This document shows positions 1 to 64,000 of a DNA stretch of 64,000 nucleotides, in pieces (within the stretch, counting starts at the first letter, position 1; every line of letters starts with the position of its first letter). The translations under genes were made by a program, and so were the position numbers. Source of the DNA: a virus; IMG/VR virus record IMGVR_UViG_3300035123_000008, positions 1 through 64,000 of that record; one strand, given 5' to 3'. Under the pieces are notes generated by a model that was not told where the DNA came from, searched no databases, and saw only the letters and a program-made list of their open reading frames with translations.

Positions 1-48
1 GACACTTGAACGGTGTCCGAGAAAACGATCACCAAAAATTTCATCCAT
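1..48 (-). CDS. Partial CDS, first 16 codons of a leftward gene
   Basis: An ATG at 48 (minus strand) follows an AGGAGAG ribosome binding site and reads MDEIFGDRFLGHRSSV to the window edge. It overlaps the stop of the next gene upstream (ATGGATGA), the tight coupling seen throughout this operon. Too little is present to name a product. Confidence 0.6.
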   Translation of the reverse strand, partial: MDEIFGDRFLGHRSSV

Positions 49-1249
49 TATCGCTCTCCTTGGTTTCGGTGATGTACGTAATGGCTTGATCAGCCTCCAT
101 ACCTGCCACCTGACTGATAATGAAAGCCCCTCCACTATCAAGGGTCAAGCCAAGCCAGTCGTACATAGCTTTTACTTGGTGATGCTTGATGAGACCAGCT
201 TCCGTTCCACACTCCCAAAGCCAATCGAGGAAGATAGTCGTTTGCTCCTCGGCGAAAGGTCCTGCAAAGACCTCGAAGATCGCGCTCTTTACGACTGAGA
301 TATTTTCCGGTGGTTCAGCTTTGGGGTTTAGCTTAATACCCTCATCAAGTACATTTTTCGCCTTACCGTGCAGGGCGACCTTTAACTTTTCCGGGTCCAA
401 TGGTCTTTCATAAGTGGGTTCGGGGGGTGGTTCGGAGTTAACTTTCTGAGGAGGTTCGGGGTTGTCGTTTTCGGGGAGATCATCAATATCATCATTTTCC
501 TCATGCTCGATGAATTGGTCATCCCAATCCGGTGCTTCGAGTTGAGGGTATTCGTATTCATCAAGACCATTGCCGGGGAGGGCTGCATGCTGCATAGCGA
601 TCAGCTTTCGCTTCACCCAATTAGGATCAGCCTCGATACTAAGTAGAGACTTGAGCCTGCGAACCCTCTTTCCATCGGGTCCACTGGGAGTACTGATCTG
701 AACTGGTCTGCGCCTGAGGATTAAAGGAACTCCTGCAAGTTGACCATTGATCTGTAGGATCGCTAATAGCTGGCGACTGATATTCATACAGTCATGAAAG
801 CTTCCTGTTAGTACAGTCAGGAAAGCCAGCCTTTGAAGTTCCGGTATAAGAACCTTTAGCCTACCTGATGGACTGCAACCAATTTTGTGATCACAAGTTC
901 GGATAGGATCACCATTGGTTACGACTGATTGTCCATCAGCAGGATTGATCTCATACCATATTCTCTCGCCATCACAACGGTGTACGAGTCCTCCCTGCAC
1001 ATATACTTCCCTCCATGCTTCAAAGTTTTCATCAACAGAGTTGAAGGGAAGTAAGACGTTGAGTTCGGAGGGTGTGTCCCCATAAACGGAACGGAAAGCT
1101 GCAGATGCAACTTTCTCCCTCTCATCGAATTCAACTCGGAAGTATGTTAAATCTTTTCCGGGTCGATCCGGTTCCTTCGGCGCTCCCTTTCGAATACGTC
1201 CAATCTCAGGGAACATAGCTTGTCGATCCGTTAGTCCTCTAATTGGCAT
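41..1249 (-). CDS. Putative recombination directionality factor (Gp3-like)
   Basis: 402 aa. The N-terminal 170 residues (MPIRGLTDRQAMFPEIGRIR; later a GKDLTYFRV-type stretch and HKIGCSPSGRLKVLIPEL) resemble the Gp3-like recombination directionality factor family of phages with large serine integrases, in which the protein switches the integrase to excision. Residues about 230-300 are an acidic Pro/Glu/Asp-rich linker, and the C-terminal 110 residues form a separate unassigned domain. The ATG is preceded by AAGGAGG. No integrase is visible in the window, so the role is inferred from the N-terminal pattern only. Confidence 0.5.
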   Translation of the reverse strand: MPIRGLTDRQAMFPEIGRIRKGAPKEPDRPGKDLTYFRVEFDEREKVASAAFRSVYGDTPSELNVLLPFNSVDENFEAWREVYVQGGLVHRCDGERIWYEINPADGQSVVTNGDPIRTCDHKIGCSPSGRLKVLIPELQRLAFLTVLTGSFHDCMNISRQLLAILQINGQLAGVPLILRRRPVQISTPSGPDGKRVRRLKSLLSIEADPNWVKRKLIAMQHAALPGNGLDEYEYPQLEAPDWDDQFIEHEENDDIDDLPENDNPEPPQKVNSEPPPEPTYERPLDPEKLKVALHGKAKNVLDEGIKLNPKAEPPENISVVKSAIFEVFAGPFAEEQTTIFLDWLWECGTEAGLIKHHQVKAMYDWLGLTLDSGGAFIISQVAGMEADQAITYITETKESDNG

Positions 1250-1433
1250 TATGCCTCCTTTCTATTTTATCTACGACCCAAGCATCAAATCCCCGATCCC
1301 GAAAGGTTCCTGTAGCTAATCTACGCTTTGCTTGAATGATAGCTTGCTCTTCATTGTTTGCTTGAACATCTACATAGCCTTCATATAATTCCCACATACC
1401 GGGCTTAGATCGGAGATGAACACGATAGTTCAT
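1239..1433 (-). CDS. Small hypothetical protein
   Basis: 64 aa with a good AAAGGA site before the ATG, overlapping the next gene by 11 nt. The sequence has an alternating beta-alpha look (HLRSKPGMWELYEGYVDVQA, then a basic helix NNEEQAIIQAKRRLA), like many small phage proteins with a short ferredoxin-like or RNP-like fold. No family recognised. Confidence 0.7.
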   Translation of the reverse strand: MNYRVHLRSKPGMWELYEGYVDVQANNEEQAIIQAKRRLATGTFRDRGFDAWVVDKIERRHNAN

Positions 1434-1445
1434 TTTTTATCCTTT

Positions 1446-1721
1446 CTACCAAAGAGCCTCTTTGCCGGCTTCGATCTCTTCATCAGTCATGGGGTTCGGG
1501 TCAAGTTCGGGATAGTTCATTGTTACCTTGCTTGTATTAATCCCATCCTCAGATCGAACTCTTTCAACGTAAGCTTCTGATACATGACCTCCGGGCTGGC
1601 ACTCCTTCGGGCAGACAATGTCCCAATCGGTTACTTCCCCATCCTCATCTCGTACTGGTTTTAAGGTCATGGGTCCATAGCATTGAGCACAGCGTCTTTT
1701 CTTAACTTGGCTCCAGAGCAT
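1446..1721 (-). CDS. Small zinc-ribbon-like hypothetical protein
   Basis: 91 aa, ATG preceded by AAAGGAGG. Two cysteine pairs near the N terminus (CAQC at about 11-14, CPKEC at about 37-41) suggest a zinc ribbon. The acidic C-terminal half is unassigned. It lies in the leftward operon between two other small genes, consistent with an early host-takeover or regulatory protein, but no function can be assigned. Confidence 0.65.
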   Translation of the reverse strand: MLWSQVKKRRCAQCYGPMTLKPVRDEDGEVTDWDIVCPKECQPGGHVSEAYVERVRSEDGINTSKVTMNYPELDPNPMTDEEIEAGKEALW

Positions 1722-1734
1722 TTAACCTCCTTTC

Positions 1735-2070
1735 TCAATCTGGAATTTCTCGTAGTCCGATCACTTCGCCTTCGATCCAGTCAGATTGAACCTGTCGAAA
1801 GTCTCGATATTTTATATCACCGAGGATACTCGGATCAATACCTTTTGAGGGGCTTGCTTGAAAGAGAATTTCTACATTCTCAACATTACCTCCGGAGTGG
1901 GTAGATTCTGATGAAGGAATTACATCAAATTCAAACCAGCCACACTCGCGCAGGCGCATTAAGTTATCTCTTTGAAGAAAAATAAGAATTTTGATCCAAC
2001 TGCTAAAAACGAATTGGACCTCCTGCCCTATTCGATGGCGAAAGGACAGCAAATAGATTGTTCCTGCCAT
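1735..2070 (-). CDS. Hypothetical protein
   Basis: 111 aa. I choose the ATG at 2070 (GGAAG five bases upstream) over the in-frame GTG at 2076. The N-terminal half is hydrophobic and aromatic (GTIYLLSFRHRIGQEVQFVF) but not a clear membrane helix; a later start at the internal Met of MRLRECGWFEF is possible. No family recognised. The following 98 nt (2071-2168) hold no gene. Confidence 0.5.
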   Translation of the reverse strand: MAGTIYLLSFRHRIGQEVQFVFSSWIKILIFLQRDNLMRLRECGWFEFDVIPSSESTHSGGNVENVEILFQASPSKGIDPSILGDIKYRDFRQVQSDWIEGEVIGLREIPD

Positions 2071-2168
2071 TGTCACTTCCTATCTTCCTATTATATACAT
2101 ATCTTGATAAGAAATAAAGATTGAAAACAGAATAGCCGAGGCGATTTCTCCCCTCGGCAGGTCTATAT

Positions 2169-2420
2169 TCAATTTGGCTTTCGTTCGGGGGCAACGATAT
2201 GGAGACCTTCTTTCGTAGCTTGGAGACGCTTTTCAAAATCTCCTTGATAGTGTTCTGTAAAAGGAATATCACCAGTACGAATAATCTCCTTTTCACAAAA
2301 GCGACAAGCAAGTAAATCAGCACTCCAAATTTTATAGGGTCCAAAGGATGCCTCTTCAATTACGTCAACCCCGATCTGTCTTGTAGTGAATTCTCCACCA
2401 CAGGTGCAAAAAAGTTTCAT
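2169..2420 (-). CDS. Small zinc-binding-type hypothetical protein
   Basis: 83 aa with AAAGGAG before the ATG. A CTC-type pair at residues 4-6 and CRFC further on could bind one zinc ion. Rest of the chain: a central hydrophobic/aromatic strand and a charged C-terminal helix. Unassigned early gene. Confidence 0.65.
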   Translation of the reverse strand: MKLFCTCGGEFTTRQIGVDVIEEASFGPYKIWSADLLACRFCEKEIIRTGDIPFTEHYQGDFEKRLQATKEGLHIVAPERKPN

Positions 2421-2873
2421 CTATTCTCCTTTCTCTAATAGCTTCCACATTAGGGTGATCATAGCCAGAGCATTCATGGAGAGCATCTTCGTTTTATTCT
2501 CAGGGCTGAGATTATCCAGAACCTGAACCATGCTGTTAGCTGTAAATAGATCAACGGCTGTACAGTTCTCAACTCTCCCGAATTGTCCCTCTCGAACGAT
2601 CTTTCGGAAACCACCTTCACGTTGCTCCGGTGTCCATTCCTCAGGCTCTCGTGGGATGGGATATTCACCATCGTACCGTAAGACCCTGATATAAAGAGCA
2701 TCGAAGGAATTGTAAATAAGCTGTTTGCCGTTTTCAATATCCTCCATTGTGTGATGCACCCCCGGAAATAGATAGTAAGCTGCGCCAGCCATACTCACCA
2801 GCTCATAATCGAAGATAATCCCTTCTTCGGTTACTTGCCCATATCTAAGGCACTTTTCGAGTTGTTCTTTCAT
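2421..2873 (-). CDS. Hypothetical protein
   Basis: 150 aa, start at ATG 2873 with AGGAAAT upstream, ending directly before the start of the next gene. It is mostly alpha-helical by eye, with an acidic middle (PIPREPEEWTPEQREGGF) and a Met-rich C-terminal helix. No signal peptide or membrane segment and no recognised family. It overlaps the preceding gene by 4 nt, so the two are probably translationally coupled. Confidence 0.65.
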   Translation of the reverse strand: MKEQLEKCLRYGQVTEEGIIFDYELVSMAGAAYYLFPGVHHTMEDIENGKQLIYNSFDALYIRVLRYDGEYPIPREPEEWTPEQREGGFRKIVREGQFGRVENCTAVDLFTANSMVQVLDNLSPENKTKMLSMNALAMITLMWKLLEKGE

Positions 2874-3220
2874 CGGGATTTCCTATTAGAGTGCTTCACT
2901 AGTCGATCATAGGCTCTCTGCTTGGCAAGCTTGCGCTTACTGAAGCTCACCAGACCTTCCATTTTCCAGCCTTCGGGATTTCCTGACCTTGATCCTTTTC
3001 CCACTGGTCTATAGGTCCAACAGTAATACTTTCCGTTGATAGCTTTCCAAGGTGTATAGCAGAACATCCAGCCTTCATCCTCCCAGTAGGTGTACAGGTT
3101 CTGGTTAGGCTTTAGATCGAACTCGATTAATTCTCCGTTCTTTGGATCTCTGACGCCAGTTCTCGGCATGAGTGAGGCGAATAAATCATGTAAGCTTTCA
3201 GGGATTTTCATCTCGGTCAT
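2870..3220 (-). CDS. Hypothetical protein, Trp/Tyr-rich
   Basis: 116 aa. The centre is rich in Trp and Tyr (NLYTYWEDEGWMFCYTPW, then YYCWTYRPVGKG), suggesting a compact beta domain; the C terminus is strongly basic (KRKLAKQRAYDRLVKHSNRK), compatible with nucleic-acid contact. GAGGT precedes the ATG. It overlaps its neighbours by 4 nt on both sides. Not assigned to a family. Confidence 0.65.
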   Translation of the reverse strand: MTEMKIPESLHDLFASLMPRTGVRDPKNGELIEFDLKPNQNLYTYWEDEGWMFCYTPWKAINGKYYCWTYRPVGKGSRSGNPEGWKMEGLVSFSKRKLAKQRAYDRLVKHSNRKSR

Positions 3221-3456
3221 GAATTTACCTCGATCTCAATGCCCCAATCTTTAAGGAAACAGTTCAGTGCATCGAAGCATTCCAAGCAGAGGTCAACTAT
3301 TCGTTGAGGGGTGTTGATATAGATATCAGCTTCATCCCCACAGTAATCGCAGCCTCGCTTTAACTCCTCGGCTGTTACATTCTGTAAAAGCCTTATCAGT
3401 TCTGTTTCTTCTCTTAAGGATTGAAGTGCTTTTACAAGTTCATCTTTAGTTGTCAT
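3217..3456 (-). CDS. Small Cys-rich (zinc-finger-like) hypothetical protein
   Basis: 79 aa from the ATG at 3456 (AAGGAGT upstream; an in-frame GTG at 3462 is less likely). CDYCGDEAD followed by CLECFDAL gives a C-x2-C...C-x2-C arrangement typical of a single zinc site, preceded by a helical N terminus. Function unknown; one of several small zinc-type proteins of this arm. Confidence 0.65.
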   Translation of the reverse strand: MTTKDELVKALQSLREETELIRLLQNVTAEELKRGCDYCGDEADIYINTPQRIVDLCLECFDALNCFLKDWGIEIEVNS

Positions 3457-3468
3457 AATCACTCCTTT

Positions 3469-3762
3469 TTATTGAAATCCCTTCACCCAAGATTCGACTC
3501 GTTCCTCCGATCCCCAACATGGTCCGGGCAATTCCTGATAGATGAATGTAAGAATTTCTTGGACCTTCTTAACATTCTCGCTATCGGCTTTTTGAAAAGT
3601 CATTGTGAGGTTATTAGTGAGCATAGCGTATAGGAAATCTCCGAATAGTACACCGTGCTCGATATACCTCTGTAAAGCCCCTCGTAGTGGTTCGTGGATT
3701 CGCTCCCATTGGATTTGATCTACAACGTGCTGGTTATAACCGTCGGGTCTATTCTCAGACAT
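3469..3762 (-). CDS. Hypothetical protein
   Basis: 97 aa from the ATG at 3762, which has AAAGGAGA at good spacing; the upstream in-frame start would place the SD inside the gene. Helical, with a hydrophobic middle (GVLFGDFLYAMLTNNLTMTF). It resembles phage proteins describing small helical bundles, but no family is recognised. Confidence 0.65.
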   Translation of the reverse strand: MSENRPDGYNQHVVDQIQWERIHEPLRGALQRYIEHGVLFGDFLYAMLTNNLTMTFQKADSENVKKVQEILTFIYQELPGPCWGSEERVESWVKGFQ

Positions 3763-4012
3763 CGTTTCTCCTTTCATAACTGTCTATCTCCTCAGAGTAA
3801 CTAAGGAAATGTCTGCCACTCAATAGAGCGCAGTAGAAAGCCCGAGGTGATTCAAAAGACTTGGGCTTGAGAACCAACTGACGAACTTTCACTTCGATGT
3901 TCTCTTTCTTGATCCGTCGAAAGAACTTTAATGCTTCAGCCTTCGTTGGATAATACTCATCAACATAGCCATGATCAGGCTCATAATGAGATACTTCATA
4001 AATACAGATCAT
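3755..4012 (-). CDS. Hypothetical protein
   Basis: 85 aa, start ATG preceded by AAGGAGG. It begins MICIYEVSHYEPDHGYVDEY and continues with a Lys/Arg-rich helix (AEALKFFRRIKKENIEVKVR), a beta-alpha-beta appearance. It overlaps the next gene by 8 nt. The leader (CATAGTGCCTCCTT on the plus strand) is reused before the gene starting at 5696. Confidence 0.65.
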   Translation of the reverse strand: MICIYEVSHYEPDHGYVDEYYPTKAEALKFFRRIKKENIEVKVRQLVLKPKSFESPRAFYCALLSGRHFLSYSEEIDSYERRNDV

Positions 4013-4021
4013 AGTGCCTCC

Positions 4022-4252
4022 TTATTTCTCCCAAAAGGGAGTGAGCTCAGTGGTTTGTCCAAAGTTATTCTTTACGCCCCATATTGCAGCTTGAGTTCTA
4101 TCGGATACTTGGAGCTTCCCATAGATATTAGTCATATGTGTTTTGAGGGTGTTCTTACTAATGTAGAGGCAGGCTTGGATTTGAGCATTTTTAAAACCTC
4201 TTGATAGTAAGCCTAAGATAACTTTTTCCTGTCTCGTTAGTTCTTCAATCAC
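4022..4252 (-). CDS. Solo LuxR/GerE-type helix-turn-helix DNA-binding protein
   Basis: 76 aa starting at a GTG. Residues 3-62 are a complete GerE-type HTH: LTRQEKVILGLLSRGFKNAQIQ, then the recognition helix region NTLKTHMTNIYGKLQVSDRTQAA. Family members bind DNA as dimers and usually carry an N-terminal receiver or sensor domain; here only the DNA-binding domain is present. It is probably a regulator of phage early or host genes. It overlaps the following coiled-coil gene by 8 nt, and that protein might supply dimerisation; this pairing is my inference. Confidence 0.85.
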   Translation of the reverse strand: MIEELTRQEKVILGLLSRGFKNAQIQACLYISKNTLKTHMTNIYGKLQVSDRTQAAIWGVKNNFGQTTELTPFWEK

Positions 4253-4421
4253 TTTCTTTTCCTTTCCCCTCCTTCCGTAGTTTCAAACTCTTATTTTCTT
4301 CTTGCAGTTTTGTGATCTCATTTCGTAATTCTTGAATCTCCTGTAGATAAGAAGATTGCAACTGTATGGTTAACTCCTCGATCTGTTCAAATACTATTAA
4401 CTCATCGAATCTATCACTCAT
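4245..4421 (-). CDS. Short coiled-coil protein
   Basis: 58 aa from ATG 4421 (AGAGGT upstream). Almost the whole chain is a heptad-like coiled coil (IEELTIQLQSSYLQEIQELR, then LQEENKSLKLRK), ending in a basic tail. It lies immediately upstream of, and overlaps, the LuxR-type HTH gene. Function unknown; a dimerisation partner is one possibility. Confidence 0.6.
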   Translation of the reverse strand: MSDRFDELIVFEQIEELTIQLQSSYLQEIQELRNEITKLQEENKSLKLRKEGKGKESD

Positions 4422-4509
4422 CTCAATACCTCTAAAGTTACCTGTTCCTGCCACTCGAATTGACTACCTACAGGCCGGATCGACCAAGTCCATCCGGCGG
4501 TGTTGATAT

Positions 4510-4746
4510 TCAATTTTCATCTGCGAGTTTATGGATCTTGTGCCAGAAAAGAGCTTCATCAAGACCGAGACCTTTTGCAAATTCATCTGCAATCCCTCCG
4601 GGGATAGCATTAGAAAAGAAACGAGCAAGCTGTTTGACTTGCTCATCAATATCGTCCCGATCAATAAAACAAGGCTCTTTGCCACCTCGACCCATCGGGC
4701 GTAGCGTAATATTCTCACGCCATACCCAAAGGATTGCTTTTGCCAT
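4510..4746 (-). CDS. Hypothetical protein
   Basis: 78 aa, AAGGAGG before the ATG. Starts MAKAILWVWRENITLRPMGR; the rest is helical and acidic with an IPGGIADEF turn. No motif recognised. About 88 nt with no gene separate it from the coiled-coil gene downstream. Confidence 0.6.
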   Translation of the reverse strand: MAKAILWVWRENITLRPMGRGGKEPCFIDRDDIDEQVKQLARFFSNAIPGGIADEFAKGLGLDEALFWHKIHKLADEN

Positions 4747-4755
4747 TAAACCTCC

Positions 4756-5055
4756 TTAGATAAATGGGAAGGCAATTTCAAATTCCCCATTATTGACCAT
4801 CGTTCGAAGCTTACGGCATGCTTCGATAGATGCCTCGTTTCGAGGATCAGTCCAATTCGGGTCCGTCTCTCCGAGAGCTACAAGAGCCTCAAATAGCGTG
4901 CCGATCATAAGTTGCTGTAGGGTTCGATGCTCATTTGAGATTGATTCTGCGAGAGCCTTGCCAAATCTTCCAGTACCACCGGGGAGTTGATTGACGCAAC
5001 TGCTCAACTCCTTTACGACCTCATTCATCCGTTCAAGCCTTCGTTCTTCGATCAT
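4756..5055 (-). CDS. Hypothetical helical protein
   Basis: 99 aa, start ATG with AAGGAG. All-helical appearance (RLERMNEVVKELSSCVNQL, later ASIEACRKLRTMVNNGEF). No membrane segment or known motif. Member of the tightly spaced leftward operon. Confidence 0.6.
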   Translation of the reverse strand: MIEERRLERMNEVVKELSSCVNQLPGGTGRFGKALAESISNEHRTLQQLMIGTLFEALVALGETDPNWTDPRNEASIEACRKLRTMVNNGEFEIAFPFI

Positions 5056-5067
5056 AGTGTCTCCTTT

Positions 5068-5469
5068 TTAATAGTCTTCATCTTCCTCTTCATCACCGAT
5101 GAAGATAATCTCCATTTTGCTAACTCGACGACCCCATGGGCCATGATCTTCAACTTCAACCCATACCTCATAGCATCCATCACCGAAGCCTGAGGAGCAA
5201 ACTGCCCCTGTGCCATCTTCCGAGTCAGGAGAGTATCTTCCAAGTATGTCTCCAATATGAGCCTTGGGACCTTCCTCTTGAAGAGTTGCTGCACAAGCTC
5301 CCGAATAACCGAACTCATACTCTTTAGATTTTTTCATCTCTTCAATTTTCTCTCCATTGAATTCTCCTTTCTTCCAAGATGATTCGATATAGCACGGATC
5401 ACAGAGCATCATCTGCCCACTATCAACTCCAATACTTCCAAGCTTGATCCTTTCAGTATTCCCGTACAT
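5068..5469 (-). CDS. DUF4241-like protein
   Basis: 133 aa from ATG 5469 (GGAGAG six bases upstream). The layout SIGVDSGQMMLCDPCYI near the N terminus and GFGDGCYEVWVEVEDHGPWG near the C terminus recalls DUF4241-like proteins, in which a beta-rich domain ends with a GxGDGxY motif. Biochemical role unknown. The 19-nt leader GTACATTTTCACTCTCCTT (plus strand) is identical before the gene starting at 6513. Confidence 0.6.
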   Translation of the reverse strand: MYGNTERIKLGSIGVDSGQMMLCDPCYIESSWKKGEFNGEKIEEMKKSKEYEFGYSGACAATLQEEGPKAHIGDILGRYSPDSEDGTGAVCSSGFGDGCYEVWVEVEDHGPWGRRVSKMEIIFIGDEEEDEDY

Positions 5470-5471
5470 TT

Positions 5472-5696
5472 TCACTCTCCTTTAAAAAAGTGTTCTTCTG
5501 CATATTCAATGGCAGCTTCAACACTTTTGAATTTCTTAGTGGTAATGAAATAATCTTCTGTAAGTTCAAGGTAGACTATGCCTTGGCGAGTTAGAATAAC
5601 TGCACCCTTCTTGAAGTGACCACCTATATCTTTTGACCACCACCATCCGGGGCTTTGAAATTCCCAACCTAATTCCTTCATCCTCTCATCATTCAT
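5472..5696 (-). CDS. Small hypothetical protein
   Basis: 74 aa from ATG 5696 with AAAGGAGG; longer in-frame versions run into the neighbouring gene and are rejected. Begins MNDERMKELGWEFQSPGWWW and ends in a helix typical of small phage AP2-like or beta-alpha proteins (KFKSVEAAIEYAEEHF). Unassigned. Confidence 0.65.
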   Translation of the reverse strand: MNDERMKELGWEFQSPGWWWSKDIGGHFKKGAVILTRQGIVYLELTEDYFITTKKFKSVEAAIEYAEEHFFKGE

Positions 5697-6073
5697 AGTG
5701 CCTCCTTTATAAGAGTCTTGACTTTTTCTATATCTGATTGAGTTAAGCCCCTCCATGATGGGTGAGGGGCTTTGATGTACTTGACTTGTAGGTTGTAGCA
5801 TCCTCTCTGAGCGACTTTGCCACAGGCGAGGATCAGCTTTGGTTTTACGAACCGGATCCACATACTCATCCAATGAAGATCAGCTTCCTTGATCTCTTTG
5901 GAGTTGTCTACGATCTCATCCGTGGAATTTATAACGAAGTAAGGAACTCCCTCAGGAAGCATCTTGATAAGCCCTCTGCCTGTCGGGGATTTCCACATCG
6001 AGATAAGCCATTGATCATAGGGCAATCTCTTTAGGTCCCGATACCAAGCATTTTGAAGAAAAACTAAAATCAT
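5693..6073 (-). CDS. Uracil-DNA-glycosylase-like protein
   Basis: 126 aa from ATG 6073 (AAAGGAGG). The C-terminal half has the beta-strand KPKLILACGKVAQRG and the motif HPSWRGLT, matching the layout of UDG-superfamily proteins (strand with conserved Gly, then an HPS/HPA motif that contacts the flipped base). The N-terminal catalytic GxxPG motif is not evident and the protein is shorter than standard UDGs (about 190-230 aa), so it may be a DNA mimic-like or binding variant rather than an active glycosylase. Confidence 0.55.
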   Translation of the reverse strand: MILVFLQNAWYRDLKRLPYDQWLISMWKSPTGRGLIKMLPEGVPYFVINSTDEIVDNSKEIKEADLHWMSMWIRFVKPKLILACGKVAQRGCYNLQVKYIKAPHPSWRGLTQSDIEKVKTLIKEAL

Positions 6074-6141
6074 CTGCCCTCCTTTCAGTTTGAAGACCAT
6101 CTCGGGATCACCGAGTTACCTCCGTGATCCTAAGTCGATAT

Positions 6142-6513
6142 TCAATTGATTTCTGCTAACTCACCCTTAAGAGCTTCCTCAAAGCTGAGACCTTGCGTTT
6201 CAGCGATTGCTTTTACATCCTCTTGGCAATAGCTGCAGACCTTGGTATCACTCATTGGATTGTGATTGCTAGCTGTTTCACCACATAATTTGCAGGAACC
6301 AGTTAGCTCTTGAAGGAGTTGATCAAGGTTAGCATCTCTGGAAAGAAAGCCATGATCTGCACTTGCCATAATCTGTAAGTGGTCAATCATGTAGGCTTTC
6401 CAGTATCCTTGATTTGGCAGTCCTTTCGTTGCCTCTTTGATATTCTCAATCGCCTCGAAAAGTTGTTCTTGAGCATCTCGAACCATCATTGCTCGTTCTT
6501 CTTCGCTGTACAT
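6142..6513 (-). CDS. Hypothetical protein with C-terminal zinc ribbon
   Basis: 123 aa from ATG 6513. A helical N-terminal region (AQEQLFEAIENIKEATKGL) is followed by CKLCGETASNHNP and CSYCQEDV, a C-x2-C / C-x2-C zinc ribbon. The leader is an exact 19-nt copy of that at 5469. Likely a DNA- or protein-binding early protein; function unknown. Confidence 0.65.
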   Translation of the reverse strand: MYSEEERAMMVRDAQEQLFEAIENIKEATKGLPNQGYWKAYMIDHLQIMASADHGFLSRDANLDQLLQELTGSCKLCGETASNHNPMSDTKVCSYCQEDVKAIAETQGLSFEEALKGELAEIN

Positions 6514-6527
6514 TTTCACTCTCCTTA

Positions 6528-6944
6528 TTACTTGCTAGCTCCACTCCATCGGGTGCTAAGATTAAGGTCATCCCATTCTTCAGGCTCTAAATTTTCAATT
6601 GCTTCTGACCAAGCCTTGATGCCTCCAGTAGGGCAATCGATTTTATGAACGACTTGTGCATCTTCCGAGCTATAGGTGCCTCCACAGTCTTTGCATTTTG
6701 TACCCGGAGGAGGCCAGTGTTGAACACCACATGCTGGTTCTTCAGCGTCGATAGCTTCCCGTTCTGCCTGATATACTTCTCGCTGGTATTCAACCCTGTG
6801 TTTGAAGTCGTTGAAAAGCTCTTCATCGGTTGCGAATGTCCAGATTAGTGCGTCGAGCAGCTTATCATCGACTGGCTGATCTAAGCCCTGCCATTCATTG
6901 ACTCGCTCTACTAACTCTTGAATAAAAATAGGGTCCTTGTTCAT
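6528..6944 (-). CDS. Hypothetical protein with zinc-ribbon-like segment
   Basis: 138 aa from ATG 6944 (AAAGGAGA). N-terminal 70 residues are helical; the middle has CGVQHWPPPGTKCKDCGGTY, a probable zinc site; the C terminus is acidic. A longer in-frame reading through the tRNA-like structure lacks a ribosome binding site and is rejected. Confidence 0.65.
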   Translation of the reverse strand: MNKDPIFIQELVERVNEWQGLDQPVDDKLLDALIWTFATDEELFNDFKHRVEYQREVYQAEREAIDAEEPACGVQHWPPPGTKCKDCGGTYSSEDAQVVHKIDCPTGGIKAWSEAIENLEPEEWDDLNLSTRWSGASK

Positions 6945-6967
6945 CGAATTCTCCTTTAAATAATTTA

Positions 6968-7039
6968 TCGGCTCGTGAGTGCCGAGGAAGGAGTCGAACC
7001 TTCCATCTGCGGTCAACCCGACCAGCACTCACCAGCCGA
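6968..7039 (-). ncRNA. tRNA-like structure in the leftward operon
   Basis: Minus-strand element between two genes. A perfect T-arm is present: stem 6986-6991/6999-7004 with the B-box consensus GTTCGACTC (GTTCRANYC). A second hairpin pairs 7011-7014 with 7020-7023. Both are enclosed by a long stem pairing 6968-6982 with 7025-7039, 14 of 15 pairs with one C-C mismatch. The total is about 72 nt, but only two internal arms exist instead of three, so it is not a normal tRNA. It could be a degenerate tRNA, or a tRNA mimic serving as an RNase P/Z processing site of the polycistronic mRNA. Confidence 0.6.
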
Positions 7040-7063
7040 CAAAAGCCGGACTGGTGTAACTCT

Positions 7064-7411
7064 TTAGCCTACTGCCCAATCACCATATTCTGTTCTTTCT
7101 AGGAAATATTTATGACCATTGGGGCATTCCATCTGGAACCAAGTTGGATTTTCAATCTCGTCCCTTGGACCTTCTTCTGTGGTCTTAACTCTGGCGCCAA
7201 CTCCCTCGGCGTAGCACCGGGGGCAACCACTCTCGAAGAGGGTAAAAATTACATCTCCCTCATCTAATCCCCAAGGTCCACATCCTTCTCGAACTGTAAG
7301 TGGGATTTCATTTTTTGCCTGTTCTTCCTCCTCCATAAATTTCTCGTAATCCTCAGGCCATTCTTCGTTCTCTAATCTTCGTCCCACATTACTGTAATCT
7401 GGTGTAGTCAT
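7064..7411 (-). CDS. Hypothetical protein with zinc-ribbon features
   Basis: 115 aa. The ATG at 7411 is chosen because the earlier ATG at 7417 would abut the AAAGGAG site. Acidic N terminus, then GCPRCYAEG and CPNGHKYF, a C-x2-C...C-x3-H pattern consistent with a zinc ribbon. Second gene of the leftward transcript. Function unknown. Confidence 0.65.
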   Translation of the reverse strand: MTTPDYSNVGRRLENEEWPEDYEKFMEEEEQAKNEIPLTVREGCGPWGLDEGDVIFTLFESGCPRCYAEGVGARVKTTEEGPRDEIENPTWFQMECPNGHKYFLERTEYGDWAVG

Positions 7412-7422
7412 TTTCATCTCCT

Positions 7423-7617
7423 TTATCGTTGACCTGTGCTTTTATAGCCGAAACTGCTTTCAAAGCGCATCCCCATAGCTCGGTTCATCAGCTTGACCCT
7501 TCGGACCGTAGCCGGATACTTGCGTGTTACTCCATCACGTGTAATCCAAATTAGCTCAATGTCAGTCTTGCAGAATGGAGCTTTGCCTTCATAGATTATG
7601 GATCGTGGATCTCTCAT
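7423..7617 (-). CDS. Small basic hypothetical protein, first gene of leftward operon
   Basis: 64 aa, ATG at 7617 with AAGGAGAT. Basic (MRDPRSIIYEGKAPFCKTDI; then RRVKLMNRAMGMRFE), so nucleic-acid binding is possible. It is the promoter-proximal gene of the leftward transcript, a position often held by antitermination or takeover proteins in phages; no family is recognised, so this stays a suggestion. Confidence 0.6.
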   Translation of the reverse strand: MRDPRSIIYEGKAPFCKTDIELIWITRDGVTRKYPATVRRVKLMNRAMGMRFESSFGYKSTGQR

Positions 7618-8147
7618 TTCAATCTCCTTATCTTTATTTGCCGATAATCAAATAACTGCTCTTTAAAGGAAGCAACTATGTGTTTATGGGGAAATAAAGA
7701 GAAAAGCCCACCAAGTTTCCTTTCGCTTGGTTGGTTCTTAGGTCTAAGCCTAACAGGTGTCCCGGAATCATCTTGGCTTCTCGCTGCTGATCCTACTCCT
7801 TTCCATCCAGAGCCTCGACCCTCTCTAAAGGGTGCGCCGTGTACTCCCCCACGCTCTTTCAAGTCCGTTTTGGGTAAATCCCCCTCAGCAACGCCTAGTC
7901 CTGCTAGGTAAATTTAACTAAGCTAAAAATTAGAAGGGTTATCCTCACCGGGGTCCTGAAGTAATCTAGTAGTTTCCTCTATAGAATTCTGAAATTTTGA
8001 GTGGCTACCTCCCCTCCCTTTTTCTTAGAAAAAGTTTAGTTAGAGGTTGATCCCTTAGTTTCCCTTAGGTTACGGCATCCCTAGTCAAAATTCCTCTATT
8101 TCAGACTTGCCAGATTATTAGGTTTTTAAGGTCCCACTTACATACCC
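7618..8147 (-). other. Long untranslated leader of the leftward operon
   Basis: About 530 nt between the leftward promoter and its first gene with no convincing coding sequence: short frames exist but have no ribosome binding site and atypical composition. It contains an intrinsic terminator (7692-7734), a small perfect hairpin (CTTTTTC/GAAAAAG near 8019-8035) and short direct repeats (TTCCTCTAT near 7974 and 8090; CCCTTAG twice near 8050-8067). The likely role is a regulatory leader or antitermination region. Confidence 0.45.
7692..7734 (-). terminator. Intrinsic terminator in the leftward leader
   Basis: On the minus strand the stem CCAACCAAG / CTTGGTGGG (8 of 9 pairs; 7726-7734 with 7707-7715) is followed by CTTTTCTCTTTATTT. 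It lies between the leftward promoter and the first leftward gene, so transcription of the whole operon needs read-through or antitermination. Confidence 0.65.
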
Positions 8148-8175
8148 ATTATAAAGGAAACTTTATAGTTGTCCA
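8148..8175 (-). promoter_or_regulatory. Leftward early promoter
   Basis: On the minus strand: TGGACA (8170-8175; 5 of 6 to TTGACA), a 16-bp spacer and a perfect TATAAT (8148-8153). The palindromic operator at 8150-8167 lies within the -10 and spacer, so repressor binding would block RNA polymerase directly. Confidence 0.7.
8150..8167. promoter_or_regulatory. Palindromic operator 1, over the leftward promoter
   Basis: Perfect inverted repeat TATAAAG-GAAA-CTTTATA. It covers the -10 and most of the spacer of the leftward promoter. The related site at 8184-8201 is 34 bp away centre to centre. The presumed ligand is the Cro/C1-type protein encoded at 8299-8523. Confidence 0.65.
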
Positions 8176-8183
8176 TAGCTATT

Positions 8184-8201
8184 TATAAAGGAAACCTTAA
8201 A
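8184..8201. promoter_or_regulatory. Operator 2, imperfect copy of operator 1
   Basis: TATAAAG-GAAA-CCTTAAA: same left half and spacer as operator 1, diverged right half. A further right half-site CCTTAAA is at 8232-8238. The array upstream of both promoters suggests cooperative repressor binding. Confidence 0.55.
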
Positions 8202-8270
8202 AATTTGAAGCTCCAAAAAAGCCTTGTAAAACCTTAAAATTTCTGGAGTGGTCGATATATTTATTTTCTT

Positions 8271-8292
8271 TTATAAAAGATTGCTTTATAAT
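8271..8292 (+). promoter_or_regulatory. Repressor promoter -10 box within a palindrome
   Basis: TATAAT at 8287-8292 lies six bases before the ATG of the repressor gene. It overlaps the perfect inverted repeat TTATAAA-AGATTGC-TTTATAA (8271-8291), a likely autoregulatory operator. The -35 region (TTTTCT at 17-bp spacing) is weak, as is typical for promoters that need activation. Confidence 0.6.
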
Positions 8293-8298
8293 GGGAAC

Positions 8299-8523
8299 AT
8301 GTCTGAAAAAACACAGAATAAGGGGAGGGTCATTTCACTCATTCCAGAGCGAATTGAGGCTACCTTTCCAAGCGTAAACCAATTTCATAAAAGTTCGAGC
8401 TTATCTTGGCCGACTTGCTTCAGGTTGGCACATGGAGGCGTACCCGGACGAGTGGAGGTTTGGGTTGAAGTCTGTCGTCTTTTAAAGTGTCAACCCGGAG
8501 ATGTGCTAATCTATGAGGAATGA
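8299..8523 (+). CDS. Cro/C1-type HTH repressor (probably leaderless)
   Basis: 74 aa. The C-terminal two thirds match small Cro/C1-type HTH proteins: SWPTCFRLAHGG, then VEVWVEVCRLLKCQPGDVLIYEE, whose LKCQPGDxL ending is typical of the family. No Shine-Dalgarno is present and the ATG is where transcription from the TATAAT at 8287-8292 would start, so the mRNA is probably leaderless, as for lambda cI from PRM. It stands alone between operators and its own terminator, so it is the likely lysogeny or early-gene repressor. A longer in-frame start at 8248 would place coding sequence over the promoter and is rejected. Confidence 0.8.
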   Translation: MSEKTQNKGRVISLIPERIEATFPSVNQFHKSSSLSWPTCFRLAHGGVPGRVEVWVEVCRLLKCQPGDVLIYEE

Positions 8524-8552
8524 AAAAGAGCCACCTGCGGGATGGCTCTTTT
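8524..8552 (+). terminator. Intrinsic terminator of the repressor gene
   Basis: Ten-bp perfect stem AAAAGAGCCA / TGGCTCTTTT around a nine-base loop, ending in a T run, directly after the repressor stop codon. It may work in both directions. It separates the repressor unit from the RNA element and the rightward operon. Confidence 0.85.
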
Positions 8553-8559
8553 ATAATTG

Positions 8560-8869
8560 TTCTCGATCTCCTGAGGGGGGTTCGCGAACATACATATTAT
8601 ATCATACGTCTCGAAACTGCGGGTGGACGCCGTGTTATAAAAACCCCTCATTGAAAGCCCGACAACCCCTAACCGAAAGGGCGTATTAGCAGGGATAATG
8701 GGCATCTGGCAAACAATGTAACCCTTCCGTCATGCCTGACCGGACGTAGGTCACGAGGTGAGTGAAACGGAGACCAGCACCATTTGAGTGGACTATGGGA
8801 CGAGGGCAAGGGGTGTATCTCCCTTATTGAAAGATAGGGGAGGTGCGGTCAAAAAGTGGAGTAAAGTCT
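8560..8869 (+). ncRNA. Candidate large structured RNA (HEARO/OMEGA-like)
   Basis: About 300 nt without a credible frame, rich in G and A between short helices. Pairings seen: CCCT/AGGG (8667-8670/8678-8681) with a GA-rich loop; TCCG/CGGA (8726-8729/8741-8744); GGTC/GACC (8749-8752/8772-8775) interleaved with GGTG/CACC (8757-8760/8778-8781), a possible pseudoknot; and a 9-bp hairpin 8819-8827/8834-8842. The sequence style (CCGAAAGGGCG, GGTCACGAGGTGAGTGAAAC) reminds me of HEARO RNAs, the guide RNAs of IscB/IsrB elements. It ends exactly at an ATGA tetranucleotide, the start codon of the next gene. No IscB/IsrB frame lies nearby. HEARO membership is from memory and unverified. Confidence 0.5.
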
Positions 8870-9382
8870 ATGACTGATGAACAATTGCCAAATGAAACAT
8901 CTGGGGAATACTTTGAAAGACTTTTTCCCAAACGAGAGCATGAGCCATTAGATAATCCCATGGCAGGGATGACCGAGGACGAAAAACTCGTTTACTTATT
9001 ACAGAAAGAGGGCAGGACTTGGCGCTGTGAAGATCGGATCAAGCCTGCTCTCAATGCTTTTATTGACACGATGGGAGAGCATTATTATCCACGTGCCGAG
9101 CGTGGCAGAAGTACCCTCTATCACTCTGCCCGAAATATCGTGGCTGAGATCGGGGAATCTTTCAGCGAAGAGTTTGTAAAGTGGGCTTGTGAGATTGCCA
9201 AGAAGGACCTTACGATCAAATCTCTGTACTCGATTGAATACCTCATCCCCCAATTTCGACGGAAGATAGCAGAGCGACAATACTTTGAGGAGCCTTTCGA
9301 GGTTCCTGACATGGTGGAATGCCCACGCTGTAAAAAGATGATTTTCGAGGATCACTTAGAGCTAGATTGTCGAGGTCATTAG
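8870..9382 (+). CDS. Hypothetical protein with C-terminal zinc finger
   Basis: 170 aa; ATG 8870 with GGAG eight bases upstream is preferred to the GTG at 8843, which falls in the structured RNA. N terminus is acidic; residues 50-130 are helical; the C terminus has VECPRCKKMIFEDHLELDC, a probable zinc site. First gene of the rightward early operon, ending one base before the next gene. Its place before a DNA methyltransferase suggests a DNA-related role, but no family is recognised. Confidence 0.65.
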   Translation: MTDEQLPNETSGEYFERLFPKREHEPLDNPMAGMTEDEKLVYLLQKEGRTWRCEDRIKPALNAFIDTMGEHYYPRAERGRSTLYHSARNIVAEIGESFSEEFVKWACEIAKKDLTIKSLYSIEYLIPQFRRKIAERQYFEEPFEVPDMVECPRCKKMIFEDHLELDCRGH

Positions 9383-9661
9383 ATGACTCACATGGAAGCT
9401 GAACTCCTCGACTTCCAACTCGTGTACGAGGACGAAGAAATTATAGCCTTTCAATTTCGTTTTGGTCCCTGTGAGGATTGGGCTGTCACTTTCGGGAATT
9501 TCAAAGGCTTAATCCGGATGGAAGATCGCACTCCTTATAAGGAAAGAAGCTGGTTGTGGGAAGTGAAAGACAAGCCCTACACCCGACAGGTACTTTCGGA
9601 GATTTTTGATAATTTTGAACAATGTCTTGATATTGCGACGAGGCAGATGAGGATGTTTTAA
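9383..9661 (+). CDS. Small hypothetical protein
   Basis: 92 aa with beta-strand-rich, acidic and aromatic composition (LLDFQLVYEDEEIIAFQFRF). The start directly follows the previous stop (TAGATG); an internal ATG at 9392 is possible. It overlaps the methyltransferase start by one base. Function unknown. Confidence 0.65.
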   Translation: MTHMEAELLDFQLVYEDEEIIAFQFRFGPCEDWAVTFGNFKGLIRMEDRTPYKERSWLWEVKDKPYTRQVLSEIFDNFEQCLDIATRQMRMF

Positions 9662-10830
9662 TGAGTAGAGAATTAGAGCCTTTGGATGATTCAGAAAAGA
9701 TACAGCTGGCAACCTTGGAAGTTATTATCGAGGAGGGGTTAAAGGATTTTATTCGGGTCGGAAATGCCTTGATGCGAATTCGAGAGTCAAAGCTTTATCG
9801 GGAGTACGGGACCTTCAAGGAGTATATAAGTGAGCGATGGCATATTTCAATCACTCAAGGCTACCGGCTTATGGACACGGCTTATATTGCACAGTCGTTA
9901 GAGGAGCAAAAAAGTACCAGATCTGGTACTTTTTCACCTACTAACTATTGGCAGTTGACACCATTACAGAGGCTTGGAACATCTCGCAGACCGAATCCTG
10001 AAGCGTGGATAGAAGCATGGGAAATGGCTTGTAAAAGTATGAAAAATACTCCCACGGAAAAAGCTGTCAGCACACAGGTTGACAAGATACTTCGGAAGGT
10101 AGACGTAAATTATGCCAGTCCTGAAATCCTTCATTGGGTGGGAGAGTTTGAAACCCCCGGTGTATATGTCGCAGACGTGACAGAGCCTTCGTTCTACAAC
10201 TCCATGCCGGAGGATATTTTCGATATTATTATCAGCGATCCTCCTTGGGAGGAGGAAGGGCTGGAGCTTTATATCAATCTCGGCAAGCTGGCACTCAAGA
10301 CCTTAAAGCCCGGAAGGTTCTTGATGGTGTATCTCGGTAAGATGTTTCTCGTAGATGAATTACAGGTCCTTAATAGATACCTTGATTATGCTTGGACATT
10401 CTGTCTTTATCAGCCCGATAGCAACGACCGGATTAACAAGTGGCAACTCTATGGGGCTTGGAGACCAGTCGCAATGTTTATCAAGCCTCCGGTGGAAGAT
10501 CGAAGGCTTTTAACATGGCTACCCGACTCAATGAAAACCACTCGTGATAAAAGGTATCACCGATGGGGGCAGGGAACAGGACCGATAAAATATTGGATAG
10601 AAAAGTTCACCTTAGAGGGGGAGCTTGTAGGAGATTTTTACGGTGGTGGAGGGATGACCCCCTCCTCGGCACAGGCTACGAATAGGAATTTCCTTGCCTT
10701 CGATAAAGACCCTGATGCAGTTAAGGCAATGTCAGCCCGACTCCTTGAGGAAAGCTGGCCGGAAATGCCTCCGAAACTTGATATAAAAAAGGTAGCAAAA
10801 AAGAATGAAGCACAGGTTTCGGCACCCTGA
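9661..10830 (+). CDS. DNA methyltransferase (N6-adenine/N4-cytosine, beta type)
   Basis: 389 aa. The catalytic motif IV DPPW is at residues 193-196 and the SAM-binding motif DFYGGG at 325-330. Catalytic motif before SAM motif is the beta-class permutation of exocyclic-amino DNA methyltransferases. The N-terminal 150 residues form a separate helical region (RESKLYREYGTFKEYISERW followed by an HTH-like stretch) that may give DNA recognition. No restriction partner of classical type is beside it, but two nuclease-fold proteins follow. Role: self-protection of phage DNA or part of a base-modification pathway. Confidence 0.85.
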   Translation: MSRELEPLDDSEKIQLATLEVIIEEGLKDFIRVGNALMRIRESKLYREYGTFKEYISERWHISITQGYRLMDTAYIAQSLEEQKSTRSGTFSPTNYWQLTPLQRLGTSRRPNPEAWIEAWEMACKSMKNTPTEKAVSTQVDKILRKVDVNYASPEILHWVGEFETPGVYVADVTEPSFYNSMPEDIFDIIISDPPWEEEGLELYINLGKLALKTLKPGRFLMVYLGKMFLVDELQVLNRYLDYAWTFCLYQPDSNDRINKWQLYGAWRPVAMFIKPPVEDRRLLTWLPDSMKTTRDKRYHRWGQGTGPIKYWIEKFTLEGELVGDFYGGGGMTPSSAQATNRNFLAFDKDPDAVKAMSARLLEESWPEMPPKLDIKKVAKKNEAQVSAP

Positions 10831-11218
10831 GAAATTCCAGCAATTACAGTTCAGGGATTGGATTCGAGAGAATATGCCCCATGCCTCCGAAGGTTATGTC
10901 GTGGAGGACATTGATCTCGTCCTTCGTGCCTATGGTGCTAACTACTATACGGATGCCGAGGGAATATTCATGCTGATCGAGCTAAAGTTCGGGAATGCTT
11001 GGGTTGGAACAGCACAGCAAAGGACCTTCGGAATGATCCATAAGCTTTTACGCAAGGCAGATCCCGAAGCTCGACGGTATCTTGGTTATTTTGTGATCCA
11101 GTATGATAATGAGGATTGGGATAAGGCGAATTTTAAGATTAACGGGGTCGAGGTAGATCGGGAAAAGTTTTGGGCTTTCATGAATTTTATGGCACCTATT
11201 AAGTCAGTGAATTTCTAA
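10805..11218 (+). CDS. PD-(D/E)XK-like nuclease
   Basis: 137 aa overlapping the methyltransferase end by 26 nt. The layout E34-D35-I-D37 ... E59-L-K61 on predicted strands (VVEDIDLVL; GIFMLIELKFG) fits the PD-(D/E)XK core, and Gln residues after it (TAQQRTFGMI) fit the following helix. Possible roles are nicking or restriction partnered with the methyltransferase, recombination, or virion DNA processing. Assigned by motif only. Confidence 0.6.
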   Translation: MKHRFRHPEKFQQLQFRDWIRENMPHASEGYVVEDIDLVLRAYGANYYTDAEGIFMLIELKFGNAWVGTAQQRTFGMIHKLLRKADPEARRYLGYFVIQYDNEDWDKANFKINGVEVDREKFWAFMNFMAPIKSVNF

Positions 11219-11219
11219 G

Positions 11220-11615
11220 ATGTGTGAGCTACGGGGTTATGAGATCGGCTGTTATGGAAGGATCACAGGACAGCATATTATTACAAAGGGAATGGCGAGA
11301 GGAAACGCAGAGGTCAGGAAAATACTCGTTGCCTGTCCCGAAGAAATCATGGCACCGGTCTGTCTCGGTCATAATGTAACGAAGTATGCTGATGATAAGG
11401 AAGCACGTGCAATTCTTATCTTCAATAGATGTCTCTTGTTAGGGTTTCGCAGGGTTGATAAGTTCCTTCGGGAGCTTCCTTGGAAACAGCAATACTACGA
11501 ATATACCCTCCCCGGGTTGCTCGCTTTTCTCCCCCCTCCTTACCTTATCCAGCAGATGATAAATAAATATGATCCGTTGAAATTCAAAAGCCCCTATGAT
11601 ATTCTGAGGGAGTGA
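11220..11615 (+). CDS. HNH-like or zinc-binding phage protein
   Basis: 131 aa. N-terminal half has Cys and His in HNH-like spacing (C2, C11, GQHI with H19, then CP near 38 and CLGHN near 48-52); the C-terminal half is helical and Pro-rich. Such proteins sit in recombination or early regions of phages. Catalytic residues are not certain, so treat it as HNH-like at best. It is coupled to the next gene by overlap. Confidence 0.45.
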   Translation: MCELRGYEIGCYGRITGQHIITKGMARGNAEVRKILVACPEEIMAPVCLGHNVTKYADDKEARAILIFNRCLLLGFRRVDKFLRELPWKQQYYEYTLPGLLAFLPPPYLIQQMINKYDPLKFKSPYDILRE

Positions 11616-11920
11616 GGTCACGATCGGACAGTAATCAAAACGATATAGTTAATGATGCTCGAAGCGTCGGTGCTTCGGTTTTTGTTACCTCACAGGTGGG
11701 GGGTGGTCTCCCTGACCTGATAATCGGCTTCCGAGATAAAAATTATTTAATTGAAGTGAAGGAAGATGAAAAATCGGAATTTACTGCTGCCCAAAAAAAG
11801 TTCTGGCAGGATTGGAATGGACAGAAAGCTATTGTCTACAATTCCCATGAGATGTTAACAGTAATTGGAGCTATCCATGGCACAGAAAAAGAAGAAATCT
11901 ACAGGCGCAAGCCCAAGTAA
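11612..11920 (+). CDS. VRR-NUC-type endonuclease
   Basis: 102 aa from the GTG at 11612 (GAGGGA upstream), overlapping the previous stop. Residues 8-15 (NQNDIVND), the G-L-P-D35 motif and E48-V-K50 form the standard VRR-NUC active site, with a Q residue helix after it (SEFTAAQKKFW). Members act as structure-specific nucleases. The length equals that of stand-alone phage VRR-NUC proteins. The C terminus overlaps the ParB-like gene. Confidence 0.8.
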   Translation: MRSRSDSNQNDIVNDARSVGASVFVTSQVGGGLPDLIIGFRDKNYLIEVKEDEKSEFTAAQKKFWQDWNGQKAIVYNSHEMLTVIGAIHGTEKEEIYRRKPK

Positions 11921-12584
11921 AGAGTTTAAGCCGGAGGTTGTTAACATAGAAGTGCTTAAACCCCATCCCCGAAACTACCGAGAACATCCCGAAGATCAGA
12001 TAGAACACATTATTGAAAGTATTAAGGAACACGGTATCTATAAGAACATTATAGTTGCCAAGGAGTTTACATTATTGGCTGGTCACGGCGTTTGGATAGC
12101 CAGTCTCAGGATGGGCTTGAAAGAACTTCCTGTTATTAAGCTCGATCTGGATCCAGATGATCCTCGGGCTTTAAAAATCCTTACAGGGGATAATGAAATC
12201 GGTGGCAGGGGGGAAATCAATGATCGTCTGCTTTCCGAAATATTAAAGGAAATAAAAGACGAGGATGATGTTGGATTATTAGGAACTGGATATGATGAGC
12301 GGATGCTAGCCAATTTGATTTTTATCACTCGTCCTGCCAGTGAGGTAAAAGATTTCGATGAGGCTGCGCATTGGGTAGGTATGCCGGATTATGAGCCTGC
12401 GGAAGATGTAATAAAGGTTATCGTCAGTTTTGATAGTGAGGCAGATCGTAAGAAGTTTATGAAGCTCATTGATGTTAACAAAACCCGACAAAGATCACAA
12501 AACGGGAAGGTATGGTCAATCTGGTGGCCTGACCGAGAGCGCGAAGACTTACAATCCGTCCGGTGGGAAGAGGTAGAGGCGTAA
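11877..12584 (+). CDS. ParB/Srx-fold nuclease-like protein
   Basis: 235 aa from ATG 11877 (GGAG six bases upstream). Residues about 15-90 carry the ParB N-terminal fold: LKPHPRNYREHPEDQIEHII, IKEHGIYKNIIV and LLAGHGVWIASLRMG, as in phage ParB-like proteins next to methyltransferases. The C-terminal 70 residues form another alpha-beta domain (VIVSFDSEADRKKFMKLID). ParB-fold proteins of phage modification loci are thought to act on DNA or nucleotides, using CTP/ATP. No ParA or parS is visible, so partition is unlikely. Confidence 0.8.
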   Translation: MAQKKKKSTGASPSKEFKPEVVNIEVLKPHPRNYREHPEDQIEHIIESIKEHGIYKNIIVAKEFTLLAGHGVWIASLRMGLKELPVIKLDLDPDDPRALKILTGDNEIGGRGEINDRLLSEILKEIKDEDDVGLLGTGYDERMLANLIFITRPASEVKDFDEAAHWVGMPDYEPAEDVIKVIVSFDSEADRKKFMKLIDVNKTRQRSQNGKVWSIWWPDREREDLQSVRWEEVEA

Positions 12585-13555
12585 TGGTATCAAAGGGAAG
12601 TCGTTTCGGGAAACTGAGCCCTTGGGCGTGGGCGATAGAGCCGGTACGCGGTTGTAATCTCCGTTGTGGGCATTGTGCTACCCGATTATTTCCTAAGGGT
12701 GAGTTGGAATTTATGACGCGTGAAACTTGGTCGGATTTATTCTCTCTGATCAATGCCGTAACTCCGAGATGCAGGGTTGAAATGGCAAATGCAGGTGAGC
12801 CTTCACTTCATCCCGATATGATAGACCTTTTATGGATCGCCCGGAAATGCGCGCCCTATGCCCAAATCCAGATGACGACAAATGGGACAAAAATCGCCTC
12901 CGGTGATCTTACCTATAAGGACCTGTTCGGTGCTGGTGCAAATATCATCTACGTGGATATGTACGCTCCTGAGAAGAAGCATGTAAAGCTGGCAGAGGAG
13001 TCAGGATATTACTGGTATCGCTATCTGGATGCACCGAAAGATGCTCCGGGGGCTTGGTCATATCATGGTCCCGATAAGAGATTTATTGTCCTGATGCAAC
13101 CCCCTATCCGGTGGCCTGATCGACGGAAAAGCCTTGGTCGATTGGGTACTTTTTTTAATCACCTTGATTGGAAAGCTGCAGAGCCGTTTAATCTATTTCC
13201 TGTAACTGAGCCTATTGCACGTGGTTGTTCTCAACCTTTCAAGTATGTCTCAATTAAGGTTGATGGGTCCTATGAGCTATGCTGCCAGGACTTCTTTGCC
13301 GAGACTGCCGAATTCTTAGGTAATGTATCGGAGGGCGTAGAGGGCTTTGAGAGATTTTGGTTCGGGGAATTTATGCAGGAGCATAGATTACACCTTCGTA
13401 ATAAGGATCGGGCTTGGTCACCCTATTGTTCTCGTTGTAACATCACGTTCTCGATGGCAGACTGGCGAATGTGGGAGGACGATGCCCTGAAATATTATTG
13501 GAACGGGAATAGCTGGTTGCCTCTAAATACAAAGGAAAAGAAACGTGTCAAGTAA
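12584..13555 (+). CDS. Radical SAM enzyme with SPASM-like C terminus
   Basis: 323 aa starting in a TAATG overlap with the ParB-like gene. The C24-x3-C28-x2-C31 motif (RGCNLRCGHC) binds the 4Fe-4S cluster; ANAGEPSLHPDM is the GGE-like SAM-binding segment; MTTNG follows. The C-terminal third has more cysteines (RGCSQPF, ELCCQDFF, YCSRCNI) as in SPASM auxiliary-cluster domains. Between a ParB-like and a TAGT-like gene, modification of a DNA base or its substituent is the best guess; peptide modification is the alternative. Confidence 0.85.
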   Translation: MVSKGSRFGKLSPWAWAIEPVRGCNLRCGHCATRLFPKGELEFMTRETWSDLFSLINAVTPRCRVEMANAGEPSLHPDMIDLLWIARKCAPYAQIQMTTNGTKIASGDLTYKDLFGAGANIIYVDMYAPEKKHVKLAEESGYYWYRYLDAPKDAPGAWSYHGPDKRFIVLMQPPIRWPDRRKSLGRLGTFFNHLDWKAAEPFNLFPVTEPIARGCSQPFKYVSIKVDGSYELCCQDFFAETAEFLGNVSEGVEGFERFWFGEFMQEHRLHLRNKDRAWSPYCSRCNITFSMADWRMWEDDALKYYWNGNSWLPLNTKEKKRVK

Positions 13556-14435
13556 AACGCTCCCTCGCTATCCGGTTTACATTCCCTCGAAGGGACGCTA
13601 TAAGAACTGCCTTACGGCTGAGTTCCTTGCGAGAGATAATATTCCCTTCTATTTAGTAGTGGAGGAACAGGAGCAACACCATTATGGGGCTGCTTTCGGG
13701 GAGGACTGTATCTTGGTCCTTCCTTTTAGTGATCAAGGCTCTGTGATCCCTGCTAGGAACTGGATTAAGGATCATGCTACGGAAGCCGGCTACGAAAGGC
13801 ACTGGCAGTTCGATGATAATATTCGGGACATCTGGCGATACCATAAGGGAAAGAGAATTCGGTGTGAATCGGGTGTCGCTATTGCAGCAGTAGAAGATTT
13901 TGTCGACAGGTATGAGAATATTGCGATCGCTGGTTTCAATTATGTCATGTTCATGCCTACTGGCGCCCATCCTCCTCCTTTTCATCTAAACCATAGGGTT
14001 TACTCAAGCTCACTCGTTTTGAACAAGCTCCCACATCGATGGAGAGGTCGTTATAACGAGGATACCGATATCTGCCTACAGGTACTCGCAGATGGGTGGT
14101 GTACGGTCTTGTTTAATGCCTTCCTCATTATGAAGGTTACCACCATGGTAATGAAAGGGGGAAATACGGACGAACTCTATCATGGGGATGGTAGGGTGAA
14201 GATGGCTCGTTCTCTTGAGAGGCTTTGGCCACGCGTCGTTGAGACAAAGCGAAGGTTCAGGCGTCCTCAGCATGTCGTAAAGTATGAATATCGTAGGTTT
14301 GATACTCCCCTTAAGCTCAAGCCCGGAATTGAGTTAGATAAGATCGAGCCGAGCAAACATAATATTGGGTTAGTGAAGGTAAAAGACAAGGTTAAGAGTA
14401 AAGAGCTTCGTAAATTGCTTCGTCGCTATAAATAG
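13545..14435 (+). CDS. TET-associated-type glycosyltransferase (TAGT-like)
   Basis: 296 aa from GTG 13545 with AAGGA. The N terminus RYPVYIPSKGRYKNCLTAEF, then PFYLVVEEQEQ and HWQFDDNIRDIW (D-D metal/nucleotide-sugar site), matches the GT-A-type TAGT family found in phage DNA-hypermodification loci, where sugars are put on oxidised 5-methylcytosine. RYNEDTDICLQVL provides a second acidic motif. No TET/JBP dioxygenase gene is visible in the window, so the acceptor base or the oxidising enzyme is unknown. The tail of about 60 residues is basic. Confidence 0.75.
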   Translation: MSSKTLPRYPVYIPSKGRYKNCLTAEFLARDNIPFYLVVEEQEQHHYGAAFGEDCILVLPFSDQGSVIPARNWIKDHATEAGYERHWQFDDNIRDIWRYHKGKRIRCESGVAIAAVEDFVDRYENIAIAGFNYVMFMPTGAHPPPFHLNHRVYSSSLVLNKLPHRWRGRYNEDTDICLQVLADGWCTVLFNAFLIMKVTTMVMKGGNTDELYHGDGRVKMARSLERLWPRVVETKRRFRRPQHVVKYEYRRFDTPLKLKPGIELDKIEPSKHNIGLVKVKDKVKSKELRKLLRRYK

Positions 14436-14464
14436 CCTTTCATAATAAAACTGGTTTTGATAAC

Positions 14465-15268
14465 ATGCAGAAGATATGGATTAAGCCCCCTGAGGGTTGG
14501 AAGCCAGACATAACTTATCCGAGCGATCATCATAGATGGCCGAACACTCCACGTTGCTTACACTGGATTAATAAGAAAGGTCGTCAATGTACTCGTCCAG
14601 CTATGAAGGGAAAGAGTAAAGAGCCTCACCCAGCAGGACCGGGATGGAAGAGGAAATGTCATTCTCATGGAGGTCGGGCATTGGCAGGTGTAGCTCACCC
14701 ACAATTTAAGACTGGTCGTTATGGGATGGATCTCGGTAAGGAACGGGCAGAGGCTCTTGATCGGTTGCTCTCTGACGAGGACTTACTGAGCCTCAATGAT
14801 AATATCGCTGTCTTAGATATGAGGATCATAGAGCTTGTTTCATCCTTGGTGGAGGGTGGCAATCCTGCCGAGCTATGGAAGCAAGCAATCCGGTCATGGG
14901 ATTTGATGATCAAGGCTTCAGAAAGGGAAGATCGTGAAGCTATGGCGAAGCACCGAGACAACCTTGATATGATTCTTCGTCAGGGAGTGGAGGAGATCGC
15001 CACTTGGGATGAGATTGATAAACGCTCTGAGACAAGAAGAAAGTTAGTGGAAACTGAGACAAGAAGGCGCGAGAAGATGCGCTATTTGGTACTGGTAGAG
15101 GATACGCTTCGGGATTACATCGCTGTCGGGAGGATCGTCAAAGAGACGATCCTTGACGTTGATATTTCTAAAGAGATGAAGCTTCTAATATTGAAGAGGG
15201 TACAAAGTGGACTCGCTAACTTCATGCAGATTGCAATTACTGAGGGAACTGAGACCACTTCAGATTGA
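14465..15268 (+). CDS. Probable terminase small subunit
   Basis: 267 aa. The N-terminal 85 residues contain CLHWINKKGRQCTRPAMKG and CHSHGG, a zinc-type motif found in proteins directly upstream of terL in many phages; the rest is long helices that would form the oligomeric core. It overlaps terL by 62 nt. No clear Shine-Dalgarno precedes the ATG, unlike most genes here. Expected role: packaging-site recognition and stimulation of the large subunit. Confidence 0.6.
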   Translation: MQKIWIKPPEGWKPDITYPSDHHRWPNTPRCLHWINKKGRQCTRPAMKGKSKEPHPAGPGWKRKCHSHGGRALAGVAHPQFKTGRYGMDLGKERAEALDRLLSDEDLLSLNDNIAVLDMRIIELVSSLVEGGNPAELWKQAIRSWDLMIKASEREDREAMAKHRDNLDMILRQGVEEIATWDEIDKRSETRRKLVETETRRREKMRYLVLVEDTLRDYIAVGRIVKETILDVDISKEMKLLILKRVQSGLANFMQIAITEGTETTSD

Positions 15269-16592
15269 GGTCTCAGACGAACTCTGGCCGGGCTACGAGG
15301 AAACCCGACCGGATTATCGCTCTTATGGGGCGAGCTTAAACCTGCAGACAAACATAGACAGGGAAATTCTAATCGCGGGTCCTGCCGGAACTGGCAAGAC
15401 CCGTTCTATTCTTGAAAAGTTCCATCGACTTGCACAGGAATATCCGGGCGCGCGCTTTCTATTCGTTCGAAAGAGCAGAGAATCGCTTAGTGAATCTGCG
15501 CTACAAATATTCGAGCAGTGGGTATTGGGTCCGGGTCATCCTCTCGTCGTCGATGGACCTCGTAGGGATAATCGAAAAATCTACCAATACCCAAACGGCT
15601 CTGAAATCCTCGTCGGAGGGATGAACCAAACCAAAAAGGTTATGAGCACCGAGTATGACGGTATTGCGGTGTTTGAGGCTATCGAGCTAACCGAAGAGGA
15701 TTGGGAAAACCTTATGACGCGCTTGCGTAATTATATTATTCCCTATCAACAGATCGTCGGTGATACAAACCCCGATATTCCCACCCACTGGTTGAAGCTC
15801 AGATGTAATGCCGGCATAACGACCTTGCTAGAAAGTTATCATCAGGACAATCCGAAGCTCTACAATCAGGAGATCCAAGACTGGACCCCGGAGGGCAAGG
15901 AGTATATTTTCGGGACGCTTGGAAATCTCTCAGGAGTGCGCAGGCTCAGACTTTTAGAGGGGAAATGGGTCAAAGCAGAAGGACTTGTATTTGAGGATTG
16001 GGATGATAACGTACATGTAATAGATCGCTTTAAGATACCTCCCTCTTGGAAGAAATTCAGGGTCGTTGATTTCGGATTTGTTAACCCTTTTGTATGTGGC
16101 TGGTTTGCGCTTGATGAGGATGACAGAATTTACTTATTCAAATATATCTATATGACTCGAAAGACCGTAAAGGTCCATTCAGTTGAGATTAAAAAACACA
16201 CTCGTGGGATGAAGGGAATTGAGCGAGTTATCGTATGTGATCATGACGCTGAGGATCAGGCAACCTTAAGGGAAAATGGGTTGTTGACAACGAATGCAGA
16301 CAAGAGAGTCCGAATTGGGCTTGACAAAGTTATGGAAAGGCTTAAAGTACAAGAGGACGGACGTCCTCGATTTTTTATTCTACGTGACAGCTTAATTGAG
16401 ACAGATAGGTCATTGGTTGATGCGAAAAAACCATATAAGATAGAACAAGAGTTTGATGGGTATGTTTGGAAGGAGAAATCCAAAAAAGAGGAACCAGTCA
16501 AAGATGATGATCATGGGATGGACTTAATACGCTATGCCATAATGCATATCGATGGAAAACCCAAAGGGTGGTCACGAGGAGCTTCAGAATGA
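15207..16592 (+). CDS. terL: Terminase large subunit
   Basis: 461 aa from GTG 15207 (GAGGG upstream). ATPase domain: Walker A AGPAGTGKT at 57-65, Walker B-like YDGIAVFEAIE at 150-160. RNase H-like nuclease domain: VVDFGF at about 287, IVCDHDAED and DDHGMDLIRY, giving the acidic triad. It drives DNA translocation into proheads and cuts concatemers. Length is normal for a phage terL. It overlaps both neighbours (ATGA with portal). Confidence 0.93.
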   Translation: MDSLTSCRLQLLRELRPLQIEVSDELWPGYEETRPDYRSYGASLNLQTNIDREILIAGPAGTGKTRSILEKFHRLAQEYPGARFLFVRKSRESLSESALQIFEQWVLGPGHPLVVDGPRRDNRKIYQYPNGSEILVGGMNQTKKVMSTEYDGIAVFEAIELTEEDWENLMTRLRNYIIPYQQIVGDTNPDIPTHWLKLRCNAGITTLLESYHQDNPKLYNQEIQDWTPEGKEYIFGTLGNLSGVRRLRLLEGKWVKAEGLVFEDWDDNVHVIDRFKIPPSWKKFRVVDFGFVNPFVCGWFALDEDDRIYLFKYIYMTRKTVKVHSVEIKKHTRGMKGIERVIVCDHDAEDQATLRENGLLTTNADKRVRIGLDKVMERLKVQEDGRPRFFILRDSLIETDRSLVDAKKPYKIEQEFDGYVWKEKSKKEEPVKDDDHGMDLIRYAIMHIDGKPKGWSRGASE

Positions 16593-18658
16593 CAGATAAG
16601 CCGATCAATAAAATGTTGAAACGGGAGCTTCAAGCATTAGTCAGGCGTCAGAGAAAGGAAATACAAAATCTAAGTAAACAGCCACGCTTCGAGACGGATG
16701 CAGAGCAAGCTTTCGGGAGTATCATGCGATGGGTAAAGATGGCTGATATTGAAGCCCCTAATTATCAAACAGACAGCAGAGCAAGAGACACATGGTTATA
16801 TAAGTTCTGGCAGCGAGAACCTCATCTCGCTGGTGTTGTTAATGGGGTTGTTGCTATTGACAAGAATCGTGGTTGGACCCTCACCGGAGGAAGAAATCAG
16901 GTTCGGCGTTACGTGGATATTTTACATAGCGCAGAGGGCGGTCGAGGCTGGAGGACCTATTTTGGCAAAAGTGCTTTTTCCTACTATTGCACCGATGTTG
17001 GATCAGTCACCGAGGTTGGGAGGGATGGGCAGCAAGGACCCCTGCGAGCGATCTACAATGTCGATTCTGCAAGGTGTAGAATGTCGGGCAATATTGAATA
17101 TCCTCTTTACTACACTCCCCGAGGTGGTAAGCAACAGGAATGGACTGACTTTGACTTCTTTCGTGTAACCTCAATGGAAAGTACCAATGAGCAATTTAAT
17201 GGACTTGGTTTCTCTGCGATTTCAAGGGCGTTAGAGTTAGCCAAAATCATGGTTGCGATCTGGCAGCATGACCAAGAAAAGCTAGGTGCGAGAGCTTCCC
17301 GAGGTCTGCTGCTTTTGCATAACGTAAGCGAAGAGCAGTGGGAAAATGCTATGATCGCTCGTGATGCGAAGCTCGATAGTGAGGAGCATAAATACTATGG
17401 GGCGGTTTCTGTACTCGCGAGTTCAGGACAAGAACAGCTAGATGCGAAGCTAATAGCTCTTTCGGAGTTGCCGGATAACTTTGACCAGCAAACAGCGGTT
17501 GATCTTACGATGTATGGCTATGCTCTATGCTTTGGTTATGACCCTGCCGAGTTCTGGCCTGTCAAGTATGGCTCAATGGGTCGCGGTAGAGAAACCGAAG
17601 TGCAACACATAAAGGCAACTGGTAAGGGTGGGTTGGATCACGTTCTTAGCTGGCAAGAGCAATTGCAGGAGGAGTTACCTGATTCCTTGCAATTTGACTT
17701 TGAGCATCGAGACGAGGCTGGAGAAATGCTGACAGCATCGGTTATGCAAGCAAAGATTGAAGCAATAGCGCAAGCATACGAAACTGGTCTTATGTCAGGT
17801 ATGCCATTGATTACGCGGGAAGAAGCAAGGTCGCTTTTAGCAGAGCAGGGTGTTATCCCTTACGAATGGACGGAGATCGAGGAGGACGTAGAGGTTGATG
17901 CTACCGAGGACCCCGAAGCAAGCGACAGCGAAAAGGAACCAACAGAAGAACCAACACCCGAACCCGAAGGAGAGGAAGCAAGGAGACGCGACGAGCTTCT
18001 CTCCAATTTCAGAGTGTTGCGCGCTTGCGAGAAATTTAGAAGTGAACCCATTGTACGCTACCAGTTCCCAAGTAATAAATTCACTGTTCTCTTTGAGAGT
18101 GGGGATGCTGCGCTCAGACCAAGGTTGCATACTGTAGCGAAGATAAAGAAGCGCCAGGACGATAGCGAAGTTCTTTATACGGATGCAGATGTAACCATTA
18201 CAGAGCTTGATGTTGAGCGCGCAATCAAGGAAGCCGAAAAACGTATAGGTCCTGAGGCTGCGGAGCTTATGCGAGCGGAGGAAATGACACCGGAGGAACT
18301 CGCCGAGGCATATCCCGAAGGTAGAAGTTTATTGCAAAGGGCAAGGAAATTATTTGCTCGACAAATTACTGAGGAACCTTTAACGACAGATGAAAAATTA
18401 GCAGCAAGAGATTTGCACATTCACTATCACAATGACGCTCTCCCAATAGAACGGCAGGACGAGAAAGAGGAAACGCAAATAACCCCAGAGCAAGTTGTAG
18501 TCAACGTACCAGAGACACCAGTGGACGTAAATCTCGAAGCAACCTTTTACCTTAAGGAACCAGATCAGGTCATCGAAACGGAGACCTTTGTCGAGCGTGA
18601 GCCACACGACCGGAGAATAATGAGAACAACTTCGGTGAGTAAAAAGAAAAAGAAGTGA
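16589..18658 (+). CDS. Portal protein
   Basis: 689 aa from ATG 16589 (AGGAG), overlapping terL as ATGA. The order portal after terL, the central alpha-beta region (residues 50-400) with a long helix and a clip-like segment, and the WPVKYGSMGRGRETEVQHIK stretch are typical of siphovirus portals. After about residue 440 comes an acidic linker (EPTEEPTPEPEGEEARR) and a 240-residue C-terminal extension ending in KKKKK, which is unusual and may face the interior or bind DNA. Confidence 0.85.
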   Translation: MTDKPINKMLKRELQALVRRQRKEIQNLSKQPRFETDAEQAFGSIMRWVKMADIEAPNYQTDSRARDTWLYKFWQREPHLAGVVNGVVAIDKNRGWTLTGGRNQVRRYVDILHSAEGGRGWRTYFGKSAFSYYCTDVGSVTEVGRDGQQGPLRAIYNVDSARCRMSGNIEYPLYYTPRGGKQQEWTDFDFFRVTSMESTNEQFNGLGFSAISRALELAKIMVAIWQHDQEKLGARASRGLLLLHNVSEEQWENAMIARDAKLDSEEHKYYGAVSVLASSGQEQLDAKLIALSELPDNFDQQTAVDLTMYGYALCFGYDPAEFWPVKYGSMGRGRETEVQHIKATGKGGLDHVLSWQEQLQEELPDSLQFDFEHRDEAGEMLTASVMQAKIEAIAQAYETGLMSGMPLITREEARSLLAEQGVIPYEWTEIEEDVEVDATEDPEASDSEKEPTEEPTPEPEGEEARRRDELLSNFRVLRACEKFRSEPIVRYQFPSNKFTVLFESGDAALRPRLHTVAKIKKRQDDSEVLYTDADVTITELDVERAIKEAEKRIGPEAAELMRAEEMTPEELAEAYPEGRSLLQRARKLFARQITEEPLTTDEKLAARDLHIHYHNDALPIERQDEKEETQITPEQVVVNVPETPVDVNLEATFYLKEPDQVIETETFVEREPHDRRIMRTTSVSKKKKK

Positions 18659-18981
18659 ACAAACGGGAGCGCAAGAAGCTAGAAAAAATCATACGGCGAA
18701 GCAAGCAAAAGAGATACCGTCGCCGTGGGGATTGTAACTTCTGCGGAGATTGCTGCGACAATGAGGAATGTGAATACTTTGAGCGTGTCAACGCAGATCT
18801 TGGGTTCTGTATGGTTTATGGCAAACCAGAGCGTTTCAGGAGATGTTTGCTATTTCCACAAGACCCGAAGCATCCATTCGAACGATGTGGATACTATTTC
18901 CATGATCGGCACGATGGAGGGAAGATTATAAAGCCTTCGGGATGGCCGGGTCCCATGAATAAACTTGAGGATTTTGAATAA
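18655..18981 (+). CDS. Small Cys-rich protein with CxxCGxCC cluster
   Basis: 108 aa starting at GTG 18655 inside the portal stop overlap. A very basic N terminus (MNKRERKKLEKIIRRSKQKR) precedes CNFCGDCCDNEECEYF, a cluster like that of YkgJ/UPF0153 proteins, which may bind zinc or an Fe-S cluster. Three more Cys follow. It is probably a virion or assembly protein because of its place between portal and structural genes. Confidence 0.65.
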   Translation: MNKRERKKLEKIIRRSKQKRYRRRGDCNFCGDCCDNEECEYFERVNADLGFCMVYGKPERFRRCLLFPQDPKHPFERCGYYFHDRHDGGKIIKPSGWPGPMNKLEDFE

Positions 18982-21032
18982 TGGCAGTAACGGTTGCGGC
19001 TTTGAACCAAACAGTCTTAGATGCTTGTGATAGCGTCACCGACAATAACATGGATGGTGTAGACACCGTAGATTTTAAGGAGAACAGCGCATCAGTCTAC
19101 GCCACCAAACGATCATCTGGCAATAATGATTGCATATTTACAAAGGCAACGGGTGTATGGGATCTGTCCGGTACGGGTGTTCATGTGCGCTTTTGGTTAC
19201 TATGCACCTCGGGGGCGTTGATCAACCTTGAAGCCTCTGGTGGGATTCAGCTTGGCGTTAGTGATGGAGTGAATACGGGTTACTGGTATATCAGTGGTCG
19301 AGACACCTATCCGGGAGGTTGGTACAACTTTGTCGTTGATGTGAGCGCAGCGGTTGACGCAGGCACTAAGCCCACCGATATGAGTCAGATTACAGATGTC
19401 ATTGTTAGAATTAACCTAACAGCCATTGGAAAGAATGTTGATAATATATGGATTGACAACCTGCATGTTTGTGATGGGCTTCGAGCCTACGGAGATGATG
19501 CAGGTTCGCCCTTTGACTTCGAGGACATATTTGCAGTAGATAATACTGATAACTCAGCGACAGTGGGCGGATGGGGGATTATCAAGAAGTTTGCTGGTAT
19601 TTACTTTGTCTGCGGCGAACTCGAAATGGGAGATTCCGTTTCTACCAACGCCTGCGATTTCCAAGCACAGAACCAAACCGTCGTTTTCGAGGATCGTCTG
19701 GTTAATGCTGCGCTTTATAACATCACGGTTGTTGATAATGGCACAGGTACAACTGAGTTTTATTTGGGTTCCAAATCTGGAACCGCGGGTATTAATGGTT
19801 GCACAATAACTGTCGAGGATACTGCTCAAGCAGGTGTCGTTGATTTTATTGCAACCGATGCCGACATTACGGATTTTGGGCTTTATGGTACGACCTTCTT
19901 TGGCTTAGATGATATTTCACTCCCAGCGACAGCAAGCACAACCGAAGTTCTAAATTGCAACTTCAACCAATGCGGTCAGGTCGATCCTAGCACTTGCACG
20001 GTCACAAATTGCAATTTCATCGCTACAAGTTCCACGACCGGAGCGGTACTTTTCGATCAAGCAACCCACTCTGTTACCTATTGCGCTTTTATCGCCAATA
20101 CCTATGCCATTGAAGTTACATTCGATGGCGCGCTTGGTTTGAATAACTGCACCTTCACAAATAACACAACTGACGTAAACAACAATATTGCAGCGACCAA
20201 CATGGACAGCTATCAACCTACGGAAGATGGCGACGTTGATGTTTACAGCGGTTCGATCACGCGAGTTGCGCAGCAATTTACGGCAACTGTGGGCGACCTT
20301 TCTCGCGCTATTTGGAGCATACGAAAACAAGGCACTCCAACGGGCAATGTCTATGCCAAGCTCTATGCCAATTCGGGAGGCGCGCCAACGGGAACTGCGC
20401 TTGCGACCAGCAACGCGGTTTCTATTGCAGGGTTGACCACTTCGTTTGCGGACGTAGATTTTGAGTTCGAGGACGAGTTTACTCTATCGGCGACTGACTA
20501 TCACATTTCGATTGAATTTACGGGTGGCGATTCAAGCAATCGTCTCGAAGTGGAATACCTAACAGCGGGAGCAGGAGGGGAGACTTGTAACACTTACGTT
20601 AGCTCATGGGGTTCGCAAACCTATGACTGTCGCTTTCAAGTAAACCGAGATGGAATCGTAAAGATCAATGCCACAGACAGCAATCCCTCAACGGCAGAGG
20701 AGACAGCGGCTACCAAGGGCGCGACGATCATCGTGAACACGGTCACCTTGAAAGTGACGGTAAAAGATGAGGATAGGGCTGCGATCCAAAATGCACAGAC
20801 TTCAATATACCTACTAGATTCCCCTTTCACGGAATTGATGAACGAGGATACTACGGCATTGGGCGTTGCCGAGGCAGATTACAACTATGTTGGGGATGTA
20901 GATGTTATGGTGAGGGTACGCAAATCAGAGACCACCGATGTCCCTCGTTATTTTGCAGAATCATCCATACAAACAATAGACAGTTCCGGATTAACTTTGA
21001 CTGTGACGCTAGAGGTTAATCCGTACTTATAG
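18981..21032 (+). CDS. Large beta-structured virion protein (beta-helix and jelly-roll type)
   Basis: 683 aa without signal peptide. Residues 1-190 look like a jelly-roll carbohydrate-binding-type domain (VHVRFWLLCTSG, YWYISGRDTYPGGWYNFVVD). Residues 230-410 have parallel beta-helix rungs (CTITVEDTA, LNCNFNQCGQ, TNCNFIATSS, YCAFIANTY, NNCTFTNNT). Residues 430-560 are another sandwich domain. It resembles head-fibre or decoration proteins of metagenomic siphoviruses. Rich in Asn/Thr, possible acceptors of the encoded glycosyltransferases (inference). Confidence 0.65.
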   Translation: MAVTVAALNQTVLDACDSVTDNNMDGVDTVDFKENSASVYATKRSSGNNDCIFTKATGVWDLSGTGVHVRFWLLCTSGALINLEASGGIQLGVSDGVNTGYWYISGRDTYPGGWYNFVVDVSAAVDAGTKPTDMSQITDVIVRINLTAIGKNVDNIWIDNLHVCDGLRAYGDDAGSPFDFEDIFAVDNTDNSATVGGWGIIKKFAGIYFVCGELEMGDSVSTNACDFQAQNQTVVFEDRLVNAALYNITVVDNGTGTTEFYLGSKSGTAGINGCTITVEDTAQAGVVDFIATDADITDFGLYGTTFFGLDDISLPATASTTEVLNCNFNQCGQVDPSTCTVTNCNFIATSSTTGAVLFDQATHSVTYCAFIANTYAIEVTFDGALGLNNCTFTNNTTDVNNNIAATNMDSYQPTEDGDVDVYSGSITRVAQQFTATVGDLSRAIWSIRKQGTPTGNVYAKLYANSGGAPTGTALATSNAVSIAGLTTSFADVDFEFEDEFTLSATDYHISIEFTGGDSSNRLEVEYLTAGAGGETCNTYVSSWGSQTYDCRFQVNRDGIVKINATDSNPSTAEETAATKGATIIVNTVTLKVTVKDEDRAAIQNAQTSIYLLDSPFTELMNEDTTALGVAEADYNYVGDVDVMVRVRKSETTDVPRYFAESSIQTIDSSGLTLTVTLEVNPYL

Positions 21033-21041
21033 GAGGCAGAA

Positions 21042-21242
21042 ATGAAGGGTCAAGCAAGAAGGAGTTATCAAGAACTTGTAAAGAGAATCGATGCACTTGA
21101 AAAACGTATGGCAGATATGGAAAAAGCGCGTAATGAGTTGAATAGGGCTCAAGCTGAATTAAAGAGCGCGCCAGCCTCCAAGCCAGCCGCTAAGAAACCA
21201 CCGGCGAAGAAGAAGCCGGCAGCAAAAGGAGGCGAGAAATGA
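21042..21242 (+). CDS. Short coiled-coil protein with Lys/Ala/Pro-rich tail
   Basis: 66 aa, AGGAGG before ATG. Residues 8-40 form a heptad coiled coil (LVKRIDALEKRMADMEKARN), and the tail (KPAAKKPPAKKKPAAKGG) looks like a histone H1 or SH3-binding tail. Located between two large virion genes; a scaffold-like or DNA-contacting virion component is possible. Confidence 0.65.
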   Translation: MKGQARRSYQELVKRIDALEKRMADMEKARNELNRAQAELKSAPASKPAAKKPPAKKKPAAKGGEK

Positions 21243-23725
21243 GCGACACGATACTCGGTGGTAAGTTGACGGTTTACTACCTCGACGAGGATAGACGCAA
21301 GCAAATCAAGTGGACTGGCACAGCAGATAAAGATGATGTTCAGAAAATGATAGACGTCTATGATGCTTGTGAAGATCTGTTCACAGTCCCTCCACAATCA
21401 GATGATGGTTTGATCTTCTCTGCTGAAACTCCCGGTGAGTACACAATCGGGAGAATTGACGCTGGCGATGCCGAACCTTGGTTCATAGACCTCAAGACGA
21501 TGGAGCACATTATTGGCGACTTCGCCAACTTCACAGGTTGTGCGTTGAGGACTTCTGGATGGACACGTGATCTTCCCGGTGATGGAACTGGGGCGGTTGG
21601 TATTTTGGTTGTTCCAATTACGAATGTCGACATTGATTCAAGTGATATTGGAGATACGCTTACTCATACAGGAGATAATGACGCAGGTACTTTGCTCGAC
21701 TTTATTGACACAGGTGGAGCAACGGATTACCTGATCATTCGTCCTGCCGACAATACGCTTGCCAACGATTTCAATACTGGCTCTGGCACTATCCAGATGG
21801 ATACTTCAACCAATACTGCTACGCAGACAGCTATTGGTCATACCGGAGAGATGGTTTGGGGCAACCCTTATACTTCGGGAGCGATCCTTGATGATACTCA
21901 CGTTTTCATGTATCAGGATGGAGCGCGGGTAACTTCCTCAGATGAAACAGATCAAGACTGGTGGGTTGATGGTCACGTAGATCGAGCACTGCCGATTAAG
22001 GATTATACGACCTCGGCATTCCCCACGATTGATGAGGGATACCTTACTGTTAAAGCTAACCAATATGGCTCGAAATATACTTACAGCATTATCAGAATGA
22101 ATACGACCACTGGCGGGAACGTGTCTGCCGGTATCTCATCTGTCGATGACATTACGAACACAACGGGCTATGCTTCGATCACGCTCACAGGTGCAACGGG
22201 TAACTGGAATGTTGGTGATGAAATCTATGTGTCGGGAACTGAGACAAGGGCGATTCTCACTCAGGTTGATAATCCGGGTGCGACCCCCACGTTGCACTTC
22301 TTCTACATCGGAGACCCGATTACTGCGTTCCTAACGGGGCAAACAATCACCAATGATGATGACACTGGTACTGGTACTGAGGATGGTTCCGGTCCAGTCG
22401 CTCAAGGTCCTGATCTTACAACTTGGTTCGATGGGAACTCCAAACCAACCTATACTTTTGCCAACACACAAGTAGACATCGACGACGATGGCACGGATGA
22501 AGAATACGGGATCACCATTGACCTTCTTTCTTGTTCGTTGGCTCAGATGCACGAATACAATAAGTTTGTACATCGGCGCGGTTCGGTTATAGATCAAGAT
22601 GGGTTGGATGGGCAAGAGTGGATCGGTCTAGACTATGCGATCAATTACGCAACCATCACTGGAACTGTGAACGAGGGTGATACCGTGACAGGTGTTACTT
22701 CAGGAGCAACCGCGGTCGTGGTTTCAAATCCGGGTGGAACATCAAATACAGCATTGGTTAGAAATACACGTGGTGACTTCCAAGATGCCGAACAGATTCA
22801 GGTGGACGGTGCGAACTACTTCGCTGCGTCTGGTCTTACGGTTGAAGTTATCGTGCCGGTTGCAGAGTCGTCTTTCGGGACGCTTGCAGGAACAACCTTC
22901 TTTGCTTCAAGGGGCGTTGTTCTGGACAACTGGAAATCAGCGGAGGAGAACAACTTCTCGCTGATTGACGCAACTGGCGAAACGAGAACCAGACCTACAT
23001 CTATCACAATGACGATCTCAAACCTGCTTCAATACGACTATGCAAGCTGCTTCAGGTTGACCGGATCGGGCGGGATTATTGAAAAAGATGAATACTCAGC
23101 AACGGGTGGCGAATCCATTGGAGATACAACCATCACAGTCGATGGGACGATTGCTGCTGACGTTCCCGGTAAGACAGCGGGAGGTACGCTCGTTATTCGA
23201 GATGATACTGACAGCGCCGAATACGTGGTTAGATACTCGTCCTATGTTGCTTCAACTGGTGTTGTCACTTTAGCTAATTCCACTTGGACAGCGGAGGCGT
23301 TGACCGATGATGACACCATCATAGATACCGGAGCTTTCGCCAATACCAAGGTTGGAGATTTGGTTTACAACAATGACCTGACAGCCGTTAGCTATGTTTC
23401 GGAAGTGGTCAGCAACGATGAAATCACAATCTATCCCCCACTCACCGGACAGGATGTTGGTGACACAGGCGAGATCAACTGCGTACCTATCGCAATGAAC
23501 ACGAATGATGATGTTTACTTCATGATCGTGTTCGAGTTCAAAGAATCAGATGGGGATGCTACGGCTTCGATGGTTTATGTTGCAGACATTTATGCTCGTG
23601 TAAGAGTCAGAAATACAGCAGACGCTGCGATCAAGATCAAGGGTTATACCGGGGACACGATAATCGGAACGGGTGGAGGTACGGCGAGCGCCACAAGAAT
23701 CCCGAATACGGTCTATGGATCGTAA
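21239..23725 (+). CDS. Large virion structural protein
   Basis: 828 aa, ATG after AGGAGGCG, overlapping the previous stop by four bases. Thr/Asp/Gly-rich beta sequence with repeated small domains. Two bacterial-repeat-like segments, ITGTVNEGDTVTGVTSGATA and a similar stretch near 290-340, recall beta-strand modules of phage surface proteins. Neither signal peptide nor catalytic motif is seen. The gene position after the portal suggests a head or connector-attached protein. Confidence 0.6.
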   Translation: MSDTILGGKLTVYYLDEDRRKQIKWTGTADKDDVQKMIDVYDACEDLFTVPPQSDDGLIFSAETPGEYTIGRIDAGDAEPWFIDLKTMEHIIGDFANFTGCALRTSGWTRDLPGDGTGAVGILVVPITNVDIDSSDIGDTLTHTGDNDAGTLLDFIDTGGATDYLIIRPADNTLANDFNTGSGTIQMDTSTNTATQTAIGHTGEMVWGNPYTSGAILDDTHVFMYQDGARVTSSDETDQDWWVDGHVDRALPIKDYTTSAFPTIDEGYLTVKANQYGSKYTYSIIRMNTTTGGNVSAGISSVDDITNTTGYASITLTGATGNWNVGDEIYVSGTETRAILTQVDNPGATPTLHFFYIGDPITAFLTGQTITNDDDTGTGTEDGSGPVAQGPDLTTWFDGNSKPTYTFANTQVDIDDDGTDEEYGITIDLLSCSLAQMHEYNKFVHRRGSVIDQDGLDGQEWIGLDYAINYATITGTVNEGDTVTGVTSGATAVVVSNPGGTSNTALVRNTRGDFQDAEQIQVDGANYFAASGLTVEVIVPVAESSFGTLAGTTFFASRGVVLDNWKSAEENNFSLIDATGETRTRPTSITMTISNLLQYDYASCFRLTGSGGIIEKDEYSATGGESIGDTTITVDGTIAADVPGKTAGGTLVIRDDTDSAEYVVRYSSYVASTGVVTLANSTWTAEALTDDDTIIDTGAFANTKVGDLVYNNDLTAVSYVSEVVSNDEITIYPPLTGQDVGDTGEINCVPIAMNTNDDVYFMIVFEFKESDGDATASMVYVADIYARVRVRNTADAAIKIKGYTGDTIIGTGGGTASATRIPNTVYGS

Positions 23726-24110
23726 CCTTGAAGTTTTTGTCGAAGGCTTGGGTCCGATAATCAAGAGGGACCTAGATAAGCACAGGTCCCTCTTGGAGCA
23801 AGTTCATCGCGACCATTTAGCCTTTGTGCAAGCACGCTCGTATGAGATTGCTAGGAAAAAGAACTGGAAAAGCAAAATAGGTGGAGGCAAGTACGATGAC
23901 GATGCTATGCGAGAGGCTATAAAACAGATCAACCAAAACATAAGACACTTCAGCGCAAAGATCAAACTGGCTGACGAAAAGATCAAGCATCATAAATTGA
24001 TCGTGGATACCTTGACCGATCGGTTAAAAGAGTACCAAGAGGAAGAATACCAGTTCTTAATTCAGCAAGCAGTAAAGCGGAGGAAAGGGAACAATGCCTC
24101 TGGAAATTGA
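23715..24110 (+). CDS. Coiled-coil protein
   Basis: 131 aa from ATG 23715, overlapping the previous stop. Nearly entirely helical with heptads (REAIKQINQNIRHFSAKIKL) and a basic C terminus. It could be a scaffold or virion assembly factor; no family recognised. Confidence 0.65.
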   Translation: MDRNLEVFVEGLGPIIKRDLDKHRSLLEQVHRDHLAFVQARSYEIARKKNWKSKIGGGKYDDDAMREAIKQINQNIRHFSAKIKLADEKIKHHKLIVDTLTDRLKEYQEEEYQFLIQQAVKRRKGNNASGN

Positions 24111-24759
24111 TTGGGTTGCACAGGTGATTCAGATTACATCCCCAACCACGGAGGAGGATGCTCAAACGCTACATGACTTTATCGAAGATAACATGGCAAC
24201 TCCGGTTGGGTTATTGTATGGAGACATTATAGACCCTCAAGGAAAAATCGAGGATCCCAACAATCCGGGCGTTTACACGCAGATCATTCTTATCTTCAAC
24301 TCGCCTTGGCAGATTCAGTTTTGGGGTGGTTCGGGTTATACGCGGGTCTATGGAGGAAAGTTCACTGGTGGGTTAGCTGGCGAGGTTTTGAAAGCAACAG
24401 GAACCGCGGGAGATATTTCCGTTTTAGAAAGCCAAGTTGACGGAACTATAGTTGTGACCAGTGGGGGCATTACGCCTTCGGACTTAGATGATATTGCCGA
24501 TGCAGTTTGGGATGAATCATTGGCAGATCATTTGAATGTTGGTTCAGTGGGCGCAGCCATAATGAAAGCGCTCGGTTTGAGTGGAGAAAATACGAAGTGG
24601 TCTAATATGTCTCACAACGCTAATCATCTCTTAACGGCTGCTACGATCACTGAGTACTCAGATCATACGTTGGCAACGCCCCTTTATGTTTGGAGGCTCA
24701 CGGCAGCTTATAACGCACAGGGAAGGTTGACTTCCTATCAAATGGTTGAGGTTCCATGA
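24094..24759 (+). CDS. Virion-associated hypothetical protein
   Basis: 221 aa, with GGAAAGGG before the ATG. Residues 1-115 are beta-rich (IILIFNSPWQIQFWGGSGY); then LDDIADAVWDESLADH, a segment that recurs in phage virion proteins, and a C-terminal strand-rich stretch (LYVWRLTAAYNAQGRLTSYQ). Function unknown. Confidence 0.65.
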   Translation: MPLEIDWVAQVIQITSPTTEEDAQTLHDFIEDNMATPVGLLYGDIIDPQGKIEDPNNPGVYTQIILIFNSPWQIQFWGGSGYTRVYGGKFTGGLAGEVLKATGTAGDISVLESQVDGTIVVTSGGITPSDLDDIADAVWDESLADHLNVGSVGAAIMKALGLSGENTKWSNMSHNANHLLTAATITEYSDHTLATPLYVWRLTAAYNAQGRLTSYQMVEVP

Positions 24760-24944
24760 CAACCGGACTAAGCATTGGATCACGTGGGAGAATTGGTAGA
24801 ACTACTGCGCTCACTATTGGTAGCATAGGCAGGTTGGTTGCTCGGATCATAGAGGTTATTGCCCCAAGAAGGCAACCGAGAGTTGTCGGGATACCGGATT
24901 GGTTTTTCAATGATGACGACGAAGTTTTAATCGAGCTAGACTAG
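24756..24944 (+). CDS. Small basic/hydrophobic protein
   Basis: 62 aa coupled to the previous gene through ATGA. The Gly/Ile/Arg-rich centre (SIGRLVARIIEVIAPRR) could be an amphipathic or weak membrane helix; the C terminus is acidic. Unassigned. Confidence 0.5.
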   Translation: MTTGLSIGSRGRIGRTTALTIGSIGRLVARIIEVIAPRRQPRVVGIPDWFFNDDDEVLIELD

Positions 24945-24962
24945 AAACGGGAGAAAAGGAAA

Positions 24963-25247
24963 ATGGCAAAACAACTTACGATTGAGGACTTTCAAAACCT
25001 TGGTTATCTGCAGGAGCTTAATCGAACATTCCTGCACCCATTGGGTCTGTCTTTGGGGATTAGCATCGATGACAAAGGCGAGAAGCAGCTTTACGCAATC
25101 TTCGACCACCGAGATGAGAAGTCGGGACCAGTTTTCAAGGCTGGACAACTAAGCCAAGAGAAAGTCGATTTCGTTGAAGCGCAGCGAAAGGAACGTAATC
25201 AGGTGCGCTTGAACCAATACGGTTTCGACATTCAACCTGTGGAATGA
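24963..25247 (+). CDS. Conserved-type hypothetical phage protein
   Basis: 94 aa with the recurring late SD AAACGGGAG upstream. Starts MAKQLTIEDFQNLGYLQELN; this opening and the following LHPLGL, with an IFDHRDE segment, recur in many hypothetical proteins of siphoviruses. Role unknown. Confidence 0.7.
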   Translation: MAKQLTIEDFQNLGYLQELNRTFLHPLGLSLGISIDDKGEKQLYAIFDHRDEKSGPVFKAGQLSQEKVDFVEAQRKERNQVRLNQYGFDIQPVE

Positions 25248-25591
25248 CAATGGATCACAAAGTCTTTAAATTAGGCATGACTTCGGATAATGTTGTATTC
25301 ATCGTCAATCACACACGGAGAGATTATGTCCATTCAACGAAAATCATCGGAATCGAAGATAACGGGTTGCTCGTCCAGTATTACTTGCAAGATGCAACAC
25401 TCACATTTGCTCGAAGAGATGGAGAATATCGAATCATCAAAGTCGAATCCCCCATCACAAAAGAGCAATATGACGAGATCGAGGAAGCGGATGTGCAGCC
25501 CTATTTAGATGCGCATTTTGGCAGCGTAAGGTATGACGAGGTTGCCCATCATGGCAAAGCTGACAGCAAAAAAACTGGCAGAGAAATATAA
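25244..25591 (+). CDS. Hypothetical protein
   Basis: 115 aa, coupled by ATGA overlap; an ATG at 25250 is an alternative start. Beta-rich (KVFKLGMTSDNVVFIVNHT) with an acidic helix near the C terminus. It overlaps the start of the glycan cassette by 41 nt. Unassigned. Confidence 0.6.
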   Translation: MTMDHKVFKLGMTSDNVVFIVNHTRRDYVHSTKIIGIEDNGLLVQYYLQDATLTFARRDGEYRIIKVESPITKEQYDEIEEADVQPYLDAHFGSVRYDEVAHHGKADSKKTGREI

Positions 25592-26813
25592 TCTCCTAAC
25601 AGTTGGGGAGGTAAAAGCTCTTCAATCAGTTGGACAATTCTTACCTAAAAGTCCAGTGATCGTGAATGTCGGTGCTGGTAAAGGTACAAGCGCATTGGCT
25701 TTCTTAGAGGCTTATCCAGACGCTTGGTTGACTACGGTTGATCGGAATAGGAAAGCGCTCGATGGCGAATATGCCTATCTGTTTGCAAGTGGATTAAACC
25801 TAGAAAGATACACGTCCATCAGAAACGACAGCATCAAAGCAGCTAGAAATTGGGAGCGTAAAAATATAGACGTTCTGCTGCTTGATGGTGCGCATAACTA
25901 TGAATATGTTCGTGAGGAAATAGAGCTTTGGTCGAAGTTCGTGGTCGATGGAGGTTTTATTTTCATTCACGATTATGGAGTTGGTCATCCAGTATGGCAG
26001 CAGGTTAAACAGGCTGTTGACGAGTGGAGAGAACAGGAACAGATCGACCTCTACAAACGGGAGCGCATAATGGTCGCTGTTCGCATTCCTTCTTGGGGAA
26101 GGGACTTGAAGCGTCATGAAGTCCAGCATTATGTTAACCTGCTCCATACTGGTAAACCGTTTGGGCTTGCGCGCTACGGCGACGGAGAGTGGCGCTGCAT
26201 TTTGGGTGAGATTGGTGGCAAGAACTCCAATGGGTGTACTTTCACTGAGGAGATATGCGATGCCTTGAGAAAGGTGTTGCATAAGAACTCGTCTTATGAA
26301 CACGCTGTCTTGAGAATTGCGCGGGACAAGTTGGGGAAACGCATTGGTAACTTTCTTAGCTTGAATGGGATCAAGGTTGAATGGACGATAGGTAACACCT
26401 TCTTAGACGAATCGTTCAAGGGTAAACTGTGGCCATTGATCGCAGCATTGAGAAAAAGGAAAATCGTTTACGTAGGACCTGAGTACTTGCGACCCATCAA
26501 AGACATATTTTTCAAGTATGTTGCTTATGTCGAAATCCCCCCGATTGACGCTTACAAAGAGCAAGGCAGAATCATTCCCGAAATGCTACATGCAGTAGAA
26601 CAGCATGAAGCGAACTTGGTTGGTTTCTCGGCAGGTCATCACAAACACCTTTTTGCAGAAGCACTCTGGAAGCACTTTAATGAGCAGGTTTCCTTTATTG
26701 ACTTTGGTTGTATTTGGGATGGATACCTTGGTAAGAAATCTCGCAAGTTTCTACGCAAAGGACAATATGACTGGAAGGAACTACAGCGGTTGAATGTGAG
26801 AAGGAAGCTATGA
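25551..26813 (+). CDS. Methyltransferase / GT-D glycosyltransferase fusion
   Basis: 420 aa. Residues 1-170 are a class I SAM methyltransferase of the Methyltransf_24 kind (motif I VNVGAGKGTSA at 38-48, IDVLLLDGAHNYEYV near 106-120). Residues 174-420 are a GT-D fold glycosyltransferase (DUF1792-like; FGLARYGDGE with the D211-x-E213 pair). The junction holds AAACGGGAG at 26055-26063 and an in-frame ATG at 26070 (codon 174), so a free GT-D protein is probably also made. The closest relative is the stand-alone GT-D at 27066. Predicted role: sugar transfer plus O-methylation on a virion glycan. Confidence 0.85.
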   Translation: MAKLTAKKLAEKYNLLTVGEVKALQSVGQFLPKSPVIVNVGAGKGTSALAFLEAYPDAWLTTVDRNRKALDGEYAYLFASGLNLERYTSIRNDSIKAARNWERKNIDVLLLDGAHNYEYVREEIELWSKFVVDGGFIFIHDYGVGHPVWQQVKQAVDEWREQEQIDLYKRERIMVAVRIPSWGRDLKRHEVQHYVNLLHTGKPFGLARYGDGEWRCILGEIGGKNSNGCTFTEEICDALRKVLHKNSSYEHAVLRIARDKLGKRIGNFLSLNGIKVEWTIGNTFLDESFKGKLWPLIAALRKRKIVYVGPEYLRPIKDIFFKYVAYVEIPPIDAYKEQGRIIPEMLHAVEQHEANLVGFSAGHHKHLFAEALWKHFNEQVSFIDFGCIWDGYLGKKSRKFLRKGQYDWKELQRLNVRRKL

Positions 26814-27079
26814 CGGAAAAAGAAATCATAAAGAAATTATGGTCGCGCAGTTTCTACTTAGATGTAATTAAGGGGAATCCTCCGGAAGATGCAGTCAGGC
26901 TTGCTTTAGAAGGATTGTTTCTACATATGGCAAGGGAAGTTAAAAATACAGATATAAGTAGTGCTCAATGGTATCCGATGGACTTCCCAATGAGACTAAC
27001 TTTATCAAGCGAACAAGTATTCTGGGATTTTCGACTATCCATGAAGCTAGAAATAGAAGAACACAATGACGGAGAATAA
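26810..27079 (+). CDS. Hypothetical protein in the glycan cassette
   Basis: 89 aa overlapping both neighbours (ATGA start; 14-nt overlap with the second GT-D gene). Helical N terminus (IIKKLWSRSFYLDVIKG), aromatic centre (AQWYPMDFPMRLTL). Lying between two GT-D genes, it may be an accessory protein, but no motif is visible. Confidence 0.6.
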   Translation: MTEKEIIKKLWSRSFYLDVIKGNPPEDAVRLALEGLFLHMAREVKNTDISSAQWYPMDFPMRLTLSSEQVFWDFRLSMKLEIEEHNDGE

Positions 27080-27812
27080 GCGAGTATGGGGCAGCAAGCT
27101 CAAGCGGTTTCCACTTACTTATTACGTGGATATGCTCAGACGAGATGCTCCCTTTGGGTTCGCACGTTATGGCGATGGGGAGTGGCTAACGATCCTTGGG
27201 GATTACGGCAATAAGAATTCTAACGGTTGCACTTTCACGCCTCAATTGGGCGATGCTTTAAGGAAGGTGTTGCATAACAACAATAACTATGAACACTCTA
27301 TTCTCAAGATAGCGCGGCGAAAGTTGGGAGATCGCATTGGTCCATTCTTGGAGGAAGGGAAGTACATGCTGGAATGGACAATTGGCGATACCTTTTTAGA
27401 GCGATCATTGAAAGGGAAGATATGGCCATTGGTTGCGCAGCTTCGCCAGAAAAGGATAGTCTATGTCGGTCCAGAACATCTCAGAGCTTTGGGGAAAACT
27501 TTCTTTAAAATACAAGAATACGTGCAAATCCCGCCGAGAGATGCTATTACAAAACGGGCAACTATTGTACCTGCCATTCTGCGAGCGATCTCGAATACCA
27601 ACGCTCAACTGGTGGGTTTTTCTAGCGGATTACATTCAAAGGTCTTCATCGACGATATATGGATGGAAACCGGAGGAATGATAACGCTGATCGATTTTGG
27701 CAGTATGTGGGATGGGTACTTTGACGTTCCATCACGCTCTTACATAAGGAAAGGAAAGCACGATTGGGGCAAGCTGCAACAGGACAACACAAGAGGCAGA
27801 CGCCTAAAATAA
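27066..27812 (+). CDS. GT-D fold glycosyltransferase, paralog
   Basis: 248 aa. FGFARYGDGEW gives D37-x-E39; GNKNSNGCTF, VYVGPEHLR and TLIDFGSMWDGYF align position by position with the C-terminal part of the preceding fusion protein, so the two arose by duplication. GT-D enzymes transfer hexose to protein-linked glycans in streptococcal serine-rich repeat proteins; here the acceptor is unknown. Confidence 0.85.
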   Translation: MTENKRVWGSKLKRFPLTYYVDMLRRDAPFGFARYGDGEWLTILGDYGNKNSNGCTFTPQLGDALRKVLHNNNNYEHSILKIARRKLGDRIGPFLEEGKYMLEWTIGDTFLERSLKGKIWPLVAQLRQKRIVYVGPEHLRALGKTFFKIQEYVQIPPRDAITKRATIVPAILRAISNTNAQLVGFSSGLHSKVFIDDIWMETGGMITLIDFGSMWDGYFDVPSRSYIRKGKHDWGKLQQDNTRGRRLK

Positions 27813-28477
27813 TCAACCCGTATGACCTATATTCAGAGGATATTTACGTGCGAGAAAAAATAGCTTTAGAGCCAATCTTAGGGGTCATAGAGAAACCTAT
27901 CATCTTTGAATTGGGTGCGCACTTTGGTATCTCGACAGGGAGAATCAAAACCCTTGCACCGAACTCAATCTATTATGCCTTTGAGCCGGATATTCGCAAC
28001 CTGAAAATTCTTTGGAGCCTCTATACATCAAACCATGTAAACATAATTTCAAAAGCTGTGGGTAAGGTTGATGGCAAGGTGAAATTCTGGCAATCTGGAG
28101 GCACGAATAAATCTGGGAGGTTGCATACCGATTCTTCATCCATTAAGAAACCCGTTGCCCATGAGAAAATGTTCCCTTGGATGACCTTTCAGGAAACCGA
28201 AGTAGAGTGCGTAAGGTTGGACACATTTTGCGCTGCGAAGGGTGTAACCCACATTGACCTTATTTGGTCGGATGTACAGGGTGCAGAACTTGATGTAATC
28301 GAAGGTGGACAGGAAACCTTCAAGCGAACACGCTGGTTTTATACCGAGCACATGAACAATCCAAGGTATGAAGGACAACCCAACTTGGGGCAGATCATCG
28401 AAGCACTTCCCGGGAACTGGAGAATTGATACAAAGTGGGAGATGGATGCTCTGCTGGAGAATGTAGACTATGCTTGA
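27764..28477 (+). CDS. FkbM-family methyltransferase
   Basis: 237 aa from TTG 27764 (AGGAA eight bases upstream); GTG 27849 is an alternative. SAM motif IIFELGAHFGISTGRI, later YYAFEPDIRN, ECVRLDTFCA and HIDLIWSDVQGAELDVIEGG, a complete FkbM signature. FkbM enzymes O-methylate sugars or polyketides. It overlaps the GT-D gene by 49 nt, indicating common translation of the cassette. Confidence 0.85.
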   Translation: MGQAATGQHKRQTPKIINPYDLYSEDIYVREKIALEPILGVIEKPIIFELGAHFGISTGRIKTLAPNSIYYAFEPDIRNLKILWSLYTSNHVNIISKAVGKVDGKVKFWQSGGTNKSGRLHTDSSSIKKPVAHEKMFPWMTFQETEVECVRLDTFCAAKGVTHIDLIWSDVQGAELDVIEGGQETFKRTRWFYTEHMNNPRYEGQPNLGQIIEALPGNWRIDTKWEMDALLENVDYA

Positions 28478-29036
28478 TTCATACACGATAGGCGAGAAAT
28501 TCCCAATGCTGGTAAAGGCAGAGATAGACCTGTTAAAAGAATGCGTCAATGAGCTTTTGCCCGATCCGGTTATTGTTCAAATAGGTGCTGGTGTCGGTGC
28601 GAGCTCACTGGCTATGCTTGAGGAAAGGGATGATCTCTTTATCTTCTCGATTGATATTGAGTTTCCAAAAACTGGCATCTATAAGCCGGGGGAAAAAGAA
28701 AACCTGATGTTAGCAGGTCATTGGGATGGTCGATTGATTCAGGTGCTTGGCAGTAGTCAATACGTTGGGCAACGTTGGAGGTTCCCAATCGATTTACTTT
28801 TTATTGACGGTGATCACAGGTACGAATATGTAAAGCAGGATATAGAGCTTTTCGTTCCTCATGTTATGGAAGGTGGTTATATTCTCTTTCATGACTATGC
28901 TGAGAAGCTAAAGAAACCCAAGGCCGGCGTTAAGAAAGCAGTCGATGAATTGCTTGGACACTATGAAGTTGTCGGACAAAGGAAGTGGCTATGGGCGATA
29001 ATGAAGCCTTTTACGTTGCATGGAACCACGGAATAA
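28470..29036 (+). CDS. Class I SAM methyltransferase
   Basis: 188 aa. VIVQIGAGVGASSLAML is motif I and IDLLFIDGDHRYEYVKQDIE the acidic DGDH motif of Methyltransf_24 enzymes, like the N-terminal domain of the fusion at 25551. It likely O-methylates a sugar. Starts and ends in overlaps with its neighbours. Confidence 0.85.
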   Translation: MLDSYTIGEKFPMLVKAEIDLLKECVNELLPDPVIVQIGAGVGASSLAMLEERDDLFIFSIDIEFPKTGIYKPGEKENLMLAGHWDGRLIQVLGSSQYVGQRWRFPIDLLFIDGDHRYEYVKQDIELFVPHVMEGGYILFHDYAEKLKKPKAGVKKAVDELLGHYEVVGQRKWLWAIMKPFTLHGTTE

Positions 29037-29641
29037 AAGAAGCTGTCAATAGCTGCAAGTCATTGAAAGAACACAACCCTGATCTTCGGGTATCTCTTGC
29101 TTGCTTTGAGCCTATTGAGATTGATTGTTTTGACCATGTTTTTAGTTTTGCTGAGCGAGAGTTTTCAGAGAATAAATTCTTACGAAAAGTGGAGTTGATC
29201 TACGAGTTTCTTATACGATCAGAAGCGCAGCGCGTTCTGTTTCTGGATACCGACACAACAATATTCGGGAGCGTTCAACCTATTTTTGATTCTCTGGATT
29301 ATGCGCAGTTGGCAATGGCATTAGCTCCAGTCGCTATGAGAAACGAGGGGGTTCCCGATTCAATTGCAACATATAACACAGGCGTGATGGGTGTTTATTG
29401 TTTATATGAAACTGTCATCCGTCAATGGCTGGAAGCAACAAGACATAACGATGACGATCAACACGCTATGCGCTGGCTAATTCATAACGCAGGACTTAAA
29501 ATCGCCACGCTTTTACCAAGGTACAACTTTCGACCGAAGTTCCCAGCTTACTTAAGCGGGAAACCTGTCATCATTCACAATCGGCAAGGAGACAATAAGA
29601 AGATTTTTAAGAGAGCAAACAAGGGGCATTGGAAGCCGTAA
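28991..29641 (+). CDS. GT8-like glycosyltransferase
   Basis: 216 aa from ATG 28991 with GGAAG. GT-A organisation: FYVAWNHGIKEAVNSCKSL at the N terminus, RVLFLDTDTTIFG with the DTD metal motif at 86-88, YNTGVMGVY, and a C-terminal PVIIHNRQGDNK as the late His motif. Retaining hexosyltransferase chemistry would be expected for the family. Confidence 0.8.
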   Translation: MGDNEAFYVAWNHGIKEAVNSCKSLKEHNPDLRVSLACFEPIEIDCFDHVFSFAEREFSENKFLRKVELIYEFLIRSEAQRVLFLDTDTTIFGSVQPIFDSLDYAQLAMALAPVAMRNEGVPDSIATYNTGVMGVYCLYETVIRQWLEATRHNDDDQHAMRWLIHNAGLKIATLLPRYNFRPKFPAYLSGKPVIIHNRQGDNKKIFKRANKGHWKP

Positions 29642-29652
29642 AGGAGCTTGAA

Positions 29653-30327
29653 ATGAATAAAGAATTTGGACGCTTATATTCTGTAGACGAGAGGGATCAA
29701 AACTACCTGATCTCCGCGCTCTCAGCCGTTGCAGAACCGGAGATAACAAGGACATACCGTTATTGGTGGGCTGATGGGCATTGGGGAGATCAAGGTGCTA
29801 CGCCCCAATGTGTTGCCTATGCTTGGTTGCACTTCATGGAGGATGGACCCGTCACATGGGAACCTCGCTCACCCGGAAGCGGTTTTATCTTTGAACCCGA
29901 GGACCTATACAGCCAAGCGCAGCAAGTGGACGAATGGCCGGGAGAAGGATATGCCGGGACAAGCGTTCGAGCAGGCGCAAAAATCATGCGACAATGGGGC
30001 ATTATAAGTGAATACCGTTGGGCGTGGGATTTGCAAGGTTTGATTGATGCTGTGCTACATGCTGGTCCTGTCGTGGTGGGAACCAATTGGTACGAGCGTA
30101 TGATGAACCCGAATGCCGATGGTTACATTGTTCCCAAAGGCGCTCTCCTTGGTGGGCATGCTTATGTTATCAACGGTGTCAATCTCAATAGACGCATTTT
30201 CAGGCTCAAGAACAGTTGGGGCAGGGAGTGGGGCGATAGCGGTCATGCTCTCCTGCGATACAAACACATGGAAAAGCTGATAAACGAGCAGGGCGAAGTT
30301 TGCTTGGCGGTGGAAGCACAGACATGA
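29653..30327 (+). CDS. Papain-family (C1-like) cysteine protease
   Basis: 224 aa from ATG 29653 (AAGGAGCTTGAA). Catalytic Cys53 in QGATPQCVAYAW, His169 in GGHAYVINGVN and Asn187 in LKNSWGREWGDSG: the full papain triad and the NSWG signature. No signal peptide or propeptide, so it acts in the host cytoplasm or in the virion. Between a glycosyltransferase and a sulfotransferase, it may process a modified virion protein (inference). Confidence 0.9.
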   Translation: MNKEFGRLYSVDERDQNYLISALSAVAEPEITRTYRYWWADGHWGDQGATPQCVAYAWLHFMEDGPVTWEPRSPGSGFIFEPEDLYSQAQQVDEWPGEGYAGTSVRAGAKIMRQWGIISEYRWAWDLQGLIDAVLHAGPVVVGTNWYERMMNPNADGYIVPKGALLGGHAYVINGVNLNRRIFRLKNSWGREWGDSGHALLRYKHMEKLINEQGEVCLAVEAQT

Positions 30328-31070
30328 TCCGTGAGACGATCTTCGTTGCAGGTTATCCCAAAAGTGGGAACACTTGGTTGACACGCTTGTTAGCCGATGT
30401 TCTGGATTCGCCATCAGGTGGTTGTCGCCCAATAGATGATGACGCCGAGGTTGCAACGGAGGGGCAGGATCGAGAGGGCAAGTACATTGTTCGCAAAGGA
30501 CATTTTCGACCCGTAGAAAACAATGAAGGTCCCATTGTGCCTAAAGAACACAAATTGGCATGGAAGAGGATAACCACGCAGAAGGTTGTCTTGATCTACC
30601 GTGACCCTCGGGATGTACTTGTGTCGGGTGCGCACTATTGGAGACGAGATCAGGCAGAACATTGGGATATGATTCGAACAGGGCATGGCTCAATGCGCTT
30701 GCATGGTCCTTGGGACTGGTACATGGACGAATGGTTGCGCTTTGAGGGCGAACCGTGGTTTGTGAAAGTGAGCTACGAGAGCTTGCTGAAGAATACCTAC
30801 TATGCAATCTGCTACGTGCTATCAAAGCTGAGGATTGACATACCAGTTTACTCGCATGTCGAAAGCGCAATCCAGCGTCAATCCTTCGAGGAGAAAAAGA
30901 AAGCGTTGGTAAAGAAACCGCACAACCCGAAATACAACAGCAAGTTTCACAGGCACTTCATGCGCAAAGGGCAAGCAGGGTCATGGAAAGATGAACTTAA
31001 TCCTATATTAGCAATGGCGGTTGTGGAGATGTTTGGTGACACGATGCGAAGGTTGGGATATGTTAGCTAA
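30324..31070 (+). CDS. PAPS-dependent sulfotransferase
   Basis: 248 aa. All three sulfotransferase signatures are present: the 5'-phosphosulfate loop YPKSGNTWL (11-19), the 3'-phosphate site IYRDPRDVLVS (91-101) and a C-terminal RKGQAGSWKDEL. The protein would move sulfate from PAPS to a hydroxyl of a sugar or tyrosine. PAPS must come from the host, as no kinase or sulfurylase gene is seen. Unusual in a phage and placed in a glycosylation cassette. Confidence 0.9.
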   Translation: MIRETIFVAGYPKSGNTWLTRLLADVLDSPSGGCRPIDDDAEVATEGQDREGKYIVRKGHFRPVENNEGPIVPKEHKLAWKRITTQKVVLIYRDPRDVLVSGAHYWRRDQAEHWDMIRTGHGSMRLHGPWDWYMDEWLRFEGEPWFVKVSYESLLKNTYYAICYVLSKLRIDIPVYSHVESAIQRQSFEEKKKALVKKPHNPKYNSKFHRHFMRKGQAGSWKDELNPILAMAVVEMFGDTMRRLGYVS

Positions 31071-31776
31071 TCTACCTATCTGTGTCTTAACCTGTGATGA
31101 ATACCTGTGGATGCTGCGACCTTTTGCCTTCCTGTTCAATACCTTTTGGGATGAGGAGCAGGAGGTACGCATTTATGGCTATAAGCCAAACTACAAAATC
31201 ATCAATGATCTACCAAGTAATTTTGCTTTCTATTCTCTCGATCGGAACTGCTATCCTGCAGATCGTTGGAGTGACGGACTGATACAGCTTATTCGCTTAT
31301 TGAAGGTCGAGCACTTCATACTTTTTTTAGAGGATTTCTGGCTTTATGACAACGTTTGTCTCAATCAGATAAATTCTTTGGTTGGTTACACATTCCTGAA
31401 TAAAGATGTGCTGCGAATGGATTTGACCAATGAGCGCATTTCAAAAAAGAGTGCGCAAATAATAGAGCATTTCGATGGTATTGGAATCGTAGACGCCGGC
31501 TTACCATCTAAGTACTCGATGAGTTTTCAGGTCGGGATCTGGAACAGCGAACTTGCTCTCAAGGTGTTACGAGAGGGTGAGACACCTTGGAAAGCGGAGA
31601 TTGATGGAACGAAACGGGTGAACGCAATGAAAGGAGAACTACGGGTGCTTGGAACTGACAAGCGACCTGTGCGCTATCAACCTGTTTACCGGAATCATAA
31701 ACGTCAATTAAGGATTAACAAAATACCAACACATCTAATGAATGTAATTATGAAACGGGGCTGGTTGGACGGATAA
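31060..31776 (+). CDS. Probable glycosyltransferase (GT-A-like)
   Basis: 238 aa from ATG 31060, overlapping the sulfotransferase. LPICVLTCDEYLWMLRPFAF at the N terminus, WSDGLIQLIRLL and HFILFLEDFWLYD (acidic motif) resemble nucleotide-sugar-binding GT-A folds of poorly described phage and bacterial transferases. The family is not named with certainty. Last gene of the cassette, ten bases before the head morphogenesis gene. Confidence 0.6.
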   Translation: MLANLPICVLTCDEYLWMLRPFAFLFNTFWDEEQEVRIYGYKPNYKIINDLPSNFAFYSLDRNCYPADRWSDGLIQLIRLLKVEHFILFLEDFWLYDNVCLNQINSLVGYTFLNKDVLRMDLTNERISKKSAQIIEHFDGIGIVDAGLPSKYSMSFQVGIWNSELALKVLREGETPWKAEIDGTKRVNAMKGELRVLGTDKRPVRYQPVYRNHKRQLRINKIPTHLMNVIMKRGWLDG

Positions 31777-31785
31777 GGGGAAAAG

Positions 31786-32412
31786 ATGACTTGGAAGTGG
31801 GATCCGATTGCGGGTCGTTACTGGAATTCGGAAACAAAGAAACATATTGGTCGAACTAAAGCCCTTGAATATGTAGAAATGTCAGCCACGGCTACAGGGT
31901 TAGCTACGGATGATCTGGCTCTTTTACTATCTGATGAAATTATTGGTGCTGCCGAATGGCGAATAGCAATGAGAGAATCCGTTAAGCGAGAATATATTAG
32001 GCAGTATCTTTTAGGTCGTGGTGGTTTGGAACAGATGACGTATGCCGATTGGGGGAGTATCGGCGGTATGCTTGCAGAGCAATATGGTCACCTTGATAAT
32101 TTTACAGCCGTATTGGGTGATCTCTCTGAAGCTCAGATCATGGCTCGAAGTAAGATGTACATTAATAGTGGGCGTGAAGCCTATGAAAGAGCACATGCAA
32201 GGGTTGCTATTGGTTTGGGATTTGATGAGGAAGCTTGGGTGATAGATCCATTAGCCTTAAATTGTGATGATTGTTTGGCTTATTACGAAGAGGGCTGGAA
32301 ACCTATTGACCACTTTCCTTTTCCCGGTCAAGGATGGACGGTTTGCCTTACGAATTGTAAATGCCATAAAGAGTATAGAAACTCTCAAACTGAGGAGGTA
32401 TGGGAAGGGTGA
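31786..32412 (+). CDS. Head morphogenesis protein (Mu gpF/SPP1 gp7-like)
   Basis: 208 aa, GGGGA upstream of the ATG. The N-terminal helical domain is followed by ARVAIGLGFDEEAWVIDP and the Cys-rich end (CDDCLAYYEEGW, PFPGQGWTVCLTNCKCHKEY), the characteristic ending of minor head proteins. It would help prohead assembly and interact with portal. In most phages it is next to portal; here 13 kb lie between. Confidence 0.8.
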   Translation: MTWKWDPIAGRYWNSETKKHIGRTKALEYVEMSATATGLATDDLALLLSDEIIGAAEWRIAMRESVKREYIRQYLLGRGGLEQMTYADWGSIGGMLAEQYGHLDNFTAVLGDLSEAQIMARSKMYINSGREAYERAHARVAIGLGFDEEAWVIDPLALNCDDCLAYYEEGWKPIDHFPFPGQGWTVCLTNCKCHKEYRNSQTEEVWEG

Positions 32413-32624
32413 GTGGTGTGAAACAAGATTGCGCTGGTAACACCATTTCTATATCGCAGAACAGCAAAATTGTTCGTGTCGATGGCATTCCCATTTGTAA
32501 AAGGGTGATAAGGAAAGATGGTGTCTACTTGCAATTTGCAGATCGAGATAAGCAACGTAGTGGAATACGAGGAACGAGATATGTGGAGGTGCGCTTGGAC
32601 AGTTGGATAAACAAGATCGCTTGA
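32409..32624 (+). CDS. Small hypothetical protein
   Basis: 71 aa from GTG 32409 (GAGGAGG upstream); ATG 32400 is an alternative with too-tight spacing. Beta-rich and basic (TISISQNSKIVRVDGIPICK). Overlaps the head morphogenesis gene by 4 nt and ends 68 nt before the terminator hairpin. Unassigned. Confidence 0.5.
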   Translation: MSGVKQDCAGNTISISQNSKIVRVDGIPICKRVIRKDGVYLQFADRDKQRSGIRGTRYVEVRLDSWINKIA

Positions 32625-32692
32625 CATTAATAGCCAACGTCCTGTAAGATGTGGGCGATGGCGTATTGAAGGCTGTAGGTGCTTGACGCCAG

Positions 32693-32733
32693 AAGCCGAC
32701 TGGAAAAATCGACTCCAGTGGGCTTTTCTTTTT
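32693..32733 (+). terminator. Intrinsic terminator before scaffold/capsid genes
   Basis: Stem AAGCC-ACTGGA (32693-32697, 32699-32704) pairs with TCCAGT-GGCTT (32714-32719, 32721-32725), one G-G mismatch, followed by TTCTTTTT. The AGGAGG of the scaffold gene comes right after the T run. It probably reduces read-through or defines mRNA ends upstream of the capsid genes. Confidence 0.75.
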
Positions 32734-32744
32734 AGGAGGAAGAT

Positions 32745-34379
32745 ATGCCATATAGTGGACCAGACGACCCTGATCTCCCAGAAAACGTCCAAGACTTATC
32801 GCAGGACAAAAGGGAACAGTGGGTTGCAATTTTTAACTCATCCTTCGAGCGTTGTCAGGAGGAAGGGTTGAGCGAAGTTGCAGATGACCCCTCCCAATTC
32901 GATAGCTGTGAAGCCTTCGCATTTGCCAACGCCAACGGTGTCGTATTGGAGAAGGAGGAGCGAATGGAAAAACCTAGATGGATGCAAGCATGGGAACAAT
33001 TGCGCGACCTGATTCTTGAGTTCCCCAAGAGCATTACAGAGTTGCGTGCCCTCAGTGGTGAATCGCTTTTCAATCAACTGTGGGATGGTCTGCTTGAGCG
33101 CGGTGACTGGATTTGGGTCAACGATATTTATTGGGACGATGATGGCAGCACCTTTGCCATAGTTTCCAGTGAAGGCAAATTGTATCGGGTCAACTTTACC
33201 ATTGATGGTAATGAAGTCCGTGTCTCCGATGATTGGCAAGAAGTAGAGCCAGAGTTTAAACCTCTTTCAAGAACTACAACCAAAATCATAAGGCAGAAGG
33301 ATGGTCGTGTGCGGTGGCTTTCCATTTCCAACACGGCGGTTCTCAACCGTTCCGGAGAGCTTGATGCACGTGAGCTATTTGATAGCTTTATCCAACATGC
33401 ACAGGAAACAGGTGAGCATCCATATCGAACTTTTTACCATCAGGGGAAAGAGATGAAAACGGGTGACACCGATTTCATGGCTCGTGATGGATACTGCTAC
33501 ATCACCAGCGGTTTGTATGAAGAGGACAATCCTCTCGCAGAGCATGAAATAAAAGCATTGGAGCGAGAGCCGGAGTATTGGGGAGAAAGCATTGGATTTG
33601 AAGTCTCAGACTTTGAAAATATGGAGGTGGCAGAGGGAGTAACGATACCAGTTTTCACAAAAGGAATTCACAGAGAAACATCAACATTACCGAGCGACCG
33701 TGCTTGCGCTTTGTTTACAAGGACGTTCGCAACGAAGGAGGTTGCACGAATGAAACCAGATGTTAAGGAGGCACTCACACGCTTAACCGATGGCGACGAG
33801 GAATTGATCGAACAGTTTGACGAGGTGTTGAATGAAACCAACCGAACCATTGAAGAGGAGAATCTTGTCAGGCGAGAGGAAGAGGTTGAACCAGAAGCCG
33901 AAGCTGAACCAGTGGAAGAGGAAGTCGAAGCTGAAGAGGAAGAGGCTGAAGAGGAAGCTGAACCCGTTGCCGAGGTTGAGGAAGAGGAGCCAGAAGTTGT
34001 AGAGCAAGCGTTTCCTGAGATCGGAGAGCTGGAGCTTGACGATGAAGTTGTGGAGCGTATTGCTGAAACTGCTTTGCAGTCCGAGCATATCATCTCGGAG
34101 TTTGAATTGCGGGATGGAGACATTGCAGAGCTAAAGAAAGGCATCGAGGAGTTACAGGCAATCGTTCGTGGGTTGCAAGACCTACCGAAGCGTGTCACTG
34201 CGCTTGAGTTGTCCGATGATGAAAAGCGTCAAGTTTGGTTGGAGGATCAACCCAAGAAAGCGGAAAAGATAACTGTGACCTATCGTCCTCGCGAGGATCC
34301 CGAGAAGGAATCAGAGGAAGAAGAGTCGATGGCTTCGAAGGCAGAGGATACGTTGGAAAAGATGCCAACGTACAAGTAA
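32745..34379 (+). CDS. ChaB-like / capsid protease / scaffold fusion protein
   Basis: 544 aa, AGGAGG before ATG. Residues 3-45 resemble ChaB-like domains (PENVQDLSQDKREQWVAIFN, FERCQEEG). Residues about 170-330 look like an XkdF/prohead-protease-type domain (HPYRTFYHQGKE, DFMARDGYCYITSGLYEEDN, ETSTLPSDRACALFTR). Residues 370-440 are extremely Glu-rich, followed by coiled coil (LKKGIEELQAIVRGLQDL), as in scaffolds. Directly upstream of the capsid gene, it is the expected protease-scaffold. The protease active site is not certain. Confidence 0.65.
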   Translation: MPYSGPDDPDLPENVQDLSQDKREQWVAIFNSSFERCQEEGLSEVADDPSQFDSCEAFAFANANGVVLEKEERMEKPRWMQAWEQLRDLILEFPKSITELRALSGESLFNQLWDGLLERGDWIWVNDIYWDDDGSTFAIVSSEGKLYRVNFTIDGNEVRVSDDWQEVEPEFKPLSRTTTKIIRQKDGRVRWLSISNTAVLNRSGELDARELFDSFIQHAQETGEHPYRTFYHQGKEMKTGDTDFMARDGYCYITSGLYEEDNPLAEHEIKALEREPEYWGESIGFEVSDFENMEVAEGVTIPVFTKGIHRETSTLPSDRACALFTRTFATKEVARMKPDVKEALTRLTDGDEELIEQFDEVLNETNRTIEEENLVRREEEVEPEAEAEPVEEEVEAEEEEAEEEAEPVAEVEEEEPEVVEQAFPEIGELELDDEVVERIAETALQSEHIISEFELRDGDIAELKKGIEELQAIVRGLQDLPKRVTALELSDDEKRQVWLEDQPKKAEKITVTYRPREDPEKESEEEESMASKAEDTLEKMPTYK

Positions 34380-34416
34380 ACCTTGCCCTAGTTAGTATTA
34401 TTCAGGAGGAAAAAAC

Positions 34417-35736
34417 ATGACACAAGGTGTTGATATAAGAGAACGACAGAGCGATATGAGTATCAGTTCGTTGGCGACAATCTATGGTTGTTGTGGGTTG
34501 TTCGATCTTTGTGGAGATGCAGATTTAATCTCTCTGTCAATGGAGGGTGCTGATCCATTTCTAGACTGGATTGGTTGGGTTCCAACGTTAGATTGTATCG
34601 TCAAGAGACACTTCATTGCTTGGAATCGCCCGGAATATTCTGCTGGCTCTCCAACCGCGGGTTATCTGGCTGATCCATGCGCCGACCCCAACTCGGTAGA
34701 GTGGGGCGTGTGTGATTTCACGCTGGAAGATTTCGCTCGTCTGCGACGTGAAGGACCTGTGCGGGACGTAACCTACAACGCAGTCAATTACTGCCAGTCC
34801 CAACCGCGCTATCGCCTTGATGGAACGCTGATCGATGATGACCGAGAGTACGATGCTCGTGTGATCTCCGAGGTTCTGCTGCAAGACCTGCGTCGAATGT
34901 TCGTAACTGGTTCAGGTGCGGCTGGAACCTTTGCAGGGCTCGAGCAGCTTGTGAACACAGGCTATACCAATTCAGATGGCACACCCTGCCGTTTGATGGA
35001 TAGTATGGTCATCGACTGGAACAGCAACGGCATGAATGGGGGCGCGGGAGCGACCTTCAATGGTGCTGGTATTGCTGCTGGCTACAACTTTGTCGATGTG
35101 CTGCTTGACATCTATCGCCGGATGCGAACACGGCTCTCTTGGTCACCTACGCTTGCCTCTCAGCCTCTGAGTACTGGAGATGTTGTGTTGGTAATGCCGA
35201 CACATATGGTTCGATGCTTGCTGGATGCGTATACCTGCTGGAGCGTTTGTGATGGGCAGGAATACAACGAAGTTGCAATCCAGTCGTATGAAGCTCGAAC
35301 CTTCAGGACCCAGTTGAATGGTGGCATGTTTGGCAGTGGTCGTATCTTCCTCGATGGGTTTGAAGTTCCCCTGATCGCGTACGATTGGGAACTCATCAAG
35401 GGACCAACCCTTTCAGACATCTATATGCTGGTTGGAAATGTTGGAAGCGTAAAGACGCTCATGGGTGAGTTCGATGATATGCGGGCTGTTACGTCAAGCT
35501 TCCCAGAAGCTGGCTATTTCGTAACTGATGGTGGTCGCTTCTTGGGTTGGCTGGATCGTGATGAAACCTGCTACACCCAGACATTAGAGTTTCGACCGAG
35601 GCTTGTGTCATGGGCGCCATGGTTGAATGCTAGGTTCCAGAATGTGCGTTGCGAAACCCCAACTGGACCTCTCTCACCAGACCCAACGGCAACGAGCTTC
35701 TTCCCAGAGACCTCGTTCGATATTGCGGAATGCTGA
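34417..35736 (+). CDS. Probable major capsid protein
   Basis: 439 aa, GGAGG upstream. Directly after the scaffold, with an HK97-like organisation by eye: N-terminal arm, E-loop-like segment with EWGVCDFTLEDFARLRREGP, a central helix region (DAREYDARV-like REYDARVISEVLLQDLRRMF) and VVLVMPTHMVRCLLDAY. It holds about 14 cysteines, far more than normal for major capsid proteins, beginning with GCCGLFDLCGD. Chain cross-links or metal binding are possible. Confidence 0.75.
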   Translation: MTQGVDIRERQSDMSISSLATIYGCCGLFDLCGDADLISLSMEGADPFLDWIGWVPTLDCIVKRHFIAWNRPEYSAGSPTAGYLADPCADPNSVEWGVCDFTLEDFARLRREGPVRDVTYNAVNYCQSQPRYRLDGTLIDDDREYDARVISEVLLQDLRRMFVTGSGAAGTFAGLEQLVNTGYTNSDGTPCRLMDSMVIDWNSNGMNGGAGATFNGAGIAAGYNFVDVLLDIYRRMRTRLSWSPTLASQPLSTGDVVLVMPTHMVRCLLDAYTCWSVCDGQEYNEVAIQSYEARTFRTQLNGGMFGSGRIFLDGFEVPLIAYDWELIKGPTLSDIYMLVGNVGSVKTLMGEFDDMRAVTSSFPEAGYFVTDGGRFLGWLDRDETCYTQTLEFRPRLVSWAPWLNARFQNVRCETPTGPLSPDPTATSFFPETSFDIAEC

Positions 35737-35759
35737 TCGTATTTCCTTCTGTGAATTTG

Positions 35760-35787
35760 GGGGCAGGGTTTTTCATTGCCCTGCCCC
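35760..35787 (+). other. Stable hairpin after the capsid gene
   Basis: Nine-bp perfect stem GGGGCAGGG (35760-35768) / CCCTGCCCC (35779-35787) with a ten-base T-rich loop, in the 72-nt gap after the capsid stop. No T run follows, so it is more likely an mRNA-stability or processing element for the capsid message than an efficient terminator. Confidence 0.65.
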
Positions 35788-35808
35788 TACATCTAAACGG
35801 GAGTCAGC

Positions 35809-37662
35809 ATGGAAAATCTTACGGTCGTTATTCCGTTTTTCAACGGGCATGAAACTATTGGTAGGTTACTCGATAGCCTACCAGCGGAGTTATCGGTCAT
35901 TGTCGTAGATGACTTGAGCGATGAACCGTTGCACCTTAACAATCGAAACGTGACAGTGTTAGCTTTGCTGGAAAAGGGCTATTTCGCTGGAGCGGTCAAT
36001 ACGGGGTTAGCAGCTTGCGACACCGATGTACTGGTTCTCAACCAAGACGTTGCCTTTACTGATGGACGCTGGCTTGATTTTATCGAAAAGAATCGTGGTC
36101 GGTATGCCGTCATAGGGGATGGTGTCTTTGGTCACCCTGCTTGGGAAAAGGGTTATGTGCAAGGGACCTTCATGTTCATGCGCCGAGATGCGATCAATGA
36201 AGTTGGCTATCTCGACACTGAGAATTATCCATTGTGGGGTTGTACTGCCGAGTGGCAGCTGCGCGCTTGTCGATACGATTACGAAGCACTCCCTGTAAAA
36301 CCTGTTCCAGGCATGTACCACGAAAGGGATGCGTATGGAGGCAAGAGCTATGGATCCTCCATCACAACCATATTGGAGCGCGAGCCTGATAAGAGAGGCT
36401 ATTTCATAAGAACGCCTCCTATGATCTCCGTGGTTGTACCTTGCTTCAATCATGGTCGCTATTTGCAGGACCTTGTCAATTCCCTGCTCGGTGGTAAAAC
36501 GCCCCTTGGTGAGTTTCCCCCTCAATCCTTCCAGTCCTTTGAGATCATTTTGGTTGATGATGCAAGCTCGGATGACACTTGGGAATACATGCAAGAGCTT
36601 GTCGATCCGTGGAAGGGCATACGGGCATACCAACACAAGGTCAACAGTGGAACCGCTGCCGCGAACAACACAGGTGCGAAGCGCGCATATGGAAAGTTTC
36701 TCACCTTTATTAGCGCAGATGACATGATGGAACCGGATCGCCTTGAGCGACTTTACAAAGCATCGCTCAAGCATGAAGGGAAAGTGATCTACGATGATAT
36801 GTTTGTGTTTACACGTGACAAGCGATCCAAAGCGTGGGCGATGCGCAACTATGATTTTGAATTGCTGCTCACGAAAAATCACATGCACGCCGGAATCTTC
36901 TTTCCGAGAAAAGCATGGGAGGAAGTAGGTGGTTATCCCGAGCTAATGAACAAAGGGCGTGAGGATTGGGCTTTCAATGTGCGCCTTGGTATTCATGGCT
37001 GGTGTGGCCACCATTTGAGCAATTATGCAGGATACCTTTATCGCAGGGAGGGGCAGAACAGAACGCTAACCAACACAAACCCTGTCTGGCGATCTATTTT
37101 TCTAAACCAGATGGTTTCCTTATTTGGAAACATCTATGCAGGAGAGCGACCTATGGGATGCTGTGGTGGTAGACGAAGAAACCAACCCAAGACGATTAAA
37201 AGAAGGAGGTCACCAATGGCATTGCCGGGGAGTGAAGGCATGGTCCTGATCGAGTACCTTGAAGGCAAGCATGGGATCATGAGCTTTTATGGACCTGTGA
37301 CAGGAACCCGTTACACCTTTGGAGGTAGCAGGAAGGTGAGCTACGTTGACGCCGAAGATGCAGCGGAAATGGTTGGTATGGTCAAGAACCGTAAATCCGT
37401 TTTCAGGTACTTCGAAGCCAAGAAGAAAAAGAAAGTGGAAGTGCGCAAGGTTGCAGCTAAAGACGAAGCTCCTGAAGCTGTGCCGGTGGACGATGTGCCG
37501 GTCTTTGATCCGGGAGCGATGAGCATTTCCGAGCTAACCAAGGCACTCGAAGGTATCAGCAACGTTGGGATACTGGAAGAAGTGCATAAGCAGGAGCAAG
37601 TGGGGAAAGCTAGAGTTGGGGCGTTGAGGGCGATCAATGCTGCAATTAAAGATGCTCGCTAA
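35809..37662 (+). CDS. Double GT2 glycosyltransferase fused to a small virion-type protein
   Basis: 617 aa, SD AAACGGGAG. First GT2 domain 1-200 (LTVVIPFFNGHETI, VIVVDDLSDE, LVLNQDVAF). Second GT2 domain 205-440 (ISVVVPCFNHGRYL, IILVDDASSDDTW, FISADDMMEP, NKGREDWAF). From codon 449 comes a distinct 169-aa protein, MGCCGGRRRNQPKTIKRRRS..., of the kind that follows capsid genes, ending in a Rho-N-like helical segment. ATG 37153 has GGAGAG six bases upstream, so separate translation of this part is likely. The enzyme may be tethered to the head it modifies. Confidence 0.85.
   Translation: MENLTVVIPFFNGHETIGRLLDSLPAELSVIVVDDLSDEPLHLNNRNVTVLALLEKGYFAGAVNTGLAACDTDVLVLNQDVAFTDGRWLDFIEKNRGRYAVIGDGVFGHPAWEKGYVQGTFMFMRRDAINEVGYLDTENYPLWGCTAEWQLRACRYDYEALPVKPVPGMYHERDAYGGKSYGSSITTILEREPDKRGYFIRTPPMISVVVPCFNHGRYLQDLVNSLLGGKTPLGEFPPQSFQSFEIILVDDASSDDTWEYMQELVDPWKGIRAYQHKVNSGTAAANNTGAKRAYGKFLTFISADDMMEPDRLERLYKASLKHEGKVIYDDMFVFTRDKRSKAWAMRNYDFELLLTKNHMHAGIFFPRKAWEEVGGYPELMNKGREDWAFNVRLGIHGWCGHHLSNYAGYLYRREGQNRTLTNTNPVWRSIFLNQMVSLFGNIYAGERPMGCCGGRRRNQPKTIKRRRSPMALPGSEGMVLIEYLEGKHGIMSFYGPVTGTRYTFGGSRKVSYVDAEDAAEMVGMVKNRKSVFRYFEAKKKKKVEVRKVAAKDEAPEAVPVDDVPVFDPGAMSISELTKALEGISNVGILEEVHKQEQVGKARVGALRAINAAIKDAR
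37153..37662 (+). CDS. Internal in-frame product: small head-type protein
   Basis: 169 aa, read from the in-frame ATG 37153 inside the GT2 fusion gene. Strong SD (AGGAGAG). Basic Cys-rich start (MGCCGGRRRNQPKTIKRRRS), then a beta domain (GMVLIEYLEGKHGIMSFYG, TRYTFGG), a Lys-rich linker and SISELTKALEGISNVGILEE, a helical domain. Similar stand-alone small proteins occur near capsid genes of other phages. Its existence as a separate protein is inferred from the ribosome binding site. Confidence 0.55.
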   Translation: MGCCGGRRRNQPKTIKRRRSPMALPGSEGMVLIEYLEGKHGIMSFYGPVTGTRYTFGGSRKVSYVDAEDAAEMVGMVKNRKSVFRYFEAKKKKKVEVRKVAAKDEAPEAVPVDDVPVFDPGAMSISELTKALEGISNVGILEEVHKQEQVGKARVGALRAINAAIKDAR

Positions 37663-37963
37663 ACTGATAGTCGCAGGTTTTGCATGCTACAGATTGGCTC
37701 AACTTGTGGTCTATGATGACGGTCCGTTTCGATTGTTTGACAAGCTGCGCATTGTCGCAGGGTGCTATGACTACGGGGAGGACGGTCAGCCACAGAGCGA
37801 ACTAGGGCGACTTTTAAGCTGTCCTTACTGCGTAGGTATTTGGATAGCTCTACCGTTAGCCCTTGTCCCCCCATGTCAGACAGTTATTGAGTTTGTGGTT
37901 GCTTGGTTTGCAATAGCTGGACTTCAAGCGTTACTTGAACAGCTTTGCAACGGGAGAGAGTAA
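37637..37963 (+). CDS. DUF1360-like membrane protein
   Basis: 108 aa; ATG 37637 has GAGGG six bases upstream. The N-terminal helix LKMLAKLIVAGFACYRLAQL, then LSCPYCVGIWIALPLALV and FVVAWFAIAGLQALLEQL give two or three membrane segments; the CPYCxGIW motif is the DUF1360 hallmark. It appears in capsid-adjacent positions of several actinophage and related genomes. Function unknown. Confidence 0.8.
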   Translation: MLQLKMLAKLIVAGFACYRLAQLVVYDDGPFRLFDKLRIVAGCYDYGEDGQPQSELGRLLSCPYCVGIWIALPLALVPPCQTVIEFVVAWFAIAGLQALLEQLCNGRE

Positions 37964-40362
37964 TGGGCATAGGAACAGGCATATCTCCTATTTTTGAAAA
38001 TCTCTCTAAGTTCACCTTGGGAGATATTACTTGGTTGCTGAGGGATGACTTTCTCACAAATATAGCGGCTGGATCAGTTGACGGAACTCCTGCAGAACCC
38101 GGACCGGGAACGAGAGCTGTCACTGACACTGGCAATGATTTAAGTATATCTGGCGGCGAGTTAGTAGTTATCGGAAATAATGCTTGGGGTGATCCAGAGA
38201 TACATTATGATACTCCTGTAATTACAAGAGAACCCGGATTATTATTATTATTTCACAGTTTATTTGATGATGGACTCGCTATAGAGATAGGCTTTGACAA
38301 CGATTTAATATCAAGACCACAATCAAACTTTTTTAGAGCAGGTACAAATCCTGTAGAGGTAAATGGACGAGACATAGATTCACTGACAGATCAGAATTAT
38401 TATTGGTGGGCTATAGCGTTAAGGTCAACAGGGGCTTATCATTTTATAAAAGGAGATCCAGAGTTTCCAGATTGGGCATTAGTTTACGCTAGTCCTATAC
38501 TAAGCCATTCGCCCTTATATATTGCATTAGACCTCTATCATGTAATTACCGATAAAGTTTCCACATTCCGTATTCCAGACCCCTCACAAGGAGGCTGCAA
38601 GTTCTTACCTTCCCCCATTCTCTCTGATGGGTTCGGGGCAACGCCTCCGGATGCAATAGATAGTGGAGATGGGGGGCACGATGGGACCTATAACGACGTA
38701 GCTTTACGTGGTGAAGAAATGGCGTTTTTAGGTGATCCGGTGGATGGAGGAGCAGGACCTTATGTTCAACTTCCTAGTGCGTCATTGGATACGCCTTTTG
38801 ATTATGGGGAACACGCATTAATCATTCGTGCTCAAGCAGATTTTTGGAGTGCGTCTAAGGGGACAACACATCGTCTTTTTGATATTGGAAAAGACGTAAG
38901 CAATTACACATACTTCAGAACGTATGGACAGCAATTTTATTGGTATTCAAGAGGAGGAGGCGTTCAACAAGGTGTAAACGAAAGTCATTTAGCTTATTCA
39001 GGAGTTCTAACTTTCGGAGTTACTCGATCAGAATCTGCTGACGAGATGAAGGCATATAAAGATGGTTCTCAAGTTGGAACAACACAATCAGGATTAGGAA
39101 CATTTGTTGGACCTCTTGCTGATGGCTGGTGTACGGTTGGAGCTGTCGTGACAGGGGCAGCCGAAGCATGGGGAGGTTGGGCAAGTGATGCGATTGTAAC
39201 TTTAAATGGTGTCGTGCCAGATGCTACGGATATGTCAGATATTCATGATTATTTAGATGCAGGCACACTCACGAAAGCTATTTTGGACGACATACTCGGA
39301 GTTGGAAATTACGCATGGTGGAAACTCGATGAAGAAGCTCCTTTAAGCGATGGGCTTGGTCATCCAGAAGGTATAGCCAGAGGCATCGGGCTTGGTGGTG
39401 GAAGTGAACAATACGAATTATATGGGAATTACTTTTTAGATGGTTCCGGCGAATTAGGTTGTCATCCAGCAAAGGGAGCGAATGACTTATTGAATCCCTT
39501 CTTTTCTGATTGGACCGCGGATGATCCGGATGATTGGGCAGTTACAGAGGATCTTGTGAATACAGAGGTTTGTGAAGTTGCAACGGGAGAAGCTCATGCC
39601 GATTGTGGAACTCCCGGAGGGGAACATTGTAATATGTGGCGAAGCGGGGGAGCATCCAGAGTTTTTATGACGCAAAATACTCTGACAGCAGGAAGGTTTT
39701 ACTTATTTACAATTGATGTTGATACGCACGTTTCAGGGTCAATGGAATTGCGGGACGGATCAGGAGGTTATCAATTCGATAATATCTGCTCTGGTGCGGG
39801 AGTTGAACGATATGTGGGGCTTCCAGTAGGAAATTTAATGCAATTCAGATCAGACGCAGACCCAACGGATATAACTTTTGATGACTTCTTAGCACAGCCT
39901 CTTTCATGGTCTGATATTTTCCAATCCATAGAACGAGAAACACCAGATGTATTAATTGAAGTTGAATTAACCATAGATAGTAATATGCCTGCTGGATTGG
40001 TATTGAATCTTGATGATCCTGACAACCCTCAGAATTTTACAATCGTTTATTTTGAAAGATCACAAGCCAGAATTCGAGTTGGGAAGATGGTAGCCGGAAC
40101 CTTCTCAGTAGTTTCAACAACGGCAGATGTTTATGGTGCTGGTGATGTACTTCGGGTTATCAAGGACGGCACATCAGTCAGGGTTTATTATGACAACACT
40201 TTTGTCGTTGCTGACACGATCTCGGACGCAGGCATTATTGATAACGTTTATCACGGATTACTTTCTCCTTGGTATGCAAACCGAGCAGATAATCTAGTGA
40301 TCTATGCTCGGGGAACTTCCGGCGAATATGATCCTTACCTTGACCCATTTATTCAGGATTAA
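37963..40362 (+). CDS. Large virion surface protein (LamG/concanavalin-like)
   Basis: 799 aa from ATG 37963 (CAACGGGAG). Several beta-sandwich modules: residues 60-200; 200-380 with HALIIRAQADFWSASKGTTH and GVTRSESADEMKAYKDGSQV, typical LamG/laminin-like ligand-binding phrasing; and 640-799 with DVLIEVELTIDSN, LRVIKDGTSVRVYYDNTFVV. No enzyme motif. Clearly more AT-rich than its neighbours, suggesting recent acquisition. Likely a receptor- or glycan-binding virion protein. Confidence 0.65.
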   Translation: MGIGTGISPIFENLSKFTLGDITWLLRDDFLTNIAAGSVDGTPAEPGPGTRAVTDTGNDLSISGGELVVIGNNAWGDPEIHYDTPVITREPGLLLLFHSLFDDGLAIEIGFDNDLISRPQSNFFRAGTNPVEVNGRDIDSLTDQNYYWWAIALRSTGAYHFIKGDPEFPDWALVYASPILSHSPLYIALDLYHVITDKVSTFRIPDPSQGGCKFLPSPILSDGFGATPPDAIDSGDGGHDGTYNDVALRGEEMAFLGDPVDGGAGPYVQLPSASLDTPFDYGEHALIIRAQADFWSASKGTTHRLFDIGKDVSNYTYFRTYGQQFYWYSRGGGVQQGVNESHLAYSGVLTFGVTRSESADEMKAYKDGSQVGTTQSGLGTFVGPLADGWCTVGAVVTGAAEAWGGWASDAIVTLNGVVPDATDMSDIHDYLDAGTLTKAILDDILGVGNYAWWKLDEEAPLSDGLGHPEGIARGIGLGGGSEQYELYGNYFLDGSGELGCHPAKGANDLLNPFFSDWTADDPDDWAVTEDLVNTEVCEVATGEAHADCGTPGGEHCNMWRSGGASRVFMTQNTLTAGRFYLFTIDVDTHVSGSMELRDGSGGYQFDNICSGAGVERYVGLPVGNLMQFRSDADPTDITFDDFLAQPLSWSDIFQSIERETPDVLIEVELTIDSNMPAGLVLNLDDPDNPQNFTIVYFERSQARIRVGKMVAGTFSVVSTTADVYGAGDVLRVIKDGTSVRVYYDNTFVVADTISDAGIIDNVYHGLLSPWYANRADNLVIYARGTSGEYDPYLDPFIQD

Positions 40363-40364
40363 AA

Positions 40365-40901
40365 ATGAAAGCTTATTGCTTGGTTGAACAAATAGCAGGA
40401 ACGCCACAATTTCGAGAAGATTTTGATTTCTTTAGACCTACGGGACAACGGGTCACGACCCATGAGCGCGAGCGTCTTGAGGAGGAAGTAGACATTCTAG
40501 ATGATGATGGGAATCCAACGGGTGAAACGCAAATGGTTTTCGCGGGATGGGGAGACAGGTATGAAGTTGAAGTGGATGAGATCGTTGGCGGTTGGGTTCT
40601 TGTCGGGATTGATGGCGATTGGGGCGCTTATCTACTCTATGGTGTTATGGCAGCGATTAATGCAGCGGTCGGGTTTCCTGAGATTATTAACGTCTCTTTG
40701 AAACGCAACCTTGGTAATCCAATAGTCGCTGCGAATCGGAATGATGTAAATGACTGGTTATCAGCAAGGGGCTATGACGAAGTGGCAGCAGGTACTTTAT
40801 CACGTGATGCAGTTGCCCAAGTTTTTAGTCATTTTGACCCTGATTTTCAGTTGGAGAAATATGACGTTGGCGAAGATGACGCCAACGATGAGCCAAGCTA
40901 A
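40365..40901 (+). CDS. Virion-associated hypothetical protein
   Basis: 178 aa, ATG three bases after the previous stop. Beta-rich first half (YEVEVDEIVGGWVLVGIDGD), then a helical half with NVSLKRNLGNPIVAANRNDV; the C terminus is acidic. It overlaps the glycosidase-like gene by 41 nt. Function unknown. Confidence 0.6.
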   Translation: MKAYCLVEQIAGTPQFREDFDFFRPTGQRVTTHERERLEEEVDILDDDGNPTGETQMVFAGWGDRYEVEVDEIVGGWVLVGIDGDWGAYLLYGVMAAINAAVGFPEIINVSLKRNLGNPIVAANRNDVNDWLSARGYDEVAAGTLSRDAVAQVFSHFDPDFQLEKYDVGEDDANDEPS

Positions 40902-41619
40902 AAAAGGGTTGGCTCTGACAGGTAGTAATCCGGAGGATGCTGAGACACTTTCAGCAGAGTGGTGGTACGTCTACTCGGTTTGGGATGAACATATTGAAAG
41001 TGATGGATATGTTCCCATGCTCAAAGATGGTACACCGGACGGAACTTTACCAAGCTATTTTGATGGGTTTGTGCTGGTGTTCAACGAGCCGAGCATCGAA
41101 GGTATCCCTCCAGACGAGGGAGCGCAGCGATACCTCATGCTGCGAGACTTATACGAAGATGCGAAGTTCGTGGTGGGAGGTGCGGTTGAAGCGAACACGG
41201 AATGGGCTATAGAGTTTTTGGGATACCTTGAAGATGATGAATACCCGGAGCGTTGGCATGTGCATCACTACTTCGCTAACAGCATTGAGCAAGCGGTTGC
41301 AGACATTCGCAGCTTTCACGAATTAGTTGATCGCCCTTTGTGGGTTACGGAGTTTGGGAGTACCAACGGGAATGAAACAGCTACCAGTTCGTTCATGCTC
41401 TTTATGGAAACAACAGCTTGGATCGAGTATTACGCTTACTTCCCAACCCGTATGCTTCAAGCTTCTGCAGGAGGGTTCGACTGGTTCCCTCCACACTGGC
41501 TACCGGAAATGGCTTTGATCGACTGGCATAGTGGAGAGCTTATGCCAATGGGAGAAATGTATCGGGACTTTGAAGTGACGACTCTCATCTTCCCGAAAGT
41601 AGAACACGGAGGAAAATAA
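40861..41619 (+). CDS. Glycoside-hydrolase-like TIM-barrel protein
   Basis: 252 aa from ATG 40861 (TTGGAGA upstream). GFVLVFNEPSI on one strand gives the NEP acid/base Glu and LWVTEFGSTNG on a later strand gives the nucleophile Glu, the clan GH-A pattern also found in Asl1-like (GH128) hydrolase cores; ERWHVHHYFAN lies between. No signal peptide. Beside fibre genes, it is probably a virion enzyme that trims host surface polysaccharide. Confidence 0.75.
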   Translation: MTLAKMTPTMSQAKKGLALTGSNPEDAETLSAEWWYVYSVWDEHIESDGYVPMLKDGTPDGTLPSYFDGFVLVFNEPSIEGIPPDEGAQRYLMLRDLYEDAKFVVGGAVEANTEWAIEFLGYLEDDEYPERWHVHHYFANSIEQAVADIRSFHELVDRPLWVTEFGSTNGNETATSSFMLFMETTAWIEYYAYFPTRMLQASAGGFDWFPPHWLPEMALIDWHSGELMPMGEMYRDFEVTTLIFPKVEHGGK

Positions 41620-41870
41620 TGGCTCCACCAACTCTAAAAGCGATTTATCCAGCCGAGAGTGCTTATGAAGTAACACCGAGTAACACGACTGATTTGCCAA
41701 GTCCAACCAGAGGGATATATGTTGGTAATACGGGAAACGTTCGGGTGCAAATGAAGGGTGGTCAGGTGGTTGACTTTGTTGCGCTTGCTGCTGGAGTTAT
41801 CCATGCTATTCAAGCTGTGCGCATTCACTCATCAGGAACAACGGCAACGAATATTTTGGCACTTTATTAA
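41619..41870 (+). CDS. Small decoration-like virion protein
   Basis: 83 aa, one-base overlap with the previous stop (TAATG). All-beta sequence with TRGIYVGNTGNVRVQMKGGQ and FVALAAGVIHAIQAVRIHSS, the pattern of small phage proteins that present a beta-sandwich on the head or spike surface. Often found with fibres. Confidence 0.7.
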   Translation: MAPPTLKAIYPAESAYEVTPSNTTDLPSPTRGIYVGNTGNVRVQMKGGQVVDFVALAAGVIHAIQAVRIHSSGTTATNILALY

Positions 41871-41881
41871 GGCAGGTAAAC

Positions 41882-44800
41882 GTGGTCCTGAATAAGAAAA
41901 TATCTGAAATGCCGGAGGTCGTCACGCTTGCAGCGGAGGACTATATTCCGGTTCTCGATATGTCAGCGCCTTTGCAGACACGCAATAAGCGGATCTCCAG
42001 CGCAAATATGATCGCCCACTTCCCTCACAATGGGGAATCGTATGTCACCACGACACCGAGCGCGATCCTGTCAGGCGAGCGCGTTTTAACTGGTACGTCC
42101 AATATCACGATTACGGATGGAGGCGCGGGAACTACGGTCACGGTTGACACGATTCAGGATATTCATACGGCTGCTTCTCCTCAGTTTGCAAGTTTGGGTG
42201 TCGGTGCTGCTCCTGCTTCTTATGCGCAACTTACGATAGAGATGAACCTTACGGATAGCGCCAACTTTGTAAATGCCTCTCTGCTGAACTCATTGTCCAC
42301 AACCATTACGGCGAATAACGCTCGCCTCTATTACGGGAATTACAACTTCATTCGCGCTATCGACAATGGAAACGATTACACAAACCCTCTTGCATTCCGT
42401 GCGTCCTACAACATTGTTTCAATTGAGAATCCGGGAGGGGGAACGGTCGCGGGTGCGGCTGCAGGTGTTTATACGATTATTCAGGGAAGCACTTCGACGC
42501 TCACGGATGGATATGCTATCTTCATCGAGAATCCCATCGGTGGCGGGACGATCACAAACCTCTATGGAATTTACATTCAGCCACAAGTTGCAGGTGGAAA
42601 TAATTGGGCGATCCATGCAGGTGGAAGGATTGTAATTGATGGCGCGGTAGACGTTGTTCAACTTCAGGTTCAAGCGGTTGCTGGTCAAAGCGTGAACATC
42701 CAGACTTGGGAGGACAGCGCGGGGAACGTGCTTGCTGGCGTTGATGAGCGAGGTATTCTTTTTAGTGATGGAAATTCAGCAGTTTCAAATGTTTTAATCG
42801 GTAATGATGCTGGAAATGTGGCTGGTAGTGGCGGGGGGAATGTGGTTATAGGTAGCAATTCAGGAAAGGCTATTACGACTGGTGTTAACAATATTCTTGT
42901 AGGAGCTTGGGTCGCTCCTTCTATGCAGCAGGGAAGTCGAAATATTTGCATAGGTAATAACACAGGAACAAATCACGGAAACAGCGCATCTAATAATGTC
43001 AATATAGGAGCATACACGGGCCAGTACTGTAGCTCTGGTCAATCTAATACAAATATTGGATACACGGCAGGAGAATATAACGTTTCAGGATATTACAACG
43101 TCTGCATTGGTTATACGGCAGGTAGAGGATCGAGTGGAGTTTCAACATCTAATCTTGTCGCCATTGGAAATGGAGCAGGTTATATATCACCAAGTGATAC
43201 CGTGGCAATTGGGGCAGGAGCTTTAAGATACAACGACACCGGAGCATGTAACACTTGTGTTGGTCACGAAGCCGGAAAAGGCGTCGCCGGAAACTCCCAT
43301 GCGAACAACACCTTCATAGGCTACCAAGCAGGATTAGGGATCACAACTGGAAACAACAATGTTCTTATTGGTTATCAAGCTGGAATCTCTCTGACAACGG
43401 GAGCGAGTAATTTTGCTCTTGGAGATCGAGCGTTATTAGATGTGCAGACTCATTCAGATAATGTCGGCATTGGGTCTTTGGCAGGAGAAAATGTAGTTTC
43501 GACTGGAAACGTTCTGATCGGGCGTAAAGCGGGGTTCGGCGCGGTGGCTGGTGTGACAGGGGCTTACAATATCGCAATTGGTTATGAACCTTTAGTTGCT
43601 ATTGCAGGTGGAGCTTATAACATCGCAATTGGATGGAGCACGGCAGCGGCTATGGACGCTGGTAATTATAACGTTGCAATAGGATTGAGAGCACTTAACG
43701 CTCTGACATCTGCCGAGAACTGTGTTGCCGTAGGTCCTGAGGCTGGAAGGTATAACCAGACAGGCGCTAATAATGTTTACGTGGGAGCTTTCGCTGGTCA
43801 AGGGGCTGTTGGAAACTCTCATACCTTAAATGTGTTCGTCGGATACCAAGCAGGAATGGGGATCACAACAGGGGTCGAGAACGTCGTTGTCGGATCAGGA
43901 GCAGGGATTGCTCTTACGACCGGTTCTAGAAATACTTTTCTAGGATACCTTGCTGGTTCAAGTTGTCAGGATGGGAATCAGAACTTTGGGCTTGGGCGAA
44001 ACTGTTTGTCAAATCTAGTCGGCGGAGATGACAACGTAGCGATTGGTGATTGGGCAGGAGGCAATATCACTTCCGGTAATCATAATATTGGAATCGGAAG
44101 GCGCGCAGCTTACGGTGATCCAGCGGGGTTGACCGGAAACTACAACATCGCAATTGGATTTGACACCTTATTCGATGCAACTAATGCAGTCAATGTCATA
44201 GCTATTGGATACTTGGCCGGAGCGAATGTAACGGACGCAAGTGCCGAAGGAACCATTTATATAGGTCAACAGGCGGGAGAAAATTGTACGACCGGCGTGA
44301 ATACCGTGATTGGTCGACGTGCCATGAGATTTAACGTCACAGGTACAGATAATGTTGTGATAGGAAAGTTTGCAGGACTAGGTGTTGCTGCGAATTCTTA
44401 TTCTGATAATGTTTTCATCGGCTATCAGGCAGGAATGGGAGTTACGACAGGATCACAAAACATTGGCATTGGAACCGACGCTTTACTTTCGCTCCAAGAT
44501 GGCGCTTCTAATGTTGTTATTGGTTACTTGGCGGGTGATGCGCTGACCACTGGAGACGACAATATATTGATCGGACGACAATGTGGGACTGACCTGATCG
44601 GAGGAAGTACAAACTTTGCCCTCGGTCCGACTTGTTTACAGAACCTTCAATCAGGGACTGCAAACGTTGCCATCGGTGTTTCTGCGCTAAATGCTTCTGT
44701 GACTGGCTCTTACAGTGTGGCTATTGGGCATAACGCTATTGCGGTAGGAGTCGTGGCTGGAAGCGTCTATGCTGTAGGTATCGGGTATCAAGCCCTGAAC

Positions 44801-45520
44801 AACCTGACTTCAGGAACTCGCAATGTTGGGATAGGCTATCAAGCGGGTGCTGGAATTACCGATGGCGCAGACAATATCTGTATGGGTGGAAGGTCCGGGG
44901 TGAACCTCGGAGGAGGCGATCGGAATATTTTATTGGGTAGGTTGACGAGTTTCTATTCATCGGGTAGTGACAACATAATGATAGGTTATTCTGCGGGTTA
45001 TGGAGTTACTGGAAATTCATATTCAAATAATGTGGTCATCGGTTCCTATGCTGGAGAAGCTATCACGACCGGGAGCAATAACATCATCATCGGATACGAT
45101 TCGGGCGATGTAATTACAAGTGGCGCAAATAATATCATTATCGGATACCAGATCGATCCGACAGGTGCAGTGGTGTCCAATGAACTGAATATTGGAGCAC
45201 TTATCTACGGAGACCTCGCCAATAATAGAGCGGGAATAAATGTCACACCTCCGAATCTCGCTGCTGCGCTTCATGTTGATCAGCCTGCATCGGACGGAGC
45301 AGAACCAGCGTTGCTCTTGGATCAGGCAGACATTGATTATGTAATGGTGAAGTTTGTTGGAACGGCAGAGGCAGCAAGCGCAGATCGCACCTTTGTTGCC
45401 GATTCGGATTTTGGTACTCCGGGTGCTTTGGTGGGTTGGATACAGGTAGAGATCGAGGACATAGGCAATCGAATTACGGATGGAGATTATTACATTCCGA
45501 TTTATGCAGCACCTTCTTAA
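41882..45520 (+). CDS. Giant repeat tail fibre / adhesin
   Basis: 1212 aa from GTG 41882 (AGGCAGG). Residues 1-60 (LNKKISEMPEVVTLAAEDYI) look like a virion attachment stem also used by phage fibres. Residues about 290-1130 are dozens of short rungs of the type N-V-x-I-G-x-x-A-G-x-x-x-T-T-G, as in YadA-head-like or beta-roll adhesins. The C terminus (ADRTFVADSDFGTPGALVGW) is a small beta domain. Probably a trimeric receptor-binding fibre. The repeats are divergent at DNA level, so recombination within the array is still possible. Confidence 0.8.
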   Translation: MVLNKKISEMPEVVTLAAEDYIPVLDMSAPLQTRNKRISSANMIAHFPHNGESYVTTTPSAILSGERVLTGTSNITITDGGAGTTVTVDTIQDIHTAASPQFASLGVGAAPASYAQLTIEMNLTDSANFVNASLLNSLSTTITANNARLYYGNYNFIRAIDNGNDYTNPLAFRASYNIVSIENPGGGTVAGAAAGVYTIIQGSTSTLTDGYAIFIENPIGGGTITNLYGIYIQPQVAGGNNWAIHAGGRIVIDGAVDVVQLQVQAVAGQSVNIQTWEDSAGNVLAGVDERGILFSDGNSAVSNVLIGNDAGNVAGSGGGNVVIGSNSGKAITTGVNNILVGAWVAPSMQQGSRNICIGNNTGTNHGNSASNNVNIGAYTGQYCSSGQSNTNIGYTAGEYNVSGYYNVCIGYTAGRGSSGVSTSNLVAIGNGAGYISPSDTVAIGAGALRYNDTGACNTCVGHEAGKGVAGNSHANNTFIGYQAGLGITTGNNNVLIGYQAGISLTTGASNFALGDRALLDVQTHSDNVGIGSLAGENVVSTGNVLIGRKAGFGAVAGVTGAYNIAIGYEPLVAIAGGAYNIAIGWSTAAAMDAGNYNVAIGLRALNALTSAENCVAVGPEAGRYNQTGANNVYVGAFAGQGAVGNSHTLNVFVGYQAGMGITTGVENVVVGSGAGIALTTGSRNTFLGYLAGSSCQDGNQNFGLGRNCLSNLVGGDDNVAIGDWAGGNITSGNHNIGIGRRAAYGDPAGLTGNYNIAIGFDTLFDATNAVNVIAIGYLAGANVTDASAEGTIYIGQQAGENCTTGVNTVIGRRAMRFNVTGTDNVVIGKFAGLGVAANSYSDNVFIGYQAGMGVTTGSQNIGIGTDALLSLQDGASNVVIGYLAGDALTTGDDNILIGRQCGTDLIGGSTNFALGPTCLQNLQSGTANVAIGVSALNASVTGSYSVAIGHNAIAVGVVAGSVYAVGIGYQALNNLTSGTRNVGIGYQAGAGITDGADNICMGGRSGVNLGGGDRNILLGRLTSFYSSGSDNIMIGYSAGYGVTGNSYSNNVVIGSYAGEAITTGSNNIIIGYDSGDVITSGANNIIIGYQIDPTGAVVSNELNIGALIYGDLANNRAGINVTPPNLAAALHVDQPASDGAEPALLLDQADIDYVMVKFVGTAEAASADRTFVADSDFGTPGALVGWIQVEIEDIGNRITDGDYYIPIYAAPS

Positions 45521-45532
45521 GGAGAGTGAGAA

Positions 45533-45811
45533 ATGGCATTCGATCAAGAAGTATCACAACAGCGAACACCGACAGCGATCAAGAACATCAGGATCGTATT
45601 GTTTGAGAGTACAGATCCCGAGGAGCTTCCACCTGATGCACAGAATAACCAGACAGCCGATTTTGAATTTGCAGTCGTGGACCAGAACGGACAGGTCATG
45701 AATTGGAAGCGCGGGAATCTTATACCACATTTGACAGCCGGACAGATTACGCAACTTCAGGACTTCATAGCAGCTATGCGAACCAAGGCAGAAGATGAAA
45801 TTCTGCCATAA
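45533..45811 (+). CDS. Small virion-region hypothetical protein
   Basis: 92 aa, GGAGAG upstream. Beta-rich first part, then a helix ITQLQDFIAAMRTKAEDEI. It directly follows the fibre and could be a fibre chaperone or adaptor. No family recognised. Confidence 0.6.
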   Translation: MAFDQEVSQQRTPTAIKNIRIVLFESTDPEELPPDAQNNQTADFEFAVVDQNGQVMNWKRGNLIPHLTAGQITQLQDFIAAMRTKAEDEILP

Positions 45812-45831
45812 AAGAATTACGGGAGCTTGAA

Positions 45832-46068
45832 ATGACCAAGAGAACAAACAGACCTAGACAAACCAACACCAAAGCTGAACCAAAGTTTACGGCACAGCAA
45901 GCAGCGGAAGTTCTTCAGGAGGAAACGATCAAAGCTCAAGAGGCGTTCAAGGTTGAATACGAGGAGCTTTGTCAGAAGCATCAACTCACCATTGTTGGAA
46001 TTCCTTTTATTGATCAGGAGGGAAAGGTGAGAGCGCAGCTTCAAGTGGGGAATTTACCAATGGAGTGA
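45832..46068 (+). CDS. Small helical hypothetical protein
   Basis: 78 aa, SD GGGAGCTTGAA (the same leader as the protease at 29653). Basic N terminus and an acidic helix AAEVLQEETIKAQEAFKVEY. Unassigned, between fibre and connector genes. Confidence 0.6.
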   Translation: MTKRTNRPRQTNTKAEPKFTAQQAAEVLQEETIKAQEAFKVEYEELCQKHQLTIVGIPFIDQEGKVRAQLQVGNLPME

Positions 46069-46071
46069 ACC

Positions 46072-47223
46072 ATGCCAGTTGTTCCAGCAATATCTCAACT
46101 CGTAAATTATGACCTTGCGGTTTCTTTACCAAGGTACGCTCAGATCATCAAGACACCTGAGACAGCTTTCTTTGGAATTAATAGGGCTGGAGATTTGGAA
46201 GGGGATTGCGAGAAGATCTGGCTCAAGGAAGATCGAGAGATGATTGCGCGCTACCTCTCCGAAGCGCAGAACGAGATCGAGGAGGAGACTGGATTCCCCC
46301 TTCATCCAAAGTGGTTCACCTACGAGGAGCATCCTTACGCGTATCCGGTGACTACAAGGTGGAAAAAGGTTATCGAGGTTGGGTTTCATGCGTCGAGCGT
46401 TATCGCTTCTGATGAGGCTGTCGATCATACCAACGACCCTGCCGTAATTGGACCTTTTGCTTGCACGATCACAGAGGAAGATGAAGTACGGGTTTTCCAT
46501 CCCGGTCTTGATGTTGAGATTATGCCAAGCAAGATCACGCTCACCGGAGTGCAAGCTACGATAGAGATTCCCAGAGCGCGCTTGGTGACGGAGGAAGATT
46601 CGGAGAATCCATCAACGGGTCACACTTACACCGACACAGGACCAACAGGACCTTTCGAGCAAACGGTAGATGTGTATCGCATATTCACTTCGGATCGCAT
46701 TCATGCGACCTTGAAATGGCCACACGCCTGCTCGGGTGGAGGGTGTTGTACCTGTGGGGATAATCAACAGTCAGCTTGCATGTATGTCATAAACCACGAG
46801 AACGGCACGATTACAACGCTCCCCTCAAACTACGTGCCACAACTGGATGATTATCTAATTGAGTTGGAGGATCAAACGGGATTCATCCTGCTAGAAAATG
46901 CAGAGATGCCGGAGTTTGAGGGTTGGCGCGCATCATGCTACAGGTGCAACGGTAAGCCTACTGTAATGGAAATAAATTACAAAGCAGGGTTAAACCCTAC
47001 AACCTTCCAAGCCGAGGATGCCATCATTCGTCTTGCTCACTCGAAAATGCCTCATGCCCCTTGCGGTTGTGACTTCGCCATGAATATGTGGACGAGAGAT
47101 AGGAACGTGCCACCCGTATTAACTAAGGAAAGGCTGAACTGCCCCTTTGGTATGAGTGATGGGGCTTGGATTGCATATCGGTTTACGCAGGCTATGAGAA
47201 GCATTGGGTTAGGGATTATCTAA
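46072..47223 (+). CDS. Probable head-tail connector protein
   Basis: 383 aa. Residues 60-110 (EMIARYLSEAQNEIEEETGF) look like the helical core of head-tail adaptor proteins, and the following beta part (SKITLTGVQATIEIPRARLV) fits. An insertion with ACSGGGCCTCGDNQQSACMY is Cys-rich and probably zinc-binding. It sits before the gp10-like gene, the expected position. It is twice the normal adaptor length. Confidence 0.6.
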   Translation: MPVVPAISQLVNYDLAVSLPRYAQIIKTPETAFFGINRAGDLEGDCEKIWLKEDREMIARYLSEAQNEIEEETGFPLHPKWFTYEEHPYAYPVTTRWKKVIEVGFHASSVIASDEAVDHTNDPAVIGPFACTITEEDEVRVFHPGLDVEIMPSKITLTGVQATIEIPRARLVTEEDSENPSTGHTYTDTGPTGPFEQTVDVYRIFTSDRIHATLKWPHACSGGGCCTCGDNQQSACMYVINHENGTITTLPSNYVPQLDDYLIELEDQTGFILLENAEMPEFEGWRASCYRCNGKPTVMEINYKAGLNPTTFQAEDAIIRLAHSKMPHAPCGCDFAMNMWTRDRNVPPVLTKERLNCPFGMSDGAWIAYRFTQAMRSIGLGII

Positions 47224-47732
47224 TGTTGGTACATAGCATCGAACCGGAGAAGTTGAAGGATGACAAGATTCGTCTTGCTTTGCTCTCAGAGTTAAGTTCA
47301 ATCGGGACTGATATTCGTAAAGACTTTTTGTTAACAACAAAGACATGGAAGCATCAACCTAAGTTTCGGTTCGTGAAAGGATTAAAAAAGGGCAAGTCTG
47401 AATTGCTAGTCTATACCGATGATGAGATTTATTACTATGTAGATAAGGGAACGAAGCCTCACCTGATTTGGGCTGGTATCTACACAGGCAAGAGTGATAA
47501 GAAAGCTTTGAAGTTCCCCGGCACGTTTTCGGCAAAGACTATTCCGGGTGTCCTTGGTTCTTTTCAAGGTTCATCTGGTGGTGAGCCAGTTTATACACCA
47601 TATGTCGAGCATCCGGGTACGAAGCCTCGAGGTTTCGAGGATATGATTTCTGTGAAATGGGCAGACACGTTTGCATTCAGGATGGATCATGCGATGGAGC
47701 GTGCTGCAGAGGAGAGTGGTCATGGAGCATGA
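47223..47732 (+). CDS. HK97-gp10-like tail completion protein
   Basis: 169 aa from ATG 47223 in a TAATG overlap. YYYVDKGTKPHLIWAGIY, ALKFPG and HPGTKPRGFEDMIS are the characteristic motifs of HK97-gp10-like proteins, which sit at the head-tail joint. Order and length agree. Confidence 0.8.
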   Translation: MLVHSIEPEKLKDDKIRLALLSELSSIGTDIRKDFLLTTKTWKHQPKFRFVKGLKKGKSELLVYTDDEIYYYVDKGTKPHLIWAGIYTGKSDKKALKFPGTFSAKTIPGVLGSFQGSSGGEPVYTPYVEHPGTKPRGFEDMISVKWADTFAFRMDHAMERAAEESGHGA

Positions 47733-48153
47733 AGGATACGAATTTCAAGAGGAGTTTGCCCAAGATACCATAGAGGTGAAGCTCATTCGACGCTCCGGTG
47801 GTGCGGCATTGGTCGAGTGGCAATCAGAGGATGGTTACTTGCAGCGGGCTACAGTGCCGTTTCATGAAGTACAAAATCTTTGGGAAGATCGAGGAAGCAA
47901 TTTGCACGGAGAAGTTGCACAAGAAATCATCGAAATAGGCATTCCGTATGGTGTGCCTTGGGAGGACATTATTGGAGAAATACAAATTACGGCAAAAGAT
48001 ATAGCTGAGAGTTTGCGCAAGCATGGCGTTTGGACGCTGGACGATGCGCAGACCAATCCGCAAACTGTAATTGGCGCGCTCCAAGCGGCTTACGGGTTTG
48101 ATATGGCAACCCTGATCAGAGGCGCGCGAAAGATGAAGGAGGAAGCACAATGA
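47722..48153 (+). CDS. Hypothetical tail-completion-region protein
   Basis: 143 aa from ATG 47722 (GGAGAG upstream). N-terminal half is a beta-barrel-like (AALVEWQSEDGYLQRATVPF), the C-terminal half helical (TVIGALQAAYGFDMATLIRG). In gene order this is the tail terminator position, but no motif proves it. Confidence 0.5.
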   Translation: MEHEGYEFQEEFAQDTIEVKLIRRSGGAALVEWQSEDGYLQRATVPFHEVQNLWEDRGSNLHGEVAQEIIEIGIPYGVPWEDIIGEIQITAKDIAESLRKHGVWTLDDAQTNPQTVIGALQAAYGFDMATLIRGARKMKEEAQ

Positions 48154-49628
48154 CGACTAAATATTTTGTAGCGGGCGAAGGTGCTTTGTGGATTCAACCA
48201 GACGGTCCCAATACCAAACCACAATTTCTCGGTTGCCACGAATTGGGAGATGTAACAATTCCCAAAGGCACATTGAACCTGATGTATTGCCCCGACCCCT
48301 CGAAGCCAAAGGCTTACAAAGTGGTTGGGTCATATCGAAGCGCTCCGGGTGCGATCACAACCTCGATAGAAGTTCTCATGTCGAAGGTTGCTGATTACCT
48401 AGAGCGTGTGGATTGCCCCGTTCCGATCTTTATCCACAAGGTGGAATGTGGTCGCAAGGATGTATTTGCAGCTTATCAGCGATCCGTTGTTCTGGTAGAT
48501 GCAGAAGTTACCAGCCGTGGGCTGAGTGGCATGGTTTCAAGAGACCCCGATGCAGAAGGGGAATCCATGCAAAACTTCGACATTGAAGCGCAGGATTACT
48601 TCGATGCCTTTGGTCTATCAATCGAGCGACAATCAACCACGGAAACCGAAGCACTCAACGACATTCATTTCTGTGGCGATGAAATCTGCGAAGGCGATTG
48701 TGGTGAAGCGCAAAGCATCTGCGAGCTTGGATATGCAGTTGGTGACGCAGCCGCTGGATCACCATCCAATCAAGCTAATGTCCTAGAAACCGAAGATGGT
48801 AGCACGTGGGCAGCCACATCAACAAACCCATTCGGGGCAGCCGAGGATATTGCAGCGGTATCCTGCTTTTCAATCGGTGGAGGTAATACGAGAATTCTGG
48901 TTGGGCGTGGTTCAACCGATGCTGGTAATCCTGCCGAGATTGCATATTCAGATGACGGTGGAGCAACTTGGACCAATGTAAATGTTGGCTCTGTCAATGG
49001 TCAGTATTTCATGGGTCGAGATTCGATCTTTGTTCTGGATATTTACAATATCTGGGCAGTTACTTCGGGTGGCTACATCTACTTCTCAGGAGATGGTGGA
49101 GCAACCTGGACAGCGCAGGAATCCGGTGTCATCACGGCTGGAGACTACTACGGGATCAGCTTTGCAAATGCAGATGATGGTTTTGCGGTGGCAGCCGCGG
49201 ACATTATCGCTCGAACCGTAGATGGAGGTGCAACTTGGTCTGCTGTCACGGCAACAGGTGGCGCGGGCGATCTCCTGACCGTGAAAACAATTTCGCAATT
49301 ACGGGCTTGGGTTGGCGACGACGAAGGCGATCTCTACTTCACGAAAGATGGTGGTACAACGTGGACATCACGATCATTCTCGGGAAGTGGGTCTGGAGAA
49401 GTACGAGACATTGAATTCTACAATGATTACGTTGGGGCATTGATCCATAACAGCGCGACCCCTGTGGGATCCGTCCATGTGACGATCGACGGTGGTTATA
49501 CATGGCAAGCGATCACGACCCCTACCAATACAGGGTTGAATTCTATCTTTATCTGCAGCCCCTACTTGATGTATGCCGTTGGTGAAGTGCAAGGCTCAAC
49601 CGCGGTCATCCTCAAGGTTCACGATTAA
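48150..49628 (+). CDS. Major tail protein fused to a BNR/Asp-box beta-propeller
   Basis: 492 aa. Residues 1-165 look like a tail tube protein (YFVAGEGALWIQPDGPNTKP, DVTIPKGTLNLMYCPDP). A short Cys-rich linker (HFCGDEICEGDCGEAQSICE) leads to residues 190-492, a beta-propeller with at least five Asp boxes (SDDGGATWT, SGDGGATWT, TVDGGATWS, TKDGGTTWT, TIDGGYTWQ). The propeller would project many copies along the tail tube for glycan or cell-surface binding. Location before the tail chaperones supports the tube assignment. Confidence 0.8.
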   Translation: MTTKYFVAGEGALWIQPDGPNTKPQFLGCHELGDVTIPKGTLNLMYCPDPSKPKAYKVVGSYRSAPGAITTSIEVLMSKVADYLERVDCPVPIFIHKVECGRKDVFAAYQRSVVLVDAEVTSRGLSGMVSRDPDAEGESMQNFDIEAQDYFDAFGLSIERQSTTETEALNDIHFCGDEICEGDCGEAQSICELGYAVGDAAAGSPSNQANVLETEDGSTWAATSTNPFGAAEDIAAVSCFSIGGGNTRILVGRGSTDAGNPAEIAYSDDGGATWTNVNVGSVNGQYFMGRDSIFVLDIYNIWAVTSGGYIYFSGDGGATWTAQESGVITAGDYYGISFANADDGFAVAAADIIARTVDGGATWSAVTATGGAGDLLTVKTISQLRAWVGDDEGDLYFTKDGGTTWTSRSFSGSGSGEVRDIEFYNDYVGALIHNSATPVGSVHVTIDGGYTWQAITTPTNTGLNSIFICSPYLMYAVGEVQGSTAVILKVHD

Positions 49629-49657
49629 GGTTGCCGATCCAGCCGCTTGGAGTACGT

Positions 49658-49719
49658 GAAACTGGAGGGTGTGGACAAAGGTTCGCTCCCGTACCTATCA
49701 GCCCATGCTCTCCAGTTTC
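49658..49719 (+). repeat. Inverted repeat in the tail tube - chaperone gap
   Basis: GAAACTGGAG (49658-49667) and CTCCAGTTTC (49710-49719) are a perfect 10-bp inverted repeat with 42 bases between, in the 113-nt gap before the tail chaperone gene. No T run follows. It may fold the intercistronic mRNA to limit chaperone synthesis relative to tube protein. Confidence 0.65.
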
Positions 49720-49741
49720 CATATAAACGGGAGAATAGAAA

Positions 49742-50266
49742 ATGGCAGAGGCAGAATTTCAACTGTCGAGTGGTCGCACGATTAAGATACAAAGCGTGTC
49801 TCCTTTTTTCCTTGGGAGAATCTTACCTACTGTTCTCAAGGAATTCGAAGTAGATACACCGCCAACGTATATAGTGGAACTCGTCGGTGGTGACACGCAG
49901 GAATTTACCCATGATGAGACTACGCTTGAAGTAGAAGGCGACCCCGAACAGACAGAACACAATTTCAGGGTTTGGAGTGAGTACAAATCCAAGCTGAATG
50001 TGGCCAACCTTGAAGCGAACAGGCGTTGGCTACGTGCGCTATTGGAGGAAGGTGTCGTATTTGAAATGCCAGAGGATGAGGACTGGTTAGCTCCTCATAA
50101 AAGGCAAGGCATTGAGATACCGGAAGATCCAATTGAACTGCGCTTAATGTATATCCAAGACGTGCTGATCAAAACCAAAACCGACTGGAATAGGTTGGTT
50201 GATGAAATTGTTGCTCTGTCAGATATAACGGAGGAAGATGTAGCTGCGGCTACAGAATCCTTTTGA
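49742..50266 (+). CDS. Tail assembly chaperone, short product (gpG-like)
   Basis: 174 aa, SD AAACGGGAG. It stands directly between tail tube and tape measure genes. Beta-helical N terminus (FQLSSGRTIKIQSVSPFFLG) and helical C terminus (LRLMYIQDVLIKTKTDWNRL). It ends at TGA 50264-50266, right at a +1 slip site; the extended frame is listed separately. Expected to coat the tape measure during tail assembly. Confidence 0.85.
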   Translation: MAEAEFQLSSGRTIKIQSVSPFFLGRILPTVLKEFEVDTPPTYIVELVGGDTQEFTHDETTLEVEGDPEQTEHNFRVWSEYKSKLNVANLEANRRWLRALLEEGVVFEMPEDEDWLAPHKRQGIEIPEDPIELRLMYIQDVLIKTKTDWNRLVDEIVALSDITEEDVAAATESF

Positions 50267-50267
50267 A
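50258..50267 (+). other. Programmed frameshift site (+1 or -2)
   Basis: TCC-TTT-TGA-A: the peptidyl-tRNA on TTT can re-pair with TTT one base forward, at a weak TGA stop, as at the prfB shift site. The +1 frame then continues for 76 codons to 50495. The -2 frame is the same reading frame and cannot be distinguished by sequence. Confidence 0.7.
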
Positions 50268-50495
50268 ATTAAGTGGAAGGGTAGACCATTATCCGAAGCA
50301 TCACGGCGGGTCCCAAAAGGGGATTTTAAACACAACATACTTTTCACACAGGTGGAAGCAGCTTTCAAGTGGGGCTGTAGAAGCTTTTCGGAGTTTCGAG
50401 AGCTTCCATTAGAAGATCGTATTGTTATGATCGCATACCTGAGAGCAGAGAGCCAGATGCGATCTATTGAGATTGCGGAAGCGAGAAAAGAATGA
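50265..50495 (+). CDS. Tail assembly chaperone, frameshifted extension (gpT-like)
   Basis: The +1 frame from GAA 50265 reads EIKWKGRPLSEASRRVPKGD and ends LRAESQMRSIEIAEARKE with a TGA at 50493-50495, overlapping the tape measure ATG. The segment WGCRSFSEFRELPLEDRIVM is typical of the T domain of tail assembly chaperones. It has no start codon or ribosome binding site of its own, so it is expected only as a fusion with the upstream product. Confidence 0.75.
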   Translation, partial: EIKWKGRPLSEASRRVPKGDFKHNILFTQVEAAFKWGCRSFSEFRELPLEDRIVMIAYLRAESQMRSIEIAEARKE

Positions 50496-53062
50496 GACGC
50501 ATTGGGTTACGAGCAGTCTTTGAAGATAAAGACTTTCATAATCGAGTAAACAGATACATGCGGGCTGTTGAAAAAGCTACCTATGCTCAGAATAGGATGG
50601 CAAAATCTTCGCAGTCGAACAGAAAGAATATGGCCTCCGTTGATGACATGGTTGGCAACCTGCGTGCGACCATGGAACAGAACTTAAAGGTGATGGAGGA
50701 AACCGATCAAGCGCAACAGTCAAACGCTATATCTGCTGAAATGTGGTCAAAGGGACTTACTGCTGCCGGGGTTGCATTAGGGGCAGTCGGCGCGGCAAGT
50801 GGAGCACTTATCTTTTCATCAACGAAATTGGCTGCTCGTGTTGAAACCTTGGGAGTTGTAACCCAAAGACTTGGGGCAAACGTAGGTCTTGCAAGTGATG
50901 AGGTGCTTGAACTGGAAGGTGCTATCGTAGATCAAGGTATCACGCTTCGCAGCGCAAGAGAATCAATGGCGCTTATGGTGCAAGCAAATATCGATCTTGC
51001 CAAAGGTACTGAGCTTGCTCGACTTGCGCAGGACGCAGCGGTTATCGCTAACCGTGATTCATCTGATGCCTTCCGGCAACTGGTATGGACGATCTCGGCT
51101 GGTAATGTGCGTATGGCTCGCCAGTTAGGTTTACAAGTTAGCTTTGAAAAAGCCTACAAGAAGATGGCAGACACGCTTGAGGTCACTACGGACGAGCTAT
51201 CTGAGCAACAGCGTGTCCAAGCGCGGACCAATGCCGTTATTGAGGCTGGTGCGCGTATCACTGGCACTTATGAAGCAGCGATGACAACCGCGGGTAAGAA
51301 GGTGTTGTCTCTTAATCGGCATATTGAAGAGAGCCGAAGAATCTTGGGCGAAGCTTTCTTGCCAGTATTTGCAGACGTGGTAGATAAAGCAACTGAATTG
51401 CTTAAGAAGTGGGAAGAACTCGATGAGGGTCAACAAGCCGTTGTTTCTAATGCGCTAGGCGCTGCAACCGCCTTCGCTATCGTAGGAGGGGCTGTACTTG
51501 TACTCACTGGTCAATTGGTGGGTCTTGCTGCAAGCGCAACGATAGCAGGAGCAGCACTCACGACCGTCTTTGCTCCCCTCGCAGTTGTTGGTATTTTCGG
51601 GGCATTGATAACAGCCGTAGTTGCCTTAAATACTGCTCAGATAGAACACATTAAACTTCTGCGCGAAACCGAAAAACAATTTGCACTAACCGCGGATTCT
51701 TATGAAGACTACGCGAAGGAACTCGAAAATTTTGCCAAGGAAGAAGATACTCATGTCATTACTATGCAGAAATACAATGAGCTAATAGAGCGAGGAGGAC
51801 AAGCTGCGTATTGGGCAAGAAATGCTGTAGTGAAACATTCTGAGGCTTGGTTCAACTTGCAACGGGATTTGGAAGGTGGGGCACGCTTTACAGAGGACGC
51901 AGTTACGCAAACCTTTTATCTAACACAACATGCTATCAAGGCTGCGAAAGAGGAAAGAGAACTTGCCGACGCAGAAAGGGATGCTGCTCGTGCAGCCGAG
52001 GAGCAGGAATTAGCTCAGAAACGATTAACTAAAGAAATCAATCTACATTATCAGGAGCTTCAAAATATCTTAGGGCTGGACCTGACAGGTCAATATGAAA
52101 GCATGGTCGAGGAGCTAGAGCGGGTCGATGAGCAAGAGCGCAACCTGAAGAAACAAATGGGGGATGTAAACGAGCGAATTGCTGAATACCGTAAAGAGAT
52201 CCAGAAGATCAAAGACGAAGAAGGACCTTTAACCGAGGATCAGAAAGACCGTATTGCCAGCTATAACAAAAGGATCGCTGAAGCACAAGAGCAATTAGGG
52301 GGATTACGTGGAGAATTAAATGAAATCCCAGAAGCGTTAGAAGAGGTGCGACAGGCTTGGGATCGACAGACCAAGCAAATGATCTTCGATCTAACAGCGC
52401 AGCGTCTAATGCTCGATGGACTTACCAGTGAGGAGTTGGCTGCTCTTGGTAAGCTGGCTGGTCCTCAAGGTTTTGGTCTTGTAGACGAGGCAAGCCAGAG
52501 GCTTATTGAAGGTATCGGGTTGGCTGCTGACAAGATGGACGAGCAAGGAGATCAATCAGATATATTGGTTGACTTCTTGGTTGACCTGCAAGAGACAATT
52601 GGCGATGTAGAAACAGCGGTTGAAGATTTAGGCGTGGCTCTTGATGATCTTCCTACCGAAACAGAGGTTGCCGTTACCTTGGCTGTCAAAGGTATGCCAG
52701 AGCTTAGAGGTAAATATATTCCTGAGTTCGATGAGCTAATGCCCCAACTAAGACAAGGTGGGGGAACGCTCTCAGGGTTTGATATTTTGGGAGATCGAGG
52801 ACCGGAAATGGTTATTGGGAATCAGATTGTACCTGCGACCCAAACCCGAAAATACTTGGATGCGATCAGTCACCTTGTGCGAATTCCGCAGGAGTTAATG
52901 GCTTCAAGGCAAGCAACCTACACGCCTTCACCGAGTTATGTCACCAATAACAATGTTACGAATGAGGGTGGCAATTACAACTTGCACATTCACTCAAGCG
53001 CGCCGACGGAGAATATTGTTGCTGACTTCAGGATGATGAAAACTTTGGGGAGTAGGGTGTAA
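50492..53062 (+). CDS. Tape measure protein
   Basis: 856 aa, ATG overlapping the chaperone stop. Helical, with coiled-coil stretches (about 1-85 and 480-640), hydrophobic segments (WSKGLTAAGVALGAVGAASG near 88-107, and about 325-375) and a small beta C terminus (GFDILGDRGPEMVIGNQI), the usual layout. At about 1.5 A per residue the tail would be near 130 nm. No lytic transglycosylase motif is seen. Confidence 0.88.
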   Translation: MRRIGLRAVFEDKDFHNRVNRYMRAVEKATYAQNRMAKSSQSNRKNMASVDDMVGNLRATMEQNLKVMEETDQAQQSNAISAEMWSKGLTAAGVALGAVGAASGALIFSSTKLAARVETLGVVTQRLGANVGLASDEVLELEGAIVDQGITLRSARESMALMVQANIDLAKGTELARLAQDAAVIANRDSSDAFRQLVWTISAGNVRMARQLGLQVSFEKAYKKMADTLEVTTDELSEQQRVQARTNAVIEAGARITGTYEAAMTTAGKKVLSLNRHIEESRRILGEAFLPVFADVVDKATELLKKWEELDEGQQAVVSNALGAATAFAIVGGAVLVLTGQLVGLAASATIAGAALTTVFAPLAVVGIFGALITAVVALNTAQIEHIKLLRETEKQFALTADSYEDYAKELENFAKEEDTHVITMQKYNELIERGGQAAYWARNAVVKHSEAWFNLQRDLEGGARFTEDAVTQTFYLTQHAIKAAKEERELADAERDAARAAEEQELAQKRLTKEINLHYQELQNILGLDLTGQYESMVEELERVDEQERNLKKQMGDVNERIAEYRKEIQKIKDEEGPLTEDQKDRIASYNKRIAEAQEQLGGLRGELNEIPEALEEVRQAWDRQTKQMIFDLTAQRLMLDGLTSEELAALGKLAGPQGFGLVDEASQRLIEGIGLAADKMDEQGDQSDILVDFLVDLQETIGDVETAVEDLGVALDDLPTETEVAVTLAVKGMPELRGKYIPEFDELMPQLRQGGGTLSGFDILGDRGPEMVIGNQIVPATQTRKYLDAISHLVRIPQELMASRQATYTPSPSYVTNNNVTNEGGNYNLHIHSSAPTENIVADFRMMKTLGSRV

Positions 53063-55584
53063 TGGCACAGATCGAATTTGTTGTTCCCGAAGCTACAACC
53101 AATTATTTCACCAATCCAAGGTTTGGTCTTGGTGGCACAACGGGGTTAACTGCGGTCGGTTCTTCTTTAGCTGAGGACACATCAAGAGCGCGCTGGGGCA
53201 TGTATTCAGTTGAAGTTGACACAAACAACGCAGCAGCCAATGAGGGTTGCTATGCAACGGTCACTATCACTGGTGGATCGGCGAGCGCGGAGTTCTGGAC
53301 AGGGAGTGTTTACCTGAGAGGATCGGGGATTGTAAGGTTGCGCTTGCGAGATCAAACCAACTCTGTCGAATCTATCTCCGATGACATTATCCTGAATGAC
53401 ACAAAATGGCAACGGGTTTTTGTGAGTGGGTTTATCCCATCCGGTTGTGTTACGCTGCGACTTTATATTGAGACCATCACGCAGCAAAACGTGGACTTCT
53501 ATGTTGATGGTATTCAGATGGAAGTAAAACCCTACATGACTTCCTATGTCGATGGAGACTTGGAAAAAGAGATAGCACCTCACGATGGAAATGTCTACTA
53601 TAAGTGGGAAGGTGCGCCCAATGGTAGCGAAAGCTCTCGTGCTGCTCATTGCAGGTTGGGAGGTAAAACGGTTCCCATTAAAAACGTAGACGCAGAACTG
53701 TTCATCACGGATATGTCAGGGATGGGCATGCCTCCAATTGAACTGCATCTATCTGAATTTTCAACGATGGATCGGGGGGCAATAGACGGTTGGAAAACCA
53801 TGCCTCGATCTGTTTCAACCCTCTTTTATGCACGTAGACAAAGCAAGACCGAAATTTGCTCACCAGCGCAATTACATGAACTTCATCGAGCAAGGAGAAC
53901 GCTGGAGGATATTGTCAAACCAGACCTTGCTCCCCACGCCCAACCCTTTCTTATGCGCTATCAGGATGGCCGAGATTCAACCAAACTCGAATTGTTTGTA
54001 CACTACGAGGGTGGGCTGGAATGGAGCGGAGATATTCGTGATCCGTACATGAACGAGTTCATGGTTCGCTTCATAGCAGTAGACCCGTATTGGTATGAAG
54101 ATACACAGGACGTTCATGTTCCAACAGGTTATCAGCTTCTAACCTCTGCTGGAAGAATCCTAGCGCGCATAGATGGCGAATGGCAAAAGGTTGGAACTTG
54201 CGACAATAATGTTTACAAGATAGCCTACCATCCAAACGGAGACATCTATGTTGGGGGAGCTTTTACGGGTATGAGTGGGGTTGCGAATACAGCTTATATC
54301 GCTAAATATGATGGAAGCTCTTGGAGCGCACTTGCAGGGGCAACCAACTTAAACGGAGAGGTAAGAGCTATTGAGTTCTTGACAGATGGGAGGGTGTTGC
54401 TTGGTGGTGGGTTCACGACCTATGGGGCTACAACCTGCAATTACATCTGTATCTACGATCCGGTTGGAGATAGCTATTCTCTTGTCGGAGGTGGACCCGG
54501 ATTTGATAACAAGGTCTACGACTTTGCCCGAAGGAAAGATGGAAAGATTATTACTTCAGGGCTGTTCGTAAAAGATGGTAACAACACCAAGACTTTTAAT
54601 TCGATTGCGCTTTATGACCCACCGATAAACAGGTTTGACTTCATGGGAACTGGACCGGGATTGAGTGGTGCTTGTATTGCACTCTCGATGGATCAATCGG
54701 GGGAAAACTGTTATTGTGGTGGAACTTTTGATGATCATGGGGGAGGGGCGGGAAGCACCTTCGATCATGTTGCAAGGTACGACGTAGAAGATGATACCTT
54801 CAATGCGATGGGAACGGGTTTGGATGCTGATGTTTGGGTTTATGACATGCTTTGCGCCCACGACAATAGGGTTTATGCCGTTGGAGAGTTTACTCATATT
54901 GGATATGTCGATGTAAATTACGTGGGTGTCTGGAACGGGCGGGAATGGTATCCGTTGGGAGCGGAGGGTGACGGTGTTGACCAACCCGGAGGTACGCCAA
55001 GGCTGCGCAGCTTGCATGAAGACTATAAGGGTCTGATTTACATGGGCGGTGATTTCAATGAGGCAACAGGCACGCCTTTGGCGAGGGCGATTTGCACTTG
55101 GAACAAAAGTCGATTTCAACACATGGATTTAGTCGTGCCGGATCAGGATAGAGTTTATACAATCAATAGTAACCATGATGATCTTTGGATAGGCTTCAAC
55201 GCATCAGGAACCGGGAAAGCTGCCGAGGTTTTTACAATAACCAATATTGGAAAAGCAACCACCTTTCCGATATTAGAAATTGAAGGACCTTGTTATATCC
55301 AGTGGTTTGAGAACCAGACGACAGGAGATGTTGTAAGGCTTGATCTTGATATATGGGATGCTGAGAGAGTGGTGATCGATTTCAGACCTTGGAACAAAAC
55401 TGTGCGTAGCAATATGCGTCCAGACATTCGTGATGCAATTCTTCCAGACAGCAATGATATTTACTTGCTCCCCGGGGAAAACAAATTGGCATTGTTCTGC
55501 GAAGATGTAGACCCTTACACGAATGGTACTGAGATTTCCCTGCGTTGGCCAATCGTACATTGGAGCTTTGATGATCTTCGGTAG
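53062..55584 (+). CDS. Distal tail protein (Dit) with carbohydrate-binding and propeller insertions
   Basis: 840 aa, starting in the tape measure stop. Residues 1-180 are a CBM-like jelly roll (SAEFWTGSVYLRGSGIVRLR, NVDFYVDGIQMEV). Residues about 195-355 and 745-840 form the split Dit barrel/galectin core (MNEFMVRFIAVDPYWYED; CYIQWFENQTTGDVVRLDLD). Between them lies a beta-propeller of GG-F repeats (GDIYVGGAFTG, GRVLLGGGFTT, GENCYCGGTFDD, LIYMGGDFNE). An evolved Dit with two glycan-binding additions, at the tail tip. Confidence 0.8.
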   Translation: MAQIEFVVPEATTNYFTNPRFGLGGTTGLTAVGSSLAEDTSRARWGMYSVEVDTNNAAANEGCYATVTITGGSASAEFWTGSVYLRGSGIVRLRLRDQTNSVESISDDIILNDTKWQRVFVSGFIPSGCVTLRLYIETITQQNVDFYVDGIQMEVKPYMTSYVDGDLEKEIAPHDGNVYYKWEGAPNGSESSRAAHCRLGGKTVPIKNVDAELFITDMSGMGMPPIELHLSEFSTMDRGAIDGWKTMPRSVSTLFYARRQSKTEICSPAQLHELHRARRTLEDIVKPDLAPHAQPFLMRYQDGRDSTKLELFVHYEGGLEWSGDIRDPYMNEFMVRFIAVDPYWYEDTQDVHVPTGYQLLTSAGRILARIDGEWQKVGTCDNNVYKIAYHPNGDIYVGGAFTGMSGVANTAYIAKYDGSSWSALAGATNLNGEVRAIEFLTDGRVLLGGGFTTYGATTCNYICIYDPVGDSYSLVGGGPGFDNKVYDFARRKDGKIITSGLFVKDGNNTKTFNSIALYDPPINRFDFMGTGPGLSGACIALSMDQSGENCYCGGTFDDHGGGAGSTFDHVARYDVEDDTFNAMGTGLDADVWVYDMLCAHDNRVYAVGEFTHIGYVDVNYVGVWNGREWYPLGAEGDGVDQPGGTPRLRSLHEDYKGLIYMGGDFNEATGTPLARAICTWNKSRFQHMDLVVPDQDRVYTINSNHDDLWIGFNASGTGKAAEVFTITNIGKATTFPILEIEGPCYIQWFENQTTGDVVRLDLDIWDAERVVIDFRPWNKTVRSNMRPDIRDAILPDSNDIYLLPGENKLALFCEDVDPYTNGTEISLRWPIVHWSFDDLR

Positions 55585-56719
55585 GTCGAAGTCGATCCAT
55601 CGGCTAACTCTATTTACTGATGATGGAATGAACCTTGGAGAGCTAAACCAAGTTGAGAGCTTTTCGTATTGGCGTGCGGCGAATGACGTGGGTGGGTTCA
55701 AGATGGTGTTGAAAGGTGACTTCGATTCATCCTTGGTAGATGTAGACCACATTATTCAATTCTGGCGTAGGGCTCGCGGCGGTAGAGAAATCATGCTGCT
55801 CAACGGGTTCTGCAGAATGTGGGGTTGGTTCGAGGATCACAAAGGGAATGACAAGTTCTTTATTGAGGGCGTTGATCAGAACGACCTTGTAGACAGGCGA
55901 ATTGTTGCTTACGCAGCGGAGTCAGCCGAGGCAAAGAAAGCCGATCAAGCAGACGATATGTTGAAAGAAATCGTCGATGAGAATATGGGTGCGTCTGCAC
56001 CTAACGATGAAGCTGGCAGACCTAGGGGATATGATTCAGATCATTTCTCAGTTCAAGCTAACACAACCGAAGCTCCATCCGTGACACGTAGTTTCGCTTG
56101 GCGTTATGTTCTGCCAACGCTGCAAGAAATATGTCAATCGTCAAGAGACTTGGGAACACCATTGTACTTCGAAGTGGTTCCATCATCTGCGCCCGCGGTA
56201 TTCGAGTTTCAAACCTTTACAGATTACCTTGGTATGGATCGCACGATTGATAGCCCTTCACCTGTGGTATTCTCGAAGGAGAACAAGAATCTTGCAATGC
56301 CAAGGTGGGAAGAGGATTGGTTCGAAGAGCGCAACTATGTCTACGGAGGAGGGCAGGGCGAGGAGGGTGACAGGGTTATTGATCCCGAAGATGACGTTTG
56401 GAGAATGCACAAATCCATTTGGAATAGGCGTGAGTGCTTTCAGGATGCGAGAGAGGAATCAACCACTCTGGGCGTAGCAAACAAAGCCTATGAGCGTATG
56501 CAGCGAGAGCGACCAGTCGTGCGCTTCGAGGGTGATCTATTAGACACAAAACACTCACGCTTTGGTGTAGACTGGTTCTATGGAGATCAGGTAACAGCAA
56601 GCTACAAAGGTAGGCAATTTGACGGTATGGTGGATGGGTTTTTAATCAGGGTCGATCCGAGCGGGCATGAGGAGTTTGCTTGCAGGTTGGAGGTCGAACG
56701 TGGTTTTGGCTGGGAGTAG
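55571..56719 (+). CDS. Tail protein, siphovirus Gp37-like
   Basis: 382 aa from ATG 55571 (GGAG five bases upstream). It follows Dit, as does the Tal/Gp37-type protein of many siphoviruses of high-GC Gram-positives: LGELNQVESFSYWRAANDVG, GWFEDHKGNDKFFIEGVDQN (gp27-like barrel) and a C-terminal GDQVTASYKGRQFDGMVDGF. No peptidase motif. Expected to close the tail tube tip. Confidence 0.75.
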   Translation: MIFGRSKSIHRLTLFTDDGMNLGELNQVESFSYWRAANDVGGFKMVLKGDFDSSLVDVDHIIQFWRRARGGREIMLLNGFCRMWGWFEDHKGNDKFFIEGVDQNDLVDRRIVAYAAESAEAKKADQADDMLKEIVDENMGASAPNDEAGRPRGYDSDHFSVQANTTEAPSVTRSFAWRYVLPTLQEICQSSRDLGTPLYFEVVPSSAPAVFEFQTFTDYLGMDRTIDSPSPVVFSKENKNLAMPRWEEDWFEERNYVYGGGQGEEGDRVIDPEDDVWRMHKSIWNRRECFQDAREESTTLGVANKAYERMQRERPVVRFEGDLLDTKHSRFGVDWFYGDQVTASYKGRQFDGMVDGFLIRVDPSGHEEFACRLEVERGFGWE

Positions 56720-57389
56720 GCAAAGCGATTCCGAAAAACTGATCAAGGAATTGCAAGACACAATCGCCAAGCTCAGGAATGTAGACAAGCGCGTTGAGCG
56801 ACTTGAGTCTTTGGAAAATGCGCATGAACGACACCTCACGATGGAGGGTTGTGTCACTTTTGAAGACTACGACGAAGGGGCAGACACGGTATTTAGGGTG
56901 GACAGGACAAGTTCATGTTTGCCTAATTATTGCTACAGCCACATGACGATCTGGTGGGCAATCAAGTGTTCAACAGATGTAGATCTGTGGCTTCAGCTTA
57001 ATGGACATACCGCTGGAAATTATGACTACGCATGGTCTTACACCAAAGGCGGAGCAACCACGGATGCAGGTGTCGCTAATGCAACCGCTCTTCATATAGG
57101 GAAAGCGTACAGCGGGACGCCGAATGAATCCGCTTTCGGCCGTATAGAGTTTCCGCACTTTAGACGCACTACGAGAAAATGGGCATATGGTGAATGGACA
57201 GCCTATGATTCTGACGCTGAATCAGGGTCCGAAGTGCAAAGAGGGAACTGGGGAGGATATTACACTGTCGCTGGAGTAATGTTGAATCGCGCGGACATCT
57301 TCGCTACGGGTTCAGCGAATATGACAGGCTATGTATATCTGTACGGGTGGTGTCCAAACATAACTGCCGGTGGAGGACCAGAGGATTAG
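56700..57389 (+). CDS. Baseplate/tip protein with coiled coil
   Basis: 229 aa from GTG 56700 (GGAGG six bases upstream). Residues 10-45 are a coiled coil (LIKELQDTIAKLRNVDKRVE), the rest a beta-sandwich with aromatic residues (WWAIKCSTDVDLWLQLNGHT). Likely a trimeric tail-tip or receptor-binding protein. Confidence 0.65.
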   Translation: MVLAGSRQSDSEKLIKELQDTIAKLRNVDKRVERLESLENAHERHLTMEGCVTFEDYDEGADTVFRVDRTSSCLPNYCYSHMTIWWAIKCSTDVDLWLQLNGHTAGNYDYAWSYTKGGATTDAGVANATALHIGKAYSGTPNESAFGRIEFPHFRRTTRKWAYGEWTAYDSDAESGSEVQRGNWGGYYTVAGVMLNRADIFATGSANMTGYVYLYGWCPNITAGGGPED

Positions 57390-57397
57390 GAGGAACA

Positions 57398-58069
57398 ATG
57401 TCAGAGCTTGAATTTCCACAGAAGGTACGCGGGGGAGCAGGATACTTTCCAGAAGCCGGAAAGGTTATCATCGAAGGTTATTATGGAGCAACCATTGAGC
57501 TTACGGAGGGCGGGTTATCTAATGGTGGCAATGGTGATCCTCCGGTTGTGCCGCTTGGAACGCGCATTAAATTTGACCCACTATGGGAGCTTGGTGGAAA
57601 TGTCGATACCAACCCAAACATTGGCAGCGGTCAAAAGAAGGGCGAGGTCGTTGCAATTCCTCTGGAGGATGGACGAATCGGTTGCAGGATGCACATTGAT
57701 CTTGTTTCAGCAAGACAACCTACACCCACCAATCCGGGGAGTGCTTCGGGTAGCTATGAGTTTTATCTACCGGATTCGTTTGCTGCGCTGCTTCCAAACG
57801 TGCCTGTCCTTGATGGGGATGGCAACATTACCGAGCATGACTTCGTGCGCGGTTCTGGTTCCGTTACCTTTTGGATCGCTGGTTCGGGTGTGAAGCATTT
57901 CGTTGGTGGGTGCAAGTGGACATTCCGAGAATGGCGAAGCGGAGGTCCAGCAAACCCAAGACCAAAGGTTATTCTCATTGTCGATGGCGATGAGTGGAAA
58001 CCTACGCACCCGAAAACGCTTTACGGGGCAGACTGGAATATGGCATTGACCATAGATTGGGCAAAGTAA
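57398..58069 (+). CDS. Tail-tip-region structural protein
   Basis: 223 aa, AGGAGG upstream of the ATG. Beta-rich with Gly/Pro loops (GKVIIEGYYGATIELTEGGL, GSVTFWIAGSGVKHFVGGCK). No motif identified. It overlaps the lysin by one base (TAATG). Confidence 0.6.
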   Translation: MSELEFPQKVRGGAGYFPEAGKVIIEGYYGATIELTEGGLSNGGNGDPPVVPLGTRIKFDPLWELGGNVDTNPNIGSGQKKGEVVAIPLEDGRIGCRMHIDLVSARQPTPTNPGSASGSYEFYLPDSFAALLPNVPVLDGDGNITEHDFVRGSGSVTFWIAGSGVKHFVGGCKWTFREWRSGGPANPRPKVILIVDGDEWKPTHPKTLYGADWNMALTIDWAK

Positions 58070-58989
58070 TGATCGAACCCATTGTTCACGCAAAGGCTGG
58101 TCGGACACCAAGAGCATTCATACCAAGAGTGCTTGAGGACATCAGGATCCGAATTGCATCGCCCTATACACCCACGCCATCGACATTAGACCCGCGCATT
58201 TTCTTCCTCGATCTCTCGCAGTATGAGGATGTTGCCATAGCTGCGATCAAGGCATTTCTTGACCCAAAGGTGCAAGCGTTGATCATTCGCATTGGTGGCT
58301 CTGCCTCCGTGCGAGATACCAAGTTTGAACTGTTCTGGAGACTTGCCAAAGAGTTCAAAATACCAAGGTCAATGTATACCTATACATGGCCGGGCTGGAC
58401 GGTAAGTCAGCATATCTCTAATCTAATGTGGTCGATCGAAAATATGGCACAGGGCGACTTGGGCGAAGGACCAATTTGGGTTGATGTGGAGTGCCACGCA
58501 GATAAATCGCGTAACTTTGTTTCAAGCCATGCCGAGGCATATCGCCAAGCAATCATAAGAGAAACAGCGAAGATCGTTGGTGTCTATACAGGTGGCTGGT
58601 TCATCGATGGTTTTATGGAGATTCAAGATTGGTTTCAAGAGGTATTGTTCTGGCTCGCAGAATGGCTTTACAACCAACCAAAAGAGCATCCGGGTCCTGT
58701 CAGTCATCCAGCGATTCCTTACGGGAATATTATGGCACAGCAGACCGGTTCAAATGGAAACGGGGCATTGTTTGGGGGAAGTGGTAGGGTTGATACAGAC
58801 CGTTGGCAATCCACGGTTGAGAAATTCAAATTGCTTTTTAACATTACGCCTGATCCACCCGATCCACCAGACCCACCCGACCCAGACAACCTTGCCATAC
58901 AGGTTGCAAAAAACACCGAGGCGATAGAGTTGCTAACTGAACGGGTGAATATCATAGACGACTATCTCAGGTCTTACGGCGAACTCTAG
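58069..58989 (+). CDS. GH25-type muramidase (endolysin or tail lysin)
   Basis: 306 aa. FFLDLSQYED on the first strand, ALIIRIGGSASVRD, and PIWVDVECHADKSRN with the DxE catalytic acids are the GH25 lysozyme pattern over residues 40-250. Then a PDPPDPPDPPDPD linker and a C-terminal coiled coil (VAKNTEAIELLTERVNIIDD), which suggests oligomerisation. No signal peptide; the holin-like genes downstream would let it out. Confidence 0.8.
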   Translation: MIEPIVHAKAGRTPRAFIPRVLEDIRIRIASPYTPTPSTLDPRIFFLDLSQYEDVAIAAIKAFLDPKVQALIIRIGGSASVRDTKFELFWRLAKEFKIPRSMYTYTWPGWTVSQHISNLMWSIENMAQGDLGEGPIWVDVECHADKSRNFVSSHAEAYRQAIIRETAKIVGVYTGGWFIDGFMEIQDWFQEVLFWLAEWLYNQPKEHPGPVSHPAIPYGNIMAQQTGSNGNGALFGGSGRVDTDRWQSTVEKFKLLFNITPDPPDPPDPPDPDNLAIQVAKNTEAIELLTERVNIIDDYLRSYGEL

Positions 58990-58998
58990 GAGGATTTT

Positions 58999-59271
58999 AT
59001 GCAACCAGAAATCAGTGAGGTAGCAACCTACATTGAGCTAATCAGCAACGGTGGGATTTTGGTTTTGCTGCTTATTATTGTTGGGGCTTTTATGACAGGC
59101 AAAGTTTTCCCGAAAACCTATGTAGATGAACTGAAGAAACACTCGGAAGATCAGGTTGAACTTTTCGCAGATAAAATTTGTGATAGACTGGAAAACGGTT
59201 TTGGTGAAGCAACCGAAAAGGCAATTATTGCGGCTGTCAAGGAAATAAGATCCATGGAAGAAAAAGTATAA
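58999..59271 (+). CDS. Holin-like protein, one membrane segment
   Basis: 90 aa, AGGAGG upstream. The helix GGILVLLLIIVGAFMTGKVF is followed by a charged C-terminal region (TYVDELKKHSEDQVELFADK). The position after the lysin supports a holin or holin accessory role. Confidence 0.65.
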   Translation: MQPEISEVATYIELISNGGILVLLLIIVGAFMTGKVFPKTYVDELKKHSEDQVELFADKICDRLENGFGEATEKAIIAAVKEIRSMEEKV

Positions 59272-59283
59272 CAAGGAGGCGTC

Positions 59284-59721
59284 ATGTTTCACATTATCAA
59301 GATGCGTATTCGTTACGTGGTGTTACTTTTGCCACTCGTCATTTTACTTCCGTTTATGCTGATTGCTGCCAATGGTAGTTTAAATGAAGGGGAGAAGATC
59401 ATCATTGGACTTGTCATTATCGCAGTTGCTCAGATCGTTCGCTGGCTCTTGCAGCTTTGGAAAAAGGAAAAGCTCAATAAGCGTTGGGCATATGTCATCG
59501 CTATTGCGGTTTCGTTTGTGCTTGCGCTTGTATTTCGATTTCCAGCCCTGCCACCTTTCCCGGGATGGGATCAGTTTTTCACATGGTTGGGTGATGTGGT
59601 CAAGACCATAGATGGCGTGATCTTTTGGGCAATTGCGATCTACAATATTTTCCTGCCAGAGTTGCTTGATAAACTTGGGGATATAATCGAGCAGCGATTC
59701 CAATTACGGGTCAAAGGTTAG
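59284..59721 (+). CDS. Holin-like multi-pass membrane protein
   Basis: 145 aa, AAGGAGG upstream. Membrane segments at about 9-29, 38-58, 69-87 and 105-128, with WKKEKLNKRW as a basic cytoplasmic loop. Second membrane gene of the lysis cassette; either this or the preceding gene may be the actual holin. Confidence 0.65.
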   Translation: MFHIIKMRIRYVVLLLPLVILLPFMLIAANGSLNEGEKIIIGLVIIAVAQIVRWLLQLWKKEKLNKRWAYVIAIAVSFVLALVFRFPALPPFPGWDQFFTWLGDVVKTIDGVIFWAIAIYNIFLPELLDKLGDIIEQRFQLRVKG

Positions 59722-59755
59722 CCTCCCCTCCGGCTTGTGGTAAACCTTTAACCAG

Positions 59756-59781
59756 AAAGCACCCTCGGGCGAGGGTGCTTT
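59756..59781. terminator. Bidirectional terminator between late operon and right arm
   Basis: Eleven-bp perfect stem AAAGCACCCTC / GAGGGTGCTTT with GGGC loop; A run on one side and T run on the other. It ends the late operon (plus) and the converging right arm (minus). Confidence 0.9.
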
Positions 59782-59798
59782 CATTTGGAGGAGAGCAA

Positions 59799-60380
59799 TT
59801 ACCCACTTCCACAAGTCATTGGATAGCAGGGGGTTCGTGTGGGCGTGGGAAGTGGGGTTGCGGTATCTGTTGGAGCCGGCGTTGGTGACTCTGTCGGAGT
59901 GTGTGAAGGGTCGGGAGTGTTAGTCCATGTCGGCGTCGGAGTATCCGTAGCTGTCGGGGTGATAGTGGGCGTTTCTGTTGGATCTTCCTCAGTTGGCGTC
60001 GGAGTATCGGTCGGGGGATTCGGATCATAACAAACCTCCAAATGAGAGATGCCTTGGCAATCCGGTCCGCTGCCAAGGCGCTCAACCTTTACAAAGTTAA
60101 ACCCAACTCCACCTTCGACAATGTTGTAACAGGTTCCATCAGGAGCATAGCAAGCGTCACCTGCTTTAATGTAAATGGCTGAGATGATCTGACCTTCCTC
60201 CAAGAATAGCTCATCATAGTCGTCACTTATTGAAGATTCGGTCTTGTCTTTGAAATCGCAATCTGCGCATTGGTAAGCCCAAGGCGAAAGCTCATAGTTG
60301 CTTTGTAGCATAGAGCCAGTCGCAACGATCAATGCAATAAAAACTAAAATAGCTGTGTAAAGATTTGCATTCTTTTTCAT
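59799..60380 (-). CDS. Membrane-anchored protein with Thr/Pro-rich stalk
   Basis: 193 aa from ATG 60380 (GGAGGAG). Residues 6-26 are an N-terminal signal anchor (YTAILVFIALIVATGSML). Residues 30-115 form a small domain with about six Cys. Residues 117-193 are a Thr/Pro stalk (TDTPTPTEEDPTETPTITPT-type) ending in CYPMTCGSG. Such stalks are typical of Chloroflexota exported proteins. It may be a surface protein that changes the lysogen, such as superinfection exclusion; inference. Confidence 0.7.
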   Translation of the reverse strand: MKKNANLYTAILVFIALIVATGSMLQSNYELSPWAYQCADCDFKDKTESSISDDYDELFLEEGQIISAIYIKAGDACYAPDGTCYNIVEGGVGFNFVKVERLGSGPDCQGISHLEVCYDPNPPTDTPTPTEEDPTETPTITPTATDTPTPTWTNTPDPSHTPTESPTPAPTDTATPLPTPTRTPCYPMTCGSG

Positions 60381-60412
60381 AACTCCTCCTCCACTCATTA
60401 TTTCATTTTTAT

Positions 60413-60610
60413 CTAAGAACAACAACTTTCTTTTTCATTAAATTTTTCCAACGCTTGTTCATAGCTAAGACAGACCGCGCAGGCACACTTTCCCGCGCTC
60501 TGATGTAGCTTGTAATAAAGAACAGCAAGTCGAGCTAACTCGGAATTCAGTTTCCCATAATCAACTGTCAGCCTTACCAAAGTATGGTTTGCCTTTACGG
60601 ATTGCTTCAT
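60413..60610 (-). CDS. Small Cys-containing hypothetical protein
   Basis: 65 aa from ATG 60610 (AAGGAGA). The C-terminal half has HQSAGKCACAVCLSYEQA and ends in ESCCS, so zinc binding is likely. It overlaps the Pol X-like gene by 50 nt. Confidence 0.6.
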   Translation of the reverse strand: MKQSVKANHTLVRLTVDYGKLNSELARLAVLYYKLHQSAGKCACAVCLSYEQALEKFNEKESCCS

Positions 60611-61211
60611 CAAGCGTCTCCTTGGTGCGAAATTCGGGCTCTATAAACTCTAAGCCTAAGTGGCTGAAAAATAATTCCTCTGTAGATATGGCTACGATTT
60701 GCTTGCATCGGCTACCAGCCCCACATCCTCCCTCTGGTTTCGGATGTTTATGTAAGAGATAACCATCGGCAAGGTGATAGCCTAATGACTGAGTATACAT
60801 AGCAATCCCTTTGCTAAACTCGGCTGGTCCTGTACGTATTGTAAGCGCGCCTCCCCAAGATCCAACTTTGGCATAGAAAATGTCACAACTGATATCAAGC
60901 TTCTTATGGCGTAGTTTTTTATAGCGAGGTCCCCAACGCTTGATTTTGTCATCTTTCTTCCACTGCCATTTCCTAGTACCTAGCAGGGCATTTAATAATT
61001 CCTCTAATACATCCGTCTCTTTGGTTTCTATAACTTCACCGAAGAGATTTTTTTCATCATAGGTATTTATGGTGGGAATGACAACAATCTCAATATCTTT
61101 TACTCGAGGTTTTTTCCTACGAATACTTCCAGCGATCGTAATTTTCTCACACCCTGCTTTTATGTCTTGCAATAGCTCTTTTGCTAGGGTGCAAGCAGTT
61201 AATAAGTCCAT
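60561..61211 (-). CDS. Pol X (DNA polymerase beta)-like nucleotidyltransferase
   Basis: 216 aa. ITIAGSIRRKKPRVKDIEIV has the GS helix and the two catalytic Asp/Glu of the palm, KKLDISCDIF the third acidic residue, and ALTIRTGPAEFSKGIAMYTQ with GYHLADGYLL the thumb. The N-terminal HhH/8-kDa domain is missing and the protein is about half the usual Pol X length. Likely a gap-filling or tailing enzyme; activity is unproven. No strong ribosome binding site is seen. Confidence 0.8.
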   Translation of the reverse strand: MDLLTACTLAKELLQDIKAGCEKITIAGSIRRKKPRVKDIEIVVIPTINTYDEKNLFGEVIETKETDVLEELLNALLGTRKWQWKKDDKIKRWGPRYKKLRHKKLDISCDIFYAKVGSWGGALTIRTGPAEFSKGIAMYTQSLGYHLADGYLLHKHPKPEGGCGAGSRCKQIVAISTEELFFSHLGLEFIEPEFRTKETLDEAIRKGKPYFGKADS

Positions 61212-61224
61212 GGTTCCCCCAATT

Positions 61225-61506
61225 TTAGAAACAGGTATGTAGACAAGGGTTTTCTATGCTACGTTTCACCACATCGATGTCCATCGACCACAAATCGAAA
61301 GCTGTCCCGTTATTTAAGCTATCCAAAGCCGATATTCCACTAATTGTGGGATTAGTAAGAAGAGGCGAAATGGATATGTTGTTAACAGGACAGCTTTCAT
61401 AAGGTGGGTCGGGCGTGATACCGAAGGGATGTCTAAACGGATAAAACCTTTCCCGAGTTCCTCTGACGGCAGAATCCCCATCTGAAATTTCCGTTTCCTC
61501 ACGCAC
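61225..61506 (-). CDS. Hypothetical protein
   Basis: 93 aa from GTG 61506 with GGGAGG five bases upstream. The stretch RERFYPFRHPFGITPDPPYE and a Ser/Asn-rich end are visible. No motif recognised. The coding status rests mostly on the ribosome binding site and position. Confidence 0.5.
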   Translation of the reverse strand: MREETEISDGDSAVRGTRERFYPFRHPFGITPDPPYESCPVNNISISPLLTNPTISGISALDSLNNGTAFDLWSMDIDVVKRSIENPCLHTCF

Positions 61507-61526
61507 TTGCGCCTCCCACCTTTTAC

Positions 61527-61910
61527 TTAATCCGGTGGTCCTTCCCAGTTAGTTCGTTGTGTTCCAAGCACTCTACCTACCTCATCTCGCACAACTTCCA
61601 GCTTGGGATATTGAACTTGATGAATATGCAAGGTAAAGTCTCCGGGATCCGGGTCAATAGGGATCATGACCGCCATTTCTAAGCTTCTTGCAACCAATAA
61701 ATTCCTTATCTCGATAATTTCTTTCGTAGTTGGCCATCGTTTATTACAGCTTATGGCAAGATAAGTCCCTTTGGTTTTACTAAGCCCACGTAGAACTCTA
61801 CAATCACCATATTCATAGGCTCTTAGATCAGGGAACTCTTTTGCAAGTGGATCATCTGCTGACACAAGCTCTACTTCATAAAGCTGGATAGGTTTTCTTC
61901 GTCTTGCCAT
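61527..61910 (-). CDS. Hypothetical protein
   Basis: 127 aa from ATG 61910 (GAGGAGG). Basic start MARRRKPIQLYEVELV, then a globular part with YLAISCNKRWPTTKEIIEIR and a His-containing strand (DFTLHIHQVQYP). Resembles hypothetical phage proteins (DUF7694-like) without known role. It overlaps the next gene by 40 nt. Confidence 0.6.
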   Translation of the reverse strand: MARRRKPIQLYEVELVSADDPLAKEFPDLRAYEYGDCRVLRGLSKTKGTYLAISCNKRWPTTKEIIEIRNLLVARSLEMAVMIPIDPDPGDFTLHIHQVQYPKLEVVRDEVGRVLGTQRTNWEGPPD

Positions 61911-62758
61911 AGCTCCTCCTCGGCATCTTTGTCGCATAAAGGTGGCGATATGTCAAACCACTCTTTACTGCAATCATCGGGTTCGAAAGGTTCCCATTCT
62001 AAAACATTTACGATCCACCATCCTCCGATAGAGACAGGGTTTCCTTCTCGCGGTCCCCCAAAGCTAACTTCGATATAGCCAGCACGAACGAAACCCCATC
62101 GCTGTGTTGTTGCGTATCCCACTTCAACCGCAAGGTTGAGGACTGCATGGTGATAATATACGTGTTCTCTCGCTCCACAATCGACAACGAGGTAAGGTCC
62201 GGTCCAATTTTTTCCAGTAGGTCTAAGCCAAACGCTTGCTCCAACACTAGCGCAAGAGACAAGAGCGACACCGCCTTTGAACCCGTTACATGGTCCATTG
62301 ATCTCACACATCCTTTCCATTACACCTTCGGGATAACTGCTCATGATTCCAGAGAAATGGTTGGGAGGATTGTAAAACTGTGATGCTCTGGTAATCATAC
62401 CGGGAACGCAGAAATCGTTTCCCCACCCTCCTTGATCTGGGAAGTAGTAGCCGTTGAGAACCTGTTTATCATCACACTCGATTTCGTGACCAACTGGTTT
62501 TATGTCTAATGCCCATTGGTCAACTCTCGGAGTTGGAGTATTAGTTGGTAAAACTGTAGCCCGAGGCGTCGAAGTAGGAGTCGCGCTCGGAATGGGTGTT
62601 CTCATAGGTTCGGGTGTTCGAGTAGGGTTAGTAGTAAGCTGAGAAGTTGGATCTGGCGTTTGCAAAACGACTTCTTGAGTTGGTGCATCTGTTGCTCCTA
62701 TTCCTACAATCAAAACGACAACGATCAGTGATATTAGCGGGTCTGCAATTTTCTTCAA
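61871..62758 (-). CDS. Membrane-anchored Thr/Pro-stalk protein with RlpA/DPBB-like domain
   Basis: 295 aa. N-terminal anchor at 5-24 (ADPLISLIVVVLIVGIGATD). Stalk to about residue 80 (TNPTRTPEPMRTPIPSATPT). The C-terminal 180-residue Cys-containing domain has VALVSCASVGASVWLRPTGK and GPYLVVDCGAREHVYYHHAV, the pattern of double-psi beta-barrel (RlpA/expansin-like) domains. Probably an exported cell-surface protein of the lysogen or lysis accessory; possible remodelling of the cell wall. Shares Chloroflexota-type stalk with 59799. Confidence 0.7.
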   Translation of the reverse strand: MKKIADPLISLIVVVLIVGIGATDAPTQEVVLQTPDPTSQLTTNPTRTPEPMRTPIPSATPTSTPRATVLPTNTPTPRVDQWALDIKPVGHEIECDDKQVLNGYYFPDQGGWGNDFCVPGMITRASQFYNPPNHFSGIMSSYPEGVMERMCEINGPCNGFKGGVALVSCASVGASVWLRPTGKNWTGPYLVVDCGAREHVYYHHAVLNLAVEVGYATTQRWGFVRAGYIEVSFGGPREGNPVSIGGWWIVNVLEWEPFEPDDCSKEWFDISPPLCDKDAEEELWQDEENLSSFMK

Positions 62759-62768
62759 AAGAAACCTC

Positions 62769-62999
62769 CTATGGTGGGTACGGTAGATCAGGGGGAACCG
62801 TCGTTGCGCGCTCCCATCTTTCGTGATTTACCTTTTCGTAAACATATGACTTATCTATCATCTTTGGCTTAACAGGTTCTTTACATTTTCCACAAACCAT
62901 CTCGTCATCATCCATTGGATTGATGATCCAAATAACCTCGTCCGACAGCACTTCTCCGTGTCTCCTGCAAATATAAACCTGCAAGCATCCGTCAACCAT
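62769..62999 (-). CDS. Small zinc-ribbon-like protein
   Basis: 76 aa from ATG 62999 (AAGGAGG). CRRHGEVLS and CGKCKEPVK give a two-pair zinc site; C-terminal Pro-rich end. Belongs to the right minus-strand arm. Function unknown. Confidence 0.65.
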   Translation of the reverse strand: MVDGCLQVYICRRHGEVLSDEVIWIINPMDDDEMVCGKCKEPVKPKMIDKSYVYEKVNHERWERATTVPPDLPYPP

Positions 63000-63009
63000 A
63001 ACCCCCTCC

Positions 63010-63975
63010 TTAAAATGCAACATTCAGTTCCGTGAGTACGTGGTAGATGTTGTTGCAAATTGTGACTTGGTCGGAACCAGCAAATAGTAAACCAAGGGCA
63101 ACGGGTTCATCGCGCTTTACTATTAGCGAACCAGAATCGCCACCCTTTGATATTGGTCCCGTAACGAATTGATCCTCGAAAGTTGCAACTTTGCCTCCTC
63201 CATATTGAACCTTGACGGTTGCACCTTGCACGATAATTTCCCCCTCAGTGTATTCGGTTGTGCGTCCAGACTTGCGCACCTTGTCACCAACATTTGCGCG
63301 CTCCCATTGGTTAACGGTTCCAGTAATATCTAAGATGGTGTTGGTTACAATCGTATTGTTCAAAGGGATTGCGATAGCTGCGTCCACCTTGTTCGCAGCT
63401 TGTGAAGTTTTGTGAGACTTCAAGCGATGGGTAGACCCGATCAGCTTCGCAAGCGAGGAGAGCAATCGAGCAAAGGAATCTGCAACAGGACAGGTTGAAC
63501 CATCCTCAGAGAATACGATCTTTACGAACCTGTATAGGTTCCCAATTTTGTCTCTGTAAGGTTCGCCTCCATCAGCAGGTCCGGGCTGTAGAATTGGATC
63601 TCCATATATTGCATCGTTGCTATTAGCAAGCACATGATTATTCGAAAGTATCATGGTCTTACCATGCACATCGTAAACTAAGCAACCAAGCGTCCCAGCC
63701 GTAATCTTTTCATGTCCGATCGATACGCCTCCGGGGGCAGGTCGAACCTTGCTGGTGTGCGATTGTGGAGTTATTGCCAATGGAGCGAGGGGTCTGGGTG
63801 CAACCAAGGTCCCGACCTCGATCACATCTGTAAAAACACCACGAAAACTTTTGGGTATGAGCTCACTTTCTGCGAGCGCAGCTTTGGGCAGCTTGCGCTC
63901 AACCATAACGACAAGGTCCTCCTTGCCAATACCAGCCCCCACTACGTTTGGATAATCGAACAGTTCTTCATACAT
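63010..63975 (-). CDS. Trypsin-like serine protease
   Basis: 321 aa from ATG 63975 (AAAGGAG). His in LSNNHVLA, Asp in NKVDAAIAI and Ser in GGDSGSLI form the chymotrypsin-fold triad; GRTTEYTEGEI is a typical strand. There is no signal peptide, and the first 60 residues (NVVGAGIGKEDLVVMVERKL) form a separate small domain as in some bacterial Nal1-like proteases. Role in a phage is unclear: host protein cleavage or defence are options. Confidence 0.85.
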   Translation of the reverse strand: MYEELFDYPNVVGAGIGKEDLVVMVERKLPKAALAESELIPKSFRGVFTDVIEVGTLVAPRPLAPLAITPQSHTSKVRPAPGGVSIGHEKITAGTLGCLVYDVHGKTMILSNNHVLANSNDAIYGDPILQPGPADGGEPYRDKIGNLYRFVKIVFSEDGSTCPVADSFARLLSSLAKLIGSTHRLKSHKTSQAANKVDAAIAIPLNNTIVTNTILDITGTVNQWERANVGDKVRKSGRTTEYTEGEIIVQGATVKVQYGGGKVATFEDQFVTGPISKGGDSGSLIVKRDEPVALGLLFAGSDQVTICNNIYHVLTELNVAF

Positions 63976-64000
63976 TATCTTCTCCTTTTGAACAGTACAA

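Follow-up and report, generated by a model that had tools for sequence, protein, structure and literature searches.

The glycosylation of phage particles by the phages' own enzymes is already known. For instance, the available text of PMC12363180 describes the mycobacteriophages Che8, Corndog and Myrna, which use glycosyltransferases of their own to glycosylate their virions, work credited there and in the available text of PMC13313380 to Freeman et al. 2023. As to sulfotransferases, the accessible part of PMC10580990 states for those of marine phages (OM43 phages and cyanophage S-SRM01) that their function 'remains unclear', and that of PMC10829341 gives proposed roles of phage sulfotransferases in nucleotide or protein modification. 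We found no report of sulfated virions in the open-licence literature, a result that does not prove there is none; the claim of a previous sequence-only reading of the locus studied here, namely that sulfated phage glycans are undescribed, is consistent with that literature, and a sulfated, methylated version of virion glycosylation appears to be new as far as we could find.

The locus lies in a 71,158-base IMG/VR record of an uncultured tailed phage (IMGVR_UViG_3300035123_000008), of which bases 1-64000, the whole 64,000-nucleotide stretch that was analysed, are referred to as the window. The open reading frame list confirmed that 25551-31776 holds nine overlapping genes on the + strand, as had been claimed. 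This cassette is probably a phage-encoded virion glycosylation module, which would place an O-methylated, sulfated glycan on a virion protein using donors from the host; that the virion glycan carries sulfate is, taken by itself, an even call. The cassette genes and their neighbours are the following:

15207..16592, + strand: terminase large subunit, context (phrog_2, 8.9e-36)
16568..18658, + strand: portal-like protein, context, assigned from its place after TerL and its conservation in viral loci
25551..26813 (open frame from 25533), + strand: Methyltransf_24 (PF13578) and GT-D fusion, the GT-D part by similarity to the other GT-D copy; fusion also in relative G031
26810..27079, + strand: 89-aa gene with no assignment and no Pfam or PHROG match
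27066..27812, + strand: second GT-D glycosyltransferase (invariant RYGDGE; profile of 18 relatives)
27764..28477, + strand: FkbM-type methyltransferase (FkbM/Methyltransf_21, PF05050, 5.5e-21; TIGR01444, 2.2e-23)
28470..29036, + strand: Methyltransf_24 methyltransferase (PF13578, 6.2e-14)
28985..29641, + strand: putative GT8/nucleotide-diphosphosugar transferase (weak PF03407 and PF01501; homologue equally placed in G012)
29629..30327, + strand: papain-like peptidase, probably outside the glycan machinery (phrog_16701, 2e-61)
30300..31070, + strand: PAPS-type sulfotransferase (PF00685, 3.4e-24; PDB sulfotransferases, 6.7e-12)
31021..31776, + strand: predicted GT-A-fold glycosyltransferase (AlphaFold model; Foldseek; homologues in four relatives of the window's group)
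31786..32412, + strand: head-gene neighbour, PHROG of unknown function (phrog_24776, 4e-36); adjoins the portal gene in the cassette-free relatives L004, L007 and G009
32745..34379, + strand: scaffold/protease-like gene, context, so called since it precedes the capsid gene in mapped relatives
34417..35736, + strand: putative major capsid protein and likely candidate for the acceptor (44-62% identical in relatives)
35809..37662, + strand: tandem GT2 glycosyltransferase, immediately after the putative capsid gene (PF00535, 1.3e-37, two stretches)

By its sequence, the product of 30300-31070 is a PAPS-type sulfotransferase, sulfate transfer itself being predicted. It reaches 86 bits against Sulfotransfer_1, for which the curated cut-off is 22, and aligns over its full length with solved PAPS-dependent enzymes in the PDB, with the PAPS-binding motifs YPKSGNTW and RDPRDVLVSG as well as RKGxxGxWK in register. 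G012 retains these motifs (YPKSGxTW, RDPRDxxVSG and RKGxxGxWK), and L059, which also has an 88-aa reading frame at the position equivalent to the 89-aa gene, has them slightly altered. The sulfotransferase and the FkbM and Methyltransf_24 methyltransferases named by the sequence-only reading were all confirmed by Pfam, the latter family both at 28470 and in the N-terminal half of the first gene (7.5e-15).

The glycosyltransferases required more than single-sequence searches in some cases. The C-terminal half of the fusion gene is 53% identical to the second GT-D; with the window copy alone, PF08759 (GT-D) gave no match and no Pfam model rose above threshold. A profile of 18 viral GT-D relatives matches the GT-D structures 4PHR, 4PFX and 5V4A at 1.8e-9 to 6e-9, which bears out the proposed methyltransferase/GT-D fusion and second GT-D, and 11 of the 18 relatives match the Pfam GT-D model at E <= 1 (best 4.7e-8). 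4PHR and 4PFX are the DUF1792/GT-D glycosyltransferase GalT1, an enzyme of bacterial serine-rich protein glycosylation, and 5V4A is a further DUF1792 structure. The ninth gene had no Pfam or other sequence match; its AlphaFold model (pLDDT 76, pTM 0.79) found POMGNT1 as the best Foldseek match (1.5e-7), with GnT-I and SpsA also among the best, and predicts a GT-A-fold glycosyltransferase, in line with the further glycosyltransferase suggested earlier. Structure prediction, which had been proposed as a check, was also applied to GT-D, whose model (pLDDT 75) gave TagA/TarA at 2e-3 as its best structure matches and no GT-D in the top 50. The GT8-like gene stays a weak call, as its matches to Nucleotid_trans PF03407 (0.009) and GT8 PF01501 (0.045) are both below the cut-off and are joined by a conserved place in G012.

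The extent of the system is changed by its neighbours and relatives. The 617-aa tandem GT2 had been overlooked and belongs to the same set, so that the cassette limits proposed earlier hold for the genes within them but are too narrow. It is conserved wherever relatives span the region (split or rearranged in a few) and, going by these comparisons, is the most constant component of the system; its C-terminal domain had no phage or Pfam match marking a structural domain, and an initiating protein-glycosyltransferase is not distinguishable here from chain-extending ones. On the other hand, while the claimed papain-like protease is real (Peptidase_C1, 6.2e-5 in Pfam, besides its PHROG match), its relatives in Gordonia phages adjoin genes for lysin and holin. 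Membership of such lysis cassettes makes a link to the glycan improbable, and the peptidase, which is probably outside the glycan machinery, was dropped from the model.

As for the setting, most of the length of the portal-like protein aligns across viral loci at 39-58% identity. The portal, capsid, scaffold/protease and head morphogenesis genes had no informative match of their own in PHROG, Pfam or the PDB, and portal and capsid profiles matched no PDB chain; their likely identities follow from their order, their size and how well they are conserved. The placement of the cassette among the late head genes is supported. That the cassette separates the portal from the head genes is correct as to order, but portal and cassette are also separated by about 7 kb of further genes (18981-25591). 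Scans for promoters and terminators did not rise above chance level and were uninformative on operon structure.

Capsid and portal searches yielded about 30 viral contigs, and about ten relatives carry predicted glycosyl-, methyl- and sulfotransferases inside the head-gene block. Relatives among the viral contigs were recovered by portal and GT-D alignments, not by single-protein scans, those with the sulfotransferase and GT-D having found none; searches of 50,697 phage records, at the DNA level and by single-protein tblastn, gave nothing related to the cassette, the capsid or the window's sulfotransferase (the peptidase alone matched), and a portal scan of cellular genomes had no match. The search for the same cassette in related phages, suggested by the sequence-only reading, thus succeeded: G031 has the window's order (portal, fusion, peptidase, sulfotransferase, GT-A-like gene, head genes) at 35-59% identity, with a fusion 50% identical to the window's, and G012 has GT-D, Methyltransf_24, FkbM, sulfotransferase, Methyltransf_24, GT8 and GT-A genes between portal and head genes. 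Both G010 and G012 hold much of the window's enzyme set. In L004 and L007 the 31786 homologue stands almost directly after the portal gene, so that the cassette fills an otherwise short slot. Other arrangements occur: the slot of L003 contains a sulfotransferase end, a GT-A-like gene, a methyltransferase-like gene (by reading, Pfam giving no match) and another sulfotransferase, while L004, which also has an epimerase, and G002 each encode a fused methyltransferase-sulfotransferase in the interval from capsid to tandem GT2. No sulfotransferase was detected in relatives G004, G009, G010, G011, G014, G026 and G028.

The confinement of these enzymes to the head-gene block is pronounced. All 13 sulfotransferase genes of nine records, a few of them matching below the Pfam cut-off, lie between portal and tandem GT2, a region that accounts for 18% of those records; multiplying the per-record slot fractions gives 6e-7, a figure that overstates the significance because related phages are not independent samples. 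The 13 genes represent several lineages, some groups showing no detectable similarity to each other and one being fused to a methyltransferase, and sulfotransferases were therefore probably recruited more than once. Furthermore, the 96 slot proteins comprise, by Pfam, 11 GT2, 10 Sulfotransfer_3, nine Methyltransf_24, three FkbM, three epimerases and three GT4, with Sulfotransfer_1 also among the leading families. In 138 proteins taken from other parts of these genomes, families of replication and DNA metabolism lead, and no slot family matched two or more times, the families matched once being listed only in part. FkbM matches are confined to the portal-to-GT2 region, and so are all Methyltransf_24 matches except one. 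Such a pattern is far beyond chance.

A similar module exists outside the window's group. The GT-D family was found at 25 viral loci and, with the patterns used, at none in 84,980 cellular genomes. In the unrelated L083 group, the interval between terminase and portal holds a TOD1-type glycosyltransferase, a GT-D, one or two Methyltransf_24-like genes and a GT-A-like gene, which means that in two or more phage lineages the toolkit entered the head genes. Glycosyltransferases are encoded with virion structural genes in both groups, the portal and capsid genes being putative in the window's and matched to PHROGs 12 and 10, with TerL to PHROG 9, in that of L083 (tested in L083 itself). That tailed phages of several lineages use their own enzymes to coat their heads with O-methylated, sulfated glycans is a reading we favour by the slightest of leanings; with the toolkit recurring in unrelated phages, the decoration of virions with glycans would be a widespread phage strategy, not a peculiarity of actinophages.

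The same enzymes could in principle act on other targets. As a DNA hypermodification system, the cassette would place glycosyl, methyl and sulfate groups on modified bases as a defence against restriction. The window's phage does encode a glycosyltransferase of the TAGT DNA-modification type (PF20691, 7.5e-51), a radical SAM-SPASM protein and a ParB-like protein at 11865-14435, and nucleotide modification based on glycosyltransferases and sulfotransferases is reported in phages in the available text of PMC10829341. This cluster, however, is separate from the cassette and upstream of the terminase, and TAGT occurs in one of 18 records, the window's own, being absent from 17 others that include bearers of the cassette or of sulfotransferases (some are fragments), which leaves this explanation quite unlikely; FkbM, Methyltransf_24, GT-D and NDP-sugar epimerases/dehydrogenases would also be typical of work on sugars and polysaccharides. 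The classes in the cassette are indeed all common in bacterial surface polysaccharide loci, and an LCP-family protein is encoded in the record downstream of the window, as one might expect if the host surface polysaccharide were altered for serotype conversion or superinfection exclusion. We regard this as very unlikely, given that the nine cassette proteins and the tandem GT2 have no hydrophobic segment above 1.6, leaving the cassette with no flippase or membrane anchor, that the enzymes sit within the late head block in many relatives and that GT-D relatives were found, with the patterns used, in viral contigs and in none of the cellular genomes. The absence of TAGT from the relatives checked and of membrane segments thus argues against DNA and the host surface, and the earlier claim that the particle is the target gains from these tests against two rivals, from recurrence in relatives and from the unrelated phage group.

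Even a decorated virion leaves a choice of acceptor. An appendage such as a tail fibre or spike, a variant that does not exclude capsid decoration, is a real if unlikely alternative: the GT-D genes of L064 and L065 adjoin tail-fibre-like genes and the window has large unassigned or tail-spike-like genes at 18981-23725 and 37945-45520, yet the enzymes cluster around the capsid gene in relatives, as with the G002 fusion and the GT-A-like gene directly 3' of the capsid-like gene in L091, and G031 keeps the cassette without the window's 18981 and 21239 genes at that place. That the genes are mere passengers at a permissive insertion site, with no joint function, would fit the differing slot content among relatives but is scarcely plausible, as this content varies only within the narrow function set seen in the comparison of 96 with 138 proteins, gene order is partly kept across large divergence and the cassette reading frames stay open.

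Under virion glycosylation, soluble glycosyltransferases (the tandem GT2, two GT-D domains, the GT-A-fold enzyme and perhaps the GT8-like protein) would work late in infection, putting together a short glycan on a head-associated protein; the capsid protein, or one assembled with it, is the most likely substrate. The Methyltransf_24 and FkbM enzymes would O-methylate the sugars of this glycan, and the sulfotransferase would transfer sulfate from host PAPS to it; the analysis shows the enzyme classes and their confinement to the head-gene block, and from there we infer the acceptor, the order of these steps and the placing of sulfate on sugar rather than protein. No nucleotide-sugar synthesis gene was found in the cassette and no APS kinase in the 17 records checked, the window's included, so that sugar donors and PAPS, along with S-adenosylmethionine, would be supplied by the host (PAPS-reductase-like genes occur in some relatives and are absent from the window's record). 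Calling the set sufficient to build the glycan was therefore too strong. Overall, the earlier interpretation stands as to enzyme classes, position and particle target, and falls short on the protease role, sufficiency and limits.

If true, our reading describes the equivalent, in bacterial viruses, of sulfated surface glycans. With a coat that is sulfated and methylated, the particle would be masked and carry more negative charge, and its attachment, stability or recognition could plausibly be altered. Additionally, phage sulfotransferases have lacked a known function, and their restriction to the head block points to a concrete role, virion glycan sulfation.

Among known systems, the window's enzyme resembles cytosolic PAPS-dependent sulfotransferases (Sulfotransfer_1; 7D1X, 7EOV) in its whole-domain match, both PAPS-binding motifs and RKGxxGxWK, but is phage-encoded, lies inside a head-gene block and has a presumptive acceptor. 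The phage GT-D domain shares with GalT1 the profile match and the R[FY]GDGE motif, but is remotely related and in one gene fused to Methyltransf_24. The phage also has the TAGT gene of phage DNA-glycosylation systems, but at a locus apart from the cassette, and relatives bear the cassette without it. Like the OM43 phages and S-SRM01 it belongs to a group encoding Sulfotransfer_3 proteins, whereas the accessible part of PMC10580990 describes no cassette or location. Finally, in Che8, Corndog and Myrna, phage glycosyltransferase genes likewise modify virion proteins, there those of capsid and tail (methyltransferases being mentioned in related phages); the glycosyltransferase genes differ and the available text mentions no sulfotransferase, while the window's system forms a dense portal-capsid block that includes sulfotransferases of several lineages.

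Within the cassette of glycosyl-, methyl- and sulfotransferase genes lies a papain-like peptidase gene, which is found there in the window as well as in G031, a relative with the order fusion, peptidase, sulfotransferase and GT-A between portal and head genes, while relatives of this peptidase in Gordonia phages are located between the lysin and holin genes. It is listed here with other genes of the phage record:

Window 11865-14435, + strand: genes for a ParB-like protein, a radical SAM-SPASM protein and a TAGT (TET-associated glycosyltransferase), just upstream of the terminase
Window 29629-30327, + strand: papain-like peptidase
Window 40750-41619, + strand: Glycosyl hydrolase catalytic core domain (PF11790, 8.8e-16), amid structural genes
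Window 63010-63975, - strand: putative trypsin-like serine protease, judged from its SNNHVLA and GDSGS motifs
L002 12333-13463 (record 64332-65462, beyond the window), - strand: phage-encoded LytR-CpsA-Psr family protein (PF03816, 1.2e-19)

The genes upstream of the terminase probably form a DNA-modification cluster, and the TAGT gene had no counterpart in any relative tested. PAPS-reductase-family genes occur in some relatives (G010, G013, G021 and G033, the records of L014, L017, L026 and L062), positioned outside the head block.

Glycosyl-, methyl- or sulfotransferase genes were also found in other viral loci:

L004 11356-12861: methyltransferase-sulfotransferase fusion protein, between the capsid gene and the tandem GT2 glycosyltransferase gene
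L062 9360-14160: FkbM, GT-D, sulfotransferase (2e-5) and MT24-like genes, near one another
L083 3285-6510: TOD1-type GT gene, GT-D gene and GT-A-like gene together with methyltransferase-like genes, flanked by terminase and portal

L062 is an unrelated 114-kb viral contig. The terminase-to-portal set of L083 is also present in L072-L075 and L079, and L083 and these loci all belong to an unrelated phage group.
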